A stretch of DNA of 64,000 bases, from assembly GCA_001803045.1 (NCBI GenBank), contig MHAR01000028.1, forward strand, positions 1 through 64,000, given 5' to 3'. Source of the DNA: Ignavibacteria bacterium RIFOXYB12_FULL_35_14 (lineage in GTDB: Bacteria > Bacteroidota > Ignavibacteria > Ignavibacteriales > Ignavibacteriaceae). The notes under the pieces are model-generated. The model did no database searches, had not been told where the DNA came from, and saw only the letters and a program-made list of their open reading frames with translations. The position numbers were made by a program, and so were the translations under genes. Below, one piece after another: positions 1 to 64,000 of this stretch (position 1 is its first letter; the number at the start of each line of letters is the position of its first letter).

Positions 1-1
1 C

Positions 2-103
2 AAAGTTGATGTCGTTGGTTATTTGTTCCGCTTCGATTATTCATTCAGCAATTTCATTTTACTGAATGCAGTTCACCGCTTTGGTTTAGGGATAACATTG
101 TAA
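2..103 (+). CDS. C-terminal end of a PorV/UPF0164-like outer-membrane barrel protein (partial)
   Basis: An open frame enters from the left edge and ends at TAA 101-103, giving 33 residues. The tail contains FDYSFSNF followed by VHRFGLGITL, which resembles the last two strands of PorV/UPF0164-family barrels (xDYxxxxFG...HRFSLxxxF). PorV-type proteins act in the outer membrane as T9SS shuttle components, but many FCB genomes hold several paralogues of other roles. The start is outside the window. Assignment rests on this short tail only. Confidence 0.45.
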   Translation, partial: KVDVVGYLFRFDYSFSNFILLNAVHRFGLGITL

Positions 104-196
104 ATTGATCGGCAGTTTATTCCTTCTTTGAGTAAAGTGCTGTGATTTCATGGACCCAAACGGTTTTTATTTCATTTCGATACCTAAAGTTCATTA

Positions 197-2599
197 ATGA
201 AAAAATTTTTAACGGTTATACTTGTTATTTTTTTTACTGTACCGTATAGTCAGCCGTTCATCGGAAATTATCCAAAACCTTCTTCGGAGGTTTCCTCAAA
301 TAATGATTCAACTTTCCTATCTTTTCCTTCTTCGCATTACACACCACACGGTTATCTTGATAATCCATATCATAGTATGATCTTTAACCGGAGCGGAATT
401 CTTCGCTCTTTTCCACCGATGGGATTTGGTTTTTGGCGGACAGATTTTAAAGGAAGTTATGGGGAAGGACCGCGTGATCATCAAAATTACTTATCGTTGC
501 TGCAAATTGGAATCACTATCGACGGGCATTCATTCACGACAACAGATGATTTTTCAAAAGCTGGCGTAGAATTGTATTCTGCCTATCATACAAAAAATAT
601 TTTCAGTTACGATTGGAATTATGACAACATTAATGTCAGCATAAAATATTTTCTTCTGCGCGAACATTCACTGGTGTGTATTATCGAACTACAAAATTCT
701 GGTAAGGATGACAAAATTGTGAGAGTCAATGGTACACATATATTCAAAATTGGAGATGTGAAATGGTGGGGCAGCAACGGAATAGCGTCGAATTATTCCG
801 TCCAGAACGACGCAATCATCAGCAAAATATGGGCGTACGGTGATATTTTTGTTTTTGGCTCTGACCAGAACAGTGTTGCACATACATCAACCGAATCTGA
901 AAAACAATGGAAAGATTGGTTGAAATCTAGTGTTGTGGGTTGTATCGAAAGTGCATCGCTCATGGGAAAAGGTCCGATGCATTCATTGCTGAGCTACAAC
1001 ATTAGTGTGCCGGCGAAAAGTTCGCGATCGCTAGTTCTCTATTTATGTCGGGGGAAAAATGAGGAATGGGCAAAGAAAGAATTTATCAATGCAAAAGCAG
1101 ATGTAATGACCGCTTTCCAAAACAAGATCAATGAAGACAACCAATTCTGGTCGCAAGCTCCGATGCTCTCTGGCGATTGGCCTGAAACATGGAAACATGG
1201 ATGGGTGTACGATTTTGAAACTCTGCGCATGAATGTGCGCCAACCTCTCGGCATTTATAAACATCCGTGGGATGCCATGCAAGTGTCTTCGCCGCGTGTT
1301 GTGCTAGGCGAAACGTGTATGGATATGATGACGTTAAGTTACTCTGATCCTGAGTTGGCAAAAAAAGTTTTGTATGGAACTTTTGCCGACGCGATCGCGC
1401 CCAATGTTCCCTGTTCACGCGAAGATGGCAGTGTCAATATGGTTTCTGCTGATGGTTCGGAGTGTGGTACCGCTCCAATGTGGGGTTATCCGTTTCATGT
1501 TATACAATTAATTTTTGCATTATCGGGTGATACGGTTTGGGTTGATTCACTTTATCCGTATTTGAAATCGTATATAGAATGGTGGCTTCGGTACCGCACA
1601 GATTCCGAAGGTTGGCTGCACTGCAACAACAGTTGGGAATCGGGGCAGGATGGTTCAAAGCGATTTATCGTTGCCGAACACAACGAGGGCGCGGTTGCAG
1701 ATTTTGTACGTACAGTTGATGTTGAAGCAAGTATGGCAGAAGCAATGATGGTTATGGAAAAATTTGCCGATATTCTTGGAAAAAAACACGATCAGGAAAA
1801 CTGGAAAATACTTTCTGAACAACGGATAAAAAATACGCACGCAATGTTTTTCGATAATTGGTTCCGAGATGTGGATGCGCGAAACGGAAAGCCGATTCTC
1901 CTGAAAGAGTATTATGATGTGATGATGCTGACTCCGCTTGCCTGTAAAGTAGCAACGCCGGATCAGATAGAGCAGGTAAAACCGATGCTCCATTATTTTG
2001 CGTCTAACCGCCGGCTCGAATGGCCGCCGGGTGTCTTTACCTTTACTGAAGCTGCATGGAATGCAGGGGAGCGTGAAATAGCGTCTCAAGTTGTTGTATC
2101 AACGGCAAATCGTGTGTATGAGCGTACCGATATGAAAACAATACTGTTCTCCGATTCACTCTTTTCATATCGAATCCCAGGGGTGGCAAATGAATTCTGG
2201 CCGTCGGATTTCGTCCCTGCAGGTGGAGAAAATTATGGGTGGGGAGCGACACTACCTCTCTATATCATAAAAAATATCATAGGTTTTAGAGAATCGTCGC
2301 ACCAACGGGTTAAAGGATTTACACTTGCACCGATGCTGCCGAAAAAATATATGCAAAGTGGGATGAGCTACACTATTCGGAATCTTCATTATTTGAATTT
2401 TACTTTTGACGTGACCTATACCGTACAAAATGAGAATGAATTTCTAGTTTCATTGAAGTATCATGCATCAACACCTTTATCTTTTTCGGTTCTTGATGAA
2501 CGAGGGAAAGAGCTTTACATTCTCAAAGAGAATATGATGAGTAGGAGTTTTACTTTCGATGGGGTTAACGGGAATGTATATCAAATTCGAATAAATTAA
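197..2599 (+). CDS. Exported (alpha/alpha)6-barrel glycoside hydrolase, GH37/GH63 trehalase-like superfamily
   Basis: Predicted 800-residue exported protein. Residues 1-18 form a signal peptide (MKKFLTVILVIFFTVPYS). An N-terminal beta-sandwich (about 45-310) is followed by a helical toroid (about 320-720) and a small C-terminal beta domain. W480 starts WESGQDGS, the aromatic-acidic signature seen in trehalase/GH63 enzymes, and GGENYGWG near residue 678 fits the end of the barrel. These families cleave terminal glucosyl or mannosyl linkages; the actual substrate cannot be read. It is the first gene of a run of secreted glycan-degrading proteins on one strand, 45 bases before the next gene. No T9SS tail is visible, so a periplasmic location is likely. 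Family is fairly sure, specificity unknown. Confidence 0.7.
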   Translation: MKKFLTVILVIFFTVPYSQPFIGNYPKPSSEVSSNNDSTFLSFPSSHYTPHGYLDNPYHSMIFNRSGILRSFPPMGFGFWRTDFKGSYGEGPRDHQNYLSLLQIGITIDGHSFTTTDDFSKAGVELYSAYHTKNIFSYDWNYDNINVSIKYFLLREHSLVCIIELQNSGKDDKIVRVNGTHIFKIGDVKWWGSNGIASNYSVQNDAIISKIWAYGDIFVFGSDQNSVAHTSTESEKQWKDWLKSSVVGCIESASLMGKGPMHSLLSYNISVPAKSSRSLVLYLCRGKNEEWAKKEFINAKADVMTAFQNKINEDNQFWSQAPMLSGDWPETWKHGWVYDFETLRMNVRQPLGIYKHPWDAMQVSSPRVVLGETCMDMMTLSYSDPELAKKVLYGTFADAIAPNVPCSREDGSVNMVSADGSECGTAPMWGYPFHVIQLIFALSGDTVWVDSLYPYLKSYIEWWLRYRTDSEGWLHCNNSWESGQDGSKRFIVAEHNEGAVADFVRTVDVEASMAEAMMVMEKFADILGKKHDQENWKILSEQRIKNTHAMFFDNWFRDVDARNGKPILLKEYYDVMMLTPLACKVATPDQIEQVKPMLHYFASNRRLEWPPGVFTFTEAAWNAGEREIASQVVVSTANRVYERTDMKTILFSDSLFSYRIPGVANEFWPSDFVPAGGENYGWGATLPLYIIKNIIGFRESSHQRVKGFTLAPMLPKKYMQSGMSYTIRNLHYLNFTFDVTYTVQNENEFLVSLKYHASTPLSFSVLDERGKELYILKENMMSRSFTFDGVNGNVYQIRIN

Positions 2600-2644
2600 A
2601 ATTCAAGTCACTCAAGAAAAAATAAATACTGACTACTAACAATC

Positions 2645-3670
2645 ATGAGAACGATTTTTCCTCTTTTCCTCTTATTCATCTGTTATACGAGTTGTTCTGT
2701 TTCTTCGGAGGAGTTACCATACGTGATTCATGTTGTCGTTGTAAAATATTTTCCCATCCATGGAGACAACATCGACATTGAAAAGACTGGAGATTGGGGA
2801 AAGGGGTTAGTGTTTACTCAGAAAAAAGTGGATAGTATAACAGCCGAACTTGCTAAATTACTTGGTAATGCTTCCTGCTACCGTGGTTACAAAAATCCAG
2901 ACGCTAAGCCTAGCATCAAATACGAAATAGTTAGTACATTCGAATTTTACGAACCGATGCCTACAGTTAGAGGAACGCATCTCGACCCACCAATGACAGA
3001 TTACAATACTATTATCCAACGTATTGATGGAAAGGATTGGATCGAAAACAGAGATGTAAAGGAAATCTGGGTTTGGGGTTATCACGGCGGTAAAGTTGGG
3101 TTATGGGAATCCAATATGGCTGGTCCGTTTGGTGATATCAGCAATAGCGACCGTGCATTAGATGATCTTCCCATTTTTTCTAAGACCTTTACTTTGTTTC
3201 ATTATAATTATCAGCGTGGTTTGTCTGAGGCAATTGAAGACCACATGCATCAAATTGAAGCACTCCTGAATTTTGTAGATGGACGTGATTCTACTGATGA
3301 AGACAAGTGGAGCGAACTTCTCTTCTGGGGGAAATTTGTCGGTAGCGATAAGAGCCACAAGATAATTCGACCTGGTTGCGGTTGGGTACACTATCCACCA
3401 AACGGAGAGAAAGATTACGACTGGGCTAATAAAAAGTATGTTGATACAGATATCGAAGATTGGAAACCGGACGGGACGGGTACTAAGCAAAACATGAACT
3501 GTGAAAGATGGAAGTGTAATAGTCTATCGTGGTTTCAATACTGGATGCAAAACCTCCCTGGTTATAACAGCGGACTTTCCTCCGAAGGCAAACCGTTGAC
3601 CAACTGGTGGATTTTTGTAGGAGATTTTGACACAGCGATGAAAAATAGAATGAAGTTGACAGCACCATAA
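2645..3670 (+). CDS. Secreted protein of an uncharacterised family (HxxE / HYPPNG), short form
   Basis: Predicted 341 residues with a hydrophobic N-terminus ending in YTSC (Cys17), a near-lipobox, so it may be a lipoprotein. I do not recognise a named family. Its C-terminal two thirds align by eye with residues about 265-590 of the protein at 14918: KEIWVWG (139-145), YQRG (189-192), HQIE (202-205), HYPPNG then DYD (249-259) and NWW (320-322) all have counterparts in the same order. The repeated His, Glu and Asp positions look like a metal or catalytic site, which is inference. It lacks the Ig-like domain and T9SS tail of the longer relative. It sits between a glycosidase and a metallopeptidase-like gene, suggesting action on glycoprotein or polysaccharide. 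Confidence 0.6.
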   Translation: MRTIFPLFLLFICYTSCSVSSEELPYVIHVVVVKYFPIHGDNIDIEKTGDWGKGLVFTQKKVDSITAELAKLLGNASCYRGYKNPDAKPSIKYEIVSTFEFYEPMPTVRGTHLDPPMTDYNTIIQRIDGKDWIENRDVKEIWVWGYHGGKVGLWESNMAGPFGDISNSDRALDDLPIFSKTFTLFHYNYQRGLSEAIEDHMHQIEALLNFVDGRDSTDEDKWSELLFWGKFVGSDKSHKIIRPGCGWVHYPPNGEKDYDWANKKYVDTDIEDWKPDGTGTKQNMNCERWKCNSLSWFQYWMQNLPGYNSGLSSEGKPLTNWWIFVGDFDTAMKNRMKLTAP

Positions 3671-3700
3671 AATTCTTGAAGCCATGATGTACTTAGTTAT

Positions 3701-6484
3701 ATGAAAGAAAAAGCTATACAAAATACATTAAGCGTCATTGCTGTTACACTCATTTTATTCTTACTCACGAATGATGTGTGTTTTTCGCAAGGAACTTTCC
3801 GCGACTCGATCTGGTATGCGAACTTTGTTAAGCACTCTGATGGTTCGCTATGCAATCACATTGCGCCTACAGCGACGTTCGTGTGCTATCTTAATGGGGA
3901 TCAGAGCAGAACACTCACTGAGAATGCCGCCCGCTGGGGTTTATCACCCGATCCAAACATCGATGGCAAGGGTGTGTTTGGAGTTGAACTCGGCAATTTC
4001 ATCAATCCAAGTCTGAAAGTGGGGGATAGTGTTTTCGTTCGTTTCACCTGCTCCGCAAATGGAGAACAAGAAGTACTTTCTGACGTGGTGAACAATATTC
4101 CGCCAGTGCGATTTCCACTTTTTTTGAAACTTACTAAGAAAAATATTCCGCAGCAACTCGAGAACTTGACAATATCATTCAGCCCTGAAAAACACCGGGT
4201 GCTTCAATGGGATTCAATTTCGGGTGTAACATACACTGTGTATCGCCGCAATTTTTCTGACACATTATCAAATGGAAAGTCGCGCGGTCTCTATGAGCTT
4301 CTTGCATCAAATCTTACAACTACTGCTTATGTTGATTCCCTCCCCTTTACGAGTTACTATCACGGATACATTGTTTTTGCCATCTCGAGTGGTGGCGTTT
4401 ACAGCGCCGCATCGAGTGAAGTGACCGAGCCTGACACGAATAGATTCCAGCTTAGTGTCATCCCCAGCGCGACGACAGTTACTCTTTCTTGGAGTTCGAT
4501 AACAGATTCAAACCACGTTGTAAGGGGCTACAATATTTATAAACGCACTGAAAATAGTACATACGGTCAGCCGATTGGTTATAGCGGCTTAGATACATCA
4601 TTCATTGTTTCTCGTTTGCCGCTTGGAACAAAATTTTTCTATAAAGTAAAAGGCAGAATCGATGCCGCAAAGGAAATCGGTGAATCAAATGAAATCGCCG
4701 CAACCACCTTGACTTCAAGGGACGGGTTTTATACGTACGCAAACCTTAAAGTTGCTGTAGTGATTTATATGAATACCAATCGCGGTTCAATTTCAGATGC
4801 TGAAGTAGTAAAGATTCGCAAGATGCTTGAAGTCGGAAGACTTTTTTATTGGCGGAATTCTTTAATGAAATTGAATACCCCATTTACCTACTATCTGATT
4901 GATACCTACAAGGATTTTCCAAGCCGGGATGATTATGCCGTGAGTCGAACGGCGAATGATCTTCAAGCTCTAGGTGTAATGAACACGCAGTACGATATTG
5001 TGTTTCGCATTTCTCCTGCAACCAGCGGCTATTGGTCATTCGGTGTGCTGAATTTGAATTTGCCAGGTCCCGCCCGAAGTACAGGTTTTTCACATTCAGA
5101 GTGGCCTGTCGGGACAGGTGTTCAGTTCCCCGCTTATCAACCCGGCATTAATTTCGGATTGACTTGGATATATATTCACGAAGTTCAACACGCTCTCGAT
5201 GGGCTTTATGAAGCCAATGGCCAACCCCAAATGTACCATGGCGATCAACCGCATGAATTTCCTGTTCCCGCCGGCGAACAACTGGATTTTCAAGCAAAGA
5301 TGTTCCGTGATTTCACTGGGTATGAGAGGTTGTTGCCTCAGTGGGGTGGAATACAAGAAGCGATTGATGGTGATAAGGATGGGTTTCCGGACAATGAGCC
5401 GCTTCTGCCTTTGGATGAAGTGCGTTTTGGCAGTAGCGCTTTCCAGGTTGATACAGATGGAGACGGCTATACGGATCGTCAGGAAGCTCTGGATGGAATC
5501 TACAACGGAAGCAACCCAAACAATAGTGACACTGACGGTGACAGTATTTCCGATGGGAACGATCCTTATCCGCGTTATCCTGTGAACACTCCTGTTCCTA
5601 TCTTTACCCCTACAATTGACGGTGTCATCGAAAGCGGATGGCATCTTGCGAATGACACAATAAGTTTCTCACCTATTAACTACGAACCAAAAATCTATAT
5701 TAACTACGACGACAATTATTTGTATATTGGTTTTAACTTGAGTTATCCGGGAATTCCCCAACTGCAGTTGGATTTTGGTGCAAATGGGTGGTGGTGGGGA
5801 ACCGGAAATACGATCATGACTATTAATCCATCGCAAGGGCAATTCACAGAATTCCATACGTGGGATGCGAGCCCCGAGGTTCAAGCCTATGCCCTGTCGC
5901 TCAATCAGTACGGTGGAATGTGGGATGACAACGCTGTATATCAACAAAAATTCTCACGTAGGGTGATTGATCCTTCCTCTACGATCTTGAAAGTTAATTA
6001 CAGTAACACAGTATCTCAAATTGAAATGGCAATTCCCAAAAGCGATTACGGGGGATTAACATTAACGAGCGGAAGTAAAATTGGATTAAACATTACATAT
6101 TCTAATGTCAAATACGTCCCTGCATTCTGGGCATCAACATTCGACCGTTATAGCTTTGTAAACTTTGTTGTTGACAAACCTGTGGGCGTGGAGGAACAGA
6201 ATAGACAAGAAGGAATTGTCTCCACATTTTCGCTGGATCAAAACTACCCAAATCCATTCAATCCCGAAACAGTGATCAGTTATCAATTGCCTGTAAACGG
6301 TTTTGTGTCACTTAAAATATTTGACCTACTCGGACGAGAAGTTACAACACTCGTCAATGAGCGGAAAGATGCGGGAAAATACAGTGTGGAATGGAAAGGG
6401 GTGAATCAACCAAGCGGAGTCTATCTTTACCATCTTCAGGTAGGAAGTTTTCATGAAACTAGAAAGATGATATTGCTTCGTTAA
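3701..6484 (+). CDS. T9SS-secreted multidomain HExxH metallopeptidase-like protein with CBM9-like domain
   Basis: Predicted 927 residues. Domains in order: signal peptide (1-30); a module with LTENAARWG and FGVELGNF (about 31-135); two fibronectin-III-like domains (about 165-335); a region with HEVQH at 493-497, a zinc metallopeptidase HExxH motif; two Asp-rich thrombospondin-3-like calcium repeats (DTDGDGYTD, DTDGDSISD, about 560-625); a CBM9-like domain (about 635-840) opening with TIDGVIESGW; and a T9SS sorting domain (from about 853, NYPNPFNPETVISY). It should therefore be exported and surface-attached or released. A third zinc ligand cannot be placed with certainty, so peptidase activity is inferred. 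The first module plus Fn3 recurs inside the glycosidase encoded immediately downstream. Context suggests attack on glycosylated protein. Confidence 0.72.
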   Translation: MKEKAIQNTLSVIAVTLILFLLTNDVCFSQGTFRDSIWYANFVKHSDGSLCNHIAPTATFVCYLNGDQSRTLTENAARWGLSPDPNIDGKGVFGVELGNFINPSLKVGDSVFVRFTCSANGEQEVLSDVVNNIPPVRFPLFLKLTKKNIPQQLENLTISFSPEKHRVLQWDSISGVTYTVYRRNFSDTLSNGKSRGLYELLASNLTTTAYVDSLPFTSYYHGYIVFAISSGGVYSAASSEVTEPDTNRFQLSVIPSATTVTLSWSSITDSNHVVRGYNIYKRTENSTYGQPIGYSGLDTSFIVSRLPLGTKFFYKVKGRIDAAKEIGESNEIAATTLTSRDGFYTYANLKVAVVIYMNTNRGSISDAEVVKIRKMLEVGRLFYWRNSLMKLNTPFTYYLIDTYKDFPSRDDYAVSRTANDLQALGVMNTQYDIVFRISPATSGYWSFGVLNLNLPGPARSTGFSHSEWPVGTGVQFPAYQPGINFGLTWIYIHEVQHALDGLYEANGQPQMYHGDQPHEFPVPAGEQLDFQAKMFRDFTGYERLLPQWGGIQEAIDGDKDGFPDNEPLLPLDEVRFGSSAFQVDTDGDGYTDRQEALDGIYNGSNPNNSDTDGDSISDGNDPYPRYPVNTPVPIFTPTIDGVIESGWHLANDTISFSPINYEPKIYINYDDNYLYIGFNLSYPGIPQLQLDFGANGWWWGTGNTIMTINPSQGQFTEFHTWDASPEVQAYALSLNQYGGMWDDNAVYQQKFSRRVIDPSSTILKVNYSNTVSQIEMAIPKSDYGGLTLTSGSKIGLNITYSNVKYVPAFWASTFDRYSFVNFVVDKPVGVEEQNRQEGIVSTFSLDQNYPNPFNPETVISYQLPVNGFVSLKIFDLLGREVTTLVNERKDAGKYSVEWKGVNQPSGVYLYHLQVGSFHETRKMILLR

Positions 6485-6526
6485 AAGACAAATCATTTAA
6501 TCCTCAACTCAATAGAGAAATCATCG

Positions 6527-9250
6527 ATGAAAAAAATAATCATTCTTTTTGTAATTGCACAAGTTGTTTCATTTGCGCAGCAGACGAAGCCCTATCTCTC
6601 CAACCTTAATGCAACAAAAACATCGCCGCTCTATACAACTTATGCCGCAGCAATGGAACGGTCGGAATTTACGCTTGACGAGGGGTATCATTTCCTTTTT
6701 TACGATTCGACACGTGGAGCAGATTTTATAACTGATAATGCAGGTGATTGGTCCCTCGGTTTTCGGAAAGGAGCAAAGTATGTCTCATCAATCAATGAAA
6801 TGTACAAACAACCTATTATTACTGCATCCTATCCGGATTTAGTGAATTATAATTTTTATCCATTTGAAAACATCAAAGTTGATGTGATGTTTTTAGTGTA
6901 CAGCTCGCATACCGCGATTCAGGATATAACAATCACAAATCTCGGTTCACAAAAAGCAGCTATCGATATTCTGCCTTATCTTAGAAACAATTATCGTTCA
7001 TTCAACGAAGTGCAAATTCTTAAAGAAAAAAATGCAATGACATTTTCGCATGAAGAGTTTCCTGATAGTTGGGTGCTTGACCATAAAGTGCCGTATGTTG
7101 ACAAAGTGTACGATGCATTTCTTTTTTCTGAGCCGATGGATCGGTATGCAAGTTTCAGAAGCTATAAATGGGGACCGGTGGAAATCCCTCAAAAGATTGA
7201 AATTGAAAAACAAAGCCAGTATGTGGTATGGGGAAGGATTTTACATAAGAATGGAGAACGTTGTCGTCATCTTCCTCCTGAACTGAAAATGATGGTGATG
7301 TTGAATAACGATAAAAGCAGAATCCTAACTGAAAACGCGCCACGATGGGGAAGTGCGGAAACGAATGTGAATTCCTACAGTTTGTATGGCGCTGAATTGG
7401 GAAATTTCGGTGCGGTAGAAATTGGAGATGCCTTTACATTTATCCTTGCATGTAAAGAATCGAATCAGGATGTCGTTATCAACGGAACAGTGACAGATAC
7501 ATCGAAAGAGCGCGATCAGCGGATCGATGGTAAACTGAATGATGCTACATTGATCAACGCCCCCCAAGGAGTGAAACGCGATATCTGGGGAAGCGGAACT
7601 GAGTTGCGTCTATATTGGAAAAAAAGTGAAACCGGCGTTAAGTATAATGTTTATCGTCGTGATTATTTAAAAAGCGGTTTTTATGAATTGATAGCCTCAT
7701 CGCTTGAACAACCTTTCTTTACCGATAAAAATATTCCCGATGATAAAGTATATGGTTATGTCGTTACAGCAGTTGATGCACAAGGACGTATGAGTATGCA
7801 TTCGGATGAAGTAAACAATATCGAAGGAAGCGATTTTCTTACTGATATTAAATATCCTGGTCAAGTAAAAGGGGATGCAAAAGATCTTGCAAAAATTATT
7901 TCTGCATCTAAGCGTTTTGAGGTTTCTGCAGGAGAAAGCGAACAACTTCGCATTATTCGTACAGTGCGAAGACCGACAGATGACGAGGATAAAACTATTA
8001 CCGAATCGCGAAAATTATTTTCGGAAGATATAAATAAATATCTCACGGCAAATGAAAAACTTTTTTCATCAATTCTGGCGCCGAAATTCGATAACTCTGA
8101 AAAAGAAATGTTATACTGGACAGCATTTTCACTTATGCGCCAGGTAATGCTTCCGCCGGAAGGGGAAAGCAGCTTCAACTATTATGTCTTTTCACGCGAA
8201 CCGCAGTGGGGATGGGGACACGGCGGGCAAGTCTTTCACGAGAGTCTAACGATGCTTGCCTATGCGTTGATGGATAATGTAAGCGCGATGAATTCTCAAC
8301 GCGTATATCGAGAGCGCCAATATAAAGACGGGTATATCAATTACCGCACCGGTGCATTTCTCAATGAAACCATTCCGTATGAAAACCAACTTACATCTTC
8401 TGCTCCATGGTATGCTTGGCAGAATTGGGAAATTTATAAAATCACAAAGGATAAAATATTTCTTGAAGAGATGTATGAATCGAGCAAATCATTCTACAAT
8501 TACTATGTAAGTAACAGAGACAGTGACGGCGATGGATTATGCGAGTGGGGTGCACACGCAGTACTAGAATGTGTTCGTGATGGAAAAGTTGCTGTGTGGG
8601 ATGAAGTCGGTTGGCCGAGCAATTTTGAGGCGGTTGATTTGAATTCAATGTTAGTCATGGAAGAAAAATCTCTTGCAGCAATGGCGATGGAACTTGGAGA
8701 AAAGAGTGAAGCGAAAGAATGGAATCGTAAAGCAGCGGAGCGATCAAAAAAAATCAATGATACAATGTGGGATAATTCGACCGGATTCTATTATAATGTA
8801 GATAAGATGACAAACACGTTCACTCACAAAAAGCTCAACGATCTGAAGCGTGAGGAGATTATCGGATTCCTTCCGCTCTGGGCTGGTGTCGCGGATGAAC
8901 AGCAGGCAAAAAAACTGATGCAGAAGTTGACAAATCCCAAAAAATTTTGGCGCAAGTATGGTGTACCGACACTTGCTGCAGATGATTTATATTATAATCC
9001 TAAAGGATATTGGAATGGTCCTGTATGGGTGCAGTGGAATTATTTAATAGAACGTGGCATGATTGATTATGGGTATAAAGCAGAAGCAAGAGAATTAGTA
9101 AACCGCGTTGCAACTAATATGATTGAACAACTGAAAAAAGATCATAATTTTTGGGAGTTCTACAGCCCTGATGAACAATGGGCAGGTTATAACAAAACGT
9201 ATTTGTGGGCTGGTATTATAACACGAATGATGTTAGATGCTCTGCAATAA
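6527..9250 (+). CDS. Exported GH63-like (alpha/alpha)6-barrel glycosidase with inserted module and Fn3 domain
   Basis: Predicted 907 residues with signal peptide 1-17 (cut near SFAQQ). The overall scheme matches the protein encoded next (start 9648): N-terminal beta-sandwich beginning with NATKTSPLYTTYAAAMERS, then a helical barrel (about 500-907) with WGWGHGGQVFHESL (561-574), YWNGPVWVQWNYLI (828-841) and FWEFYSPD near 875-882. The last two are typical of GH63/mannosylglycerate-hydrolase enzymes, and the Glu of FWEFYSPD (877) aligns with their general base. By eye, the place of the GH63 catalytic acid (WGWD in YgjK) reads WGWG here. Unlike its neighbour it carries about 200 extra residues (about 230-430): the LTENAPRWG/YGAELGNF module and an Fn3-like domain. 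Substrate unknown. Confidence 0.7.
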   Translation: MKKIIILFVIAQVVSFAQQTKPYLSNLNATKTSPLYTTYAAAMERSEFTLDEGYHFLFYDSTRGADFITDNAGDWSLGFRKGAKYVSSINEMYKQPIITASYPDLVNYNFYPFENIKVDVMFLVYSSHTAIQDITITNLGSQKAAIDILPYLRNNYRSFNEVQILKEKNAMTFSHEEFPDSWVLDHKVPYVDKVYDAFLFSEPMDRYASFRSYKWGPVEIPQKIEIEKQSQYVVWGRILHKNGERCRHLPPELKMMVMLNNDKSRILTENAPRWGSAETNVNSYSLYGAELGNFGAVEIGDAFTFILACKESNQDVVINGTVTDTSKERDQRIDGKLNDATLINAPQGVKRDIWGSGTELRLYWKKSETGVKYNVYRRDYLKSGFYELIASSLEQPFFTDKNIPDDKVYGYVVTAVDAQGRMSMHSDEVNNIEGSDFLTDIKYPGQVKGDAKDLAKIISASKRFEVSAGESEQLRIIRTVRRPTDDEDKTITESRKLFSEDINKYLTANEKLFSSILAPKFDNSEKEMLYWTAFSLMRQVMLPPEGESSFNYYVFSREPQWGWGHGGQVFHESLTMLAYALMDNVSAMNSQRVYRERQYKDGYINYRTGAFLNETIPYENQLTSSAPWYAWQNWEIYKITKDKIFLEEMYESSKSFYNYYVSNRDSDGDGLCEWGAHAVLECVRDGKVAVWDEVGWPSNFEAVDLNSMLVMEEKSLAAMAMELGEKSEAKEWNRKAAERSKKINDTMWDNSTGFYYNVDKMTNTFTHKKLNDLKREEIIGFLPLWAGVADEQQAKKLMQKLTNPKKFWRKYGVPTLAADDLYYNPKGYWNGPVWVQWNYLIERGMIDYGYKAEARELVNRVATNMIEQLKKDHNFWEFYSPDEQWAGYNKTYLWAGIITRMMLDALQ

Positions 9251-9641
9251 CCGTCTTAGATGAATAGTCGAGACTTTCAATATTCTTTAAAATTAAATTC
9301 AATAAATAAAATATTTTCACAAACAAAGTGAATACTATGAAAAAATGGAAACAGGTATTATCGTTTTCATTTTTCTTATTTGCAATATAGTATTTGTGGT
9401 TGCGGGAATATTTTTGATATTTTTTTTTACTTTGAACTTTTTACTTGCATCGGCATGTCGGAGAACTACGGCTCCCAATAAAATGCTGCTAATGTTGGTT
9501 GTTGCAAATGATGGATTGTTCTCCGTACAGACCCAAGTTGAACTTAAGTGAATTGAAATATCAATGTTTTCTCTCTTTCGCTGGGTCATTATAATTTTGT
9601 TACACGGAGAACTACAAAGTAAAGATATTTCATAAAGGAGA
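9251..9641. other. 390-base gap, probably non-coding with a possible decayed gene start
   Basis: No convincing gene. At 9337-9390 an ATG opens a short Lys-rich, then hydrophobic stretch (MKKWKQVLSFSFFLFAI) that stops at TAG, which looks like a signal-peptide start whose gene is gone. A 68-codon frame at 9345-9551 overlaps it in another register and has no recognisable product. Low-complexity T-runs occupy 9419-9430. An AAAGGAG ribosome binding site at 9634-9640 belongs to the next gene. Confidence 0.4.
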
Positions 9642-9647
9642 ATGATT

Positions 9648-11804
9648 GTGAATTTATTTAAAGTGTCATTCCTGATTCTGATTGTCTCGCTTTTTCTCTG
9701 CGAGAAAAGTGATCCGCAGGTGACGGTGCATGATGAATTTTTAAAACTCAATGCAAAAACAAACGATCCGCTCTTTACAAATTACGCGGCTGCAATTTCA
9801 CGGTCGCGGTTTTTTGCCGATAAATCATACTTTATGAACTATTTCACTTCAGACAAACCGATCACATACTCCAGTCAATATGCCGGAGATTTCACTGTGA
9901 TTTGGAAAGTGAACAATATGGTGATCAGCAACATTCGTGATTATGCAAAACAACCTGTTGTGATTGCATCATTCCCTGATATGGCTATATTGGAGTATGA
10001 ACCGTTCCAAAACATAAAAGTTCAAGAAGTATTTTTCGTCTATACTTCAGGGTCTGCAATTATAGAGCTTACATTCGAAAATACCGGCAACATTCCGTAC
10101 GATATTATGCTTTATTCGCTGGTTTACATGCCGGAAGATTCGATGCAAATTATGCAATATGATGAATCAAATCAGGGTTATGTTTTTACGCATCATGAAC
10201 CTTACGAACGATTGCACAGCAATCTGTATAAAGAACGCGGTTATCCATCTAATTTTCTGAACTTGCTTTCCTGTAATACTTCTCTTCAAAGTTACGGTGC
10301 TTATAATGTGTGCGATCTCGATCAATTTTATTTTGACATAAAACGTTTGAGCAAAGTCCACGAAAATGTTATTGCACTTAATGAACAAAAAAGTGGACTT
10401 GTTAATATAGCAGCGCTGCAAAAAAATATAAAACTTCAACCAAGAGAAAAAACATCCGTCCGTTTTATAAGATCGGTTCAAGATGAACGAAGTCCTGAAA
10501 GTGAATTGATAACGGATTCAAAATCTGCTAAGACAATTGAGCTACAAAAATATGTGGATGAGAATATTGAGTTATTCAAAACTATTCCACGAATACAATT
10601 TAAAACAGCTAAAGAAAAGATAGTCTACATCGGTGCGTTTAATCTTGTGCGCCAATGCATGCTTCCTCCCAGCGGACAAACACCCCATAATTTTTATGTT
10701 TTTTCACGTAATCCTGTATGGGGCTGGGGGCATGGGCATCAAGTAATGCATGAATCACTCTCGATGATTCCTTATGCGTATCTCGATCCAATATCAGCGC
10801 AGGCATCTCAACGGGTTTATATCGAACAGCAATATGAAGATGGATTGATAGCTTATCGCCATGGACCCCGCGGACCTCAAGTTTATCCGCATGAAGGAAT
10901 CCCTTCAACTTCAGCGCCGTTTTTTTCGTGGACTAATTGGGAAATTTATAGTGTAAGCAAAGATAAAATATTCTTAAAAGAAAGTTATGACGCCGGCTCG
11001 AAGTACATCCGCTACCTCGAAAAAGAACGGGATCAGGATCAGGACGGAATGTATGAATGGGGACCGTATGGAATAATAGAAAATGTTCGTGACGGTTGGA
11101 ATGTAGTCTTTCAATTATTTTCTGAAGGAACGGATGAAGGAAGAGATATTTCCCACGAACTTGATGTTCTCGACTTGACATCAGAAGTTGCAAATGAAAT
11201 GTTTTATCTCAAATCTATGGCAAAGGAGTTAAAAGATACTGCCGGCATTCGCGAGTGGACAGAAAAATTTGATAAAACTGCAAAGCTTATCAATAAATAT
11301 ATGTGGGACAAAAAGGATAAATTTTATTATAACGTCTCGATGGCAGATAACTCGTTTGAGTTTGAAGGGGCTAGTTTAAAACGAAAAGAACTGATCGGCT
11401 TTTTACCGATGTGGGCGCGCGTTGCAACCCAAGAGCAAGCAAGTGAACTTGTTAAGCATTTAACAAACGATAAATCATTCTGGCGGAAATATGGAATTCC
11501 CACTTTAGCTGCTGATGATCCGAATTATACACCGTTCATTGACGGCTGCTGTCGCTGGAATGGAGCTGTATGGCTGCTTTGGGATTATATGGTAATGGTA
11601 GGATTAAATAATTATGGATACGACAAACTTGCGCGGCAAGTTGCTGATAAAATGATGCTTGCCGTAACAACACAGCTTGAAACAAATCATCATTTCTGGG
11701 AATCATATAGTCCGGATTATCCAGTGCAGGAAAGCCCGTCAAATTATATATGGGATTCCATTATGGCGAAAGTATTGATTGAAATGTATACGAAGAACCG
11801 ATAA
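9648..11804 (+). CDS. Exported GH63-like (alpha/alpha)6-barrel glycosidase, paralogue of the 6527 gene
   Basis: I place the start at GTG 9648 rather than ATG 9642, because AAAGGAG at 9634-9640 lies one base from the ATG but seven from the GTG. The product is then 718 residues with an N-terminal hydrophobic signal (VNLFKVSFLILIVSLFLC). It shares with the upstream protein the opening NAKTNDPLFTNYAAAISRS, the barrel motif WGWGHGHQVMHESL, WRKYGIPTLAADD, NGAVWLLWDYM and FWESYSPD. The Glu of FWESYSPD fits the GH63 general base. It lacks the inserted module and Fn3 domain of its neighbour. An exo-glycosidase acting outside the cytoplasm is likely; substrate unknown. 26 bases separate it from galT. 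Confidence 0.7.
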   Translation: MNLFKVSFLILIVSLFLCEKSDPQVTVHDEFLKLNAKTNDPLFTNYAAAISRSRFFADKSYFMNYFTSDKPITYSSQYAGDFTVIWKVNNMVISNIRDYAKQPVVIASFPDMAILEYEPFQNIKVQEVFFVYTSGSAIIELTFENTGNIPYDIMLYSLVYMPEDSMQIMQYDESNQGYVFTHHEPYERLHSNLYKERGYPSNFLNLLSCNTSLQSYGAYNVCDLDQFYFDIKRLSKVHENVIALNEQKSGLVNIAALQKNIKLQPREKTSVRFIRSVQDERSPESELITDSKSAKTIELQKYVDENIELFKTIPRIQFKTAKEKIVYIGAFNLVRQCMLPPSGQTPHNFYVFSRNPVWGWGHGHQVMHESLSMIPYAYLDPISAQASQRVYIEQQYEDGLIAYRHGPRGPQVYPHEGIPSTSAPFFSWTNWEIYSVSKDKIFLKESYDAGSKYIRYLEKERDQDQDGMYEWGPYGIIENVRDGWNVVFQLFSEGTDEGRDISHELDVLDLTSEVANEMFYLKSMAKELKDTAGIREWTEKFDKTAKLINKYMWDKKDKFYYNVSMADNSFEFEGASLKRKELIGFLPMWARVATQEQASELVKHLTNDKSFWRKYGIPTLAADDPNYTPFIDGCCRWNGAVWLLWDYMVMVGLNNYGYDKLARQVADKMMLAVTTQLETNHHFWESYSPDYPVQESPSNYIWDSIMAKVLIEMYTKNR

Positions 11805-11830
11805 TAATGTCTTAATAGGATAGAATTAAT

Positions 11831-12871
11831 TTGAAACTCAACAAACACACACATCGTCGGTACAATATACTTTCAGGAGAATGGATTCTTGTATCGCCTC
11901 ACCGAGCAGAAAGACCGTGGAGTGGTCAAGAAGAAAAAGTACAAGAACAGAAACTGCTGGCATACGATTCAGCTTGTTATCTTTGTCCGGGGAATGAGCG
12001 AGCCAATGGTATTCGTAATCCGGAATATGATTCGGTCTACTCTTTTACAAATGATTTCCCTGCATTGTTTCCGGACACTTCTTTAGATGAATTCAGTTCA
12101 GATATTCTTCTTATTGCTCGTGGCGAATCGGGAACTTGTAAAGTTGTTTGTTTTTCCCCTCAGCACGATGTAACGCTTCCCGAATTGCCTGTTGAACAAA
12201 TTCAAAAAGTTGTTGATATCTGGACGGAAGAATACCGTGCTTTCGCTTCTGATCCCAAAATAAATTATGTACAAATATTTGAAAACAAAGGTGCAGCAAT
12301 GGGGTGCAGTAATCCGCATCCGCATTCCCAGCTTTGGGCGCAAAATTCTATCCCGGTAGAACCAGCCAAAGAACTTACTCAATTCGCTAATTATTATTCC
12401 GAAAAATCGAAATGTCTTGTGTGCGATTATCTTGTTTTGGAACAAAAACTACAAGAACGTTTCGTATGTGATAATGAAGATTTTATTGCGCTTGTTCCGT
12501 TTTGGGCGGTCTGGCCATTTGAAACGATAATCCTTTCAAAAATACATTTTGGAAGTTTGATGGAACTAAACGAAAAAGAAAAAATATCGTACGCGGATAT
12601 TTTAAAACGCTTGACGACAAGATACGACAATCTATTTAACGTGTCGTTTCCTTATTCAGCCGGCATTCACCAGTCGCCCACCGATAAAAATGAACATCCC
12701 GAATGGCATTTTCATATGCATTTTTATCCGCCGTTACTCCGTTCGGCAACAGTAAAAAAATTTATGGTAGGATATGAAATGCTGGCGAATCCTCAGCGGG
12801 ATATTACGGCCGAATTTAGTGCGGAACGTTTACGCAATAGTTCTGAAATTCATTACAAACATCGAAAGTAA
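11831..12871 (+). CDS. galT: Galactose-1-phosphate uridylyltransferase
   Basis: Catalyses the exchange of UDP between UDP-glucose and galactose-1-phosphate in the cytoplasmic Leloir pathway. The 346-residue product begins at TTG 11831 and has the family landmarks: [17 protein letters not shown] at the N-terminus, the CYLCPGN zinc/structural cysteines, NPHPHSQLWA containing the HPH nucleophile motif, and EWHFHMHFYPP near the C-terminus. Length equals that of typical bacterial class I GalT. A second, broken copy lies at 27828, directly after galK, so the intact copy here is probably the working partner of that kinase. Start choice is supported because the conserved N-terminal block begins only about nine residues in. 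Confidence 0.95.
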   Translation: MKLNKHTHRRYNILSGEWILVSPHRAERPWSGQEEKVQEQKLLAYDSACYLCPGNERANGIRNPEYDSVYSFTNDFPALFPDTSLDEFSSDILLIARGESGTCKVVCFSPQHDVTLPELPVEQIQKVVDIWTEEYRAFASDPKINYVQIFENKGAAMGCSNPHPHSQLWAQNSIPVEPAKELTQFANYYSEKSKCLVCDYLVLEQKLQERFVCDNEDFIALVPFWAVWPFETIILSKIHFGSLMELNEKEKISYADILKRLTTRYDNLFNVSFPYSAGIHQSPTDKNEHPEWHFHMHFYPPLLRSATVKKFMVGYEMLANPQRDITAEFSAERLRNSSEIHYKHRK

Positions 12872-12883
12872 TCTGAGACAGTT

Positions 12884-14869
12884 ATGAAAAACATTTTATG
12901 GTTATTTAGTATTTTTTTGTTAATCGTTTGTACGACAAAGGTATTTGCACAAAACAAAAATTATGTTTCTAACCGCCAACCACTTATCAAAAATCCATTT
13001 ATCCAGCTTCCTATCGGATCGATCTCTCCAAAAGGATGGCTGTTGCAGCAGTTCAAACTTTCTGCAATTGGAATGACTGGGCGCCTCGATGAAATCTGGA
13101 AAGATGTCGGTCCCGATAACGGATGGCTTGGTGGAAAGGGAGATCCATGGGAACGGGGACCATACTGGTTGGACGGTTTAGTACCTCTTGCCTACACATT
13201 AAAAGATCCAATCCTCATCAAGAAAGCCCAAGCATGGATAGAATGGAGTTTGAAAACACAAAGATCGGATGGATATTTTGGACCTCAGAGAGACACCACA
13301 AGAAAATTTTCCGACAAAGAACGCTGGCAGGCATGGATGGAAAAAAGCAAAGAAGATTGGTGGCCCCACATGATAATGTTGAAAGTCATGCAGCAATACT
13401 ATGATGCGACAAACGATAAACGCGTTTTGAAATTCATGCATAAATATTTCCAATACCAGCAATTGCAATTACCTACAAAGCCACTTTCGTATTGGTCACA
13501 TTGGGCAAGATCTCGCGGTGGAGAGAATCTGCAAAGTATCTACTGGCTCTATAACAGAACAGGAAAGGTATGGCTGCTTGATCTTGCACAGATTGTATTT
13601 TCTCAAACCGAAGATTGGACGGGAATGTTTGAATCCGGTGATCCAAAATACTGGCATGGGGTGAACACGGGAATGGGAATAAAGCAGCCCGGAGTCTATT
13701 ACCAGCAGTCAAAAGACGAGCGTCACATCAAAGCAGTAAAAAAAGGGATTGCTGATTTGATGAAATATCATGGTCAGGTAAACGGAATGTTCTCGGGAGA
13801 TGAAATTTTACATGGGACGGATCCTTCTCACGGAACAGAATTATGCACTGTTGTAGAATATATGTTCAGTCTTGAAACTTTGCTGCAAATAACCGGCGAT
13901 TTAGAGTTTGCAGAGATATTGGAAAAACTTGCTTTCAATGCATTACCTGCCGGTATTGAACCGGACTTTACAGGGCGGCAATATTATCAAACCCCAAACC
14001 AGATAGTCTGTGATACTTTATACCAGAACTTCAATACAAGGCACTGGGGAACTCATCTCTTCGGACTCGAAGATGGATATGGCTGTTGCACGGCAAACTA
14101 TCATCAAGGATGGCCAAAGTTCACAAGTCAATTGTGGCTTGCAACGCAGGATAATGGGCTTGCAATTATGACCTACGCTCCATCGGAAGTATCTGCGAAA
14201 GTTGGCAATGGAATCGCCGTAAATTTTGTAGAAGAAACAAATTATCCGTTTGATGAAAAGATTCTGCTGAAATATACAGGAACAAAAGATGTTGAATTTC
14301 CTCTCTATCTTCGTATTCCGTCATGGTGCAGCTCTGCTACGATCAGCATAAATAGAATTCCACAAAATTCCCGTAAAGCAGGTTCTCTTGAAAAAATATC
14401 CAGAAAATGGAAAAATGGAGATGTTGTTGAAATTATTTTTCCGATGGAAGTCCGGTTATCAAAATGGCATGAAGAAACGATTGGAGTGGAGCGTGGTCCG
14501 TTAGTGTACGCATTAAAGATGAGTGAAGAATGGAGAAAAATAAAGGGGATAGAACCTTACGCAACGTATGGAATTTATTCTAACGATCCGTGGAATTATG
14601 GATTGATCATCGGCGATGAAAACGAACCTGATTCCAGTTTTACGTTTCAAAAAAATGACATGCAGCTTCAACCGTTTGTTGCAAATGCCGCTCCATTAAC
14701 ATTAAGAGTTAAAGCAAAACGTATTCCTGAATGGCAGCAATATGGCGGTGTAGCCGGTCCGGTACCGTGGAGTCCGATCCGTTCGAAAGAACCTGTTGAG
14801 GAAGTTACATTGATTCCGTATGGCTGCACAAAACTGCGGATCGCACAATTTCCTGTAATAGAAAAATAA
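12884..14869 (+). CDS. GH127-family beta-L-arabinofuranosidase-like exported enzyme (DUF1680)
   Basis: Predicted 661 residues with signal peptide 1-22 (cut after VFAQ). The opening PFIQLPIGSISPKGWLLQQ and the block VEYMFSLETLLQITGD...LAFNALPA are hallmarks of DUF1680/GH127. The zinc-thiolate centre known from Bifidobacterium HypBA1 (Glu338, Cys340, Cys417, Cys418) is matched by Glu319, Cys321, Cys401 and Cys402 here; the second cysteine pair includes the nucleophile. Glu307 in SGDEILHG is a candidate acid/base. Known members remove beta-L-arabinofuranose, for instance from hydroxyproline-linked arabino-oligosaccharides of plant extensin, although related families act on other linkages. Starts 13 bases after galT, so likely cotranscribed. 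Confidence 0.85.
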   Translation: MKNILWLFSIFLLIVCTTKVFAQNKNYVSNRQPLIKNPFIQLPIGSISPKGWLLQQFKLSAIGMTGRLDEIWKDVGPDNGWLGGKGDPWERGPYWLDGLVPLAYTLKDPILIKKAQAWIEWSLKTQRSDGYFGPQRDTTRKFSDKERWQAWMEKSKEDWWPHMIMLKVMQQYYDATNDKRVLKFMHKYFQYQQLQLPTKPLSYWSHWARSRGGENLQSIYWLYNRTGKVWLLDLAQIVFSQTEDWTGMFESGDPKYWHGVNTGMGIKQPGVYYQQSKDERHIKAVKKGIADLMKYHGQVNGMFSGDEILHGTDPSHGTELCTVVEYMFSLETLLQITGDLEFAEILEKLAFNALPAGIEPDFTGRQYYQTPNQIVCDTLYQNFNTRHWGTHLFGLEDGYGCCTANYHQGWPKFTSQLWLATQDNGLAIMTYAPSEVSAKVGNGIAVNFVEETNYPFDEKILLKYTGTKDVEFPLYLRIPSWCSSATISINRIPQNSRKAGSLEKISRKWKNGDVVEIIFPMEVRLSKWHEETIGVERGPLVYALKMSEEWRKIKGIEPYATYGIYSNDPWNYGLIIGDENEPDSSFTFQKNDMQLQPFVANAAPLTLRVKAKRIPEWQQYGGVAGPVPWSPIRSKEPVEEVTLIPYGCTKLRIAQFPVIEK

Positions 14870-14917
14870 GATGCAATTAGTAATCGATTATCATAAATAT
14901 GTAAATAAGGATTTGAT

Positions 14918-16990
14918 ATGAAAAGACGCAAACACTATTTAATATTGTTTATTCTCTTCGTATGCGCAGTAGTAACACAGGCGCAGATAGTACAGCTTCG
15001 TACAGTTGATATAGGAGCGCTATGGAAAGCCGGAAAGGCACACCCAAATTTTGTTCCGGCATATTCCGGCGATACCTTAAAACCGTTTGACGGCAACCCG
15101 TTTAATGCATTAGAAATGTTGAATACAGATTCTCTGATTCTAACCGTTCAATTTGATTCAGCAATCAGTATTGAAAAAGCAAAAACATATTTTTGGCATA
15201 ATGCTGAATGGTTTCTCGAATCTGCTAATTCACTTACCGACTTAAATTCAAAATTAGGGACATACTCATTACTTGTTCCTAAAAAGTCGGCAAATAGTTT
15301 TCAATGGGATTCTTCCGCATTTGCTAAGAAAGAAGTTTCGTTAATACGGTTGTCAATAAAAAATCCTTCTGATTCAACTATTCGCTTCGGTGAATTAGTC
15401 TTAGAAGGAAGTATCACATTCACGAAGTTTATTATTTTACCTCAACCGATTCAAATTATTCCCAACACATCTCTGCAATTGCAACTGAAGATTCAAGATG
15501 AACAAGGGAATTTCCATTCAAATTTTATTTCTTCACCGATTTTATGGGAATCTTCTAACCATTCAATTGCAACCGTGGATGAATTTGGTAAAGTTTCCGC
15601 ATTTGCTCTGGGAGAATGTGAGATCACCGTGCGGACTCTGGACAACAAACTAAAAGGTTTTGCTCCGCTGATGGTTGTGCAAGATTTCCGTTCAACAAAA
15701 GTAAAACCGATGACAGTGAAAGTAGCATTGGTCATTCAGGATCCGTGGCTGCCATCGAGCAATCGAATTCATGAAGAATTTGGCTGGCGGGACCCGAAGC
15801 AGTTGTCGAATAAACTTGTGTTTCATTTTAAAGAAGCGACGGACAGTGTCGTGAATTTTCAATTCGTGGAGATCATTGATGCAAACATTCTCTTCACTCG
15901 CTTTTACGGAAACTTTCTTAGCGTTACCCAATATGTTGAACTGCTCAAAGAACCCGGATGGAAAACACTGCGCGCAGCTGAAGATTCAGGACAGATCTGG
16001 TTCGATTACCGCGAAATGGTGAAATACTATCATTTTGATGAGAAGAGAAACAATAACTCCATTGATGAGGTGTGGGTGTTTGCCGCTCCATTCCTCGGCA
16101 TGTATGAATCGCAACTGATGGGACCCAAGGCATTCTGGTGGAACTCTCCTCCTATTAAAGACGGAACAGCATTGAATAAACTTCTTTCCGTGATGGGATT
16201 GAATTACGAACGCGGCGTTGACCAAGCGTTTCACAGTTTTGGACATCGCGTAGAGAGCGCTCTTGCATATGCATATTTTGAAGCCACGGGACTTAATTGG
16301 AATTCTACAAGGACTAATCCAACTCCGTGGGATCTATTTACGAGGATAGAGAAAGATATGCCAGGTGAGGCGCACGTCGGCAATGTTCATTTTCCACCGA
16401 ACGGTGCTCACGATTACGATTATGGTAATTCAACTATAGTGAAGTCGTTTGCCGAAAACTGGTACCGTTATCCCTATCTTCTCGATCAAAGTAGTCAGGT
16501 GAATGTAGCTACGTGGCTTTACACTCCAGGAGAACCACTCGCCGAAGGACAGGATCATTTAGGGTTCTTGCGATGGTGGTACGGTCATATTCCAAGATAT
16601 GAAGGTGTAAGTAATGGAGTGTTGAACAATTGGTGGCATTATGTTGTGGATTATGAAGCTGCGGTTGCACTTGCAAAAAGTACACATCCGGTTGGTCTGC
16701 GTGAAGAAAATTCTCTTAATCCGCCGCGAAAGTTTGGACTTGAACAGAACTATCCAAATCCGTTTAATCCTTCAACAGTTATAAACTATTCATTGGAGAA
16801 TCCGTCACATGTTTCGGTAAAGATATTTAATATGCTTGGAAAGGAAGTAGCTACATTGATTGATAAGATAATGAGTCTCGGACAACACAACGTTCAATGG
16901 AATGCGCAAGGCTTTTCTTCCGGGGTATATTTCTATCAATTAAAAACCGGGGACATTATTCAAACTAAAAAAATGGTTTTGCTGAGATGA
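14918..16990 (+). CDS. T9SS-secreted protein of the uncharacterised HxxE / HFPPNG family, with Ig-like domain
   Basis: Predicted 690 residues: signal peptide 1-22, an N-terminal discoidin-like beta region (about 25-165), a bacterial Ig-like (Big_2) domain (about 168-255, SIATVDEFGKVSAFALG), a central domain of unknown function (about 265-590) and a T9SS sorting domain (from about 607, NYPNPFNPSTVINY). The central domain matches the protein at 2645: DEVWVFA (383-389), YERG (430-433), HRVE (443-446), HFPPNG...DYDYGN (491-504) and NWW (571-573). The conserved His/Glu/Asp set could bind metal or catalyse hydrolysis, but no function is known to me. A TGTAAATAAGGAT leader precedes this gene and also the next one. 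Confidence 0.65.
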   Translation: MKRRKHYLILFILFVCAVVTQAQIVQLRTVDIGALWKAGKAHPNFVPAYSGDTLKPFDGNPFNALEMLNTDSLILTVQFDSAISIEKAKTYFWHNAEWFLESANSLTDLNSKLGTYSLLVPKKSANSFQWDSSAFAKKEVSLIRLSIKNPSDSTIRFGELVLEGSITFTKFIILPQPIQIIPNTSLQLQLKIQDEQGNFHSNFISSPILWESSNHSIATVDEFGKVSAFALGECEITVRTLDNKLKGFAPLMVVQDFRSTKVKPMTVKVALVIQDPWLPSSNRIHEEFGWRDPKQLSNKLVFHFKEATDSVVNFQFVEIIDANILFTRFYGNFLSVTQYVELLKEPGWKTLRAAEDSGQIWFDYREMVKYYHFDEKRNNNSIDEVWVFAAPFLGMYESQLMGPKAFWWNSPPIKDGTALNKLLSVMGLNYERGVDQAFHSFGHRVESALAYAYFEATGLNWNSTRTNPTPWDLFTRIEKDMPGEAHVGNVHFPPNGAHDYDYGNSTIVKSFAENWYRYPYLLDQSSQVNVATWLYTPGEPLAEGQDHLGFLRWWYGHIPRYEGVSNGVLNNWWHYVVDYEAAVALAKSTHPVGLREENSLNPPRKFGLEQNYPNPFNPSTVINYSLENPSHVSVKIFNMLGKEVATLIDKIMSLGQHNVQWNAQGFSSGVYFYQLKTGDIIQTKKMVLLR

Positions 16991-17029
16991 GAATCAACAC
17001 TCACAAAAACTGTAAATAAGGATCTGCAA

Positions 17030-20000
17030 ATGGGTAAATATTTTTTACTATTCATGCTTTTGTTCGCAGTGACAACTATAGCAATTGCTCAGCAAAAATA
17101 TTGCATTGGATATTTGACATCAGCTCTTGAGATATCTAAAGAAGATGATGCCGCAATAGCATGGTTAGATAATTCGAAGAAATTCAATTGTAAAATTATT
17201 AAAAAAGTAGAAAAAGGAAATCAGGATTTTGTTGGAACGGATGTTTTATGGATTCACCTTCCTGATTCAATTGGATTAAACAATCTACTTAAACAAAAAA
17301 ACATTCTTTCTCATTTAAATAAATATTATCAAAATGGTGGGAAAATTCTTTTCACGGATTATGCTGCTATGTTACCGAATGCCATGGGTATTGAACCTAA
17401 GAAACCGGAAATCCGTCATGATACGATTCAGAACGAATGGTTATTTGATAAGCGTGGATTTCAAGGGCATTTGGGTCATCCGCTATTTGCAGGATTTTTT
17501 GGTGGTGAGTACGTATGGGATGCCAATGAAGATCAAATAATGTCTTTTGTGGGATATTTTGGGAAAGATTTTCCGGAAAAGGGGAAAGTAATTGCCATAG
17601 ACAAGGCATACGTTTTTGTCTATGCGGAAAGAAAGATTGTGATTGAGCACTCTAATAAAAAAGGGAAAGTAATTTCAATTGGTTCAAGTATTTATTTCAG
17701 CAAGTCAAACAATCTTCGGAACAATCTTGAACATTTTATGGAGAATACGCTTCAGTATCTTGCCGGTGAAAAATTTAATGAACCCGTTACTTACTGGAAA
17801 AAATTTACTAATAAACCTATTCTTTTTACTGAAAAGAATGTCCCTATAGTTCTTTCAAAAGAAAGGGAAATGAAAAATATTCCTCACTCCGAATTGCTTT
17901 TTACTCGTTTAGAACCGCAAAATAATTATTATGAAGCTTCCGGACGTCGTGCGCTTATCATGGGAAAAGAAAATGGCGGAATTGAGGAAGTATGGGTGCA
18001 TCCATTAAGGATTCTTCGTGATTATGAGGTTGGAATTTTAACAGGTGATTCGATAACATGGTTGCAGAATTACCCGGTGAACGTTGAAATTCGCCCTGAA
18101 TCCTTTAATCGGATTTATTCGACTCCTTTCGGCGAATTGAAAGAAATTATTTTTGCTTCATTATGGAAAGCTGGAGGCATTGCTCATTATACTTCAACTT
18201 TTTCAACGAAACTTATCATTCGCTTTCGTAGCGATTTGCGTTGGATGTGGCCCTACGATGCTAATGCACTTGGGGATGTGCACTATGCTTACGATGAGAC
18301 GATGAATACCCTTCATTTAAAAGATACAACAGGGAAATTTTATTGTTTGTTTGGTGGTGATATAATTCCCTCATTAAAAATCAGTGGGCAGTTCCAAAAA
18401 ATTCAATGGTCGCCGAAAGGATTTGTAGGAACCGAAACGAATGAGAATCAAGTATATCATGCGGTTATGTATGATCTGAGTATGAAAAATAATTTCACAC
18501 TCAATTATACTTTTCTTGGAACAAATGAAGGGAAGGAAAAAGCGCTTACTGATTACCGAATACTTCTCGAAAAACCTGAAGAACAGTATGCTGAACAGGT
18601 TGTGCATACAACCGATCTTTTAAAACGCACAGTACAAGTATTTTCTCCCGATATAGAATTTAATGCGCTTTTCAAATGGGCGATTGTTGGCACAGATAAA
18701 TTTCTTGCCTATACTCCTGGACTTGGAACGGGTTTACTTGCCGGATTTGCAACCTCAGCTCACGGCTGGAATGGAGGCCATAAAAACAGTGGGCGTCCCG
18801 GCTATGCCTGGTATTTTGGGCGCGATTCAGAATGGTCCGGGTTCGCTATTAATGACTACGGCGATACAGAATTAGTGAAAGAACAACTAAAATTTTTACA
18901 ACGGTATCAGGATAGATCCGGAAAAATATTCCATGAAATCTCTACAAGCGGGGTTGTCCATTATGATGCAGCCGATGCAACTCCATTGTATATAATTCTT
19001 GCCGGTCATTATCTGCGTGCATCAGGTGATATTGAATTCATTAAAGAAAGCTGGATGCATCTTAAGAGTGCAATTGATTTTCTTTATTCAACTGATACAG
19101 ACGGTGATGGGTTGATTGAGAATACAAACGAAGGACACGGCTGGGTTGAAGGTGGTGCTTTGTTTGGAGCCCATAGTTCTTTTTATCTTTCATCGTCTTG
19201 GGGTCAAGTATTAAAGGACATGTCTTTTATTGCTGCATTAATCGGCGAAAATGACCTGGCAGCAAAATACTCTATGGATGCGAAAAAAGTTCAAAAAATA
19301 TTAAATACTGATTTTTGGAATGACTCAACTCAATTCTATAATCTCGGGAAATTGAAAGATGGAACTTATCAAACCGAACCGACCGTACTTCCAGCTGTAG
19401 GTGCGTACTTTAATTTGTTAGATGATGCTAAAGTAAAATATATGCTTGATGCTTATGCTTCAAATAGTTTTAGTACAGACTGGGGTACTCGTATTGTGAG
19501 TTCTTCTTCAAAATTATTCAAACCAACAGGATATCATTATGGAGCTGTATGGCCGCTTTTTACGGGGTGGACTGCTTTGGCGGAGTACGAGTATGGGAAC
19601 TCAGTACAAGCGTTCTCGCACTTCAATGAAAATCTTGCAATTAAAAATTTTTGGGCGCTTGGATATGTTGAAGAGGTAATGAATGGCTCAGTATATAAAC
19701 CATCAGGTGTTTGTCCACATCAGTGCTGGTCTGAAACAAATATTCTTCATCCAGCAATCACTGGCATGATTGGGTGGAAACCGAATGCGGTTGAACAAAG
19801 TGCGACACTCAAACCGAGATTCCCGCTTTCTTGGGATACTATCTCTGTTGCAGATTTACGATCAGGGAAGTCATTGCTTCAACTCTCGATGAAACGCGGA
19901 TTAAACAGAACGGTGTACTCTATCAAACTTATTGAGGGACCGGAACTAAAAGTTCAATTCTCTCCTGAAATTCCGGATGGGATGAAAATTAAAAAGGCAT

Positions 20001-20401
20001 TTATCGATAAGAAAGAAATAGCAATTAAAGATTCAACGTTCAGAGGACTTCTGGCAATTCCAATACAAATTCAACTAAAAACAACTGTGGAAATTGTTTT
20101 TGAACACACTGGAGGAATTGGGATGTACCCTGTTGTTCCACATCCTCAACCCGGTAATAGTTCTCAAGGGTTTAGAATCATTTCCACTTCTCTCTCAGGG
20201 AAACAATATACGTTAATAGTGGAGGGCAAATCCGGAACTGAAGGAAATTTTATTTTAAATGCTTTCGATCAGAAGGTTGTATATGTTGCCAATGCTGAAT
20301 TTGAAACAACTCCAAAGCAAGGTATCATAAATTTGAAAGTAAATTTTGACGATTTGTCAAGTTGGATTGGGCGTAAAACGGTTAAAGTAATGTTGCAGTA
20401 A
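17030..20401 (+). CDS. Exported GH133/debranching-like barrel enzyme with N-terminal ThuA/amidotransferase-like domain
   Basis: Predicted 1123 residues, signal peptide 1-20. Residues about 22-245 look like a ThuA/class-I amidotransferase-like alpha-beta domain (DVLWIHLPDS, GGKILFTDYA, KGKVISIGSSIYF) without an obvious catalytic Cys. A beta-rich region follows, then a helical barrel (about 535-960) with GYAWYFGRDSEWSG (591-604), HEIS (635-638), DATPLYI and GHGWVEGG (702-709), the arrangement of glycogen-debranching enzyme C-terminal domains (GH133-like). A C-terminal beta domain (about 1030-1123) resembles that of the protein at 21704. Probably releases sugars from branched glycan in the periplasm; target unknown. 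The fused N-terminal domain distinguishes it from its paralogue. Confidence 0.68.
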   Translation: MGKYFLLFMLLFAVTTIAIAQQKYCIGYLTSALEISKEDDAAIAWLDNSKKFNCKIIKKVEKGNQDFVGTDVLWIHLPDSIGLNNLLKQKNILSHLNKYYQNGGKILFTDYAAMLPNAMGIEPKKPEIRHDTIQNEWLFDKRGFQGHLGHPLFAGFFGGEYVWDANEDQIMSFVGYFGKDFPEKGKVIAIDKAYVFVYAERKIVIEHSNKKGKVISIGSSIYFSKSNNLRNNLEHFMENTLQYLAGEKFNEPVTYWKKFTNKPILFTEKNVPIVLSKEREMKNIPHSELLFTRLEPQNNYYEASGRRALIMGKENGGIEEVWVHPLRILRDYEVGILTGDSITWLQNYPVNVEIRPESFNRIYSTPFGELKEIIFASLWKAGGIAHYTSTFSTKLIIRFRSDLRWMWPYDANALGDVHYAYDETMNTLHLKDTTGKFYCLFGGDIIPSLKISGQFQKIQWSPKGFVGTETNENQVYHAVMYDLSMKNNFTLNYTFLGTNEGKEKALTDYRILLEKPEEQYAEQVVHTTDLLKRTVQVFSPDIEFNALFKWAIVGTDKFLAYTPGLGTGLLAGFATSAHGWNGGHKNSGRPGYAWYFGRDSEWSGFAINDYGDTELVKEQLKFLQRYQDRSGKIFHEISTSGVVHYDAADATPLYIILAGHYLRASGDIEFIKESWMHLKSAIDFLYSTDTDGDGLIENTNEGHGWVEGGALFGAHSSFYLSSSWGQVLKDMSFIAALIGENDLAAKYSMDAKKVQKILNTDFWNDSTQFYNLGKLKDGTYQTEPTVLPAVGAYFNLLDDAKVKYMLDAYASNSFSTDWGTRIVSSSSKLFKPTGYHYGAVWPLFTGWTALAEYEYGNSVQAFSHFNENLAIKNFWALGYVEEVMNGSVYKPSGVCPHQCWSETNILHPAITGMIGWKPNAVEQSATLKPRFPLSWDTISVADLRSGKSLLQLSMKRGLNRTVYSIKLIEGPELKVQFSPEIPDGMKIKKAFIDKKEIAIKDSTFRGLLAIPIQIQLKTTVEIVFEHTGGIGMYPVVPHPQPGNSSQGFRIISTSLSGKQYTLIVEGKSGTEGNFILNAFDQKVVYVANAEFETTPKQGIINLKVNFDDLSSWIGRKTVKVMLQ

Positions 20402-20469
20402 AACAATAAATATATTCATACCATAATTAAACAGCAGTTCGTAACACAAAAAAATATTTATTGAAAATA

Positions 20470-21486
20470 ATGATTCGTACTTATAGGGAAAACGGTTTTT
20501 TACATTTGGTAATTGAAAATGAAAAAATAAGAGCGGTTTTTCTTCCAGAGATTGGAGGAAAAATGAAGGAGTTAATAAATCTGAAAACAGGTACGCAATT
20601 TTTGCAAGAGAATCAGCGCGAAGATAAAGTTTATTCCCGTGCTCTTTATGGTTCGGATTTTTTAAAATACGATGTCAGCGGCTTTGATGAATGTTTCCCT
20701 ACAGTTTCAGCTTGTGAAAAAAATTTGAAGGAAGATAAAAAACATTGTTTTCCCGATCATGGTGAGCTGTGGTCAAGAGCATGGGAATTTTCACAAGTAG
20801 CCGACTTCATCACTTTATCAATTGAAGGAATGAAATCAAGATATCTTTTTAAAAAGAAGATCGGGCTAATAGAAGACACAATTGAAATAACTTATACTGT
20901 AAGGAATTTATCTTCCCGTACCTTTCCATACATTTGGTCTGCACATCCGCTGCTTAAGATTTCTGAAGGTGATAAGCTGCTTCTGCCGGAAAATACGGAG
21001 GCTGTTGCTTTGTATTGGGCATCTGATCCAGTAATTGGGAAACAGGGAGATCTTCTTAACTTATCTTATATTACAAGGGATCAAAACGAACTTGATTTTT
21101 CAGTCGTACCGAATAAATCTACAAATATTGCAATGAAATGCTTTACCGGGAAATTAACCAAAGGTTACGCAGGTCTTTATAAGAAACAGAAAGACGAAAC
21201 AATTTTATTCACATTTGATGCTGATGAGATTCCTTATTTGGGGATTTGGCTGTGTTACGGCGGTTGGCCTATAGGTTGGCAAAAGAAGCATTATACTATT
21301 GGATTGGAACCAACAAATGGAAATTCTGACTCACTTGCGGAGGCAGTCAAGAAAGATAATTATTCGGAACTTGGTTCGTTTGGAGAACATAACTGGACTC
21401 TAAAGATTACTTTAGTTCAAGGCATACCAGAGGTTTTCTACAATGAATCGGATGAAAGAAAAATTTCATACAAAAACAATAACTAA
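20470..21486 (+). CDS. Aldose 1-epimerase-like (galactose mutarotase superfamily) protein
   Basis: About 338 residues, no signal peptide, so cytoplasmic. I use ATG 20470; an in-frame TTG lies at 20461 and neither has a clear ribosome binding site. The fold signature is visible: IGGKMKELINLKTG near the N-terminus, DECFPTV, FPDHGELWS, then IWSAHPLLKI and late GLEPTNG. In mutarotases a His and a C-terminal Glu are catalytic; the His of SAHPL and the Glu of GLEPTNG are the best candidates. It may supply alpha-galactose or another alpha-sugar to GalK, which fits the gal genes around it. Substrate could equally be another released hexose or pentose. Confidence 0.7.
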   Translation: MIRTYRENGFLHLVIENEKIRAVFLPEIGGKMKELINLKTGTQFLQENQREDKVYSRALYGSDFLKYDVSGFDECFPTVSACEKNLKEDKKHCFPDHGELWSRAWEFSQVADFITLSIEGMKSRYLFKKKIGLIEDTIEITYTVRNLSSRTFPYIWSAHPLLKISEGDKLLLPENTEAVALYWASDPVIGKQGDLLNLSYITRDQNELDFSVVPNKSTNIAMKCFTGKLTKGYAGLYKKQKDETILFTFDADEIPYLGIWLCYGGWPIGWQKKHYTIGLEPTNGNSDSLAEAVKKDNYSELGSFGEHNWTLKITLVQGIPEVFYNESDERKISYKNNN

Positions 21487-21521
21487 AATTAAAGGGAAAG
21501 ATACACGAGAAAAAAATAGAA

Positions 21522-21629
21522 TTGTCTTTTTCTGATTGGTTGATTATTGCAATCTATTTCGGGTTTGAACTTGCCATTGAGATTATTCGGCTTGCATGTT
21601 GTGGAATTACATTGTGTTTGATGGATTAG
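21522..21629 (+). pseudogene. Remnant of a sodium/solute symporter (first membrane segment only)
   Basis: A 35-codon frame opening at TTG 21522 reads LSFSDWLIIAIYFGFEL, closely matching the start of the intact symporter at 24661 (LSIVDWIIILIYFAFVL) and other SSS proteins. After about 20 residues the similarity ends and TAG follows at 21627. The rest of the transporter is missing, so this is a deletion remnant in the gap between the epimerase and the next glycosidase. Bases 21487-21521 and 21630-21703 hold nothing else I can identify. Confidence 0.6.
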
Positions 21630-21703
21630 AAAATATGGATTTAATTATGTCTCGTGTATCGGTAGAGAAAAATAAAAACTTATAACAAATGAGTGGTTAA
21701 AAA

Positions 21704-24313
21704 ATGAAACAATTAAAAATCTTTTTCGCAATTTTATCTATAGTTCAAATTACTATCTCTGCCCAAGATGGATTGATTAAGAAGTTTCAAATAAAACAAA
21801 ACGATCTGACTCTAACACGTCCAGCACAATCAATTCAGTACATGGATAAGATTGGTAACAAAGCTGCTCTGTTAGGATTTGAAAACGGTTCATTCGAAAT
21901 GTGGATCTGGCCGTGGAAAGTTCTGCGCAATTTTGAAATACAATTTTTTGTAGGAACCACCACACAACCGATTCTTGCTAAAGATATTTTGAGGGATATT
22001 TCTGTAACTCCGGAAGCTACAACACTCACATTTGTTTATGAATCGTTCACAGTTAAAGAAATAATTTTCATTCCTCACGATGAACCCGGTGCAATAATTC
22101 TTCTTGATGTGAATACAACAACTCCACTAACAATTGTTCCGGGATTCATGCCCGTTATGCAGCCGCAATGGCCGGCTGGAATTGGCGGACAGTATAGTTA
22201 CTGGGATGACAATGTGAAAGCTTACGTAATATCGGAATCACAGCAAAGAGGATTGTTCTTGTGCGGTTCGCCTGTCGCACAGCAAATGGCTGCCCCGCCC
22301 GCCCACATGTTCGCGGATAACCCGATTCAATTTAAAATTGATATCAAACCCGGAGAAGCAAAAAATAATTTCATACCGATTGTGATTGCAGGTAGTCCGG
22401 TTAAAACAAAATATGATTCTGTGAAGTCGCTTTATAAAAATATTACTGCCAACGTTGAAGATCTATATAACAAGACTTATGAGCACTATAAGAATTTACG
22501 TAAATCAACAGTTGAGGTAATAACGCCCGATGAAAAATTAAATCTTGCATTTGAATATGGAAAAGTTGCGTTGAACAATTTGATGGTTGATAATCCAACT
22601 CTCGGTAATGGATTAGTTGCTGGGTATGGATTAAGCGGCGGTGGCGGACGTCCCGGCTTTGCGTGGTTTTTCGGCGGTGATGCATTTATCAATTCACTGG
22701 CAATGAATAGTTATGGTGATTACTCAACTGTTCGCTCTGCACTCGAGTTCACTCAAAAATGGCAGCGGCAAGATAATTTCCCGATTAGGAAAAAGTCGAA
22801 GGAAGAAAAAAATATTGATGTTGGCAAAATGTCGCACGAGCTTTCTCAGAGCGATGGACTTATTGATTGGTGGAACGATTATCACTATGGATATAACCAC
22901 GCAGATACATCTCCATGGTATCTTGTAGCTATGGGAGATTATTTTAGAAAAACCGGAGATGTTGAATTCATAAAGAAAAGTTGGAAATCAATTGTGCAAG
23001 CATATAATTGGTCAAAGAGTAAAGACAGCAATGGTGACGGCTTGATGGACCTCAAAGGCGCGGGACTTGGTGTGCTCGAGTTTGGTGCACTCGTGAAAAT
23101 TTTCAACGATAACTACACTCAGAGTTTATGGACGCAAGGAATTAAAGAAGTAAACTTGATGGCAAAGTATTGTGATGATAAAGAAATAGAAAAAGAAACT
23201 GAAATACTTTATCCAAAAGCACAGCAAACATTGGAAAAAATATTTTGGATTGATGATCTGGGGTTCTACAGTTTCGGTGCAGCAGAAGATGGCAAACAAG
23301 TTCGTGAAAAAAACATTTATTCTTCGGCGTCAATTCTTTTTGGTTTGATGAACAATGAACGAAGCGTAAGTACAATAGAAAAATTTAACGAAAGCGATAT
23401 GGTGACCGATTGGGGCGTACGCAATCTTTCAAATAAATCTTCTATGTATGAACCGATGAACTACAATTATGGCACTATTTGGCCATTCACGTCTTATTTT
23501 ATTGGCGCAGCGCAATTTTATACTCACTTTAATCTGCAAGGATTAGAAACAGTAAGAAAGTCAGCGCAACATGTTTTTGATTATGGTCTCGGAATTGTGC
23601 CGGAAGTTTTTTCCGGTGATATTAACACTAAACTCGGCGAAGCTTATCATAATCAAGGTTTTTCTGTTAGCGGTTACGTTTTTCCGATGATACGCGGCTT
23701 GATTGGATTGGATGTTGATGCTCTTAATAACAAAATCACATTTTCCCCCAAAATTCCGGTGGATTGGAAATTCTTAAAAGTTCATAATGTAAATATCGGT
23801 AGCGCAATTGTTAATTTGGATTTAATAAATGAGAATGGTCGGATGGTATTTTTAGCGAAGAAAATATCCGGCAGAAATATCCAAATTGAATTCTCTCCCG
23901 ATCTTCCGCTTGGGACAGAGAGTAATTCTATGCACGTGAACGGACAACCGGTGAAACCGGCGCTGATTCATCATAAACAAGCAGAGCAATTAAAGATCAC
24001 TTTTGATCTGGAAGAGGAGTCCTCCGTTGTTTTAATGTATAAACCGACCGTCTCGGTTTTTCTTCAAGATCACATGACACCTATCGGAGCCACAAATGAA
24101 GAACTGAAAATTGTATCTCAAAACTTGGATGGAAAGAAGTTAACCGTTCATTGCGAAGGGAAGCCGAACAAAGATTATGAATTGGAAATTATGAATTACG
24201 AATTAGTAAAATCTATCTCCGGCGCTGAGTTGAAGGATGGAAAATTGATTGTGAATATTCCCGGAACCGGAAATGATTTTTTAAAACACGAAATTGAAGT
24301 TGAAGTCAGATAA
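21704..24313 (+). CDS. Exported GH133/debranching-like (alpha/alpha)6-barrel enzyme
   Basis: Predicted 869 residues with signal peptide 1-20 (cut near ITISAQDG). It parallels the protein at 17030 without the N-terminal ThuA-like domain: MWIWPWKVLRNFEI early on, the barrel block GRPGFAWFFGGDAF (315-328), MSHELSQ (376-382), HADTSPWY (399-406), NGDGLMDLKG and YGTIWPFTS. The usual FGRD of debranching-type barrels reads FGGD here, a substitution of the conserved Arg. A C-terminal beta domain (about 790-869, LKIVSQNLDGKKLTVHCEGKP) is shared with the paralogue. Likely a periplasmic hydrolase of alpha-linked oligosaccharides; specificity not readable. Precedes the symporter, consistent with hydrolysis then uptake. 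Confidence 0.68.
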   Translation: MKQLKIFFAILSIVQITISAQDGLIKKFQIKQNDLTLTRPAQSIQYMDKIGNKAALLGFENGSFEMWIWPWKVLRNFEIQFFVGTTTQPILAKDILRDISVTPEATTLTFVYESFTVKEIIFIPHDEPGAIILLDVNTTTPLTIVPGFMPVMQPQWPAGIGGQYSYWDDNVKAYVISESQQRGLFLCGSPVAQQMAAPPAHMFADNPIQFKIDIKPGEAKNNFIPIVIAGSPVKTKYDSVKSLYKNITANVEDLYNKTYEHYKNLRKSTVEVITPDEKLNLAFEYGKVALNNLMVDNPTLGNGLVAGYGLSGGGGRPGFAWFFGGDAFINSLAMNSYGDYSTVRSALEFTQKWQRQDNFPIRKKSKEEKNIDVGKMSHELSQSDGLIDWWNDYHYGYNHADTSPWYLVAMGDYFRKTGDVEFIKKSWKSIVQAYNWSKSKDSNGDGLMDLKGAGLGVLEFGALVKIFNDNYTQSLWTQGIKEVNLMAKYCDDKEIEKETEILYPKAQQTLEKIFWIDDLGFYSFGAAEDGKQVREKNIYSSASILFGLMNNERSVSTIEKFNESDMVTDWGVRNLSNKSSMYEPMNYNYGTIWPFTSYFIGAAQFYTHFNLQGLETVRKSAQHVFDYGLGIVPEVFSGDINTKLGEAYHNQGFSVSGYVFPMIRGLIGLDVDALNNKITFSPKIPVDWKFLKVHNVNIGSAIVNLDLINENGRMVFLAKKISGRNIQIEFSPDLPLGTESNSMHVNGQPVKPALIHHKQAEQLKITFDLEEESSVVLMYKPTVSVFLQDHMTPIGATNEELKIVSQNLDGKKLTVHCEGKPNKDYELEIMNYELVKSISGAELKDGKLIVNIPGTGNDFLKHEIEVEVR

Positions 24314-24394
24314 CAATTGTCAATAGATAATAATTTTTCTTTAAAAATATTTTTTTGAATTCTTATTGGAATAGAAAATCAATTTTAATAGCTT

Positions 24395-24646
24395 TTGGAC
24401 GTGCTTAAGGTTACTACTAAATTATTTTATTTAGGAAACATGCTTCCAATAACACTTGAACCTCAACAACAGATAAATCTTTTTCTAAAGCATTCTAGCA
24501 ATGCCTCTAATTTCGAATTAGAAGTTGTTAACAAAGGACTCGCCGCAGAAATTCGTCTTTACTTTTTAACCAGCAAAAAAGAAAAAGTTGTTAGACGAAC
24601 TAGGAAAAAATCAATCCCCAAACACGAAACAATATTTTTGTTTTAG
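24395..24646 (+). CDS. Small hypothetical protein or gene fragment
   Basis: An 83-residue frame opening at TTG 24395 without a visible ribosome binding site. The product has a hydrophobic start and a basic C-terminus (KKEKVVRRTRKKSIPKHE) and resembles nothing I know. It lies 14 bases before the symporter gene on the same strand. It could be a small real gene, the tail of a decayed one, or chance; several other remnants in this locus make decay plausible. Confidence 0.3.
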   Translation: MDVLKVTTKLFYLGNMLPITLEPQQQINLFLKHSSNASNFELEVVNKGLAAEIRLYFLTSKKEKVVRRTRKKSIPKHETIFLF

Positions 24647-24660
24647 CACAAGGAACATTT

Positions 24661-26337
24661 ATGCAATCTATCGGTCTATCAATCGTTGATTGGATTATAA
24701 TCTTAATCTACTTCGCATTCGTTCTTGGTATTGGATGGTATCTCCGCAAATTCACAACAACTAAAGAAGATTTTTTTCTTGCGGGTAGAAAAAATTCTTC
24801 GTGGGTCGCCGGGTTAGCGTTTCTTTCTGCAAACCTCGGTGCGCTCGAGCTACTTGGAATGACAGGCAATACATTCAAATACGGAATGTATGTGGCGCAC
24901 TTCTACTGGATCGGTGCAATACCGGCCATGCTCTTTCTTGGTATTTACATGATGCCGTTCTACTATAGCAGTAAAATTAACTCTGTACCGGGTTATCTCA
25001 AGTTACGCTTCGATGAAAAAACTCGCGTGTTAAATGGAATTGCATTTGCAATAATGACGCTTCTCGTTTCAGGAATCAATCTTTACGCTATGGCGCTTGT
25101 ACTTCATACTTTTCTCGGATGGAACTGGGACATAAGTATGTGGGTTTCAGCAATTACAGTTGCCTGCTATGTAGGATTAAGCGGATTGATGTCGGCAATT
25201 TTTACAGAGATAATTCAATTCTTTATGATTTGGTTTGGACTCTTTCTCGTTTCAATTCTTGGAATAATCGAAATTGGAAGCATGAAAGAAATATTTGCTC
25301 GCATTAATGAATACAGCTCTCAGGTTTCGTTCACAACTCTTTGGTCAACCGCATCGGATCCAACTCAGAACGGAATGTTCATTCATTGGAGCGGAATTGT
25401 CTTGGGACTTGGTTTTGTTCTATCATTCGGATATTGGACAACGGATTTTCTAGTTGTTCAGCGAGCATTCTCTGCAAAGGATTTACGCTCCGCGAGAATG
25501 ACACCGATCTTAGCGTCATTTTTTAAAATGGCTTTGCCATTTCTCGTAATTCTTGCAGGATTGATTGCGATTGCTCTTTCAATAGATCCAAATAGCGGCT
25601 TCAAGCTTTTGGAGGATGGAGGGCAAATAAATTACGATTCGGCTCTTCCTCTCCTGATTGCGAGATATTATCCATCGGGATTGGTTGGGCTTGGTGTTAC
25701 TGCATTACTTGCAGGATTCATGGCAGGACAGGCAGGTAATATAAGTGCGTTCAACACTGTATGGACTTACGATATTTATAAATCTGTTTTGAATAGAAAA
25801 GCTTCAGATGCTCACTTACTCTGGATGGGACGTGCCTCAACAATTGTTGGAGTTATCATTTCTCTCGGTACTGCATATTGGGCAAAAAGTTTTCCGAGCA
25901 TCATGGATTATATGCAAGCAATTTTTTCTTGGGTTAACGCGCCACTATTTGCAACGATGCTTCTCGGAATGTTTGTTTGGTGGATTACTCCTAACGGTGC
26001 ATTCTGGGGATTGGTTGCGGGAATGTCGTCATCATTTTTTATGTGGCTGGCAGTAAAGTTTCATTGGTTCAGCGAAAGTATTATAACATTGTCTAATACT
26101 CAAAGCGATATGGCCGCAAACTTTTGGCGCGCTTGGTGGGCTTGGTCAATCTGCGCAGCAATTACAATTGTCGTCAGTCTTATCACAAAAAGAAGACCAA
26201 AAGAAGAACTTGTGGGATTAGTGAAAGGATTAACAGAAGAAAAACATGATCAGCATTTACCATTCGTAAAACACCCGGAGTTTGCTGCTATTATTTCTTT
26301 GATCATATTAGCTCTTCTGAACATTTGGTTTTGGTAA
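24661..26337 (+). CDS. Sodium/solute symporter (SSS family), probable sugar importer
   Basis: Predicted 558-residue inner-membrane protein with about 13-14 transmembrane segments. It opens with DWIIILIYFAFVLGIGWYLRK, followed by KEDFFLAGRKNSSWVAGLAFLSANLGALELLG, the SSS signature covering the sodium and substrate site in SglT-like transporters, and ends with one more membrane segment after a charged linker. Located directly before galK and downstream of the secreted glycosidases, it probably brings in galactose or another released sugar coupled to sodium. AAGGA just upstream of ATG 24661 serves as ribosome binding site. It is the only intact one of three symporter copies in this locus. Confidence 0.9.
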   Translation: MQSIGLSIVDWIIILIYFAFVLGIGWYLRKFTTTKEDFFLAGRKNSSWVAGLAFLSANLGALELLGMTGNTFKYGMYVAHFYWIGAIPAMLFLGIYMMPFYYSSKINSVPGYLKLRFDEKTRVLNGIAFAIMTLLVSGINLYAMALVLHTFLGWNWDISMWVSAITVACYVGLSGLMSAIFTEIIQFFMIWFGLFLVSILGIIEIGSMKEIFARINEYSSQVSFTTLWSTASDPTQNGMFIHWSGIVLGLGFVLSFGYWTTDFLVVQRAFSAKDLRSARMTPILASFFKMALPFLVILAGLIAIALSIDPNSGFKLLEDGGQINYDSALPLLIARYYPSGLVGLGVTALLAGFMAGQAGNISAFNTVWTYDIYKSVLNRKASDAHLLWMGRASTIVGVIISLGTAYWAKSFPSIMDYMQAIFSWVNAPLFATMLLGMFVWWITPNGAFWGLVAGMSSSFFMWLAVKFHWFSESIITLSNTQSDMAANFWRAWWAWSICAAITIVVSLITKRRPKEELVGLVKGLTEEKHDQHLPFVKHPEFAAIISLIILALLNIWFW

Positions 26338-26458
26338 AACCGAAATTGTCATCATAAGAAATTACATTTAACGAAAAGAAGTTGAGTTTGATGAACAATC
26401 TCACAAATATAGGTTTAGAGATTCTTCACGTTGTTCAGAATTTTAAAGGAGAAAATAA

Positions 26459-26662
26459 ATGAAACCGATCTGGTTTTTTGTTGGATTAATTTTACTTGTA
26501 ATGGGCGGAATAATTTTTCTATCGGGAATCTATCAATTTATAAATCCTCCGGAAGTAAAAACTGTTCTCGCCGAAACTCATCCGGCTATATGGTGGGGAG
26601 CCGTAATGTTTATCTTTGGCGGTATCATGTATTGGAAAACAAGGAAGCAGACTGTAGAGTAA
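26459..26662 (+). CDS. Small two-helix membrane protein
   Basis: A 67-residue product with two predicted membrane helices (about 4-26 and 44-60) separated by a short polar loop with INPPEVKTV. A strong AAAGGAG ribosome binding site lies upstream of the ATG. It sits between the symporter and galK, with galK starting four bases after its stop, so all three are probably one operon. I do not recognise a family; a role as accessory to the transporter is only inferred from position. An overlapping frame at 26431-26679 is a shadow. Confidence 0.6.
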   Translation: MKPIWFFVGLILLVMGGIIFLSGIYQFINPPEVKTVLAETHPAIWWGAVMFIFGGIMYWKTRKQTVE

Positions 26663-26665
26663 CAA

Positions 26666-27841
26666 ATGAATATTACTAAATCCGTCCGCAAAAAATTCAA
26701 AGAACTTTTTAACGAAGAACCATTGCTTATCCGTTCACCCGGAAGAGTTAATCTAATCGGTGAACATACCGATTACAATATGGGTTTTGTTCTTCCGGCA
26801 GCTATTGATAAGGCAATTTACTTTGCTATCGCACCGCGAAGCGATGATCAATGTAAACTTTATGCAGCAGACATGAATGACAATTATCAGTTTTCAGTTG
26901 ACAATTTGCAGTTTTCAAAAAAGCAGTGGCCAAATTATTTGATGGGAGTTGTTGATCAACTCAACAAGAGAGGATACAAAACAAAAGGATTTAACTGCGT
27001 GTTCGGCGGAGACATTCCGCTCGGCGCCGGTTTATCCTCGTCAGCGGCTCTGGAAGCGGGGTTAGCATTTGCACTCAATGATATTTTTAATTTGGGAATT
27101 GATAAACTCTCGCTCGTTAAGTTATCGCAAAAGGCCGAAAATGAATTTGTCGGTGTGAATTGCGGAATTATGGATCAATATATTAATATTTTTGGTGAGC
27201 GCAGAAACGCTCTTCGTATTGATTGCCGCTCGCTTGAGTATGAATATTTTCCATTTGATTATAAAAATATTTCGATCGTTCTATTTAATACAAATGTTTC
27301 TCGTTCACTTGCTTCGTCGGAATATAATCAAAGGAGAAGAGAATGCAGCGAAGGTGTTGAGAAAATCAAAAAAGAATTTCCGCAAATACAAAGTCTCCGT
27401 GATGTTTCCATTGACCTTCTTACCGGATATAAAAACAAGTTAAATCCGGTTATCTACCGACGTTGTAAATATGTTGTTGAAGAAAACTCAAGATTGTTGA
27501 ATGCATGCGATGCGTTAAAAGTGCATGACTTAAAAACATTTGGATCATTGATGTACCAAACGCATGAAGGACTGAGTAAAGATTTTGAAGTAAGCTGTAA
27601 AGAACTCGACTTCCTGGTTGAATTGACAAAAGATAATCCGGAAGTCTATGGCTCAAGAATGATGGGAGGCGGATTTGGAGGTTGTACTATTAATCTAATT
27701 GAGAATAATGCAATTGAGACTGTAAGTAAAACAATTACCAAAATGTATAAACAAAAATTTAATCTCGAAGCCAAGACTTATGTAACAAATATTAGCGGTG
27801 GGACAAGTATTGTCATGATTAAAGAAAATGCAACAATTTGA
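26666..27841 (+). CDS. galK: Galactokinase
   Basis: Phosphorylates galactose to galactose-1-phosphate in the cytoplasm, feeding GalT. The 391-residue product shows the GHMP-kinase motifs in order: galactose-binding signature [20 protein letters not shown] near residue 20, the phosphate loop [13 protein letters not shown] around 115-130, CGIMDQY with the catalytic Asp, and C-terminal [14 protein letters not shown]. Length matches bacterial GalK. It follows the small membrane protein by three bases. The start of the broken galT copy lies inside its 3-prime end, meaning that galK-galT were once translationally overlapped. Confidence 0.96.
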
Positions 27842-28160
27842 TTTAAACGATTATCCTCATAGAAGGAAAAATATTTTAACCGGAGAATGGATTTTAGTTT
27901 CTCCTCACAGAACAAAACGTCCTTGACAAGATGAGATTTCTATATCGGAAAAAGATGTCCGGCAAAAATACGATCCTCAATGCTACTTATGTCCGGGCAA
28001 TAAACGAGCGAATGGAGATGTCAATCCTAATTATGAAAGCACTTTTGTTTTCACAAATGATTTCTCTTCTTTGCTTGAAAAAATTACTACTGGGCTGAAA
28101 AATAAAAATGACTTGCTAATTAGTCGATCATTAAGAAGTTATTTTCAGATTTGGAGTTGA
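27828..28160 (+). pseudogene. galT: Decayed second galT copy
   Basis: From ATG 27828 (overlapping the end of galK by 14 bases) the frame reads [18 protein letters not shown], then a TGA at 27924 where GalT has Trp (RPW). Beyond it the same frame continues with CYLCPGNKRANGDVNPNYES and FTNDFSSLL, matching residues about 50-80 of the intact GalT at 11831, and ends at TGA 28158. The catalytic HPH region and the whole C-terminal half are missing. So one nonsense change plus a large deletion inactivated it. The intact copy 16 kb upstream presumably compensates. Confidence 0.88.
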
Positions 28161-28351
28161 TAAAATATGAAGAACAAGTAAAACAGATACTTGATCAGGC
28201 AGAAGAAATTAACCGTTGAATAATATACAATAGATTTAGTGAAAGAAGTTACGGTTTAGTATGTGGCTTATATGTTTACAGAATGTTTGCTATCGAAAGG
28301 GCAAGCGGCAGTAATTTCGTAAATGAAAAGAAAATGATAATGCTCAAATAA
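28136..28351 (+). pseudogene. Remnant of a T9SS-secreted protein (sorting-domain tail)
   Basis: In one reading frame with an internal TGA at 28217, the sequence from about 28250 reads GLYVYRM...SGSNFVNEKKMIMLK and stops at TAA 28349. This is the typical end of a T9SS C-terminal sorting domain (SGVYxYRxxA...FxxTKKMxLLK). The conserved NYPNPFNP start and the rest of the protein are absent. The segment before it (28136-28216, KYEEQVKQILDQAEEINR) is in the same frame but unrecognised. A good terminator follows, presumably that of the lost gene. Confidence 0.65.
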
Positions 28352-28380
28352 GATTCGTACAATGTTCTTGGAAATAAAAT

Positions 28381-28406
28381 GGGTGATAGTTTGGTCACCC
28401 TTTTTT
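28381..28406 (+). terminator. Rho-independent terminator
   Basis: GGGTGA (28381-28386) pairs with TCACCC (28395-28400) across an eight-base loop and is followed directly by six T (28401-28406). It ends the galK/galT-remnant/T9SS-tail stretch. Confidence 0.8.
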
Positions 28407-28492
28407 GTTAGGATTAACTAATATTAATTATTATCATAAAAATAATTTTGATATGTTTCAAATGTGGGATGGTCTATAAAATTATTAATACT

Positions 28493-29078
28493 TACTATTC
28501 AATCGTACTGTTCATTGACTTTTACTTTTGAAAAAGAAACAGAAATAGTGAGCAGTATTTTCTAGCTGGCAGAAGCGTCGGTTGGATAGCAATCGGGGCT
28601 TCACTTTTTGCCACAAATAATTCAAGCGAACATTTCCTCGGCTTAGCCGGAACCAGTTCAAAATCGGGATTAGCAGTCGGGCATTTTGAATGGCTTGCTT
28701 GCTTGATTTTATTTTGGATTATTTTGGAAAAGAGTTAATGGAAAAGGCGCAATGGCAGCACTTATAACGGGTTTACTTGTCGGTGCATTCAGATTGATAA
28801 TTGAAATACAAAGTAAGACTGAAGCAATATCCACTGTTATATTCCAGGATTTTGCATCCATAAATTTTCTTCATTTTGCCATATACCTTTTTATTCTTTC
28901 CTCGTTCGTTTTGGTGATTGTGAGTCTTTTAACTCAGAAACCAGCCGAAGAAAAATTGACTGGACTAATTTACAATCGTTATGCAGTTAAAGAAGAAAGT
29001 GCATGGAGAACTGCCAACATTTCTTTTTCAATTTTACTGGTAATTGTTTTAATTTATCTCTGGTTCACTTTCCGATAA
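28493..29078 (+). pseudogene. Sodium/solute symporter pseudogene with large internal deletion
   Basis: From 28493 one frame reads YYSIVLFIDFYF, a TGA at 28529, then [20 protein letters not shown] and further SSS N-terminal sequence to a stop at 28736. The C-terminal part is in another frame: [20 protein letters not shown] from about 28728, continuing open to TAA 29076 with two membrane segments (NFLHFAIYLFILSSFVLVIV and the end). The middle of a roughly 500-residue transporter (on the order of 300 residues) is deleted and the junction is frameshifted. The sequence resembles SglT-type sugar symporters and differs from the intact copy at 24661, so it was a second, distinct transporter. A product of the 28752 ATG (108 residues) would be non-functional. 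Confidence 0.85.
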
Positions 29079-29117
29079 AATAATTTTTAAATATTTTCAC
29101 ACCACTTTGAGTCTTAA

Positions 29118-31232
29118 ATGAAAAAAATGATAATTACACTTATTGCTTTTTACTTTGGTCAATTTGCATATTCGCAGTCTTATGAAGTAACATCTCCCGG
29201 AAATGTTCTAAAACTGTCATTCAAAGTTGAAAATGCAATTCCATATTATTGGCTTTCAAGAAAAAACAAAGTAGTTATTAAACCATCAAGATTAGGTTTT
29301 TTATTTAATGATGTAGAACCGCTCAATGGTAACTTTAAAATCAAATCAACTACTCAAAATGCTTTTGATGAAACATGGACTCAAGTGTGGGGCGAGCAGA
29401 AATTCGTGCGCAATAATTATAAGGAACTAAAAGTATCGCTTATTGAAGATTCAAAATTGCCAAGAAGTCTTGATATTGTATTTCGTGTTTTTGATGATGG
29501 TATTGGTTTTAGATATGAATTCCCTGTTCAAGACAATCTGCAATATTTTGTTATCTCCGAAGAACTTAGCGAGTTTGCTCTAACTGGCAACCACAAAGCG
29601 TTTTGGATTCCCGGGGATTACGATTCTCAAGAATATACTTATAGCACATCAAAACTAAGCGAAATAGATGCGAGTATAGGAAGTAAGTTTAGTGAAATTG
29701 AAGTAAAATCTTTAATTGATGATAACTTCGTTCAAACTCCTTTGATGATGAAGACAGAGGAAGGACTACACATCAATATTCACGAAGCGGCCTTGCTCGA
29801 TTATCCTGCAATGCACCTAACTGTTGACAAGAAAAATTATAAACTTCAGTCACAACTTGCACCGGATGCGTATGGAAACAAAGCATATCTTCAAACACCA
29901 TGCAAAACTCCTTGGCGTACAATTATAGTAAGTGACCGGGCTGAAGATATTTTAGCATCAAAAATTATTCTAAATCTAAATGAGCCGAATAAAATCGAGG
30001 ATGTAAGCTGGATAAGACCGCAAAAGTATGTAGGCATTTGGTGGGAAATGCACGTTGGTTATTCCACCTGGAATTATTCTGATTTAAAGAACGTAACGCT
30101 TAAGGATATGGATTGGAATACTGTTAAGCCAAATGGTAAGCACGGTGCAACGACACAAAGGACCAAAAGATATATTGATTTTGCTGCTGAACACGGATTT
30201 GATGCAGTGTTGGTTGAGGGCTGGAATGTTGGATGGGAAGATTGGTTCGGCAATTGGAAGGAAGAAGTTTTTGATTTTGTAACTCCTTACCCTGATTTTA
30301 ATGTTGAAGAACTCAGCAATTATGCGAAGAAAAAAGGAGTTAAGTTAATAATGCATCATGAAACTTCTTCATCAGTAACAAATTATGAACGAAGAATTGA
30401 TGAAGCATTCAACTTCATGAAAAAGTATGGATATGATGCTGTTAAAACCGGTTATGTTGGTAAAATAATTCCGCGAGGGGAACATCACGATAGCCAGTGG
30501 ATGATCAATCATTTTACCCGTGTTGTTGAAAAAGCTGCAGACAAAAATATTATGATCAACTCACACGAGTCTGTTCGTCCTACAGGTTTGAGCCGCACAT
30601 ATCCGAATTGGTTATCTTCAGAAGCGGCGCGCGGTAATGAGTTTAATGCTTGGAGTATCGGTAATCCTCCGGAACATGAAACAATACTCCCGTTTACTCG
30701 CTTAATGGGCGGACCAATGGATTACACTCCTGGAATTTTCCAGATTAAAATGGACTATTACGATAAGAATAAAAAAGAACACGTGCATTCAACTCTTGCA
30801 AAGCAGTTAGCACTTTATGTTACAATGTACAGCCCGCTGCAAATGGCTGCAGATCTTCCGGAAAATTATGAGAGATTTCCCGATGTATTTCAGTTTATTA
30901 AAGATGTACCCGTTGATTGGCATGAAACCAAAATACTTGCTGCTGAACCGGGCGACTACATTATTACAGCTCGAAAAGAAAGAGACGGTGAAAATTGGTT
31001 TATCGGAGCAATTACCGATGAACAGGGAAGAGAATTTAATTTAAATTTAGATTTTCTTGATGAAGATAAAAATTATTCCGCCACCATGTATCTTGATAGT
31101 GAAAATTCTGATTGGAAAGATAATCCCATGTCATATCAAATTAAATCGATGCAGGTAGATAAAAACAGTAAAATCAAATTGCACTTAGCTCCGGGTGGAG
31201 GAGCAGCAATTACGTTTGCTCCTCATGATTAG
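29118..31232 (+). CDS. GH97 alpha-glucosidase (SusB-like, inverting type)
   Basis: Predicted 704 residues, signal peptide 1-19, probably periplasmic. Layout is that of GH97: N-terminal beta-sandwich (about 20-270), a (beta/alpha)8 barrel (about 280-580) and a C-terminal beta domain. Glu367 (VEGWN), Glu415 (HHETS), Glu484 (SHESVRPTG) and Glu502 (SSEAARGNE) line up with SusB Glu391, 439, 508 and 532; the first three keep exact spacing. SusB uses Glu532 as acid and Glu439/508 as base with a calcium ion, so an inverting alpha-glucosidase is expected, and KTGYVG (443-448) replaces the Asp-bearing strand of retaining members. It hydrolyses alpha-linked gluco-oligosaccharides or a related alpha-glycoside. 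No operon partner follows; 39 bases separate it from the symporter remnant. Confidence 0.88.
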   Translation: MKKMIITLIAFYFGQFAYSQSYEVTSPGNVLKLSFKVENAIPYYWLSRKNKVVIKPSRLGFLFNDVEPLNGNFKIKSTTQNAFDETWTQVWGEQKFVRNNYKELKVSLIEDSKLPRSLDIVFRVFDDGIGFRYEFPVQDNLQYFVISEELSEFALTGNHKAFWIPGDYDSQEYTYSTSKLSEIDASIGSKFSEIEVKSLIDDNFVQTPLMMKTEEGLHINIHEAALLDYPAMHLTVDKKNYKLQSQLAPDAYGNKAYLQTPCKTPWRTIIVSDRAEDILASKIILNLNEPNKIEDVSWIRPQKYVGIWWEMHVGYSTWNYSDLKNVTLKDMDWNTVKPNGKHGATTQRTKRYIDFAAEHGFDAVLVEGWNVGWEDWFGNWKEEVFDFVTPYPDFNVEELSNYAKKKGVKLIMHHETSSSVTNYERRIDEAFNFMKKYGYDAVKTGYVGKIIPRGEHHDSQWMINHFTRVVEKAADKNIMINSHESVRPTGLSRTYPNWLSSEAARGNEFNAWSIGNPPEHETILPFTRLMGGPMDYTPGIFQIKMDYYDKNKKEHVHSTLAKQLALYVTMYSPLQMAADLPENYERFPDVFQFIKDVPVDWHETKILAAEPGDYIITARKERDGENWFIGAITDEQGREFNLNLDFLDEDKNYSATMYLDSENSDWKDNPMSYQIKSMQVDKNSKIKLHLAPGGGAAITFAPHD

Positions 31233-31370
31233 AAGATTAAAATCAAATTAATTAAAATTTAAATCTTATAAATTATTTTATTGCGTTATGTGTGAGTTGC
31301 ATATCTGCTTTCATTATATCCTCCACTAATGCTATTTTAGCATAACAGTTATCCAACAAATACTTTTATT

Positions 31371-32342
31371 ATGCTCGAATATTCTTTGCTCAACAAATCC
31401 AAACTCAAAGAAGAGGAGTGGGATAATTTCGTCAATCAATCCGATAACGGCACTCTTTTTCACAAGCGTGCCTTCCTAAATTACCATCCCAAAGACAGAT
31501 TTAATGATGCTTCAATTTATGTAACCAAAAATGGGAAGATACTTTCTATTCTTACAGCCGCTGTAATTGAAAGGGATGGAAAAAAAATACTCGTTTCACA
31601 TCCAGGGGCAAGTTATGGAGGATTTGTTTATGATTCTGATCTAAACTTCAAGGATGCTCATGATTTGGTTGATATGCTGCTGGATTATGGACAATCATTA
31701 AAAGTTGATCGAATTCAACTCACAAGTCCGCCTATAATTTATCAGACAAAATATTCAAACTATATTGATTTTGCTCTTTACAGAAATGGATTCACTTATC
31801 TAAAACGTGATGTCTCGAGTATTGTTCAGCTTGACTTTGATAAGGATAAGCTACTCGAAACTTACCGTGCAGAAGCTCGCACAGCGACTAAGAAAGCAAT
31901 GAAGCAGGGAATTGAAATTGTTGAATGCGATTTGTTTGATGAGTATTATGAAATTCTAAAAAAGAATTTGAAGCTGCGTCACAATGTAAACCCAGCTCAC
32001 ACACTAAATGAACTGAAGCTTCTTAAAAAAATGTTCCCATTGGAAATTAGGTTATGGGGCGCATTTCTTAACGATAGACTTACTGCCGGAGTCTGCAATT
32101 TTTCAGTCAATCCAAACGTCGTGCTTGCTTTTTACATCAGTCACGATGAAGCATATCAAGAGTATCGTCCTGTAAATCTTTTATTCTATGAAATCATGAA
32201 GCAGTATCAGCAGGAGGGATTTCGCTTTCTCGATTTCGGAATATTCACTGTGAATATGGAGCCAAATTGGGGATTAGGGAGATTCAAAGAAAATTTTGGC
32301 GCACGTGGAATTTTTAGAGATACTTTTTACAAAGATCTTTAA
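31371..32342 (+). CDS. FemAB-like GNAT acyl/aminoacyl-transferase of a polysaccharide locus
   Basis: Predicted 323 residues, soluble. Two tandem GNAT-like halves are suggested; the C-terminal half carries the familiar run RTATKKAMKQGIEI, LRHNVNPAHTLNELKLLKKM, PVNLLFYEIMKQYQQEGF and LDFGIFTVNMEPNWGLGRFKENFGA, typical of FemAB/peptidoglycan-bridge-like transferases found in capsule and exopolysaccharide clusters. The acceptor is probably a sugar of the surface glycan. The next gene starts at the last base of its stop codon (TAATG), so both are cotranslated. Family confident, substrate unknown. Confidence 0.75.
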   Translation: MLEYSLLNKSKLKEEEWDNFVNQSDNGTLFHKRAFLNYHPKDRFNDASIYVTKNGKILSILTAAVIERDGKKILVSHPGASYGGFVYDSDLNFKDAHDLVDMLLDYGQSLKVDRIQLTSPPIIYQTKYSNYIDFALYRNGFTYLKRDVSSIVQLDFDKDKLLETYRAEARTATKKAMKQGIEIVECDLFDEYYEILKKNLKLRHNVNPAHTLNELKLLKKMFPLEIRLWGAFLNDRLTAGVCNFSVNPNVVLAFYISHDEAYQEYRPVNLLFYEIMKQYQQEGFRFLDFGIFTVNMEPNWGLGRFKENFGARGIFRDTFYKDL

Positions 32343-33418
32343 TGCTGAAGATATTACATTTAGCTCCGATAAATTTTGCTGGCGTTCCCTACAGTTTTTA
32401 TGATATGCACAATAATTGCGGAGATTATTCGCGGCTAATTACTTTTCATAAAAACCAGCGCGATTTTCCTGAAGATATTTGCCTTAATCTTCCTTTGCCA
32501 AATTCTACTTTAGCAAAATATTGGCGGAAGGAGAAAGTTGCTTTCCGGGAGAAAGATAAATCCTCTTTGTCACTATACTTCAAGCCGAAAAATTTGATCG
32601 AGCAGATTTATTTTACGATGAATGATTTTTACAAACAAAAAAAAGTTTTTTCAATTGTTAATGAATTAAAGCTCGATGAGTTTGATATCATTCACTACGA
32701 TTCCGGATTAGATTTTTTCCGCAATTCAAAGCTGGCAAAAAAATGGAAGAAGCAGGGAAAGAAAATCGTAAGCTGCTACTACGGAAGCGATTTAAGAATT
32801 CGTGGAATCATCAAGGAGATGGATGAAATATCAGACCTAAATCTTACTTCAGAATACGATCATCTTGCGCTAAAATCAGACTTGGAATATATATTTTATC
32901 CATATGATCTGTCCGAACTGCCTGCACGTGAAAAAAGAGATAATAACTTGCTTACAATCGTCCATTCGCCGACAAACAGAAAATATAAGGGTACCGACTT
33001 AATTGTATCGGTAATAGAGAAAATCAAATCTGAGAGGAAAATAAATTTTCTGCTGCTTGAAAATATGCCGAGAAATGAAGTACTGATTCTAAAAAGTCAA
33101 AGTGATATTTGTATCGATCAAGTGGGCGGCGCAATGGGTGGAACCGGTTATGGCAAAGCTGGTCTCGAAACCCTTGCAATGGGAATTCCCACAATTACAA
33201 ACATGACCAAAGAATATTCTGATTGGCTTTCCGAAAATCCTTTTGTAGTTGCAAACACTGCCGATGAACTTTACAAGAAATTATTTGAATTGATAGAGAG
33301 CAAACATTTACGTGAAGAGTTTGGTGAAAGAGGGCAAGTCTGGGTGAAGAAATTCCACGGTTATGAATCTGTGAACAGAAGATTGAAAGAATTGTATAAA
33401 TTGAAAAATATCATTTGA
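32342..33418 (+). CDS. GT-B glycosyltransferase
   Basis: Predicted 358 residues, cytoplasmic. The C-terminal half shows the GT4-like nucleotide-sugar fold: IVHSPTNRKYKGTDLIVSVIEKI, a Gly-rich stretch GGAMGGTGYGKAGLETLAMGIP, and acidic residues in the KAGLETLAMG helix that replaces the usual E-x7-E. It overlaps the stop of the preceding gene by one base and the next gene starts in its stop codon (TGATG), showing one tightly coupled operon of three. Role: addition of a sugar to a lipid-linked surface glycan; donor and acceptor unknown. Confidence 0.78.
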   Translation: MLKILHLAPINFAGVPYSFYDMHNNCGDYSRLITFHKNQRDFPEDICLNLPLPNSTLAKYWRKEKVAFREKDKSSLSLYFKPKNLIEQIYFTMNDFYKQKKVFSIVNELKLDEFDIIHYDSGLDFFRNSKLAKKWKKQGKKIVSCYYGSDLRIRGIIKEMDEISDLNLTSEYDHLALKSDLEYIFYPYDLSELPAREKRDNNLLTIVHSPTNRKYKGTDLIVSVIEKIKSERKINFLLLENMPRNEVLILKSQSDICIDQVGGAMGGTGYGKAGLETLAMGIPTITNMTKEYSDWLSENPFVVANTADELYKKLFELIESKHLREEFGERGQVWVKKFHGYESVNRRLKELYKLKNII

Positions 33419-34845
33419 TGCAAAAAAAATCCGGTTTATTTGAAGTAACTGCTTGGTATGGAATAGGAAATTTATTTGTACGATTAGTAGGATTTATTTT
33501 ATTGCCGCTCTACTCCAATCTAATTCCGGTTGAACAATTCGGCATATATTCTTTGATGATGTCTACATATGCTATTGCCGGAGTTTTTTATCAATTCGGC
33601 ATGAGTGCTTCCTTAACCAATTTTTATTTGAAGGAGAATGATGAGTTTAGAAGAAAAATAATTTTCTCCACTGTTATCAATTCAGTAATTGTATTAGGTC
33701 TTATTCTCTCAGTAATTGCTTTCATAATTTCACCTTTCCTTACCCAAAAAATTCTAGGATCGAATGAGTATATAAGTTTGTTTGTGCTGCTGATCATAAT
33801 AATTTTTGTTGAAACGATATCCAATTACATTTTACAATTATTTAAAGCTCAAGAACTATCAAAAAAGGTAGTCATCTATCTTTTTGTTGGAGCCATGATA
33901 AATTTATTTTTAAATATTTGGTTTGTTTATGGTTTAAGAATGGGCATTAAGGGAATAATCTTCGCCCATCTTTTTACCTCAATAATTGTTTTTATTTTCT
34001 TACTGCCGTTAGTTAAAGGAACCTACACTTTCAGCATTGATAAAAAAATCTTGACTTCGGCTGTAATATTTTCTTTACCGTTGTTTATATCAGGAATATT
34101 CTCTTCGGGAATGGACGTAGCAGATAGATTCATCCTTGATCATTTTTTTGGAAAGAAAGAAGTGGGCGAATACAGCTTTGCTTATCGGCTTGCAATGATT
34201 ACAAATATTTTTGTCATTTCATTTCGCGCTGCTTGGATGCCATATGCTTTGAACAAATATAAAGAAGGAAATTATCGTGAAAATTTTGGTAAGATATTAA
34301 TTAAAGTGCTTTCAATCGGTGTATTTATTCTTTTGACAGTTTCTTTTTTTGCTGATGACTTGTTCAATATAAAATTATTAGGGAAGAATTTATTTAATCC
34401 GATCTATGAAACCGGACTAATAATTTTGCCTTACGTGGTTATAGGTTATATCTTTAATTCATTAGCATCTTTTTATTCTTTATATCCATTTACAGTAAAT
34501 AAAAGCTATCACTTCTTGATCTCTGACGGACTTGGAATAATTTCAAACTTAGCTCTTAATTTTATTTTAATTCCGTCTTATAGTTTGCTTGGAGCTGGAA
34601 TTGCTACCAGTATAAGTTTTATTATTGCCGCGGGCTATCTTTATATTATTTCTAAGGATAAGATTGGAATTGTCTACCCAAAGAAGGAAATAATAATCAT
34701 TTGTTTTGCCGGGATGTTATCCCTAGTGATTGGTATGATCTATAATTACTTATTGATTCAAGTTTTCCTTGTTATTTTGTTCTTGGCTCTACTAATCTTC
34801 GTCATAAAACTAAAACCCGCGTCATTATTAAAAGTCTTACAATGA
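33418..34845 (+). CDS. Wzx-type oligosaccharide flippase (MOP superfamily)
   Basis: Predicted 475-residue inner-membrane protein with about 12-14 transmembrane helices. The N-terminal LFEVTAWYGIGNLFVRLVGF and the FGIYSLMMSTYAIAGVFYQFG and MDVADRFILDHFFG stretches are typical of polysaccharide-biosynthesis flippases. It moves lipid-linked repeat units across the inner membrane. I choose ATG 33418, overlapping the stop of the glycosyltransferase gene by one base; a TTG three bases earlier is possible. Its 3-prime end overlaps the convergent gene by nine bases. Confidence 0.88.
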   Translation: MQKKSGLFEVTAWYGIGNLFVRLVGFILLPLYSNLIPVEQFGIYSLMMSTYAIAGVFYQFGMSASLTNFYLKENDEFRRKIIFSTVINSVIVLGLILSVIAFIISPFLTQKILGSNEYISLFVLLIIIIFVETISNYILQLFKAQELSKKVVIYLFVGAMINLFLNIWFVYGLRMGIKGIIFAHLFTSIIVFIFLLPLVKGTYTFSIDKKILTSAVIFSLPLFISGIFSSGMDVADRFILDHFFGKKEVGEYSFAYRLAMITNIFVISFRAAWMPYALNKYKEGNYRENFGKILIKVLSIGVFILLTVSFFADDLFNIKLLGKNLFNPIYETGLIILPYVVIGYIFNSLASFYSLYPFTVNKSYHFLISDGLGIISNLALNFILIPSYSLLGAGIATSISFIIAAGYLYIISKDKIGIVYPKKEIIIICFAGMLSLVIGMIYNYLLIQVFLVILFLALLIFVIKLKPASLLKVLQ

Positions 34846-35970
34846 ATTTATAAACGATATCAATTTACTCGATTCTTGCTCCCAATTTTTTTCAGTCTCA
34901 ATTATTTTTCTTGCACTTTGGGAATGCTTCAGAAGCAGATTCTCATTATCTACATAAGTCTGAATTGATTTTACAATCTCGTCAATGTCACTAGGGTTTA
35001 CAAGAAATCCGTAATCGCTATAATTTAATTCATCTCGAATAGGTTTTATATCTGAAAAAATAAATGGTTTACCGCATGCCATATACTCAAAAATTTTAAT
35101 CGGCAGCGAATTACTGTAAATAAAATTATGTTCACGAAGATCGAAACAAATATGAACATCGGATAGAAGTTCGGCTATTATAGGATAGTCAGTCCAACCA
35201 GTGAACTCAATTTTAATTTTCTTCTCGAATTCATTTGTTTGCTTAAATTTATTCTCCTCTTGCAGAGACTCAAATTTTCCAATCAACTTTAATTTTATTA
35301 ATAAATCTGTATTTAAGTCTGAAAATCTTTCTGCAGCCTCTAATAATTGTTTGATTCCGCGATCAAATTTTAGCAACCCGGCATAGCAAAATATTATCTC
35401 TTTTCTATCGAATTTTGGTGCCGAGTAATTAAAAAATTCTAATACGGGATAGTATGATACTATTTGTTTCTTTTTAAATGGAGCAATAAGATCATAGCGT
35501 TTTTTCTTACCTGGTTCTCCAATTATAATTGCATCGCATAAATTCGAAGTAAGAATATTGAAAAGAAAAAGTGAAGCATATGCAGTGTATTTTCCAATTC
35601 CGCTTTGTTTAAACGCAAAATTTTCGGGATACCACTCAGTCACATCATAAATGATACGAACATCTTTTCGTCGCTTCCTAATTTTATTCGCGGCCAATAT
35701 TGGCAGCGGCTCGCAGCATATCATTAAATCCGGTTCAAGATTTTTCAAATACGTTTCAAACTTGCTAACCTTTTCGGATTTTTTTAAGTTGCCCCCGTCA
35801 AATCCGATGATGTGAATATCATCTTTCAAAAAGTCCAGGTTGCCTTCAGCAGTTGAACAGACGACTGAAACTTCGTAACCGTGCTTGTTCAATGAACGGG
35901 CAAACTTGTAAAAAATTCTTTCATCGTAGTAGGGATGACCAGAAGTAATTATTGCAATTTTCTTTTTCAT
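34837..35970 (-). CDS. GT4-family glycosyltransferase
   Basis: Predicted 377 residues from ATG at 35968-35970, chosen because KKKIAIITSGHPYYDERIFYK is the standard start of a GT4 Rossmann domain; an in-frame start 39 bases further out would add an odd leader overlapping the divergent gene. C-terminal LLKFDRGIKQLLEAAERF and LPIKIFEYMACGKPFI (E-x7-E type donor site) identify the family. It is on the opposite strand from the rest of the glycan genes, ending inside the flippase gene and separated by only 21 bases from the divergent heptosyltransferase gene. Sugar specificity unknown. Confidence 0.82.
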   Translation of the reverse strand: MKKKIAIITSGHPYYDERIFYKFARSLNKHGYEVSVVCSTAEGNLDFLKDDIHIIGFDGGNLKKSEKVSKFETYLKNLEPDLMICCEPLPILAANKIRKRRKDVRIIYDVTEWYPENFAFKQSGIGKYTAYASLFLFNILTSNLCDAIIIGEPGKKKRYDLIAPFKKKQIVSYYPVLEFFNYSAPKFDRKEIIFCYAGLLKFDRGIKQLLEAAERFSDLNTDLLIKLKLIGKFESLQEENKFKQTNEFEKKIKIEFTGWTDYPIIAELLSDVHICFDLREHNFIYSNSLPIKIFEYMACGKPFIFSDIKPIRDELNYSDYGFLVNPSDIDEIVKSIQTYVDNENLLLKHSQSARKIIETEKNWEQESSKLISFINSL

Positions 35971-35991
35971 ATTCAAATCTAAGAAATTGTT

Positions 35992-37023
35992 GTGGGTGAA
36001 GATAAACAAAAAAGATTTTTAATTATTCGTCCAGATCGAATTGGCGATGTTGTGCTTTCCACTCCAATTCCCCGCGAACTTAAAAAGATGTATCCTAACA
36101 GCTTCGTTGCAGTACTGCTGCGAGATTATACAAAAGATATTTATCAAAATAATCCGCATGTTGATGATGTAATCATTGATTTAGGTAAAAAGGAATTGAG
36201 GTATAAATTCCAACTGATAAAACAGATTTGCTCTCATAGCTTTACCCATGCTTTCATGCTTCTGCCGACAGAAAGAATGAGCTGGATTCTGTTTTTTGCC
36301 GGAGTAAAATATCGGATCGGCGTTGGGCACAAGTTCTATCAATTTCTTACCAACGCAAAAAGTGTCTATCGCAGGAAGTACATACCGCTTCGGCATGAAG
36401 CCGATTACTGTATGGACATGGCAAGAAAAATTGGAGTCGAAACTTATAATCTTGATACTGAAATATTTCTAAGCCAGGAAGAAATGCAGCAAATTACCTC
36501 GCTGAGAGAAAAGTTTGGGGCTGGAGAGCAAGTCTTAATTGGAGTTCATTCAACGAGCGGAATTTCTTCACCAAACTGGAAACCGTCAGCGTATTGTGAG
36601 TTGATAGTTAAGTTAAAATCTCTTCACAATGTTAGAGTGGTAATAACAGATTTATTGATCCCGGATGAAATCAGAGAAATTGAGGGAGTGATATATCCTG
36701 AACAAAAAGACTTGAGAGATTTAATCAAGATTATTTCCAACTTGGATTTAATGGTCACTTCGAGTACAGGACCAATGCACATTGCCGGGGCATTAAAAGT
36801 CCCTACTATTTCTTTGTTCTGCCCGCTTCCAGCTTGTTCACCGGAATTATGGGGACCGAAAGGAAACAAAGCAATAAATATTTTACCCGATGAAAATTAT
36901 TGCGGCGTTGTTTGTTCCGGCAATCCCAAGCAATGTTATTTCGAAGGGGTGGGGGGAATTAGTGTAGAAAGAGTATTTAATGAGGTGAAAGGATTTATTA
37001 ATCAAAAAAACATTACAACTTGA
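35992..37023 (+). CDS. ADP-heptose:LPS heptosyltransferase-like GT9 protein
   Basis: Predicted 343 residues from GTG 35992. N-terminal RFLIIRPDRIGDVVLSTPIPRE and C-terminal DLMVTSSTGPMHIAGALKVPTISLF are signatures of GT9 (WaaC/WaaF/RfaF), which add heptose to lipopolysaccharide inner core at the cytoplasmic side of the inner membrane. Length agrees with the family. It suggests the neighbouring genes build LPS or a related envelope glycan. The promoter must lie in the 21 bases shared with the divergent gene or within it. Confidence 0.88.
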   Translation: MGEDKQKRFLIIRPDRIGDVVLSTPIPRELKKMYPNSFVAVLLRDYTKDIYQNNPHVDDVIIDLGKKELRYKFQLIKQICSHSFTHAFMLLPTERMSWILFFAGVKYRIGVGHKFYQFLTNAKSVYRRKYIPLRHEADYCMDMARKIGVETYNLDTEIFLSQEEMQQITSLREKFGAGEQVLIGVHSTSGISSPNWKPSAYCELIVKLKSLHNVRVVITDLLIPDEIREIEGVIYPEQKDLRDLIKIISNLDLMVTSSTGPMHIAGALKVPTISLFCPLPACSPELWGPKGNKAINILPDENYCGVVCSGNPKQCYFEGVGGISVERVFNEVKGFINQKNITT

Positions 37024-37239
37024 ATTTTCTTTTCACAATTCGGTGTTATTAAATAATTTTATCAGAGCAATAGATTTTGATAAATACTTATTAACCAAAG
37101 TACCAATCGTGACTGAGCTAAGCCGAACATGAAATTCTTACTATTATGAAAAGACTCCAGTCAGCAGCCCAATGCATGGTTTTACCTTTTTTTTTAGTAC
37201 TTTTGAAAAAATAATTTTAACCTAAAATGAGTAAAACTG

Positions 37240-38160
37240 ATGGCTGAAACTTCCGAAAAATTAGAAAAATTGCGTGTTCCTGCTATAGATGAAATTCTTG
37301 GTGTGCCCTTTAAAGTTCTGAAGGATGGTTTTGTGCGGGTTATTGATTACCTTGGTTCGGATGAATCAATTGTGCAAGCAGCACGAGTTTCTTACGGAAA
37401 GGGCACAAAAAAAATTAGAGAAGATGAAGCGCTGATTCGCTATTTGTTAAGACATCAACATACGACTCCATTTGAAATGTGCGAAATCAAGCTGCATGTT
37501 CGTGTACCTATGGATTGCTGGCGGCAATGGATTAGACATCGCACTGCAAATATTAATGAATATTCAACGAGGTATTCAATTGCAATTGACGCTGCTGAAA
37601 CAACTCAGGTTGATGAATGGAGAGGTCAAGCAATTACAAACCGACAGGGAAGCGAAGGATTTCTTGATACTGCAATTGGTGAGGAACTAACAAAACAAGA
37701 AAGTGAACTTCACAGGTTTACAAGAGATGTTTATCAGAAAAGAATTGATGCCGGAGTTGCGAGAGAACAAGCAAGAAAAGACCTGCCGCTATCGACATAC
37801 ACTGAAGCGTATTGGAAAATTGATTTGCATAACCTTCTTCATTTTTTACACTTGAGGATGGAATTGAACGCTCAACTCGAGATAAGACAGTATGCTGAAG
37901 TAATTTGCAATGAAATTGTAAAACGATGGTGCCCGGTTACATGGCAGGCGTTTTGGGATTATCGTATGAACTCAATGACTTTTTCCGGATTGGAAATAAA
38001 AATCATTACGGCAATGTTGAACGGTGAAAACAAAAAGGTAAGCGAGTATGCCAGGGAATTCGGATGGCTTAAAGAAGATGGAACCAAGAAAACTTCAAAC
38101 CGGGAACTTTTTGAATTCGAAGAAAAATTTGAAAAATTGAAAATCAAGTCACCATTGTAA
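37240..38160 (+). CDS. thyX: FAD-dependent thymidylate synthase ThyX
   Basis: Makes dTMP from dUMP using methylene-tetrahydrofolate and NADPH through bound FAD. Predicted 306 residues. The ThyX motif RHRTANINEYSTRYS starts at Arg99, preceded by RHQHTTPFEM and followed by STYTEAYWKIDLHNLLHFL and LRMELNAQLEIRQYA, all conserved. ATG 37240 is in frame; an earlier ATG at 37227 is out of frame. The 216-base upstream gap has no other gene. folA follows after 19 bases, a sensible folate pairing even though ThyX, unlike ThyA, regenerates tetrahydrofolate. Confidence 0.95.
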   Translation: MAETSEKLEKLRVPAIDEILGVPFKVLKDGFVRVIDYLGSDESIVQAARVSYGKGTKKIREDEALIRYLLRHQHTTPFEMCEIKLHVRVPMDCWRQWIRHRTANINEYSTRYSIAIDAAETTQVDEWRGQAITNRQGSEGFLDTAIGEELTKQESELHRFTRDVYQKRIDAGVAREQARKDLPLSTYTEAYWKIDLHNLLHFLHLRMELNAQLEIRQYAEVICNEIVKRWCPVTWQAFWDYRMNSMTFSGLEIKIITAMLNGENKKVSEYAREFGWLKEDGTKKTSNRELFEFEEKFEKLKIKSPL

Positions 38161-38179
38161 TCTTCAGGTTTGATTAAAG

Positions 38180-38662
38180 ATGCTTAAAATTCTGATAACT
38201 GCAGTTGCGAAGAATAATGTTATCGGTCGATCAACTGGTGAAATGCCATGGCATTCAAAAGAGGAAACTCAGCACTTTAAACAAACTACTCTGGGTTTTC
38301 CAGTTATTATGGGGAGAAAAACAATTGAAGCTCTTGGTAAGCCTTTGGAAGGAAGAATCAATATCGTTATTACAAAGAACTCAGCGATAAAAGAAAAATT
38401 TGAAAGTTTAATCATTTACGACGCATTAAAAGATGCTTATAAATATTGTGAAGCCAATAATTATGAGAAGGTTTTTATAATCGGCGGCGGTCAAATATTT
38501 GAAAAAGCCATTGCTGAGGCAGATGAGATGATTATTTCTTACATGGATTTTAATGCGGAAGGCGATGTATATTTTCCCAGAATAGATTTTTTAAAATGGA
38601 ATGTCTCATCTCGGGAAAAGAGAAAAGATTTTGAAATAGTTACATATATAAGAATGAAATAG
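38180..38662 (+). CDS. folA: Dihydrofolate reductase
   Basis: Reduces dihydrofolate to tetrahydrofolate with NADPH. Predicted 160 residues, the usual length. VAKNNVIGRSTGEMPWHSKEE (substrate/cofactor loop), GFPVIMGRKTIEALGKPLEGR and FIIGGGQIFEKAI are the standard motifs, and a Glu/Asp-type acid in the MPWHSKEE helix serves proton donation. Its stop codon shares one base with the GTG start of mutL, so thyX-folA-mutL look like an operon. Confidence 0.94.
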   Translation: MLKILITAVAKNNVIGRSTGEMPWHSKEETQHFKQTTLGFPVIMGRKTIEALGKPLEGRINIVITKNSAIKEKFESLIIYDALKDAYKYCEANNYEKVFIIGGGQIFEKAIAEADEMIISYMDFNAEGDVYFPRIDFLKWNVSSREKRKDFEIVTYIRMK

Positions 38663-40512
38663 TGTCGAACAAAATTCAAATATTACCTGAGAACCTTGCA
38701 AATAAAATTGCCGCAGGTGAAGTCATTCAGCGGCCTGAATCCGCTGTGAAAGAACTTCTGGAAAATGCTATTGATGCCGAGGCAACAAGAATTGAAGTGC
38801 TGATAAAACGCGCAGGTAAAGCTTTAATTCAAGTTTACGATGATGGAATTGGGATGTCCGAAGAAGATGTTGTAGTATCCATTCAGAAACATGCCACAAG
38901 TAAAATTTCCACGTACGAAGATTTGGAGGCAATCAAAACGCTTGGTTTTCGAGGAGAAGCTCTTAGTTCCATGGCAGCGGTTACGCAGCTTGAAATTAGA
39001 ACCGAACGCAGAGAAGACGAAATAGGAACACTAGTTAGAATTGATGAATCCGGAAGTCTTGTTAAGGAAAAAGGTTCATTTGCTAAAGGTACTTGTGTTT
39101 CGCTTAAAAATCTTTTTTATAATACACCGGCTCGACGAAATTTTCTTAAAACAGACGCGACTGAACTCAAGCACATTATCGACACATTCAACAAAGCTTC
39201 GTTGGGTCATCCTAAAATCCATTTTAAGTTTTACAATGATGATGATTTGATTTTTGATTATCCTGCCGGGACATTGGAAAACCGTATCGAATCAATTTTT
39301 GCCGCTAATATGCTGGATGCTTTAATTCCTGTTGAAGAAAAAACTGATTACTTGGATGTTCATGGATTTATTGGTAAGCCAAGTCTTCTCAAAAAAAGTA
39401 AAGGCGAGCAATATCTTTTTCTTAACTCGCGCTATGTAATAAGCAAGCAAATAAATCACGCTGTATTTTCTGCCTTCGAAAATTTTCTTGAGAAGGGAGA
39501 TTATCCTTTCTTTATTCTTTTTATTGACATCGATCCCCATCATGTGGATGTAAATGTTCATCCATCGAAGCTTGAAGTGCGATTTGAAAATGAAAAAGAA
39601 ATTTACACGTTCGTTGTTGCGGTTATCAAAAAAAGTCTGGGACTTTATGATCTTGTTCCGAATATGAGTTTTAGCGATTCACCTGTTCAAACTGAAAAAT
39701 TAGAGCAAATCACTTTTTCAAAAACGGAGAAAGATGATTTCTCAGACAGGCCAAGTTTCAAAGAAAAAGGATCTTCTGCAAGAACAAACTTTAGTGATAA
39801 AGAAATTGATCTACTGTTTAGTTCTCTTCCTGATATTGAAACACAGGGTAAATCTGAACCCATTGATCATCCATTCCAGGAAACCAGGCAACGAGAAATA
39901 GTTCACACGGATGCAAAGTATACTCGTGATTTATCGGAAGAGTTTCCATTCATTATTCAACTTCACAACAAGTATATTCTTTCGCAGATTAAAACAGGAT
40001 TAATGATCATTGATCAGCATGTTGCCCATGAAAGAATTCTTTATGAGAAAGCTTTAAAACGTCTTGATGCCGATCTTCCATTTTCGCAGCAGTTATTATT
40101 TCCCAAAACCATTGAGTTAGATCCGGGAAGATATCAAGTTCTAAAAGAGATAAATACATTGCTTAACAAACTTGGTTTTGATATAAAGTATTCCGGCAAG
40201 AACACCATTGTAATTGTTGGCGTTACCGATGATATTATTGCCGGTTCCGAAGAAAAAGTTTTACTCGAAATAATTGATGAGTACACAGATAATCAAAGAG
40301 AAAAAACGCTTGAGGAGAGAGATAACATTGCGAAATCATACTCTTGTCATACAGCTATTAAGTCGGGTGATAAGCTCTCGGAAAGAGAAATGAGATTACT
40401 GATTGACCAATTGTTTGCAACATCGATGCCGTATGTTTGTCCTCATGGCAGACCAATCGTAATTAAAATTTCATTGGATGAATTTGATCGTAGATTCGGT
40501 AGAACTTCCTAA
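38662..40512 (+). CDS. mutL: DNA mismatch repair protein MutL (endonuclease type)
   Basis: Predicted 616 residues from GTG 38662. The N-terminal GHKL ATPase shows ELLENAIDAEATRIEV, DDGIGM and GFRGEALSSMAAV; the C-terminal dimerisation/nuclease domain carries DQHVAHERILYE, matching the metal-binding nuclease motif DQHAxxExxxxE with Ala to Val, plus SCHTAIKSGDKL and CPHGRPI. It couples MutS mismatch recognition to strand incision. A charged, low-conservation linker (about 335-430) joins the halves as in other MutL proteins. Confidence 0.96.
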   Translation: MSNKIQILPENLANKIAAGEVIQRPESAVKELLENAIDAEATRIEVLIKRAGKALIQVYDDGIGMSEEDVVVSIQKHATSKISTYEDLEAIKTLGFRGEALSSMAAVTQLEIRTERREDEIGTLVRIDESGSLVKEKGSFAKGTCVSLKNLFYNTPARRNFLKTDATELKHIIDTFNKASLGHPKIHFKFYNDDDLIFDYPAGTLENRIESIFAANMLDALIPVEEKTDYLDVHGFIGKPSLLKKSKGEQYLFLNSRYVISKQINHAVFSAFENFLEKGDYPFFILFIDIDPHHVDVNVHPSKLEVRFENEKEIYTFVVAVIKKSLGLYDLVPNMSFSDSPVQTEKLEQITFSKTEKDDFSDRPSFKEKGSSARTNFSDKEIDLLFSSLPDIETQGKSEPIDHPFQETRQREIVHTDAKYTRDLSEEFPFIIQLHNKYILSQIKTGLMIIDQHVAHERILYEKALKRLDADLPFSQQLLFPKTIELDPGRYQVLKEINTLLNKLGFDIKYSGKNTIVIVGVTDDIIAGSEEKVLLEIIDEYTDNQREKTLEERDNIAKSYSCHTAIKSGDKLSEREMRLLIDQLFATSMPYVCPHGRPIVIKISLDEFDRRFGRTS

Positions 40513-40561
40513 CAAAATTGATGTTTATTTTCATAGGTGTATCAATCAAAAAGGTTAAAGA

Positions 40562-42214
40562 ATGAAATCAAACTATAAAGAGAGAAGAAACGATTACCAG
40601 AAAAAAGCTGAAGCCGCAAAAAATTCGGGTATGAAGTTTACGACTGTGAGTGGTGAACCGATTGAAATGTTTTACGGTCCTGATGATATTGAAAATATTA
40701 ATTACTTAAGTGAAATTGGTTTTCCAGGTGAATATCCATACACGCGTGGAATTCATGTTAATGGTTATCGTGGTAAAATTTGGACTATGAGGCAGTTTGC
40801 CGGTTTTGGTTCTCCTGAAGATACAAACAAAAGATTTCACTACCTATTAAATCATGGTCAAACCGGATTGTCTGTAGCATTCGATTTACCAACGCTTATG
40901 GGCTGGAATTCCGATTCCCCGATGAGTGAAGGCGAAGTTGGAATTTGCGGTGTTTCGATTTCATCTTTGGAGGACATGGAAATATTGTTCGATAAAATTC
41001 CGCTCGATAAAGTTTCAACCTCAATGACGATCAATTCACCGGCTGCGATGATATTTGCATTTTATCTTGCTGTTGCTAAAAAACAAAATGTTGATTTGAA
41101 AAATCTAAGAGGAACTTTGCAAAACGATATTCTTAAAGAATACATCGCACAAAAAGAGTATATCTATCCCCCTCATCCTTCAATGCGAATTATTGTGGAT
41201 ATGATTGAGTATTGCGCCAAAGATGTTCCTCAATGGAATCCGGTTTCAGTCAGCGGTTATCATATTCGTGAAGCCGGATCAACTGCTGTGCAGGAGCTTG
41301 CTTACACTTTAGCCGATGGTTTTGCGTACATAGAAGCTTGCATCGAGCGTGGAATGGATGTTGATGAATTTGCTCCTCGAATTTCGTTTTTCTTCAATTC
41401 ACATCTCGATTTTTTTGAAGAGATTGCTAAGTTCAGAGCAGCAAGAAAAATTTATGCTAAGAGAATGAAGGAAAGATACGGAGCGAAAAATCCACGTTCA
41501 TGGTGGATGAGATTTCACACTCAAACTGCAGGATGTACACTTACAGCGCAGCAGCCGGAAAATAATATTGTCCGCACTGCATTCCAGGCATTGGCAGGAG
41601 TTTTAGGCGGAACTCAATCGCTGCATACAAATTCCATGGATGAAACTCTTGCTCTTCCCAGTGAAAAAGCCGTAAAGATCGCTTTGCGAACTCAGCAGAT
41701 CATAGCATATGAAACAGGTGTAATCAATACAGTTGATCCATTGGGTGGAAGTTATTTTGTTGAGGCTCTTACAGATAAAATGGAAAAAGGAGCTAATGAA
41801 ATATTTGAACAGATTGATACTTTAGGTGGCGTTATTCCTGCTATTGAATCTGGTTATTTTCAAAAGGAAATAGCTGATGCGGCATATCGTTATCAAAAAG
41901 AAATAGAGCGGAAAGAAAAATTTATTGTGGGAGTAAATGAGTTTGTTGAAGAAAATGAAAAGATAGATATTCCAATTCTCACGGTATCACCAGAAGTTGA
42001 AAAAATGCAGCGGGAGAGATTAACTGCATTAAGGTCAAAGCGAAACCGAAAAGCTGTTGAAAATAGTTTGGAAGAAATAAGAATAGCTGCAGCTGAAAAC
42101 AGAAACCTTATGCCGTTATTTGTTGACGCTGCGTTAAATTATGTTACACTTGGCGAAATGACTGAGGAACTTAAAAAAGTTTTTGGTGTTTACGAAGAAA
42201 CGGCAGTATTCTAA
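40562..42214 (+). CDS. mcmA1: Methylmalonyl-CoA mutase, catalytic subunit without cobalamin-binding domain
   Basis: Interconverts methylmalonyl-CoA and succinyl-CoA (or a related acyl-CoA pair) with adenosylcobalamin. The 550-residue product spans only the TIM-barrel part: [61 protein letters not shown] and [13 protein letters not shown] are strongly conserved. It ends where the B12-binding domain (DxHxxG) would begin, as in two-subunit archaeal and bacterial enzymes whose small subunit is separate. No small subunit is in this window. Preceded by AAAGG and 49 bases after mutL; the next gene starts on the last base of its stop. Confidence 0.93.
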
Positions 42215-43086
42215 TGTTTAAAATTTATTTTAATCTCTTACGAATTCCTCAATGGATTAAAAACTTTTTTATATTTGTTCCTCTTGTGTTCTCTCAGCAC
42301 TTATTCGATCAGAATTATGTAAAATTATCCCTCCTCGGATTTATATTATTTTGCCTTGTTTCAAGCAGCATATACATAATTAATGATTTGATAGATATTA
42401 ATGAAGATAAGCTTCATCCTGTAAAAAAGTTCCGCCCTATTCCCGCCGGATTAATTTCAAAAAGCAAAGCTGTTGTACTTGCTGCGATTTTAGCGGCGAT
42501 TTCCTTTTCATTACTTCCTTTTACTAATCCTTACTTTAGTATCACGGTATTCTCGTATTTTGCAATAACCATTTTGTATTCTGCGGGTCTAAAAAACATT
42601 GTTATACTTGATGTGTTCACAATCGCCGCGGGGTTTATACTGAGAATTTTAGGCGGTGCATTCATCATCAATGTTGAAATTTCAAGCTGGTTAATGTTAA
42701 CAACAATGTTCATATCACTTTTTCTGGCTGTGATGAAAAGGCGTTCAGAGCTTAAACATGTTACCGGGGAAGATAATTCTTCGACCCGGAAAGTTTTAGT
42801 GCATTATTCTATCGATTTTATAGATCAGATGTCAACCGTAACGTCTGCAGGGGTTATTATTTGTTACGCACTTTATACCGTATCGCAAAGAACAGTTTCA
42901 ATATTCAAGACGGAAAACTTAATTTATACTACGCCATTTGTTGTATTTGGAATTTTTAGATATATGTATTTAGTTTACATTGGTAAGAAAGGAGAAAACA
43001 CTTCAGAACTTTTGTTGTCAGATCTCCCAATGATGATCAATTTGCTATTTTATATTTTAACTGTTGTGGTAATCATTTATAGATAA
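42214..43086 (+). CDS. UbiA-family prenyltransferase, decaprenyl-phosphate phosphoribosyltransferase-like
   Basis: Predicted 290-residue membrane protein with about eight helices. RIPQWIKNFFIFVPLVFS at the start and NDLIDINEDKLHPVKKFRPI, including the NDxxDxxxD metal-binding motif, match the branch of UbiA that transfers phosphoribose to a polyprenyl phosphate in mycobacterial arabinan synthesis and occurs widely in other bacteria. In this organism it may provide a lipid-linked ribose/arabinose precursor for a surface glycan. Overlaps the mutase gene by one base. UbiA family sure; the exact acceptor inferred. Confidence 0.8.
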   Translation: MFKIYFNLLRIPQWIKNFFIFVPLVFSQHLFDQNYVKLSLLGFILFCLVSSSIYIINDLIDINEDKLHPVKKFRPIPAGLISKSKAVVLAAILAAISFSLLPFTNPYFSITVFSYFAITILYSAGLKNIVILDVFTIAAGFILRILGGAFIINVEISSWLMLTTMFISLFLAVMKRRSELKHVTGEDNSSTRKVLVHYSIDFIDQMSTVTSAGVIICYALYTVSQRTVSIFKTENLIYTTPFVVFGIFRYMYLVYIGKKGENTSELLLSDLPMMINLLFYILTVVVIIYR

Positions 43087-43093
43087 ATTGCTC

Positions 43094-43564
43094 ATGAAAC
43101 GAATTCGTTTTTCAATCATTATAATAATAGCAATGTATTCGCTAAATTTAGGAAGTGCACATCAGCCGGTCGGAGGTGGATTGAATTTATCCATGAAGGC
43201 AGCTAAGATAGATTCATGGTTGAACTTAATACCCGGTAGTCCCGGATCCTTCCAGTTTACTGGTGAGTTGAAAATAAAAAGCAAAGAAGATTTTGATGCT
43301 AAAAATCTGTTGCTAAGTAATATAACAGTTATGCAGAATAATATAGAATTATTTTCCTTTACTCCTGCTTTTATGCCAAAGGTTTGCATTCCCCATCCTA
43401 CTGACCTTATCCCAATTTCTATTCCATGGCTTGAGTCTGAACCTGAAACCGACATCATTCCCTCTAGAGCTGAAAAATATTATCTGTTTTACACTAAATC
43501 AGGCATAACAATAAATAAAGAGCTTGATGTTGATTTACCGATTAAGCCTATAATGTTATTTTAG
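43094..43564 (+). CDS. Exported hypothetical protein
   Basis: Predicted 156 residues from ATG 43094 (an in-frame TTG lies six bases upstream). Residues 1-22 form a signal peptide (MKRIRFSIIIIIAMYSLNLG). The mature part is Pro- and Ile-rich with alternating hydrophobic residues, suggesting a small beta-sandwich, and includes SPGSFQFTGELKIKSKEDFD. No family recognised. It lies eight bases after the prenyltransferase gene, so is likely in the same operon. Confidence 0.55.
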   Translation: MKRIRFSIIIIIAMYSLNLGSAHQPVGGGLNLSMKAAKIDSWLNLIPGSPGSFQFTGELKIKSKEDFDAKNLLLSNITVMQNNIELFSFTPAFMPKVCIPHPTDLIPISIPWLESEPETDIIPSRAEKYYLFYTKSGITINKELDVDLPIKPIMLF

Positions 43565-43623
43565 GAATATGATGATTCTTTTATATATGAAATTGAAAAC
43601 ATAAAAGTTGAAAAGGTTTGTAA

Positions 43624-44853
43624 GTGATTAATGATCTTCTGATATTGATCATACTTCTGGCATTGAGCGCATTTTTTTCGGCATCTGAAATAGCGTTTAT
43701 ACTTTCAAATAAGATTAAGCTGGAAATCAAAGCTCGTAAGAAAAATTTTGCTGCTCAAAACGCATTGTATTTCAATCAGCATCCTCAAAATTTTTTTTCA
43801 ACGATGCTTATCGGAAATAATATTGGTAATATTGCCTTTGCCTCAATCAGTGCGGTTCTCCTGTCAACACTTTTCAACCTTGATGAATTTGCAATACTTA
43901 TTATTTCCACAATAGTGCTGTTGTTTATAGGAGAGCTTATTCCAAAATATTTGGCACGAGAAATAGCTGATCGCTTTATTCTGTTATCCTCAATTCCACT
44001 CCGGGTTGTATCATTCATTTTATATCCTTTTGTAAAATTTATTTCTTGGATTTCATCATTTCTGACTCAACTGACACCAAGTAGCGAAATCGGTATAAAT
44101 TCATTATTCAATCGAGAGACTATTGATTCGTTGGTTAGAGAAAGTCGTGAGGCTGGAATTGTTGACCAAAAGGAGAGTGATATCATCAACAAAGTATTGA
44201 ATTTGGCTGATCAGCGAGTTTACGAAGCGATGCGTCCCAGAACCGAAATTGTTGGGGTAGAGATAAATCAAACTATTGATGAAGCCCTTTCAATTTTTAT
44301 CGATTCCGGCTACTCAAAACTGCCTGTTTATGAAGATAGCGTTGATAATATTAAAGGTGTTATTTATTCGTACGATATTTTTAAAGTACCTGAAAATGTT
44401 CAGGCAATAACAAGAAAAATTTTATTTGTACCGGAGACGAAAAAAAGTTTTGAAATGCTTAATGAGTTTTTATCCAATCAGATTACGATTGCTGTTGTAG
44501 TTGATGAGTTCGGCGGCACCGCAGGTTTAGTTACTATGGAAGATATAATCGAGGAGCTTTTCGGTGAAATTAGAGATGAGTATGACGTTGAGGAAAATAT
44601 TTGTAGAAAGATTGCTGAAAAATCCTTTCTAATAAGCGGTAAAGTTGAAATTGATTTTATAAATGAAAAGTATAATCTAAAATTACCAACAGGCGATTAT
44701 GAAACTATTGCCGGCTACATTATCACTTCATTAGGTCGCATTCCAATTCAAGGCGAGAATGTTAAAATTGATCATTTTAATTTTCTTATCGCAAGAGCAT
44801 CAAATAAAACTGTTGAAGTAGTAAAGATCGTTGTAGAATCTGATCACGAATAA
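43624..44853 (+). CDS. CNNM/CBS-domain CorC-HlyC family membrane protein
   Basis: Predicted 409 residues from GTG 43624. The N-terminal CNNM transmembrane region (about 1-165) starts with ALSAFFSASEIAFILSNKIK; two CBS domains (about 190-315) include RPRTEIVGVEI, GYSKLPVYEDSVDNIKGVIY and VVVDEFGGTAGLVTMEDIIEELFGEI; a CorC_HlyC domain closes the protein (about 330-405, LPTGDYETIAGYI). Members are implicated in magnesium or cobalt transport and stress resistance, with older annotations as hemolysins. 59 bases after the preceding gene. Confidence 0.88.
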   Translation: MINDLLILIILLALSAFFSASEIAFILSNKIKLEIKARKKNFAAQNALYFNQHPQNFFSTMLIGNNIGNIAFASISAVLLSTLFNLDEFAILIISTIVLLFIGELIPKYLAREIADRFILLSSIPLRVVSFILYPFVKFISWISSFLTQLTPSSEIGINSLFNRETIDSLVRESREAGIVDQKESDIINKVLNLADQRVYEAMRPRTEIVGVEINQTIDEALSIFIDSGYSKLPVYEDSVDNIKGVIYSYDIFKVPENVQAITRKILFVPETKKSFEMLNEFLSNQITIAVVVDEFGGTAGLVTMEDIIEELFGEIRDEYDVEENICRKIAEKSFLISGKVEIDFINEKYNLKLPTGDYETIAGYIITSLGRIPIQGENVKIDHFNFLIARASNKTVEVVKIVVESDHE

Positions 44854-44996
44854 ATGATCAAAATAAACTAATTCAAAAATCAGTGACGATCAGTCTAATC
44901 TGTGTGGTATTCCTCCATTTGCGACTCGATATTTCCAAATTGGCAGTTGAGATTATTTGAAGTAATTTTATAAGGAAAATTTTCGAATACTTTTAA

Positions 44997-46163
<1,167 letters not shown>

Positions 46164-46478
46164 TTGGAACTTTTAATTGCTATGGCTCCCCAAGGTGGAG
46201 GAAGCGCAAATCTAATCAGCACACTGGTAATGTTTGGTGCTATCTTTTTAATTTTTTATTTTATGATAATCAGACCACAGCAAAAGAGGGCTAAGGAAAG
46301 AGAAAAAATGCTGAGCAATATGCAAAAGGGTGATAAAGTAATTACAAGCGGCGGATTGCATGGTACTATTGCCGGTCTTGATGAAAAGACAGTTCTTTTG
46401 CAAGTTGGTGATAATATCAAAATGAAATTTGAAAAATCAGCAATTGCAAGTATTTCGGCTTCTAAAGAAGGTACTTAA
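46164..46478 (+). CDS. yajC: Sec translocon accessory protein YajC
   Basis: Predicted 104 residues from TTG 46164, with a strong GGAGG ribosome binding site just upstream; the next ATG (46182) is less well placed. One membrane helix (about 20-42, LVMFGAIFLIFYFMIIRPQQKR) is followed by a basic stretch and the conserved cytoplasmic domain GDKVITSGGLHGTIAGLDEKTV. YajC joins SecDF at the inner membrane. secD/secF are not in the window. Confidence 0.93.
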   Translation: MELLIAMAPQGGGSANLISTLVMFGAIFLIFYFMIIRPQQKRAKEREKMLSNMQKGDKVITSGGLHGTIAGLDEKTVLLQVGDNIKMKFEKSAIASISASKEGT

Positions 46479-46539
46479 TTTAGCTCTTAGCGTATTCTTT
46501 TTGGAATAAAATACATATAACTAATAATAAAACGACTTT

Positions 46540-47736
46540 ATGTTTTGTACAGTTGAAGAAGCAATTGAAGAAATAAAGCAGGGCAGAGTTATCATCATTG
46601 TTGATGATGAAGACCGTGAAAACGAAGGCGATTTCGTCTGTGCCGCCGAGTATATAACTCCTGATATTGTGAATTTTATGGTTACTCATGGTAAAGGAAT
46701 GTTGTGTGTGGCACTTAGCGGTAAAAGATTGGATGATCTGGGACTTCCATTGATGGTTGACAAAAGCTCTGCACTTCATGGAACTCAATTCACCGTTACA
46801 GTTGATGCAATTGAAGGTACTACTACAGGAATTTCTGCTGCCGACCGCGCAATGACTATCAAAAAATTAACGGATCTAAATTCTAAAGCATCTGATTTTG
46901 CACGACCTGGACACATATTTCCACTCAAAGCATTTGAAGAAGGCGTACTGAGAAGAGCAGGTCATACTGAAGCAGCGGTTGATCTGTGTAGATTGGCGAA
47001 GATGACCCCGGGAGGAGTTCTTTGTGAAATATTAAAAGATGATGGTGAGATGGCTCGTGTAGGCGATCTTCAAAAGATAGCTAAAAAGTTCAGCTTGAAG
47101 ATCGTTACTGTAAAAGATATAATCACATACCGTATCACAAAGGATAGATTAGTCGAAAGAATTACCGATATTAACTTTCCAACAAAACATGGTGAGTTTC
47201 ACCTATTTCTCTATAAAAATTTACTCGACCAGAAAAAACAGATTGCAATAGTAAAAGGTAAAATTAATCCATCCGAACCAATACTCGTTCGTATGCACTC
47301 GGAATGTTTAACGGGAGATGTTTTTCATTCTTTGCGATGTGATTGCCATGATCAGCTAAACTCTGCTTTAGAACAAATTAAAACTGCCGGAAACGGTGTG
47401 CTCGTTTACATGAGGCAAGAGGGAAGGGGAATAGGCCTTGTTAATAAAATCTTAGCTTATAAGTTGCAAGATGAAGGTAAAGATACCGTTGAAGCTAACG
47501 AGGCATTGGGATTCAGACCGGATCTGCGGGATTACGGAATCGGTGCACAAATTCTTCTCGACCTGGGCGTTCGCAAAATTCGTTTGCTAACCAATAATCC
47601 TAAAAAGGTTATTGGACTTAAAGGTTATGGATTAGAAATTATTGAACGCGTACCAATCGAAATGCCCACTAATAAAAATAATGAACGTTACCTCAAAACT
47701 AAAAGAGATAAGCTGGGACATATAATATTGCAATGA
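46540..47736 (+). CDS. ribBA: Bifunctional RibBA: 3,4-dihydroxy-2-butanone-4-phosphate synthase / GTP cyclohydrolase II
   Basis: Catalyses both entry reactions of riboflavin synthesis. Predicted 398 residues. The DHBP-synthase half (1-200) contains DDEDRENEGDFV, and GHTEAAVDLCRLAKMTPGGVLCEI; the GTP cyclohydrolase II half (about 205-398) contains the zinc site CLTGDVFHSLRCDCHDQL, RQEGRGIGLVNKI and LRDYGIGAQILLDLG. No FMN riboswitch fits in the 61-base upstream gap. The gene ends before a bidirectional terminator. Confidence 0.96.
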   Translation: MFCTVEEAIEEIKQGRVIIIVDDEDRENEGDFVCAAEYITPDIVNFMVTHGKGMLCVALSGKRLDDLGLPLMVDKSSALHGTQFTVTVDAIEGTTTGISAADRAMTIKKLTDLNSKASDFARPGHIFPLKAFEEGVLRRAGHTEAAVDLCRLAKMTPGGVLCEILKDDGEMARVGDLQKIAKKFSLKIVTVKDIITYRITKDRLVERITDINFPTKHGEFHLFLYKNLLDQKKQIAIVKGKINPSEPILVRMHSECLTGDVFHSLRCDCHDQLNSALEQIKTAGNGVLVYMRQEGRGIGLVNKILAYKLQDEGKDTVEANEALGFRPDLRDYGIGAQILLDLGVRKIRLLTNNPKKVIGLKGYGLEIIERVPIEMPTNKNNERYLKTKRDKLGHIILQ

Positions 47737-47749
47737 AGTCTACGGAAAA

Positions 47750-47798
47750 CTTCAAGGTTAGGGAAACGCCTGATCGTATCTTAACCTTGAAGGTTTTT
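47750..47798. terminator. Bidirectional terminator between convergent genes
   Basis: CTTCAAGGTTA (47750-47760) is perfectly complementary to TAACCTTGAAG (47782-47792); T-run 47794-47798 follows on + and GAAAAC before the stem gives T-rich sequence on -. It lies between ribBA (+) and the lipoprotein gene (-). The 21-base loop is longer than usual. Confidence 0.65.
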
Positions 47799-47803
47799 AA
47801 ACA

Positions 47804-48847
47804 CTACAGCAACTCCAAAATATTTGTATTATCAACTGTTTCCGTTTTCACACCTTTCTCAAGCCCTTTCGGGGTTGGCACTTCCATAGAATATGAAATC
47901 TGAATTTTACTGTTAGTCTTAGATTTTTGAACGCATCCCTTAGTTAAATTAAAATAAATTTTTCCTTCGGCGAATGTTACCGGTTTCTTAAAAACATAGG
48001 TAGCTCCGCGATCAGTTACTTTGTTATCACCTGAAATATCTGTTTTAAGGCCGGCGTCTATTACGGCAATTTTATCATTGTTAAACAACTCAAGACTTTT
48101 GACTTTATATGTGCTTGTGTTCTGCACTTGAAAGACCATAAGCTTTGTTGGTTCTTGTGGATTTGACCAGAGCGAATCCTTAGCCATTATTTCATCCGGA
48201 AGCTGACGGAATACTTGAACCACAATTGGTTTTAATGCACGCTCTATCATATCTTTTTTCAAATAATCTTTCTCAGATGCTGTTACTGAATCTATGGCAC
48301 CTTTTAGTTTAAGGAATTCATTAATAATTCTATCGGCTTTATAAATCTCGACTACCTCACCGGTTTTGCTGACTCTTACATTAAATTGATTATTAAGCAC
48401 TGCAACATACTCTGAATATCTTACTCGATCCATTGAATCTTTTGATTTACTTGACTCAAAGTGAAATTTTTCTCCATTTGCATTTGCATCAAGCTTTACT
48501 GATGCTATGTTAAATCCTATCTCATAAATGCTGTCGATATCAATATCGAGAACCTTCAGCTTAATCAGGTAAGTGAGAGTCTGCTTAACTTTTTGTGAAA
48601 GAAGTGTATCATTTGCGTTTACAGTTTGAGTATTCTCGGCAATATTCGTCAATCGATATTCATACTCATTACCCTTATCGAAAGCATATTTGATATAAAA
48701 TTGCTCATTCTGATTCTCAAGCTGAACCGTTTTTATTTCAGTTGTATCAGTTGCATACTTGTCTTTTATATCTACGGGTTTATCATCTTCCTTTTTACAG
48801 CTAACCAGGATTAGGGGTAATGATAATAAAATCAGTAAGTGTTTCAT
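47804..48847 (-). CDS. Lipoprotein, DUF6263-like
   Basis: Predicted 347 residues. Signal peptide with lipobox LILVSC (Cys17) followed by KKED. The mature protein resembles DUF6263-type lipoproteins of Bacteroidetes: an early FDKGNEYEYRLTN strand, long alternating beta pattern, VRVSKTGEVVEIYKAD, and C-terminal GKIYFNLTKGCVQKSKT. Function of the family is unknown; the location would be the periplasmic face of inner or outer membrane. It lies 12 bases downstream of the NamZ-like gene on the same strand. Confidence 0.7.
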   Translation of the reverse strand: MKHLLILLSLPLILVSCKKEDDKPVDIKDKYATDTTEIKTVQLENQNEQFYIKYAFDKGNEYEYRLTNIAENTQTVNANDTLLSQKVKQTLTYLIKLKVLDIDIDSIYEIGFNIASVKLDANANGEKFHFESSKSKDSMDRVRYSEYVAVLNNQFNVRVSKTGEVVEIYKADRIINEFLKLKGAIDSVTASEKDYLKKDMIERALKPIVVQVFRQLPDEIMAKDSLWSNPQEPTKLMVFQVQNTSTYKVKSLELFNNDKIAVIDAGLKTDISGDNKVTDRGATYVFKKPVTFAEGKIYFNLTKGCVQKSKTNSKIQISYSMEVPTPKGLEKGVKTETVDNTNILELL

Positions 48848-48859
48848 TTGTTTTTCCTT

Positions 48860-50104
48860 TTAGTATAATAAATATTTTTTGCGTATTTCTTTAAAGTCAT
48901 TCAGTTCAATTTGATAAAACTTAATAATTTCCTCAACCGAAATCTCATCTAAGATTTTTAGTCGAATTGACCTTTCGCCAGTCAGTCTATCAAAAGAATT
49001 ATCTCTAAACTTGAAATCAGTCGAATATAATTTATGAAGAGTTGAAATCAACTTAATTCCAAATTTAACTGACTCAAACTTATTACGATCTGTTATTTTA
49101 ATTTTTACTCCGTAACAATTTTCATTTTTATATTTGGGATTAATCGCAACACCAGGAATTTCAATTGGAGTAAATGAAATTGGTTCGAAATTAATACCTT
49201 CGACACTTTGCTTGTTTAATTCTTGAACTAACTCTCTTGAATTTATGAATGGAGCACCAACAGTTAGAAAAGGCGAATCGGTTCCTCTGCCTTCTGAAAT
49301 GTTAGTCCCTTCTATTAAGCAAGTTCCAGGATACGCAATTGCGGCATCAAGCGACGGAATATTTGGTGATGGCTTTATCCATGAGGATTGAAAGCTGTCA
49401 TAAAATAAATTCCGATCCCAATTTTTCATCTTAATAATCTTCAGATCAACTTTAAGATTATTGCCAATTAACCTTTCGCCAACAAAGTATTGCGCAAGCT
49501 CACCAACAGTCATTCCGTGAGTAATTGGTATCGGTGCAATTCCCACAAAAGAATTTAGTTTAGGTTTTCGAATTGGTCCATCAACATAAATTCCATTTAT
49601 AGGATTAGGCCTATCTAAAACTATTAAGCGGATATTGTTTTCTGCTGCTGCTTGAACAATATAAAACAATGTTGAAATGTAAGTGTAGAATCTTGCGCCA
49701 ACATCTTGAATGTCGAAAACCAGAACTTCTACGTCCTTAAGCATTTCTTTTGTTGGTTTTCTATCTTTACCATAAAGGGAGTATACCGGTATTCCAGTTT
49801 TTGAGTCAATTCCATTTTCAATTGTCGATCCAGCCGCATTATCTCCACGAATGCCATGCTCAGGTCCGAAGAGTGCGTTAATCTTTATTTCTTTTAACGA
49901 ATACAGTGTATCAACCAAATGTACTCCATTTGATAAAACTGCGGTATGATTTGTGACTACTCCTAATTTTTTGTTTTTGATGTGATGGAGATATTCTGAT
50001 ATCAATTGGTCTGCACCGAATTGGAAATCACTTTCATTCTGTGCTTGGCAAATAGGATTTAATGCCAGCAGTAAATTAATAATAAGAATAAAAAGTAATT
50101 TCAT
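48860..50104 (-). CDS. namZ: DUF1343 protein, NamZ-like exo-beta-N-acetylmuramidase
   Basis: Predicted 414 residues with signal peptide 1-21. The conserved core of DUF1343/GH171 is present: KLGVVTNHTAVLSNGVHLVD, FGPEHGIRGDNAAG, VEVLVFDIQDVGARFYTYIST, LDRPNPINGIYVDGP, GMTVGELAQYF and GTNISEGRGTDSPF. The characterised member (Bacillus NamZ) releases terminal MurNAc from peptidoglycan fragments. Here it may act in cell wall recycling in the periplasm. Gene name by family only; specificity not tested. Confidence 0.82.
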   Translation of the reverse strand: MKLLFILIINLLLALNPICQAQNESDFQFGADQLISEYLHHIKNKKLGVVTNHTAVLSNGVHLVDTLYSLKEIKINALFGPEHGIRGDNAAGSTIENGIDSKTGIPVYSLYGKDRKPTKEMLKDVEVLVFDIQDVGARFYTYISTLFYIVQAAAENNIRLIVLDRPNPINGIYVDGPIRKPKLNSFVGIAPIPITHGMTVGELAQYFVGERLIGNNLKVDLKIIKMKNWDRNLFYDSFQSSWIKPSPNIPSLDAAIAYPGTCLIEGTNISEGRGTDSPFLTVGAPFINSRELVQELNKQSVEGINFEPISFTPIEIPGVAINPKYKNENCYGVKIKITDRNKFESVKFGIKLISTLHKLYSTDFKFRDNSFDRLTGERSIRLKILDEISVEEIIKFYQIELNDFKEIRKKYLLY

Positions 50105-50133
50105 TTTGAATTTGTTTTTAGATAAACGAATAA

Positions 50134-50155
50134 AACTGGGAATAACAAACCCAGT
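50134..50155 (-). terminator. Probable terminator downstream of ndk
   Basis: Read on the minus strand, ACTGGG and CCCAGT (arms at 50150-50155 and 50135-50140) enclose a nine-base loop and are followed by TTTTATT. One arm is also part of the longer hairpin at 50151-50189, so the two structures exclude each other. Confidence 0.45.
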
Positions 50156-50192
50156 TCCTCAAGATGTGAGTGTTGGTTCTAGGAACTGGATT
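50149..50192. repeat. Interspersed inverted repeat, copy 1 (3-prime of ndk)
   Basis: CCAGTTCCT (50151-50159) pairs with AGGAACTGG (50181-50189), separated by 21 bases. The unit resembles the one at 50712-50757 in both arms, the CTCA after the first arm, and overall length, suggesting two members of one repeat family flanking ndk. Confidence 0.6.
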
Positions 50193-50208
50193 TATGATGA
50201 CTAAAATG

Positions 50209-50625
50209 TTAAATAAGCTCTTGTGTCGAAAAGAAATGTGCAATTTCAATCTCTGCATTATCATCCGAGTCTGAACCATGTACAGCATTTTCTGCTTTAT
50301 CTTTTGCATATAATTTTCTTACGGTGCCTTCGTCGGCTTGAGTTGGATCAGTAGCCCCAATTAATTTTCTAAATTCAGTAACAGCATTTTCTTTTTCCAA
50401 TGCCATTGGAATACAATGTCCTGAAGTCATGTACTCAACAAGATCATTATAAAATGCACGATCCTTGTGGATAAAATAAAATACTTTTGCAGATTCCTTT
50501 GTCATCTTAATCATTTTCATACCTTTAATTTTGAAACCGGCTTGCAGAATCATTTTAATAATATCGCCGATATGATTCTTTCTAACCGAATCGGGCTTGA
50601 GTATTGCTAAAGTTCTATTTCCCAA
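50209..50625 (-). CDS. ndk: Nucleoside diphosphate kinase
   Basis: Equilibrates nucleoside di- and triphosphates through a phosphohistidine. Predicted 138 residues, the usual length. [19 protein letters not shown] opens the protein; [13 protein letters not shown] and the active-site [20 protein letters not shown] (catalytic His of VHGSD) are conserved. Flanked by two copies of an inverted repeat. Transcribed alone or with the NamZ-like gene after a 104-base gap. Confidence 0.96.
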
Positions 50626-50711
50626 TTTGTACCTCTGTTGTTTAAAAATATTCTGAGAATCAGTTTTGATTTATCTATCTTAAGAAATTAGATGAGTCAT
50701 CGTTTAAACAA

Positions 50712-50757
50712 ACCTAGTTTCTCACGATACATGGTACTGTTCAAAGAAACTGGGTCT
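50712..50757. repeat. Interspersed inverted repeat, copy 2 (5-prime of ndk)
   Basis: CCTAGTTTCT and AGAAACTGGG (about 50713-50722 and 50744-50753) form a ten-base stem with one G-T pair. Sequence and spacing resemble copy 1 at 50149-50192. Lies between sucD and ndk. Confidence 0.6.
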
Positions 50758-50769
50758 TTAATTACCTGA

Positions 50770-51756
50770 CTATCTCTTTTTACTTTCTACTTTTTGTTTT
50801 ATGGCTTTACTTTTTTTAGAAATAACCTTCACTTTTTTAAATGTCTTAACTTTCCTTGCCGGAGCAGCTTTTTTGGATTGCAGTTTCTCAATTGCTTTCA
50901 ACATTGTTGTTCCAATTTCTGCCGGGCTTTCAACTACATGAATTCCCGCCTTTTTCATCGCCTCCATTTTTTCTGCTGCGGTTCCTTTTCCTCCCGAAAT
51001 AATTGCACCTGCGTGTCCCATTCTTCTCCCCGGAGGCGCAGTTCTTCCGGCAATGAATCCAACAATAGGCTTCTTAACATTTTTCTTGATAAACTCGGCA
51101 GCTTGTTCTTCAGCCGTACCGCCAATTTCTCCAATCATTACCATTCCTTTAGTTTCAGTATCATTGTTAAAAAGTTTAATTATATCCGTGAAGTTGGAAC
51201 CGATCACAGGATCACCGCCGATTCCAACGCAAGTTGATTGTCCTAATCCAACATCGGTTAATTGTTTTACAGCTTCGTAAGTTAAAGTTCCACTTCGGGA
51301 AACAACACCAATTTTTCCTTCATGGTGAATAAATCCAGGCATGATTCCAATTTTAGCTTTGCCCGGAGAAATAATTCCAGGACAGTTAGGCCCAATCAAT
51401 CTCACATCTTTATTACGAATTGAATTGTATACGCGAATCATATCACGGGTGGGAATTCCTTCAGTTATACAAACTATTACTTTTATTCCTGCTCCTGCCG
51501 CTTCGAGAATTGCATCTGCAGCAAATGCCGGAGGGACAAAGATCGCTGATGTGTTGGCTTTCTTTTCCTTCACGGCTTCTTCAACGGTGTTGTAAATAGG
51601 AATTATATTGTTGAAAAGAGTACCGCCTTTTCCTGGAGTTACTCCCGCGACTACTTTCGTTCCATATTCAATCATCTGCTGAGTATGAAAAGAACCTTCA
51701 TCACCGGTAATTCCCTGAACTACTAATTTTGTATTTTTATCAACTAAAATGCTCAT
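50770..51756 (-). CDS. sucD: Succinyl-CoA synthetase alpha subunit with lysine-rich C-terminal tail
   Basis: Converts succinyl-CoA to succinate with substrate-level phosphorylation, together with SucC. Predicted 328 residues. [16 protein letters not shown] and [14 protein letters not shown] form the CoA-binding domain; [20 protein letters not shown] contains the active-site phosphohistidine. The catalytic core normally ends near [12 protein letters not shown] (about 290); about 35 further residues follow, nearly all Lys, Arg, Ala and Val ([19 protein letters not shown]-like). The tail is unusual for the family. sucC is not in this window. Succinyl-CoA ties it loosely to the mutase at 40562. 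Confidence 0.94.
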
Positions 51757-51827
51757 GAAATTTTCCTTTAACTGAATAAAATTTTGAAGACAAAAATAAG
51801 GAAATTATTCAGAAGTATAAACCGAAT

Positions 51828-52337
51828 CTAAGCTATAACTTTATAACCGATAAGATGTAAAACTTCCGTATCGCCCATTTTGAAAGGTTCTTCTTCGACG
51901 AACTGAAAGCCAATTTTTTTATACCATTCAAGTGCTTTAACATTATCCTTCATTACACCAAGCCAAACCTTCTCATACTTTAATTTTGCTGCAATTTCTT
52001 CAGCTTTCACTAAGAGTTTCTTACCAATTCCGTACCCTTGTAATTCCGGAAGAACATAAAGTGAGGAAATAAAAAATTTATCTCTCAATTCGTCATTAAA
52101 TAGTTTCATCCATCCAACAGATTTGTTTTCGATCTCTGCTAAAATTCCCATTACCAGATGATTGTCAAATAGTTCGAGCAGTTTAGCTTCGCCATAATAA
52201 TTTTCGAGATGAGTGATGATGTCTTTTTCGGGAATGAAATTGTAAGCGTCTTTCCAGGTTACAAGTAAAATATTTCTTACGGTTTGGAAATCTTCTTTAG
52301 TCCAGTTACGCAGAGATATTTTAGGAATGGATTTCAT
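51828..52337 (-). CDS. GNAT-family N-acetyltransferase
   Basis: Predicted 169 residues. N-terminal ISLRNWTKEDFQTVRNILLVTW, then the acetyl-CoA-binding core LYVLPELQGYGIGKKLLVKAEEIA (motif A, QxxGxGxK/R) and C-terminal VKALEWYKKIGFQFVEEE are diagnostic of GNAT. Target, protein or small molecule, unknown. Its start overlaps the end of gatA by 17 bases, so it is translated after it. Confidence 0.85.
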   Translation of the reverse strand: MKSIPKISLRNWTKEDFQTVRNILLVTWKDAYNFIPEKDIITHLENYYGEAKLLELFDNHLVMGILAEIENKSVGWMKLFNDELRDKFFISSLYVLPELQGYGIGKKLLVKAEEIAAKLKYEKVWLGVMKDNVKALEWYKKIGFQFVEEEPFKMGDTEVLHLIGYKVIA

Positions 52338-53748
52338 TCAAAATAGAATTTGCCGCCTGAAAGAGTTTCGCTTCCTCAAATTGATTTGCAAGAAGCTGCA
52401 AGCCAATCGGTAAGTTGTATGAATCTTTTCCAATTGGAATGCTGATTCCCGGAATGCCGGCAAGATTTGCCGAAGTTGTGTAAATATCGCTTAAGTACAT
52501 TTGCAAAGGATCGTTTGACTTTTCCCCGATTTTAAATGCAGTCGTTGGAGTGGTTGGAGTAAGAATAACATCAACTTGTTTGAATGCTTCGTCAAAATCA
52601 TTTTTAATTAATCTGCGAACTTTTTGTGCCTTGCGATAATAAGCATCATAATAACCAGCAGAAAGTACATAAGTGCCAAGCATAATTCTTCTTTTCACTT
52701 CACTGCCGAATCCCTTAGACCTTGATTTTTTATACATGCTTGATAGTGCATCGAATTCATCCGAACGGTATCCGAAGCGTGTTCCATCATATCGTGCTAA
52801 GTTGGAAGATGCTTCTGCCGTTGTGAGTAAATAGTAAGTGGCAATTGTGTACTCGGTGTGAGGAAGGGAAATGTCAATTATCTCAAATCCATTTATTTTT
52901 AATTTAGAAATTGCATTTTCGATTGCTGTGCGAATATCAGATGCTAAACCTTCACCGAAATATTCTTTTGGAATTCCAATTTTTAGTTTATCACTTTGAT
53001 CGAGTCTTGTCGAATAGAATGGGACAGGAAGATCAGAACTTGTCGAATCTTTTTCATCTTTGCCTGAGATTGTTTCAAGAATCATAGCGGCATCGTGAAT
53101 ATTATTTGCAAAAGGTCCAATTGAATCGAAGGAAGAAGCAAAGGCAGTCAGTCCAAAACGGGATACTCTCCCATAAGTCGGTTTTAAACCAATCACACCG
53201 CAAAATGCAGCAGGTTGGCGAATTGATCCTCCGGTATCAGTTCCAAGTGCCGCATCACATAGTTCTGCTGCAACTGCTGCTGCTGAACCACCGCTTGAAC
53301 CGCCGGGAACTCGTTCTGTATCGACAGGATTTCGAACCGGACCAAATACTGAATTTTCATTTGATGAACCCATTGCAAATTCATCACAATTAGTCTTCCC
53401 GATTATTATTGCATCTTCGTCAATAAGTTTTTGAACAGCCGTTGCAGTGTATATCGAAGTGAAATTTTTAAGAATGTTTGATGAGCAGGTTGTTTTGTGA
53501 TCTTTTAGCTGCAAAACATCCTTCACTGCGATAACAAGTCCGGCTAATTTACCGTGCTTCCCATCTTTAATCTTTTGTTGAATTAACTCAGCTTGCTGAA
53601 TAGCTTCTTGCTCAAAAACCTCGTTAAAAGCGTTGAGATGAGAATGGTCAGAGATTCTTTTAAGAAAATGCTTCACATTTTCTTTAAGGGATAGTTTCCC
53701 CGAAATAATTTGTTTTAGCTTTTCTGAGTGATTTTTGTAATGATGCAA
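52321..53748 (-). CDS. gatA: Asp/Glu-tRNA amidotransferase subunit A
   Basis: Amidase subunit that makes Gln-tRNA or Asn-tRNA from the misacylated form. Predicted 475 residues. The amidase signature is clear: IAVKDVLQLKDHKTTCSS with the catalytic Lys, GKTNCDEFAMGSSNENSVFG, VPGGSSGGSAAAVAA and DTGGSIRQPAAF containing the Ser-cisSer-Lys triad. C-terminal NLAGIPGISIPIG is also typical. gatB and gatC are not in the window; in this lineage they are often elsewhere. Confidence 0.95.
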   Translation of the reverse strand: MHHYKNHSEKLKQIISGKLSLKENVKHFLKRISDHSHLNAFNEVFEQEAIQQAELIQQKIKDGKHGKLAGLVIAVKDVLQLKDHKTTCSSNILKNFTSIYTATAVQKLIDEDAIIIGKTNCDEFAMGSSNENSVFGPVRNPVDTERVPGGSSGGSAAAVAAELCDAALGTDTGGSIRQPAAFCGVIGLKPTYGRVSRFGLTAFASSFDSIGPFANNIHDAAMILETISGKDEKDSTSSDLPVPFYSTRLDQSDKLKIGIPKEYFGEGLASDIRTAIENAISKLKINGFEIIDISLPHTEYTIATYYLLTTAEASSNLARYDGTRFGYRSDEFDALSSMYKKSRSKGFGSEVKRRIMLGTYVLSAGYYDAYYRKAQKVRRLIKNDFDEAFKQVDVILTPTTPTTAFKIGEKSNDPLQMYLSDIYTTSANLAGIPGISIPIGKDSYNLPIGLQLLANQFEEAKLFQAANSILNEIHS

Positions 53749-53871
53749 TAATTTATACGCTTAGTTATTTGTTCAATTTCAAAATATCTAAAAATATCCT
53801 CTGTATATAAATATAAATAATCCCCAAGTGTTTAGTCTAATGGGCTTTTTACTCCAAGTCCATAGATAGTT

Positions 53872-54060
53872 CTATTTCTTCTCGTCAGTAGGTTTATCTG
53901 TCGTTTTTATTTCATCCTCAACATCTTTCAAACCCTTTTTAAATTCGCTCATTCCTTTACCAATACCGCGAGCAAGCTCAGGAATTTTCTTTGCTCCAAA
54001 AAGCAGAAGAATAACAAGCACGATGAGAATTATCTCAGTAGCGCCAAGATTTCCAAACAT
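53872..54060 (-). CDS. tatA: Twin-arginine translocase subunit TatA/TatE
   Basis: Predicted 62 residues: a short periplasmic start [10 protein letters not shown], one membrane helix ([20 protein letters not shown] with the FGxKKxPEL hinge), then an amphipathic helix [15 protein letters not shown] and an acidic tail. Forms the pore for folded proteins with TatC, which is not in this window. It lies eight bases after purQ on the same strand. Confidence 0.93.
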
Positions 54061-54068
54061 GTTTTACC

Positions 54069-54767
54069 TCAGTTAAAAATATTTTTAGCTAATGAATTAA
54101 AAATTAATGAACCGTCTGTTTTCCCTAATATTTTGCTGCTGCATCTTTCGGGATGCGGCATCATTCCAAGCACATTGCCTCTCTTATTAATAATTCCCGC
54201 AATATTCATCACTGAACCGTTGGTATTAAAAGCTTCCAAACTTTCACCATCTTTTGAAGAGTATTGAAAAACTATCTGGTTATTTTCTTCAAGAGAATTT
54301 AATGTGTCTTTATCAGCGAAATAATTTCCATCACCATGTGCAATCGGAACTTTAATTGTCTTCACATTTTCAATTCCTTTTGTGAAAACGGTATCTTTAT
54401 TTCTGACGGAAAGATAAACATCTTTGCAGATAAATTGTAGAGACTTATTTTTCAACATACAGCCAGGTAATAATCCGGCTTCTAAAAGAATTTGGAAGCC
54501 GTTGCATATTCCAAAAACATAACCGCCCTTTTCAGCAAAGTTAAAGACCGAATCCATGATGTGGGAAAACCTGGCAATTGCACCTGTTCTTAAATAATCA
54601 CCATAGGAAAACCCGCCAGGAAGAATAATCACATCGCAATTTTGAATGTACGTGTCTTTGTGCCAAAGAAAAACAGCATCATAGTTCAAAATTTTTTTAA
54701 TTACATAGTATGCATCGTGATCGCAGTTGGAACCTGGAAATACTACTATTCCAAATTTAGGTTTCAT
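54069..54767 (-). CDS. purQ: Phosphoribosylformylglycinamidine synthase, glutaminase subunit
   Basis: Supplies ammonia from glutamine for FGAM synthesis in the purine pathway, in complex with PurS and PurL. Predicted 232 residues. FGIVVFPGSNCDHDAYYVIK, ILPGGFSYGDYLRTGAIAR, GICNGFQILLEAGLLPG with the nucleophile Cys, and C-terminal MMPHPER with the His-Glu pair are all present. Overlaps purS by four bases. purL is not in the window. Confidence 0.96.
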   Translation of the reverse strand: MKPKFGIVVFPGSNCDHDAYYVIKKILNYDAVFLWHKDTYIQNCDVIILPGGFSYGDYLRTGAIARFSHIMDSVFNFAEKGGYVFGICNGFQILLEAGLLPGCMLKNKSLQFICKDVYLSVRNKDTVFTKGIENVKTIKVPIAHGDGNYFADKDTLNSLEENNQIVFQYSSKDGESLEAFNTNGSVMNIAGIINKRGNVLGMMPHPERCSSKILGKTDGSLIFNSLAKNIFN

Positions 54768-55015
54768 TCCACTTCTTCAAGAGAAAATTCGTAATCCTCC
54801 ATTATTGGATTGGCAAGAAGTTTTTTGCAATAATCATTCACTTCTTTTTCCGCATCAATTTTATTTTCTGCATCAACGCTAAACTCAATGTATTTTCCTA
54901 TTCTGGTATCTTTAATATTTGTCAGCCCTAATAGTTCTGCTCCTTTTTCAACAGCTTTTCCCTGCGGATCGAGGATTGAGGGTCGTCTTTTAATAATTAC
55001 TTTCGCTTTGAACAT
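54764..55015 (-). CDS. purS: Phosphoribosylformylglycinamidine synthase subunit PurS
   Basis: Predicted 83 residues, the structural subunit bridging PurL and PurQ. KAKVIIKRRPSILDPQGKAV and LGLTNIKDTRIGKYIEFSV are the family core, and NPIMEDYEFSLEE the end. The ATG of purQ lies at its stop, showing translational coupling. A 220-base region with three inverted repeats precedes it. Confidence 0.94.
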   Translation of the reverse strand: MFKAKVIIKRRPSILDPQGKAVEKGAELLGLTNIKDTRIGKYIEFSVDAENKIDAEKEVNDYCKKLLANPIMEDYEFSLEEVE

Positions 55016-55061
55016 TTTGTTGAGATTAGTTATTTGTTTTAGTTAAATAATTCCACTTTGT

Positions 55062-55094
55062 GGGCTATCCAAAGGATTCCTTCGGAAAAGCCCA
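55062..55094. repeat. REP-like hairpin A
   Basis: TGGGCT (55062-55067) pairs with AGCCCA (55089-55094), with an inner imperfect stem TCCAAAG (55069-55075) / CTTCGGA (55080-55086). First of three inverted repeats between purS and pssA. Confidence 0.55.
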
Positions 55095-55113
55095 AATAAA
55101 TCATAGGATCTGC

Positions 55114-55139
55114 TAACCCCAGCTTTAAAGCTGGGGTTA
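55114..55139. repeat. Perfect 26-base palindrome (REP-like element B)
   Basis: Each half contains ACCCCAGCTTT or its complement; the centre is between 55126 and 55127 and every one of the 13 pairs matches. It has no loop, so could be a dimeric protein site or the extruded end of a REP element. No T-run follows, which argues against a terminator. Confidence 0.7.
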
Positions 55140-55159
55140 AACAGTGGACAGCGATCATT

Positions 55160-55173
55160 TGGACTTTAGTCCA
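55160..55173. repeat. Short inverted repeat C
   Basis: TGGACT (55160-55165) and AGTCCA (55168-55173) flank TT. Lies 20 bases from palindrome B and is probably part of the same composite repeat. Confidence 0.5.
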
Positions 55174-55236
55174 TCATAAATTTGTAATTTCACTTTATCC
55201 TTTCTGATCATTCTCCCGAATGTGATTTCCTTAAAC

Positions 55237-55959
55237 TTATTTTATCCACTGTTTTGATAAGTTGTAAACATGTCGAAAAATACCAAATACGAGTATGAAA
55301 ACAAAAATGTAGAACAGAGCTTTACCCTTTGTAATAAGCATTGTAATGAATGCCAGCACCAAGAAGATTGACGTTGCAGGTTTTTCCTTAAAGCCGCTGA
55401 TACTTAAGGTTGGAAGAGTGTCATACTTAATTTTACTTACCATCAAAATTGATAAGAGAATTACGAGCGGAATGATCAACTGAGCATAAAATTGTGAAAA
55501 TCCTTCGCCGTCTTTGTAGAAGGTTAACATGAATGATGTTAAAATAATTGCCGCTGTTGGGATTGGTAATCCTCTGAAGAATTTTTTATCAAAGCCAACT
55601 AATTGGACGTTAAATCTTGCAAGCCGGAAACCGCCGGCAATTAATAACAAAGAGCTGATTAGCACGCCCCAAACATCATACTGAATTAGATAAGCGCTGT
55701 AAATCAAAAAAGCTGGAGCAGTTCCAAAGCTAACAATGTCCGAGAGTGAATCGAGTTCAACTCCAAACTCACTTGCTGAATTTGTTAAACGAGCGACTAG
55801 ACCATCGAACATATCGAAGATTGCGGCTATAATTATGAGCCATGCGGCATAATAATATTTTTGCTGGCTGGTGTTTATGATGGAAAGAAAACCGCAGAAC
55901 ATATTCATTGCGGTGAATAGATTCGGTATTACTGAAGGTGTGAAACGATATTTAATCAT
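55237..55959 (-). CDS. pssA: CDP-diacylglycerol-serine O-phosphatidyltransferase
   Basis: Makes phosphatidylserine, the precursor of phosphatidylethanolamine. Predicted 240 residues, about seven membrane helices. The CDP-alcohol phosphatidyltransferase motif DGLVARLTNSASEFGVELDSLSD (Asp residues binding metal; DGxxAR...G...D...D) is intact. Overlaps psd by one base; the two encode successive steps. Located at the inner membrane. Confidence 0.94.
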   Translation of the reverse strand: MIKYRFTPSVIPNLFTAMNMFCGFLSIINTSQQKYYYAAWLIIIAAIFDMFDGLVARLTNSASEFGVELDSLSDIVSFGTAPAFLIYSAYLIQYDVWGVLISSLLLIAGGFRLARFNVQLVGFDKKFFRGLPIPTAAIILTSFMLTFYKDGEGFSQFYAQLIIPLVILLSILMVSKIKYDTLPTLSISGFKEKPATSIFLVLAFITMLITKGKALFYIFVFILVFGIFRHVYNLSKQWIK

Positions 55960-56612
55960 TATTTGGTTTGATGCTCGAATAAAATTGTCTCGCCGGCTTT
56001 TGCAATTTGATTCATAGCGACGTTAATTTTCCAATCGCTTGAAACAATTACATCAACACGGCTTCCAAATTTAATCATTCCAAATCTTTTCCCAATTTGT
56101 ACAGAATCGCCTTCTTTGATTTCGTAGACAATTCTTCGTGCAACAAATCCGGCTACCTGCATGAAGAAAACTCTACCATACTTGCTTTCAATTCCAAATT
56201 CAGATCGCTCATTTCTTTCGGACGCTTTTTCCTCAAAAGCCATGATGTAATCACCTTGATGATATTTAACATAGGTTACTAAACCGTCAATCGGAATTCG
56301 ATTTACATGAACATTAAGCGGAGACATGAAGATTGAGATTTGCTTTGCGGGTCCATTTACAAATTTCTTATCTTCAAAATCCTTAATAATAATAATCTTT
56401 CCATCGGCAGGGGAAACGACAACATTATCTTTGTTAGGTGTGTTTCTCTCCGGATCACGGAAAAAATTTATTGCGAATATAAAAAATAAAATTGGTAGAA
56501 TAATAAGAAGAGCTTTTAAGAAATTATTCTGAACAATAAAGCTAATCACAATTAACAAAAAGGCTATAATGGCAATTACTCCGAGCGTGGAATATCCGTA
56601 TTTAGTAATCAT
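55959..56612 (-). CDS. psd: Phosphatidylserine decarboxylase (short, archaeal-type)
   Basis: Decarboxylates phosphatidylserine to phosphatidylethanolamine through a pyruvoyl group. Predicted 217 residues with one or two N-terminal membrane helices, conserved VVSPADGKI, SIFMSPLNVHVNRIPIDG with catalytic His, and the self-cleavage site FGSRVDV near residue 185, where Ser becomes pyruvoyl. Length fits the short class. Coupled with pssA. The divergent PurC-fold gene lies two bases upstream. Confidence 0.94.
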   Translation of the reverse strand: MITKYGYSTLGVIAIIAFLLIVISFIVQNNFLKALLIILPILFFIFAINFFRDPERNTPNKDNVVVSPADGKIIIIKDFEDKKFVNGPAKQISIFMSPLNVHVNRIPIDGLVTYVKYHQGDYIMAFEEKASERNERSEFGIESKYGRVFFMQVAGFVARRIVYEIKEGDSVQIGKRFGMIKFGSRVDVIVSSDWKINVAMNQIAKAGETILFEHQTK

Positions 56613-56614
56613 TT

Positions 56615-57289
56615 TTAGGCAATCAAACGGTTATGTAAATAATCAGTATAGTGTGTAATTGATGATGCTGAATGCAAATTATAGGGATCAATAGCGCTAT
56701 GGTTTTTATCCAATGGGATTACTTTCAAGCTGTTTGGCGTGAAGTCATCAATCAAATAAATTTTGTCTTCTATCTTTCCGAAATAACATGAAACTTCGGC
56801 AAGGGTTGAGTTTCTTCTTGCAAAATATGATTTAAGAATTGCATTTACTTTTAAACAAATCCGGTTAATTATTTTTATGTCTTCTATCGTACACAAATTA
56901 AAAGTAATCAAATGACTTTCGGATATAATAGAATTTTTATCATTGCTGTAGTGATATTCAAAAAGGGGAAGTGTTAGCGGTTCACTTTCTTTCTTACCAA
57001 ATATTTTTGCGATTCGCTTATCACATAAATTTAAGATTTTTATGTAAAAGTCAAGCTTATCATGCTTTAAATATCTTAATGAATTTTTATTGTAAGCTTT
57101 AATAAAAGCTATCGGCAATTGATATTCCTTTAAGTATTCAAGAAAAAATGAATTGATGGCAACGAGCTTCGCTCCAAGTCCCTTACATTTTATTTTACTT
57201 TTTCCATCAGCGGAAAACGAATCTGAATAATGATGAAGAATATGATTGTTATCTAAAAGAGTAATCGTTTTAGAGCTACCGTTATTCAT
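56615..57289 (-). CDS. Divergent PurC (SAICAR synthetase)-fold protein lacking the RNxxAGS motif
   Basis: Predicted 224 residues. The order of blocks matches PurC: SDSFSADGKSKIKCKGLGAK (about 22-41; E. coli NDTSAGDG...KG), NSFFLEYLKEYQLPIAFIK, LPLFEYHYSNDKN, KVNAILKSYFARRNSTLAEV and FGKIEDKIYLIDDFTPNSLK. However, the signature VRNRAAGSLVKR is replaced by IKILNLCDKRIAKIF, VDFKLEFG by AEVSCYFG and GDEFSPD by IDDFTPN, so several ATP/substrate residues are lost. Either a very divergent working PurC or a paralogue with another role. It is two bases upstream of psd and near purSQ. Homology is by eye but spans the whole length. Confidence 0.55.
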   Translation of the reverse strand: MNNGSSKTITLLDNNHILHHYSDSFSADGKSKIKCKGLGAKLVAINSFFLEYLKEYQLPIAFIKAYNKNSLRYLKHDKLDFYIKILNLCDKRIAKIFGKKESEPLTLPLFEYHYSNDKNSIISESHLITFNLCTIEDIKIINRICLKVNAILKSYFARRNSTLAEVSCYFGKIEDKIYLIDDFTPNSLKVIPLDKNHSAIDPYNLHSASSITHYTDYLHNRLIA

Positions 57290-57356
57290 ATTTTCTTATG
57301 GTTTGTTGGATAGTAAAAATCATTTTTATAAGGTGCTTATAATTAGATTTAAGAAA

Positions 57357-57385
57357 TTTACTTCAATATATTATATTTGTACAAT
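57357..57385 (+). promoter_or_regulatory. Possible promoter of ybaB-recR
   Basis: TTTACT (57357-57362) and TACAAT (57380-57385) with a 17-base spacer resemble sigma-70 boxes; TATATTTG at 57372-57379 would also fit the Bacteroidetes -7 box TAnnTTTG. They lie 47 bases before the ybaB start in an AT-rich divergent gap. Confidence 0.35.
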
Positions 57386-57432
57386 AATAAAAATAATAAG
57401 CTTAATAAGAATTTAACATTATAGGAGGAATT

Positions 57433-57762
57433 TTGCTGAAAGGTGGAATGCAAGGAATGTTCAAGCAAGTGCAAAAAATGCAGGCTGAAATGCAAAAAGT
57501 ACAAAGTGAACTTGGAAATTTGACCGTAACCGAAGATTCCGGCGGTGGAATGGTTAAGGTAACTGCTAACGGAAACAGAGAACTGATTTCACTTGTGATC
57601 GATCCTCAGGTACTTAAAAGTGAGGATAAAGAAATTTTAGAGGATTTGATTGTTGCCGCGGTAAACAAAGCAATTCATTCTGCATCAAAAATGGCTGAGG
57701 AGGAATTAGCTAAAGTTACTAAGGGAATGATACCTCCAGGACTAAATATTCCGGGATTGTAA
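57433..57762 (+). CDS. ybaB: YbaB/EbfC nucleoid-associated protein
   Basis: Predicted 109 residues from TTG 57433, with AGGAGG at 57423-57428. LKGGMQGMFKQVQKMQAEM is the typical start; GGGMVKVTANGNRELISLVIDP and EEELAKVTKGMIPPGLNIPG complete the family pattern. Small dimeric DNA-binding protein, often next to recR, which follows after two bases here. Confidence 0.94.
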   Translation: MLKGGMQGMFKQVQKMQAEMQKVQSELGNLTVTEDSGGGMVKVTANGNRELISLVIDPQVLKSEDKEILEDLIVAAVNKAIHSASKMAEEELAKVTKGMIPPGLNIPGL

Positions 57763-57764
57763 AA

Positions 57765-58361
57765 TTGCAAATAGCTGAACCTCTCCAAATAGCTATTGAA
57801 GAATTAAGTAAGCTGCCAAGTATTGGTAGAAAAACTGCTCAGAGATTAGCCATACATCTTTTAAAGAGTGATATAGATGCCGTAGAAAAGCTTCTTTCTG
57901 CAATTCAAAATCTTAAAACTAAACTTCGTTTTTGCAATCGATGCTTTAACATCTCAACTGAAGATTTGTGTGACATTTGCAGTAATCACAAACGCGATCA
58001 CTCATTAATTTGTGTTGTTGAAGAAGCAAGTGATGTTATTGCCGTTGAAAAAAGTAACGAGTATCACGGTAGTTATCATGTATTGGCAGGAGTTTTATCC
58101 CCGTTATCCGGTGTCGGACCTGAATCGCTTCACATAAAAGAATTATTGAAAAGGTTTGAGACAGAAGAAATTCAAGAAATCATATTAGCGCTTAATCCCG
58201 ATACCGAAGGAGAGGCAACTTCACTTTATCTTGCCAAGTTAATCAAACCGCTCGGAGTGAAGGTCTCCCGGATTGCGAGAGGTTTGCCAATTGGCGGTGA
58301 TTTAGAGTTTGCAGATGAAGCTACTATTGGACGAGCTGTTTTGGGAAGAATTACTCTCTAA
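57765..58361 (+). CDS. recR: Recombination mediator protein RecR
   Basis: Works with RecF/RecO in gap repair by loading RecA. Predicted 198 residues from TTG 57765. Helix-hairpin-helix LSKLPSIGRKTAQRLAIHLL, a four-Cys zinc site (CNRCF...CDIC), and a Toprim domain (VVEEASDVIAVEKS, LSPLSGVGPESL, NPDTEGEATSLYLAKL). The next gene starts on the last base of the stop. Confidence 0.96.
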   Translation: MQIAEPLQIAIEELSKLPSIGRKTAQRLAIHLLKSDIDAVEKLLSAIQNLKTKLRFCNRCFNISTEDLCDICSNHKRDHSLICVVEEASDVIAVEKSNEYHGSYHVLAGVLSPLSGVGPESLHIKELLKRFETEEIQEIILALNPDTEGEATSLYLAKLIKPLGVKVSRIARGLPIGGDLEFADEATIGRAVLGRITL

Positions 58362-59095
58362 TGGCGGAATGGTTTGAAGAGTGGTTTAATACTGAAGAAT
58401 ACCTTAACGTTTATCGCCATCGAAACGAGGAGGATGCGAAAAATCTTTTTAATCTGATAAGGAAAAATATTGTACTTGAAAATGGTTCCAAGGTATTGGA
58501 CCTGGCTTGCGGTGCCGGACGACATTCGATTTTATTTGCTAAAAATGGTTTTGATGTTACCGCAGTCGATATCAGCGATAATCTTTTGAATGTTGCAAGA
58601 AAAACAGCCGAAGAATTCAAGCTAAATATTAATTTTATTAAAAATGATTTAAGAAAGCTCGATCTTACTGATAAATTTCACTTGATAATAAATTTGTTTA
58701 CCAGTTTCGGTTATTTTGAAAGTGATGATGAAAATGACGAGGTAATAAAAATTGCCTCCCAACACTTAGTTGATAACGGCTATTTTGTGATGGATTTTTT
58801 CAATATCATTTATTTAAAGAATAATCTGATTCCAATTTCTTATGATAAAATTGAGGACGGAATAATTAAGCAGGAAAGAGTTATCGAAGGAGATAGGATC
58901 GTCAAAAAAATTACTAGCACAAAAAAATTTAATGAAAAATACTATTATGAATCGGTTAGAACTTACACCAAGGACGAGCTTGTTTCCTTGATGATTAAGA
59001 ATCATTTAAAAATTCAAAATATATTTGGAAATTACCATGGGCATGAATTTGAGGAAGCTAGTTCCCCAAGAATTATTATCATTGCAAGAAAATGA
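58361..59095 (+). CDS. SAM-dependent class I methyltransferase
   Basis: Predicted 244 residues. The SAM-binding motif VLDLACGAGRHSILFAKNGF (about 45-64) and VTAVDISDNLL are clear; LIINLFTSFGYFES is motif IV. The C-terminal half resembles small-molecule methyltransferases of the UbiE/YcgJ type. Substrate unknown. Overlaps the following lipoprotein gene by four bases (ATGA), so is coupled with it. Confidence 0.85.
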   Translation: MAEWFEEWFNTEEYLNVYRHRNEEDAKNLFNLIRKNIVLENGSKVLDLACGAGRHSILFAKNGFDVTAVDISDNLLNVARKTAEEFKLNINFIKNDLRKLDLTDKFHLIINLFTSFGYFESDDENDEVIKIASQHLVDNGYFVMDFFNIIYLKNNLIPISYDKIEDGIIKQERVIEGDRIVKKITSTKKFNEKYYYESVRTYTKDELVSLMIKNHLKIQNIFGNYHGHEFEEASSPRIIIIARK

Positions 59096-59667
59096 AGAAA
59101 ATAATTTTCATAATTACATCAATTTTTATCAGTAGTTGTGATCTTTTTACAACCCGTGATGCCCAACCACCAGAAAAACCTAGATCTGATTATCAAACAG
59201 CTTTTACTCCAGAGATATTAATTTCGAATTTTATTAATTCCCTTAGAGATAAAGACACAGAAAATTATCTTTCATGTTTATCTGATCCGGCTTTTACTGA
59301 TAAGATATTTGCATTCTTGCCCTCAAGCGAGGCTCTTGCTCAGTTTCCTGCTTTGGGAAACAATTGGAACAAAAGTAATGAATCGCAATACATGAATAAT
59401 CTTAAAGTTAAAATTCCTGATGAATTGCCAATAACTTTAATCTTATCGAATTCATCATCAAGCGTTCATGGTGACAGTATTACTTTTGTGGCTTCGTATT
59501 CATTAAATGTTCCTCTTAATGAAACAACAATTCCGACAAACTATCAAGGTGAATTGATTTTCGAACTGGTTAGAGATTCACGATTTGTTTGGAGTATATA
59601 TTTTTGGCAAGATATTAAAAGAATCGATTCGCCAAGCTGGAGTGAATTGAAAGGGAGATTTTATTAA
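59092..59667 (+). CDS. Putative lipoprotein
   Basis: Predicted 191 residues. Signal peptide with lipobox FISSC (Cys16) followed by DLFTTRDAQPPEKPR. Residues about 45-185 resemble a NTF2-like or SnoaL-like alpha-beta fold (ILISNFINSLRDKDTENYLSCLSD, ELIFELVRDSRFVWSIYFWQD), a shape often found in export-apparatus lipoproteins of FCB bacteria. No family name given. Its stop codon overlaps the presumed ATT start of the next gene, another lipoprotein. Confidence 0.6.
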   Translation: MKKIIFIITSIFISSCDLFTTRDAQPPEKPRSDYQTAFTPEILISNFINSLRDKDTENYLSCLSDPAFTDKIFAFLPSSEALAQFPALGNNWNKSNESQYMNNLKVKIPDELPITLILSNSSSSVHGDSITFVASYSLNVPLNETTIPTNYQGELIFELVRDSRFVWSIYFWQDIKRIDSPSWSELKGRFY

Positions 59668-60172
59668 TTATTTATCTAAACTTGGTGTTTTATTTTTTTT
59701 AGTAATAACAGGATGTAAAAATCCTTTTGCTCCTGCTTTAGATACAAGTACGAGCGAGGATGGTTCCACAATTTCAGATTTAAAAAATGTTGATGGTGTT
59801 TTCAAGAATTTTCAGTACGCATATGTTTTTAAGGATACTACAATTTATGGTAAGTTAATTGCCGGGGATTTTCTTTTTACATACCGCGATTATGATCAAG
59901 GAATCGACGTATCCTGGGGAAGGGATGAAGAGATGAAAACCACTTACGGCTTATTTCAAAATTCCCAAAGACTAGATTTAATTTGGAATAATGAAGTATT
60001 AAATACGCAAGATTCGTTAAATGCTATAATCATTCGTGCCTTTAATTTAACAATTACATTCAATCCCACGGATATTGTTCGTGTAAACGGAAGAGTTAAT
60101 TTATCACTAAGAAAAGATCCAATAGCTGAAACCTGGGCTATTGTGAAGTGGATTGATGAATCGAATTTTTAA
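59663..60172 (+). CDS. Putative lipoprotein with apparent ATT start codon
   Basis: The frame is open from 59651 to TAA 60170-60172. The first ATG is 59933, but the upstream part encodes a convincing lipoprotein signal: NYLSKLGVLFFLVITGCKNP with Cys of VITGC. No ATG, GTG or TTG precedes it in frame. GGGAG at 59653-59657 stands five bases before ATT 59663, which overlaps the upstream stop (ATTAA), so ATT initiation is the best explanation; the product would be 169 residues. The mature part is predominantly beta. No family recognised. ftsX begins 15 bases later. Confidence 0.6.
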   Translation: MNYLSKLGVLFFLVITGCKNPFAPALDTSTSEDGSTISDLKNVDGVFKNFQYAYVFKDTTIYGKLIAGDFLFTYRDYDQGIDVSWGRDEEMKTTYGLFQNSQRLDLIWNNEVLNTQDSLNAIIIRAFNLTITFNPTDIVRVNGRVNLSLRKDPIAETWAIVKWIDESNF

Positions 60173-60187
60173 AATTTTTGGTTTGAG

Positions 60188-61048
60188 ATGGTAATCTTTT
60201 GGTTTAAAGAAGCATTAAGAATTTTTAGCCGGGCAAAATCCTCTTTCATACTTTCTCTGATTTCACTAAGTATTTCGATAATGTTAATTGCTGCTTGCTT
60301 CTACTCAATTTTTCTTTCTCAAGAAATTGAAAGAAAAATTAAGGAGCAGTTTATCCTAAACATTTTTCTAAATGATAGTCTTTCCATAAAAAGCATTACG
60401 AATCTTAAAACCGAATTAGCTGATAAGAACTTTACTTCATCCATAACTTTTATTGATAAAGAAGAAGCTGCCAAAACATTCATTAAGGATACAGGAGAAG
60501 ATTTTCGAAAAATTTTGGATTACAATCCAATTCCTGCTTCTCTGTCGCTTACGTTAAAAGCCGATTATGTTGATAAGGATTCAATTGAGATGATCAAGAA
60601 AGGATTAAATGTTTTCGCCGGTATCGATGAGATTGTATTCGAGCACGAAATTTTAGATAGGCTTGTAAATGCACTTAAAGGTCTTCAGAAATATATTTTT
60701 ATTATTACTGCGGTGTTGATTTTAATTTCAATCTATATTACTTATACCACAATAAGATTAGTGACAACTTTAAAACGCGATGAGCTTGAGACTATGAAAT
60801 TAGTTGGCGCAAAACTATCGACAATTAAAATGCCTATAATTCTAAACGAAATTTTTACAGGACTTCTTGCCAGCCTGTTATCATTTATTCTTATCAAAAT
60901 ATTGTTCATTTTTATTTCTAAGTATAGTTCTCTCACAAATTTTTATGAGCCGCCCGATGAATTGTTAGCGATAATCTTCTTGATTGGACCAGCAATCAGC
61001 ATTATTGTCACTGTAATTGTGCTAAGGAAAATAACTCTCAAAATTTGA
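60188..61048 (+). CDS. ftsX: Cell-division ABC transporter permease-like protein FtsX
   Basis: Predicted 286 residues with four membrane helices: one at 20-40, then three at about 165-190, 215-240 and 260-285. The periplasmic loop between the first two (about 45-160) contains TFIDKEEAAKTFIKDTGED and NPIPASLSLTLKADYVD, the FtsX extracellular domain, and TLKRDELETMKLVGA lies in the cytoplasmic loop that contacts FtsE. With FtsE it activates septal peptidoglycan hydrolases. No ftsE is visible in this window. Confidence 0.9.
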   Translation: MVIFWFKEALRIFSRAKSSFILSLISLSISIMLIAACFYSIFLSQEIERKIKEQFILNIFLNDSLSIKSITNLKTELADKNFTSSITFIDKEEAAKTFIKDTGEDFRKILDYNPIPASLSLTLKADYVDKDSIEMIKKGLNVFAGIDEIVFEHEILDRLVNALKGLQKYIFIITAVLILISIYITYTTIRLVTTLKRDELETMKLVGAKLSTIKMPIILNEIFTGLLASLLSFILIKILFIFISKYSSLTNFYEPPDELLAIIFLIGPAISIIVTVIVLRKITLKI

Positions 61049-61108
61049 AGATGAGCGATTATTTGATAGTTTTATGCGTCATATTTTTTCAAATCCTATA
61101 TTTTAATA

Positions 61109-62731
61109 ATGTTTAAGAAAAATGATATTTTCATAAATACTAGCGTAAGATTTAAGCTAATTATTTTATTATTGTTTCTGATGAGTCTGCCCGAATTCCA
61201 ATTAGCGCAAACCAATCCCGATTACAAAGAAAGATTATTTCAAAATTCTAAGGATTCGCTTAAAAAATTTTCAGCAATAGGTATCGGTGAAGCGACGATT
61301 GATCCCGATCAATATAAAATTGGACCAGGTGAAAACATTTTTATTTCCATAAGCGGAATTGAAGAGACTAACTTCAACCTATATGTTAACATGGAAAACT
61401 ATTTATTTTTTCCCAAAGTCGGCGGGATAAATTTAAAAGGCTTAACTCTTGCACAGGCCAAAGAAAAAATCAAATCAACACTTGAAAAATATTATAGGAA
61501 TGTTGAAATATTTATTTCGCTTGCAAATCTAAAAAAAATAAAAGTATTTCTTGTAGGTGATGTTCAAAAACCAGCATCAATCGTGGTTGAAAGTAATACT
61601 AAACTTTTTGATTTATTACTGGACTCCATCAGTTTCAATAAAACTTCTAGCTTTAGGAATATTCAAGTTAAAAATGTTAATGGTGAAGTCAAGTATTATG
61701 ATTTTCTAAAATTTTTAAGATATGGAGAAAAGAAAAACAACCCACTCTTAAATGACGGCGATGTTGTTTTTGTTGATAAGGCAGATAAAGTTGTTACTAT
61801 TTCGGGTGCCATTAAATTTCCAGCTACTTATGAATTTGTAGTGGGGGAAAGTGTTAATGATTTGATTAAACTAGCAGGCGGATTTTTATACAATTCCAAA
61901 ACTGATTCAATCGAAATAGTGCGATATGATAAAGAAGGTAAGAATCAGAAAAGTTATTATTATTCTTACCGGGAGATTGTAGAAAAAAATATGTCGTTAA
62001 ATTTTAAGGACAATGTTATCGTTCGCCTCATTCCCGACTATTACTTAGATAACTTTGTTCGTATCGAGGGTCGGGTAAAATATCCAGGGATTTATAAAAT
62101 AAAAGAAGATCAAACAAAATTATCTGAAATAATGAAAGAGGCGGGTGGATTTAGGAAGGATGCATCAATTAAAGATGCTGCTTTATCAAGAACAACAGGT
62201 GAAGTTGATTTTGATCCGGAATTTGAAAGGTTAAAGCTCATACTTCGTGCGGACATGACAGATGATGAGTATGATTATTTAAAGGCAAAATCACGCCAGC
62301 GCAAAGGTAAAGTTGTTGTGGATTTTGAAGAGCTATTTATTAAAAATAATTTTGATGAAGATGTTGTTCTAAAGCGTGGAGATGTCATTAATGTACCTGA
62401 GGCTAAAAATTACGTTACGATGTTAGGACAAGTTATTAATCCAGGAAATGTTTTATACCATGAAAATTTTACGGTAGATGATTATATCCGTCTTTCAGGG
62501 GGATTTGGCTGGAGAGCTGTTGAAGGTGATGTGAGAGTAATTAAATCAAATACTGGTGAGTGGATTGACGATGAAGATGTCGAATCTATAGAGCCCGGAG
62601 ACACAATTTGGATTCCGGAAGATCCGCCGGGGTCAAAATTCTGGGATGTTTTCACAACTTCATTACAAGTACTTGGGCAGGTAGCTGCAGTAATTGCAGC
62701 AACTGTTGCAGTAATTATAGCAACGAGGTGA
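61109..62731 (+). CDS. Wza-like polysaccharide export protein (SLBB domains)
   Basis: Predicted 540 residues with an N-terminal hydrophobic signal (about 15-34). The polysaccharide export domain (about 65-150; YKIGPGENIFISISG, VGGINLKGLTLAQAKEKI) is followed by several SLBB domains (FLVGDVQKPASIVVES, VTISGAIKFPATYEFVVG, VRIEGRVKYPGIYKIKEDQ, VTMLGQVINPGNVLYHE). The C-terminal hydrophobic helix (about 515-540, VLGQVAAVIAATVAVIIAT) could be the outer-membrane barrel helix as in Wza. Works with the Wzz-like protein encoded four bases downstream. Confidence 0.88.
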   Translation: MFKKNDIFINTSVRFKLIILLLFLMSLPEFQLAQTNPDYKERLFQNSKDSLKKFSAIGIGEATIDPDQYKIGPGENIFISISGIEETNFNLYVNMENYLFFPKVGGINLKGLTLAQAKEKIKSTLEKYYRNVEIFISLANLKKIKVFLVGDVQKPASIVVESNTKLFDLLLDSISFNKTSSFRNIQVKNVNGEVKYYDFLKFLRYGEKKNNPLLNDGDVVFVDKADKVVTISGAIKFPATYEFVVGESVNDLIKLAGGFLYNSKTDSIEIVRYDKEGKNQKSYYYSYREIVEKNMSLNFKDNVIVRLIPDYYLDNFVRIEGRVKYPGIYKIKEDQTKLSEIMKEAGGFRKDASIKDAALSRTTGEVDFDPEFERLKLILRADMTDDEYDYLKAKSRQRKGKVVVDFEELFIKNNFDEDVVLKRGDVINVPEAKNYVTMLGQVINPGNVLYHENFTVDDYIRLSGGFGWRAVEGDVRVIKSNTGEWIDDEDVESIEPGDTIWIPEDPPGSKFWDVFTTSLQVLGQVAAVIAATVAVIIATR

Positions 62732-62735
62732 AACG

Positions 62736-63872
62736 ATGAGCTATCACGAAATAATTAATACAATAATATTTTATCGTGTCCCAATTTTAAAAGTTACAGT
62801 ACTTACCTCCGGTATTTTATTCCTTATTTTGCTTTTTGTTTATCCCGTATCTTATGAAGCTCCGGTAACAATTCTCCCTCCTGAAAAAAATAATCAAATG
62901 AGCGGTCTTGGCGGTTTACTAGGCGGAGAAGATTTTTCAGGTTTAATGACATCGGGAATGTCAAATGCCAACGCTCAGCTTTATATGGAAATGCTTAAAA
63001 GCAGATCTGCTGCTTTGTATGTTGTTAGAAAACATAATCTGGTTAAGTTTTATGATGCCAAGAATGAAAATGAAGCTGCAAATAAGTTATCCGAAAAATT
63101 AAATCTTGATTTAAGTAAGGAAGGGATTATTAAACTAAGTGTAAACACCGCAACTTCCTTATTTCCTAAGTTTACATCTCAAAACGATTCGATCAAGAAA
63201 CTGTCTTCTATCCTTTCGAATGCATTCGTGGAATCGCTCGATATAATTAATAGAGAGAAATTATCGTCGAAGGCAAAACGCGCGAGGATTTACATTGAAT
63301 CACAATTACAGAAAACTAAATATCTTTTGGATTCAGCAGAAAATTCATTAATGTTATTTCAGAAGAAGAATAAAACCGTTTCGCTTCCTGAACAAGTAAA
63401 AGCTACAATTGATGCTGCGGCAAATCTGAAGACTGATATTGTCAAAACAGAAATTGAACTGGGATTGGTTCAGCCAAATTTAAGAGAAGACAGCAGAACA
63501 CTTCTTACACTAAAAAGCAAATTACAAGAGCTTAGAAATCAATACAATAAAATGGAAATGGGTAATCAAGATTATCTTGTTGCGTTTAAAGATGTGCCCG
63601 AAATTGGAAGAGAATTAGCTCAGCTTGTAAGAGAAGTTAAAGTTCAGAATGAAGTTTATATGCTTCTTCAGCAGCAATACTTTAAGGAAAGAATCCAAGA
63701 GAATAGAGATCTTCCTACAATTGAAATATTAGATGAAGCGATTCCACCTTTAAAAGCATCCAGCCCAAGATTAATATTTTCAACCGTTCTCGGTGGGATT
63801 TTTGTTTTTCTTTTGATGGCATTTTTGTATGTGGCAAACGAAATGAAAATTATTAATTTCAAAAAAAACTGA
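62736..63872 (+). CDS. Wzz-like chain-length/co-polymerase protein
   Basis: Predicted 378 residues. Two membrane helices, about 15-37 and 346-367, enclose a periplasmic region with the Wzz fold: VTILPPEKNN, a Gly-rich stretch GLGGLLGGEDFSGLMTSGM, then long coiled coil (about 185-300, KRARIYIESQLQKTKYLLDS). PPLKASSPRLIF before the last helix is the conserved Pro-rich segment. No cytoplasmic kinase domain is fused. It regulates polymer length together with the export protein and is followed by a sugar-nucleotide gene. Confidence 0.87.
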   Translation: MSYHEIINTIIFYRVPILKVTVLTSGILFLILLFVYPVSYEAPVTILPPEKNNQMSGLGGLLGGEDFSGLMTSGMSNANAQLYMEMLKSRSAALYVVRKHNLVKFYDAKNENEAANKLSEKLNLDLSKEGIIKLSVNTATSLFPKFTSQNDSIKKLSSILSNAFVESLDIINREKLSSKAKRARIYIESQLQKTKYLLDSAENSLMLFQKKNKTVSLPEQVKATIDAAANLKTDIVKTEIELGLVQPNLREDSRTLLTLKSKLQELRNQYNKMEMGNQDYLVAFKDVPEIGRELAQLVREVKVQNEVYMLLQQQYFKERIQENRDLPTIEILDEAIPPLKASSPRLIFSTVLGGIFVFLLMAFLYVANEMKIINFKKN

Positions 63873-63883
63873 GGTAGAACAAA

Positions 63884-64000
63884 ATGTTCAAACGCACTGC
63901 TGTTGTAACCGGAGGCGCTGGATTCCTAGGATCACATCTTTGCGATCGACTTCTTAAAGAAGGTCTTAAAGTAACATGCATTGATAATTTACTTACTGGT
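63884..64000 (+). CDS. NAD-dependent nucleotide-sugar epimerase/decarboxylase (partial)
   Basis: The first 39 codons run off the right edge. ATG 63884 opens [20 protein letters not shown] followed by [10 protein letters not shown], the Rossmann GGxGFxG signature and the acidic residue after strand two, characteristic of extended SDR enzymes such as UDP-glucuronate decarboxylase or UDP-glucose 4-epimerase. It lies 11 bases after the Wzz-like gene and presumably supplies the exopolysaccharide pathway. Which reaction it performs cannot be told from this fragment. Confidence 0.85.

Follow-up and report, generated by a model that had tools for sequence, protein, structure and literature searches.

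Metzincin proteases, among them the adamalysins/ADAM, TACE, ADAMTS and CpaA (M72), carry HExxHxxGxxH/D with its His residues on a central helix, and their N-terminal subdomain follows the order beta-alpha-beta-alpha-beta-beta-beta and then a long helix. Zincin scaffolds normally hydrolyse amides, and we know of no glycosidase with a zincin-like fold. Bacterial O-glycopeptidases such as CpaA, the M60-like BT4244 and Amuc_1438 are exported, multi-domain proteins on a zincin-like scaffold; all carry HExxH and cut mucin-type O-glycoproteins. M14 carboxypeptidases, whose zinc ligands are spelled HxxE plus a distant His, have a different alpha/beta fold.

Among the enzymes that strip plant glycans, GH127 members have beta-L-arabinofuranosides as substrates, both in hydroxyproline-rich glycoproteins and in other glycans of plants (PMC7263609, PMC10850190, PMC4454575). 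They have been linked to extensin (PMC4454575, PMC7263609), their Cys3-Glu zinc site has been described (PMC10850190), and pectin and arabinogalactan are also targets of enzymes of this clan (PMC10850190).

Here, both themes meet in one bacterial locus. The window, a 64,000-nucleotide stretch of contig MHAR01000028.1 from Ignavibacteria bacterium RIFOXYB12_FULL_35_14, contains two genes whose products are referred to below as type A and type B (Table 1). As proposed in the preliminary description, both open reading frames encode a common domain of about 320 residues. BLASTP aligns the two proteins with E 4e-16 and 25% identity across 231 residues, and at the sequence level they are true, distantly related paralogues, the only members of the family in the source genome. 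The motifs said to recur in the same order (E-WV, Y-RG, HxxE, HxPPNGxxDYD and NWW) align in family alignments of 9 and of 70 sequences. The C-terminal T9SS sorting domain attributed to type A was recovered with Por_Secre_tail (E 1.4e-10) and TIGR04183 (48.3 bits vs a cut-off of 23). Lipidation of type B, judged from its N-terminus (...ICYTSC17), is plausible only.

Table 1. Features of the window, with positions counted from its first nucleotide.
Feature	Position	Strand	Description
Type-B paralogue	2645..3670	+	341 aa; single domain after signal peptide; possible lipoprotein (C17)
Type B helix motif	3236..3259	+	E198-D-H-M-H202-Q-I-E205; Glu at first position
Type B H249	3389..3391	+	Counterpart of type A H491
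Z-type neighbour	3701..6484	+	Pfam-less domain at about 4715-5605; HEVQH at 5177-5191; T9SS tail
Two MGH1/GH63-like glycoside hydrolases	6527..11804	+	Genes at 6527-9250 and 9642-11804
galT	11831..12871	+	Galactose-1-phosphate uridylyltransferase
Divergent GH127	12884..14869	+	Conserved partner of type A; E319, C321, C401 and C402 kept
Type-A paralogue	14918..16990	+	690 aa; N-terminal modules, Big_2 (aa 206-238), family domain (aa 262-591), T9SS tail (aa 612-687)
Type A family domain	15701..16690	+	Model m723adde9891b, pLDDT 97.5
Type A E397	16106..16108	+	Start of short fourth strand; kept in 68/70
Type A helix motif	16232..16255	+	H439-S-F-G-H443-R-V-E446; long helix; domain positions 178, 182, 185
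Type A HxPPNGxxDYD motif	16388..16420	+	H491-F-P-P-N-G..D-Y-D; H491, P493 and N495 invariant in 70/70
GDE_C/MGH1-like glycoside hydrolase	17030..20401	+	Conserved downstream neighbour of type A
(alpha/alpha)6 glycoside hydrolase	21704..24313	+	Orthologue fused to type-B domain in G038
SSF sugar symporter and galactokinase (galK)	24661..27841	+	
GH97	29118..31232	+	

Pfam and the neighbouring genes agree with the earlier placement of both paralogues in a glycan-degradation locus. Galactose is probably also released by this locus, because galT, galK, an SSF symporter and GH97 are all present in the window. The gene at 3701 represents a second Pfam-less exported family, here called Z-type. In this family the zincin motif is intact (HE[VAMC]QHAxD..MYHGDxPxxFPVxCGE), and a T9SS tail is present, in some cases together with a CBM9-like module. 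This second family recurs in the same kind of locus in six further cases, as well as in genome G494.

The family that includes types A and B is spread across many phyla. A single scan of 84,980 species genomes returned 124 relatives, 80 of which were kept. Those from Bacteroidota are mostly Ignavibacteria, and other members belong to Calditrichota, KSB1, Verrucomicrobia, Kiritimatiellales, Planctomycetota, Armatimonadota, Chloroflexi, Acidobacteria, Riflebacteria, Myxococcales, Desulfobulbaceae and CPR bacteria. The distribution is patchy, with the family found in 7/59 genomes among relatives and 7/395 genomes in a phylum-wide sample, and a search of a plasmid collection gave no match. Fusions of the domain to Kelch repeats (Chloroflexi), a beta-helix (Chthonomonadales) and CARDB/DUF11 modules (Saprospiraceae) occur in four loci, and fusion partners across the family also include CarboxypepD_reg. 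One member, L083 (JACSRR010000073.1), lies on a short contig of an Ignavibacteriaceae MAG; it differs from its relatives by a membrane-like segment at the C-terminus and is possibly contamination.

Nine residues are invariant in 70/70 aligned sequences, namely H443, E446, G488, H491, P493, N495, W533, P559 and W572 of the type A protein. In domain numbering, which is used below and to which 261 is added to obtain type A numbering, these are H182, E185, G227, H230, P232, N234, W272, P298 and W311. E123, E136, N148, R171, D238, Y239 and W312 are near-invariant in the same alignment. Several acids (E123, E136, E185, D238 and D240) and many Trp residues are conserved. Position 178 is His in 46 sequences and Glu in 24, with no other residue, and position 179 is S, D or N, rarely G or T. 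The helix motif is therefore written [HE][SDN]xxH[RQ]xE, and HxPPNGxxDYD comes after it.

No family model in Pfam or NCBIfam matches the shared domain of either paralogue, and a Pfam scan of 70 members gave no significant match within the domain. Glycoside hydrolase profiles in Pfam matched neither the paralogues nor the 70 members, and carbohydrate-binding module profiles gave a single chance-level match across these members (CBM_35_2, E 0.025, in one of them). Assignment to a known non-catalytic carbohydrate-binding family, raised earlier as an alternative, was accordingly not found in Pfam across 70 members. No solved structure in the PDB was matched by sequence, and a text search of the literature for the motif returned noise only. 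A PDB profile search produced chance matches to cytochrome c3 (E 0.02 or worse), which were rejected.

AlphaFold2 models from the family alignments reached pLDDT 97.5 and pTM 0.93 for type A and pLDDT 95.2 and pTM 0.93 for type B; the modelled domains share 23% identity with each other. In both models, DSSP gives the order beta-alpha-beta-alpha-beta-beta(short)-beta-long helix, with the motif on the long helix, as in the N-terminal subdomain of metzincins. Metzincins rank first for both models in Foldseek and VIA-align, many of them ADAM/ADAMTS. For type A, the best match is CpaA (6o38; Z 7.2, rmsd 4.2, 158 residues), alongside ADAM/ADAMTS; for type B it is TACE (Z 7.8, rmsd 4.4, 192 residues), and the glycopeptidase Amuc_1438 is also among the matches. 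However, these scores are modest (Z below 8, no Foldseek E below 1e-3) and Argonaute MID domains appear in the same lists at Z 6.0-6.6, so a relationship of the modelled domain to metzincins is taken as likely only.

Profile comparisons with metzincin families gave no significant match. With hhalign, the family profile matched M64 at E 0.02 and Reprolysin_4 at E 0.13, compared with 3e-5 for a control pair of these metzincin families, and the non-significant alignment sets the family's HSFGH on HE[FM]GH. Comparison with the Z-type neighbour was also not significant; the HxxxH/HExxH register came up again. M14 carboxypeptidases share the HxxE and distant His spelling with the family, but they differ in fold and have no Pfam match within it. 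No M14 chain occurs among the structural matches listed, which bears neither for nor against M14.

The family also departs from metzincins in several ways. HExxH was found at the helix in 0/70 sequences, the full HExxHxxGxxH/D motif is likewise absent, and the 70-sequence alignment has no invariant Met in its C-terminal half for a metzincin Met-turn below the zinc. Without the catalytic Glu of HExxH, the domain is not a standard zincin peptidase. The helix continues beyond the usual Gly turn, HxPPNGxxDYD is an additional invariant motif, and the C-terminal part is rich in Trp.

How a metal might be held can be considered from the helix itself. A helical wheel drawn from the model helix limits places 178, 182 and 185 on one face, within about 60 degrees. 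In the register of the profile alignment, which is not significant, H/E178 would be the first zinc His and H182 the second; Ser, Asp or Asn would then replace the catalytic Glu, and E185 would stand in place of the metzincin Gly. In a second register, judged by distance from strand 5, H182 would instead be the first zinc His. In a tree from which the tested columns had been left out, position 178 changed from His to Glu or back on five occasions. Of the 234 variable columns compared with it, the one that tracks 178 most consistently is 241, part of the DYD[Y/W] loop, in 3-4/5 pairs and never in the opposite direction (sign test p about 0.125, five events). Since 241 changes along with 178, a contact between the motif helix and the HxPPNGxxDYD loop is suggested.

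The domain had been described as uncharacterised, with polar residues resembling an active site and perhaps dependent on a metal. Much of this holds up, as no family model covers the domain, the His, Glu and His residues are invariant across many phyla, position 178 accepts only His or Glu, and the models resemble zinc metalloproteases. The hydrolase, in contrast, stays a putative one, as the zincin catalytic Glu is missing.

Genomic context links type A to GH127. In Ignavibacteria, Calditrichota and KSB1, type A occurs in operon-like arrays with galT, GH127 and window-type (alpha/alpha)6 hydrolases, and in many of these loci GH127 lies within about 10 kb of it. Within Bacteroidia, GH127 lies at this distance (within about 10 kb) in 8/8 loci having flanks. 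SusC/SusD are among the pooled neighbours there, with a gene-by-gene reading for locus L053 and a partial one for L055, and DUF5007/fasciclin surface proteins are also found near the family gene beside SusC/SusD. In five genomes, the GH127 near type A is the only one encoded, so that in each of these genomes, taken as 2-4 Mb, chance alone would bring the two within about 20 kb with a probability of roughly 1% at most.

The partner GH127 belongs to a divergent branch that retains all four residues of the Cys3-Glu zinc site. This branch (CCT[AS]N.HQGWPKF-type) was seen in the window and in six other loci, with Pfam covering positions about 55-375 only; it is distinct from canonical GH127 and probably worth its own subfamily. 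Large proteins of about 930 aa with a C-terminal FGE-sulfatase domain were also observed beside type A in the Bacteroidia loci (6 matches among 89 neighbours).

Type B shares a locus with type A in the window and in six other cases. For example, the G038 locus has a gene content much like that of the window, with the order partly kept. A single fusion ORF there, L166:8448-12023 (1192 aa), has the 21704 hydrolase orthologue at residues 26-872 (MGH1-like in Pfam) and a type-B domain at 876-1191. A third, single-domain type directly follows type A in three loci, including G038. With one branch encoded next to enzymes that remove sugars such as arabinose from plant material, and the other joined to such an enzyme in a single case, the family probably carries out an uncharacterised step of plant-glycan breakdown.

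This pattern does not extend to all members. The preliminary description called the family secreted, which fits the window pair and most relatives but not the type-B proteins of Chloroflexi (eight examples), which have no hydrophobic N-terminus in a simple hydropathy test. Secretion is therefore not a family-wide trait. These Chloroflexi members appear cytoplasmic and solitary. Across 22 pooled loci, mostly from Chloroflexi, Planctomycetota, Armatimonadota and CPR, no glycoside hydrolase was found among the 25 commonest neighbour families, which were mainly transporters and housekeeping families. As glycan genes are missing near Chloroflexi type-B members, the core activity is not bound to plant glycans everywhere.

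With some reserve, and at a little under an even chance, the domain is best explained as a metal-dependent hydrolase that is built on a re-wired zincin-like scaffold and serves plant-glycan or glycoprotein breakdown. The scaffold would be alpha/beta, like the N-terminal half of metzincin proteases, with the canonical HExxHxxGxxH rebuilt as [H/E]xxxHxxE, carried by the long central helix, together with the downstream His of HxPPNGxxDYD. A divalent metal, probably Zn2+, may be held by H/E178, H182 and H230, with E185 or E136 as the putative general base. Type A would act extracellularly on the substrate of the adjacent GH127 (beta-L-arabinofuranosidase clan), and type B would act alongside the (alpha/alpha)6 glycoside hydrolases that the locus encodes. 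As substrate, a plant glycan or hydroxyproline-rich glycoprotein bearing L-arabinose and galactose is the likeliest candidate, and the fold slightly favours a peptide over a glycosidic bond as the one cut. Counted against this explanation are the missing HExxH, the middling fold matches, the non-significant metzincin profiles, the dependence of the 178/241 coupling on five events, and the Chloroflexi members described above.

One special case within this explanation, doubtful in itself, is a glycopeptidase, CpaA- or M60-like with a new site, that cuts the backbone of arabinosylated or galactosylated glycoproteins. The metzincin-like fold, with CpaA topping the type A matches and Amuc_1438 appearing for type B, is consistent with it, and the nearby GH127, galT/galK and GH97 would suit Ara-/Gal-bearing hydroxyproline-rich proteins, given the association of GH127 with extensin (PMC4454575, PMC7263609). 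However, GH127-clan enzymes act on pectin and arabinogalactan too (PMC10850190). The known O-glycopeptidases differ both in carrying HExxH and in their mucin-type substrates, whereas the window locus combines galactose and GH127 enzymes. The Z-type neighbour, with its intact HExxH, is also the more obvious protease of the locus.

The main rival, which we regard as unlikely, is a non-catalytic pseudo-zincin, that is, a metal-stabilised accessory domain that binds glycans or glycopeptides and presents substrate to neighbouring glycoside hydrolases. It would account for the missing catalytic Glu and the many conserved Trp residues, and the position after SusC/SusD, the DUF5007/fasciclin neighbours and the fusions to glycoside hydrolase, CarboxypepD_reg, Kelch, CARDB and beta-helix modules fit a binding module as well as an enzyme. 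Nevertheless, surface glycan-binding proteins evolve fast and usually have fewer invariant positions, and nine invariants over many phyla, two His, one Glu and one Asn among them, exceed what is usual for binding proteins. The absence of any carbohydrate-binding family above cut-off in Pfam and the Chloroflexi type-B members, with neither signal peptide nor glycan neighbours, also argue against it. That the zincin-like scaffold carries a metal-dependent glycosidase or lyase of a new kind, again a special case of the re-wired hydrolase, is improbable: constant glycoside hydrolase company, one fusion and several conserved acids speak for it, but amides are the usual target of zincin scaffolds, and a literature search found neither a zincin-fold glycosidase nor an inactive zincin of this kind.

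In summary, the family is conserved over several phyla, its structure is predicted with very high confidence, and it is absent from Pfam-A, from NCBIfam and, by sequence, from the PDB. The boldest version of the preferred reading, an undescribed enzyme family in which a zinc-protease scaffold was re-wired ([H/E]xxxHxxE...HxPPN for HExxH) to a new chemistry, possibly cleavage of a glycosidic bond or of one between glycan and peptide, and in which one branch keeps a divergent GH127 as its regular partner in several phyla, is rather unlikely as a whole. The specific GH127 branch and the fused glycoside hydrolase point to concrete candidate substrates. If the family is enzymatic, microbes would have a further, previously uncharacterised step for degrading beta-L-arabinofuranosyl plant glycans or glycoproteins, and the family would represent a zincin-like scaffold that functions without HExxH.

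Follow-up and report, generated by a model that had tools for sequence, protein, structure and literature searches.

It is known that enzymes belonging to a single saccharolytic system can share accessory domains, and in Bacteroidota the SusCD-type and T9SS-linked loci associate a TonB receptor bearing a CarboxypepD_reg domain with a surface protein and secreted enzymes. The locus described here has the same composition but, as seen so far, the partner of its TonB receptor is a T9SS-tailed protein accompanied by a PorV/PorQ-family barrel instead of a SusD lipoprotein. Regarding its enzymes, the glycosidase GH_B resembles YgjK and the GH63 family (clan GH-G), with which it has in common an (alpha/alpha)6 catalytic domain, a glutamate as general base and an N-terminal sandwich domain. 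In YgjK, the general base is Glu727, according to a PDB mutant and the family literature, and Asp501 is the general acid (PMC7263609). The metallopeptidase-like protein MP is similar in modelled fold to metzincins such as adamalysin/ADAM and TACE, and shares their HExxH motif. Finally, a small domain present in both MP and GH_B has a predicted overall fold that may resemble, weakly, that of transthyretin/CnaB-like domains (TTL domains of carboxypeptidases D and N, CnaB, N-terminal extension of SusC), without sequence or profile relation to them.

In the window, i.e., the whole stretch of 64,000 nucleotides that was analysed, the MGH1-like glycosidase GH_A, assigned by Pfam (197..2599, + strand), is followed on the same strand by u341 (2645..3670), an uncharacterised secreted protein which recurs in such loci (neighbour cluster 18) and gave zero matches in Pfam and NCBIfam. 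Then come MP (3701..6484), GH_B (6527..9250), the insert-free sister glycosidase GH_C (9642..11804; BLASTP and tree) and a GH127 beta-L-arabinofuranosidase-like protein (12884..14869; PF07944, 116.7 bits), all on the + strand. Further along the window, u690 (14918-16990), a recurrent secreted protein of these loci, combines a Big_2 domain and a T9SS tail, and its His-containing stretch AFHSFGHRVE may be a candidate for a further metal site. A large MGH1/GH116-like protein with a DUF4960 domain is encoded at 17030-20401, and a complete GH97 at 29118-31232.

MP is a secreted HExxH metallopeptidase-like protein of 927 aa and of the type named here zII, recognised from its open reading frame, its HExQHAxD motif and its T9SS tail. 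This tail, a T9SS type A sorting domain (6245..6481, +), matched PF18962 with 27.5 bits (cut-off 27) and TIGR04183 with 37.8 bits (cut-off 23). In the zinc motif, the HE pair and the second His are invariant in 17 aligned sequences. The peptidase region, delineated by alignment, modelling and fold search (residues 338-606 as modelled, 4712..5518, +, with TSP3-like repeats at its end), was modelled with moderate confidence (pLDDT 75); it contains HEVQH (residues 493-497, 5177-5191, +), and helix 149-168 of the model covers the HExxH. Its closest folds were adamalysin/ADAM (Foldseek E 2e-4) and TACE (Z 11.4). However, the metzincin signature HExxHxxGxxH/D is departed from, since MP reads HEVQHALDGLY, in which Asp replaces the Gly and Tyr occupies the place of the third ligand. 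No Pfam peptidase family matched MP. Because the metzincin Gly and third ligand are missing, MP can be considered a zincin of unassigned family.

GH_B (907 aa, with a signal peptide by eye) is of the GH63/MGH1 catalytic type, as indicated by PF22422 (165.7 bits, cut-off 27) and PF03200 (47.3 bits, cut-off 22.4), and scored far below the cut-off of the YgjK equivalog NF007525 (126.4 bits against 625). In its catalytic domain (7937..9247, +), Glu877 (9155-9157) aligns with the general base Glu727 of YgjK in the phmmer alignment, and the catalytic Glu is kept in each glycosidase row covering the site, insert-bearing and insert-free alike. YgjK Asp501 falls in an unaligned stretch of this comparison, and the conserved VRD and WDE motifs are candidates for the general acid. 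Zero match to a T9SS tail was found in GH_B with Pfam and NCBIfam; hence, the enzymes of the locus probably lie on both sides of the outer membrane.

A BLASTP comparison of the two proteins aligned MP 43-249 with GH_B 238-437 (E = 1e-23, 29% identity). This agrees with the initial annotation, made from the sequence by eye, according to which a module followed by an Fn3 domain is common to the metallopeptidase-like protein and the glycosidase, and all the ordered motifs that it had named are present in the alignment. The two segments are thus sequence homologues. In MP, domain 1 of the module covers residues 31-135 (3791..4105, +, end approximate; BLASTP and AlphaFold) and the Fn3-like half residues ~151-245 (4151..4435, +; alignments and a weak PDB Fn3 match). 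In GH_B, an alignment of 20 glycosidases with and without the insert placed the borders of the whole insert at residues ~218-440 (7178..7846, +), in the N-terminal beta-sandwich region, with domain 1 at ~226-330 (7202..7516, +; by homology to the MP copy) and the Fn3-like half at ~345-437 (7559..7837, +; by alignment and PDB match); the ends of all module domains are approximate. The location in the N-domain differs from that of the named A' insertion of YgjK, which lies in the barrel domain (PMC7263609).

As had been proposed, domain 1 stands outside any named family: no meaningful match was obtained with Pfam and NCBIfam in 49 members, and the module gave zero match to any characterised Pfam domain. 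When a profile of these 49 domains was run against 59 related genomes, members scored E <= 1e-16 and the next matches E >= ~0.03, and because of this gap the module should be regarded as a discrete family rather than as a loosely defined motif. Nine positions are kept in peptidase and glycosidase copies, namely Cys21, R48, N56, E66, L67, N69, F70, G78 and D79 (module numbering). The strand described earlier as Cys-rich does hold cysteine, but "rich" was overstated, each module having 1-4 Cys; one Cys is invariant (49/49) and its likely partner is found in 42/49. A possible resemblance of GNF...GD to other secreted beta-domains was not confirmed by the profile search, and a literature text search for the module motifs or for a GH63 with an Fn3 insertion returned nothing relevant. 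Both proteins have an Fn3-like second half, whose best PDB relative is 3mpc, annotated as "Fn3-like protein"; the E value is 0.0097 with GH_B and 0.055 with MP, and Pfam Fn3 (PF00041) gave zero match in either protein at E 1.

The structure of domain 1 (~105 residues) was predicted with AlphaFold2 on a 49-row alignment, using the MP copy, and the fold of the GH_B copy was taken from homology. A seven-strand sandwich was obtained with high confidence (pLDDT 90.6, pTM 0.86). No relative was found among PDB sequences, and Foldseek gave zero PDB match below 0.001, the best being a carboxypeptidase D chain (E 0.02). With VIA, the Z scores were 7.6 for an S-layer protein domain, 7.0 for carboxypeptidase N, 6.8 for CnaB2, 6.5 for the SusC N-terminal extension and ~6 for transthyretin. 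The predicted topology may therefore be transthyretin/CnaB-like with weak similarity, Z values below 8 possibly reflecting merely a common arrangement. Homology with CarboxypepD_reg was considered and rejected, hhalign against 13 CarboxypepD_reg domains from these loci giving a probability of 0.2%, and zero CarboxypepD_reg match was found by Pfam in the 49 module members. No carbohydrate-binding-module family was prominent in the VIA list, with which a CBM-like nature remains compatible; by sequence, no link of the module to carbohydrate- or peptide-binding families was found.

In metallocarboxypeptidases, similar sandwiches serve as folding domains. This similarity would fit a structural or maturation role, in which the module would serve the peptidases as an N-terminal prodomain or spacer and would have been recruited by the glycosidase as a stabilising insert. 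Indeed, on all module peptidases the module is located near the N-terminus, and T9SS peptidases with N-terminal prodomains are known (gingipains, PMC10202324). However, its presence on unrelated peptidase folds and in a sugar enzyme misfits a protease-specific inhibitor, and the conserved charged and polar residues R48, E66, N69 and D79 suggest more than a spacer, so that we consider this role unlikely. Instead, the reading that we favour, with a probability of roughly 45%, is an ancient and so far unnamed two-domain accessory module which would be the non-catalytic recognition part common to the enzymes of one glycoprotein-degrading locus of FCB phyla. We infer both its non-catalytic nature and the binding of a motif common to the substrate of these enzymes. 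A recognition part is the best reading since the module is indifferent to the catalytic type of its host and recurs in one kind of locus.

These hosts were recovered with profile and collection searches in Ignavibacteriota, Calditrichota, KSB1, Neomarinimicrobiota and Bacteroidota, with zero match in a plasmid collection. The module is rare: among 395 genomes sampled from the phylum, ~6 have it, and the weaker matches there concern the Fn3 half only. At least four kinds of peptidase carry it: three HExxH types, i.e., HExQHAxD (zII, that of MP), HELGHARYLID (zI) and HELGHQxGLID (zIII), and C25 peptidases, found outside the window in L039 and L080 (PF01364, 41.4 and 26.8 bits, cut-off 23). Nearly all complete module peptidases end with a T9SS-type tail. 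The other hosts are GH_B-type glycosidases, in which the module invariably interrupts the N-terminal sandwich at one and the same site, and a few of these insert-bearing enzymes have a T9SS tail according to Pfam (L068, L073). Because three HExxH types, C25 and a glycosidase all carry the module, it would be a part conferring specificity rather than a part of one mechanism. It is unusual for one domain, nameless in Pfam and NCBIfam, to be carried by several unrelated peptidase folds and to be inserted in a glycosidase as well.

A module peptidase and an insert-bearing glycosidase were found on one contig in ten loci, mostly adjacent or one gene apart; these counts are biased since module patterns served to find the named loci, a bias from which the 395-genome sample is free. 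The pairing is not obligatory, as three genomes (G140, G144, G302) have the insert in a glycosidase without any module peptidase, and another (G038) combines a module peptidase with a GH_B that has no insert. The modules have a mean identity of ~43%, versus 58-68% for the catalytic domains (zII, zI); a faster divergence than that of catalytic domains is common for accessory parts. The module tree did not group by peptidase type (12 and 8 changes), one-clade trees not being rejected (AU p 0.15-0.35). Concerted evolution of the modules among the peptidases of one genome is not supported, within-genome identities being mostly equal to or below that with the best relative elsewhere. Besides, the contigs of L071 (labelled Deltaproteobacteria), L086 (labelled Archaeoglobus) and L076 bear near-copies of, or typical, Calditrichota-type loci, which are probably binning errors. 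In L066 (5520-8269, genome G302), a GH_B homologue is broken into overlapping frames of 746 and 181 aa, and its module has diverged strongly; this is a frameshift or a decaying gene.

The absence of the module from GH_C, from which the initial annotation had deduced that it was probably inserted within the locus, is borne out: in BLASTP, GH_C matches GH_B 27-190 and 454-904, not across the segment between. The deduced insertion itself is contradicted by the same insert site in glycosidase orthologues of Ignavibacteriota, Calditrichota, Neomarinimicrobiota and Bacteroidota, and by the module tree, in which every glycosidase-borne module is on one side of a branch (100/96), apart from the peptidase-borne ones. 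A copy of the module from MP into GH_B within this locus would account for two copies located 3.4 kb apart, the only ones in the whole genome. However, the MP module shares 71-76% identity with those of the nearest peptidase orthologues found elsewhere and only ~29% with that of GH_B, making such an event highly improbable. From these identities and the 100/96 branch, a recent transfer of the module from MP into GH_B is excluded in practice; the site shared across phyla and the separate glycosidase group likewise imply that the GH_B module is not a local copy of that of MP.

A search restricted to glycosidases yielded seven insert-free GH_B orthologues. Two of them (G038, G051) share the genome region with the same triad of genes described below. 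Since such orthologues exist, the module is dispensable for the glycosidase. The GH_C-type enzymes form a separate clade in the catalytic-domain tree (100/100), with the module in 0/11. Within the GH_B clade, the insert needs three changes, and a tree with all insert-bearing enzymes in one clade is rejected (AU p 0.0135). The simplest account, to judge by these trees, would be one old insertion into the GH_B lineage followed by losses. In several genomes (L131, L132, L134, L135, L137), insert-free GH_B and GH_C genes form neighbouring pairs, and the pairing of these two genes is therefore independent of the insert.

Clustering of neighbouring genes gave a recurrent order: a small protein, a PKD-like protein, a TonB receptor with CarboxypepD_reg, one or two 595-residue T9SS-tailed proteins, a PorV-PorQ family protein, the module peptidases and GH_B. 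Frequent additional genes are DUF2961, CotH and GalT (the latter by eye), and GH_A lies in other loci between the PorV-like gene and a module peptidase (order in L067/L068). The window lacks the upstream triad part, since it begins at the contig edge, where contig C28 opens with GH_A (window 1-200); no PorV-like orthologue is present in the assembly. Contig C74 ends with orthologues of the TonB receptor (69%) and of the 595-residue protein (63%) (L151, G000:C74:73-4607) and breaks off exactly at that point. An assembly gap between C74 and C28 thus divides the conserved operon.

In most of the loci whose upstream sequence is long enough, the module genes come after one triad subtype. In the 395 genomes, the 595-residue protein was found in seven and the module in six, four being shared (p ~5e-7, a value based on few positives and uncorrected for kinship), and the three sampled genomes with a module peptidase all have the 595-residue protein. 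In known T9SS, the tails of PorZ and PorU are retained, and these two proteins remain attached to PorQ and PorV (PMC10202324). Gene order, co-occurrence and this precedent would suit a docking role, the module holding the enzymes on a surface complex made of the TonB receptor, the 595-residue T9SS-tailed protein and the PorV/PorQ-family barrel. However, most module glycosidases, including GH_B, have no T9SS tail and would be periplasmic, i.e., on the wrong side, and two genomes (G144, G302) have a module glycosidase without the triad protein; docking is therefore rather doubtful. The glycosidase insert showed no significant link with the triad (2/4 versus 2/7, p 0.58), the triad protein of G051 lying beyond the fetched flank and that of G038 ~20 kb away.

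Since the enzymes are probably in both compartments, recognition of a shared substrate is favoured over that of a shared surface partner. The presence of GH63-like, GH127, GH97 and DUF2961-type genes beside the peptidases makes a glycosylated protein a reasonable target, and the locus probably degrades such a protein; DUF2961 corresponds to GH172 according to PMC10115798 and PMC8605356. In this recognition reading, the module would bind a motif on the substrate shared by the enzymes, surface peptidases would cut the protein part of the glycoprotein, the TonB receptor would take up the resulting fragments, and the mostly periplasmic glycosidase would use its module to hold this same motif as it trims the glycan part. 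In Bifidobacterium, GH127 and GH121 act on hydroxyproline-rich glycoproteins (PMC7263609), and this parallel may be a lead only as to the substrate. A more specific proposal, that a SusD-free TonB/T9SS-tailed/PorV system marks unrelated peptidases and a glycosidase with one domain, so that one glycan or peptide motif would be held on both sides, is speculative and rather improbable as a whole. The ligand of this small domain would indicate the substrate of the whole system in loci of uncultured Ignavibacteriota and Calditrichota.

In addition, at least six further triads of fixed order were observed in the same genome (contigs C5, C87, C61, C23, C55 and C8; L152-L157), each consisting of a TonB receptor, a long T9SS-tailed protein and a PorV/PorQ-family protein. 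By analogy, they may represent a SusD-free uptake unit used many times. The tails of their middle proteins are mostly KFAIIK-like, versus KMILLR-like on the secreted enzymes, and the association of a tailed protein with a PorV/PorQ-family protein in these triads resembles the tail-retaining PorZ-PorQ pair (PMC10202324).
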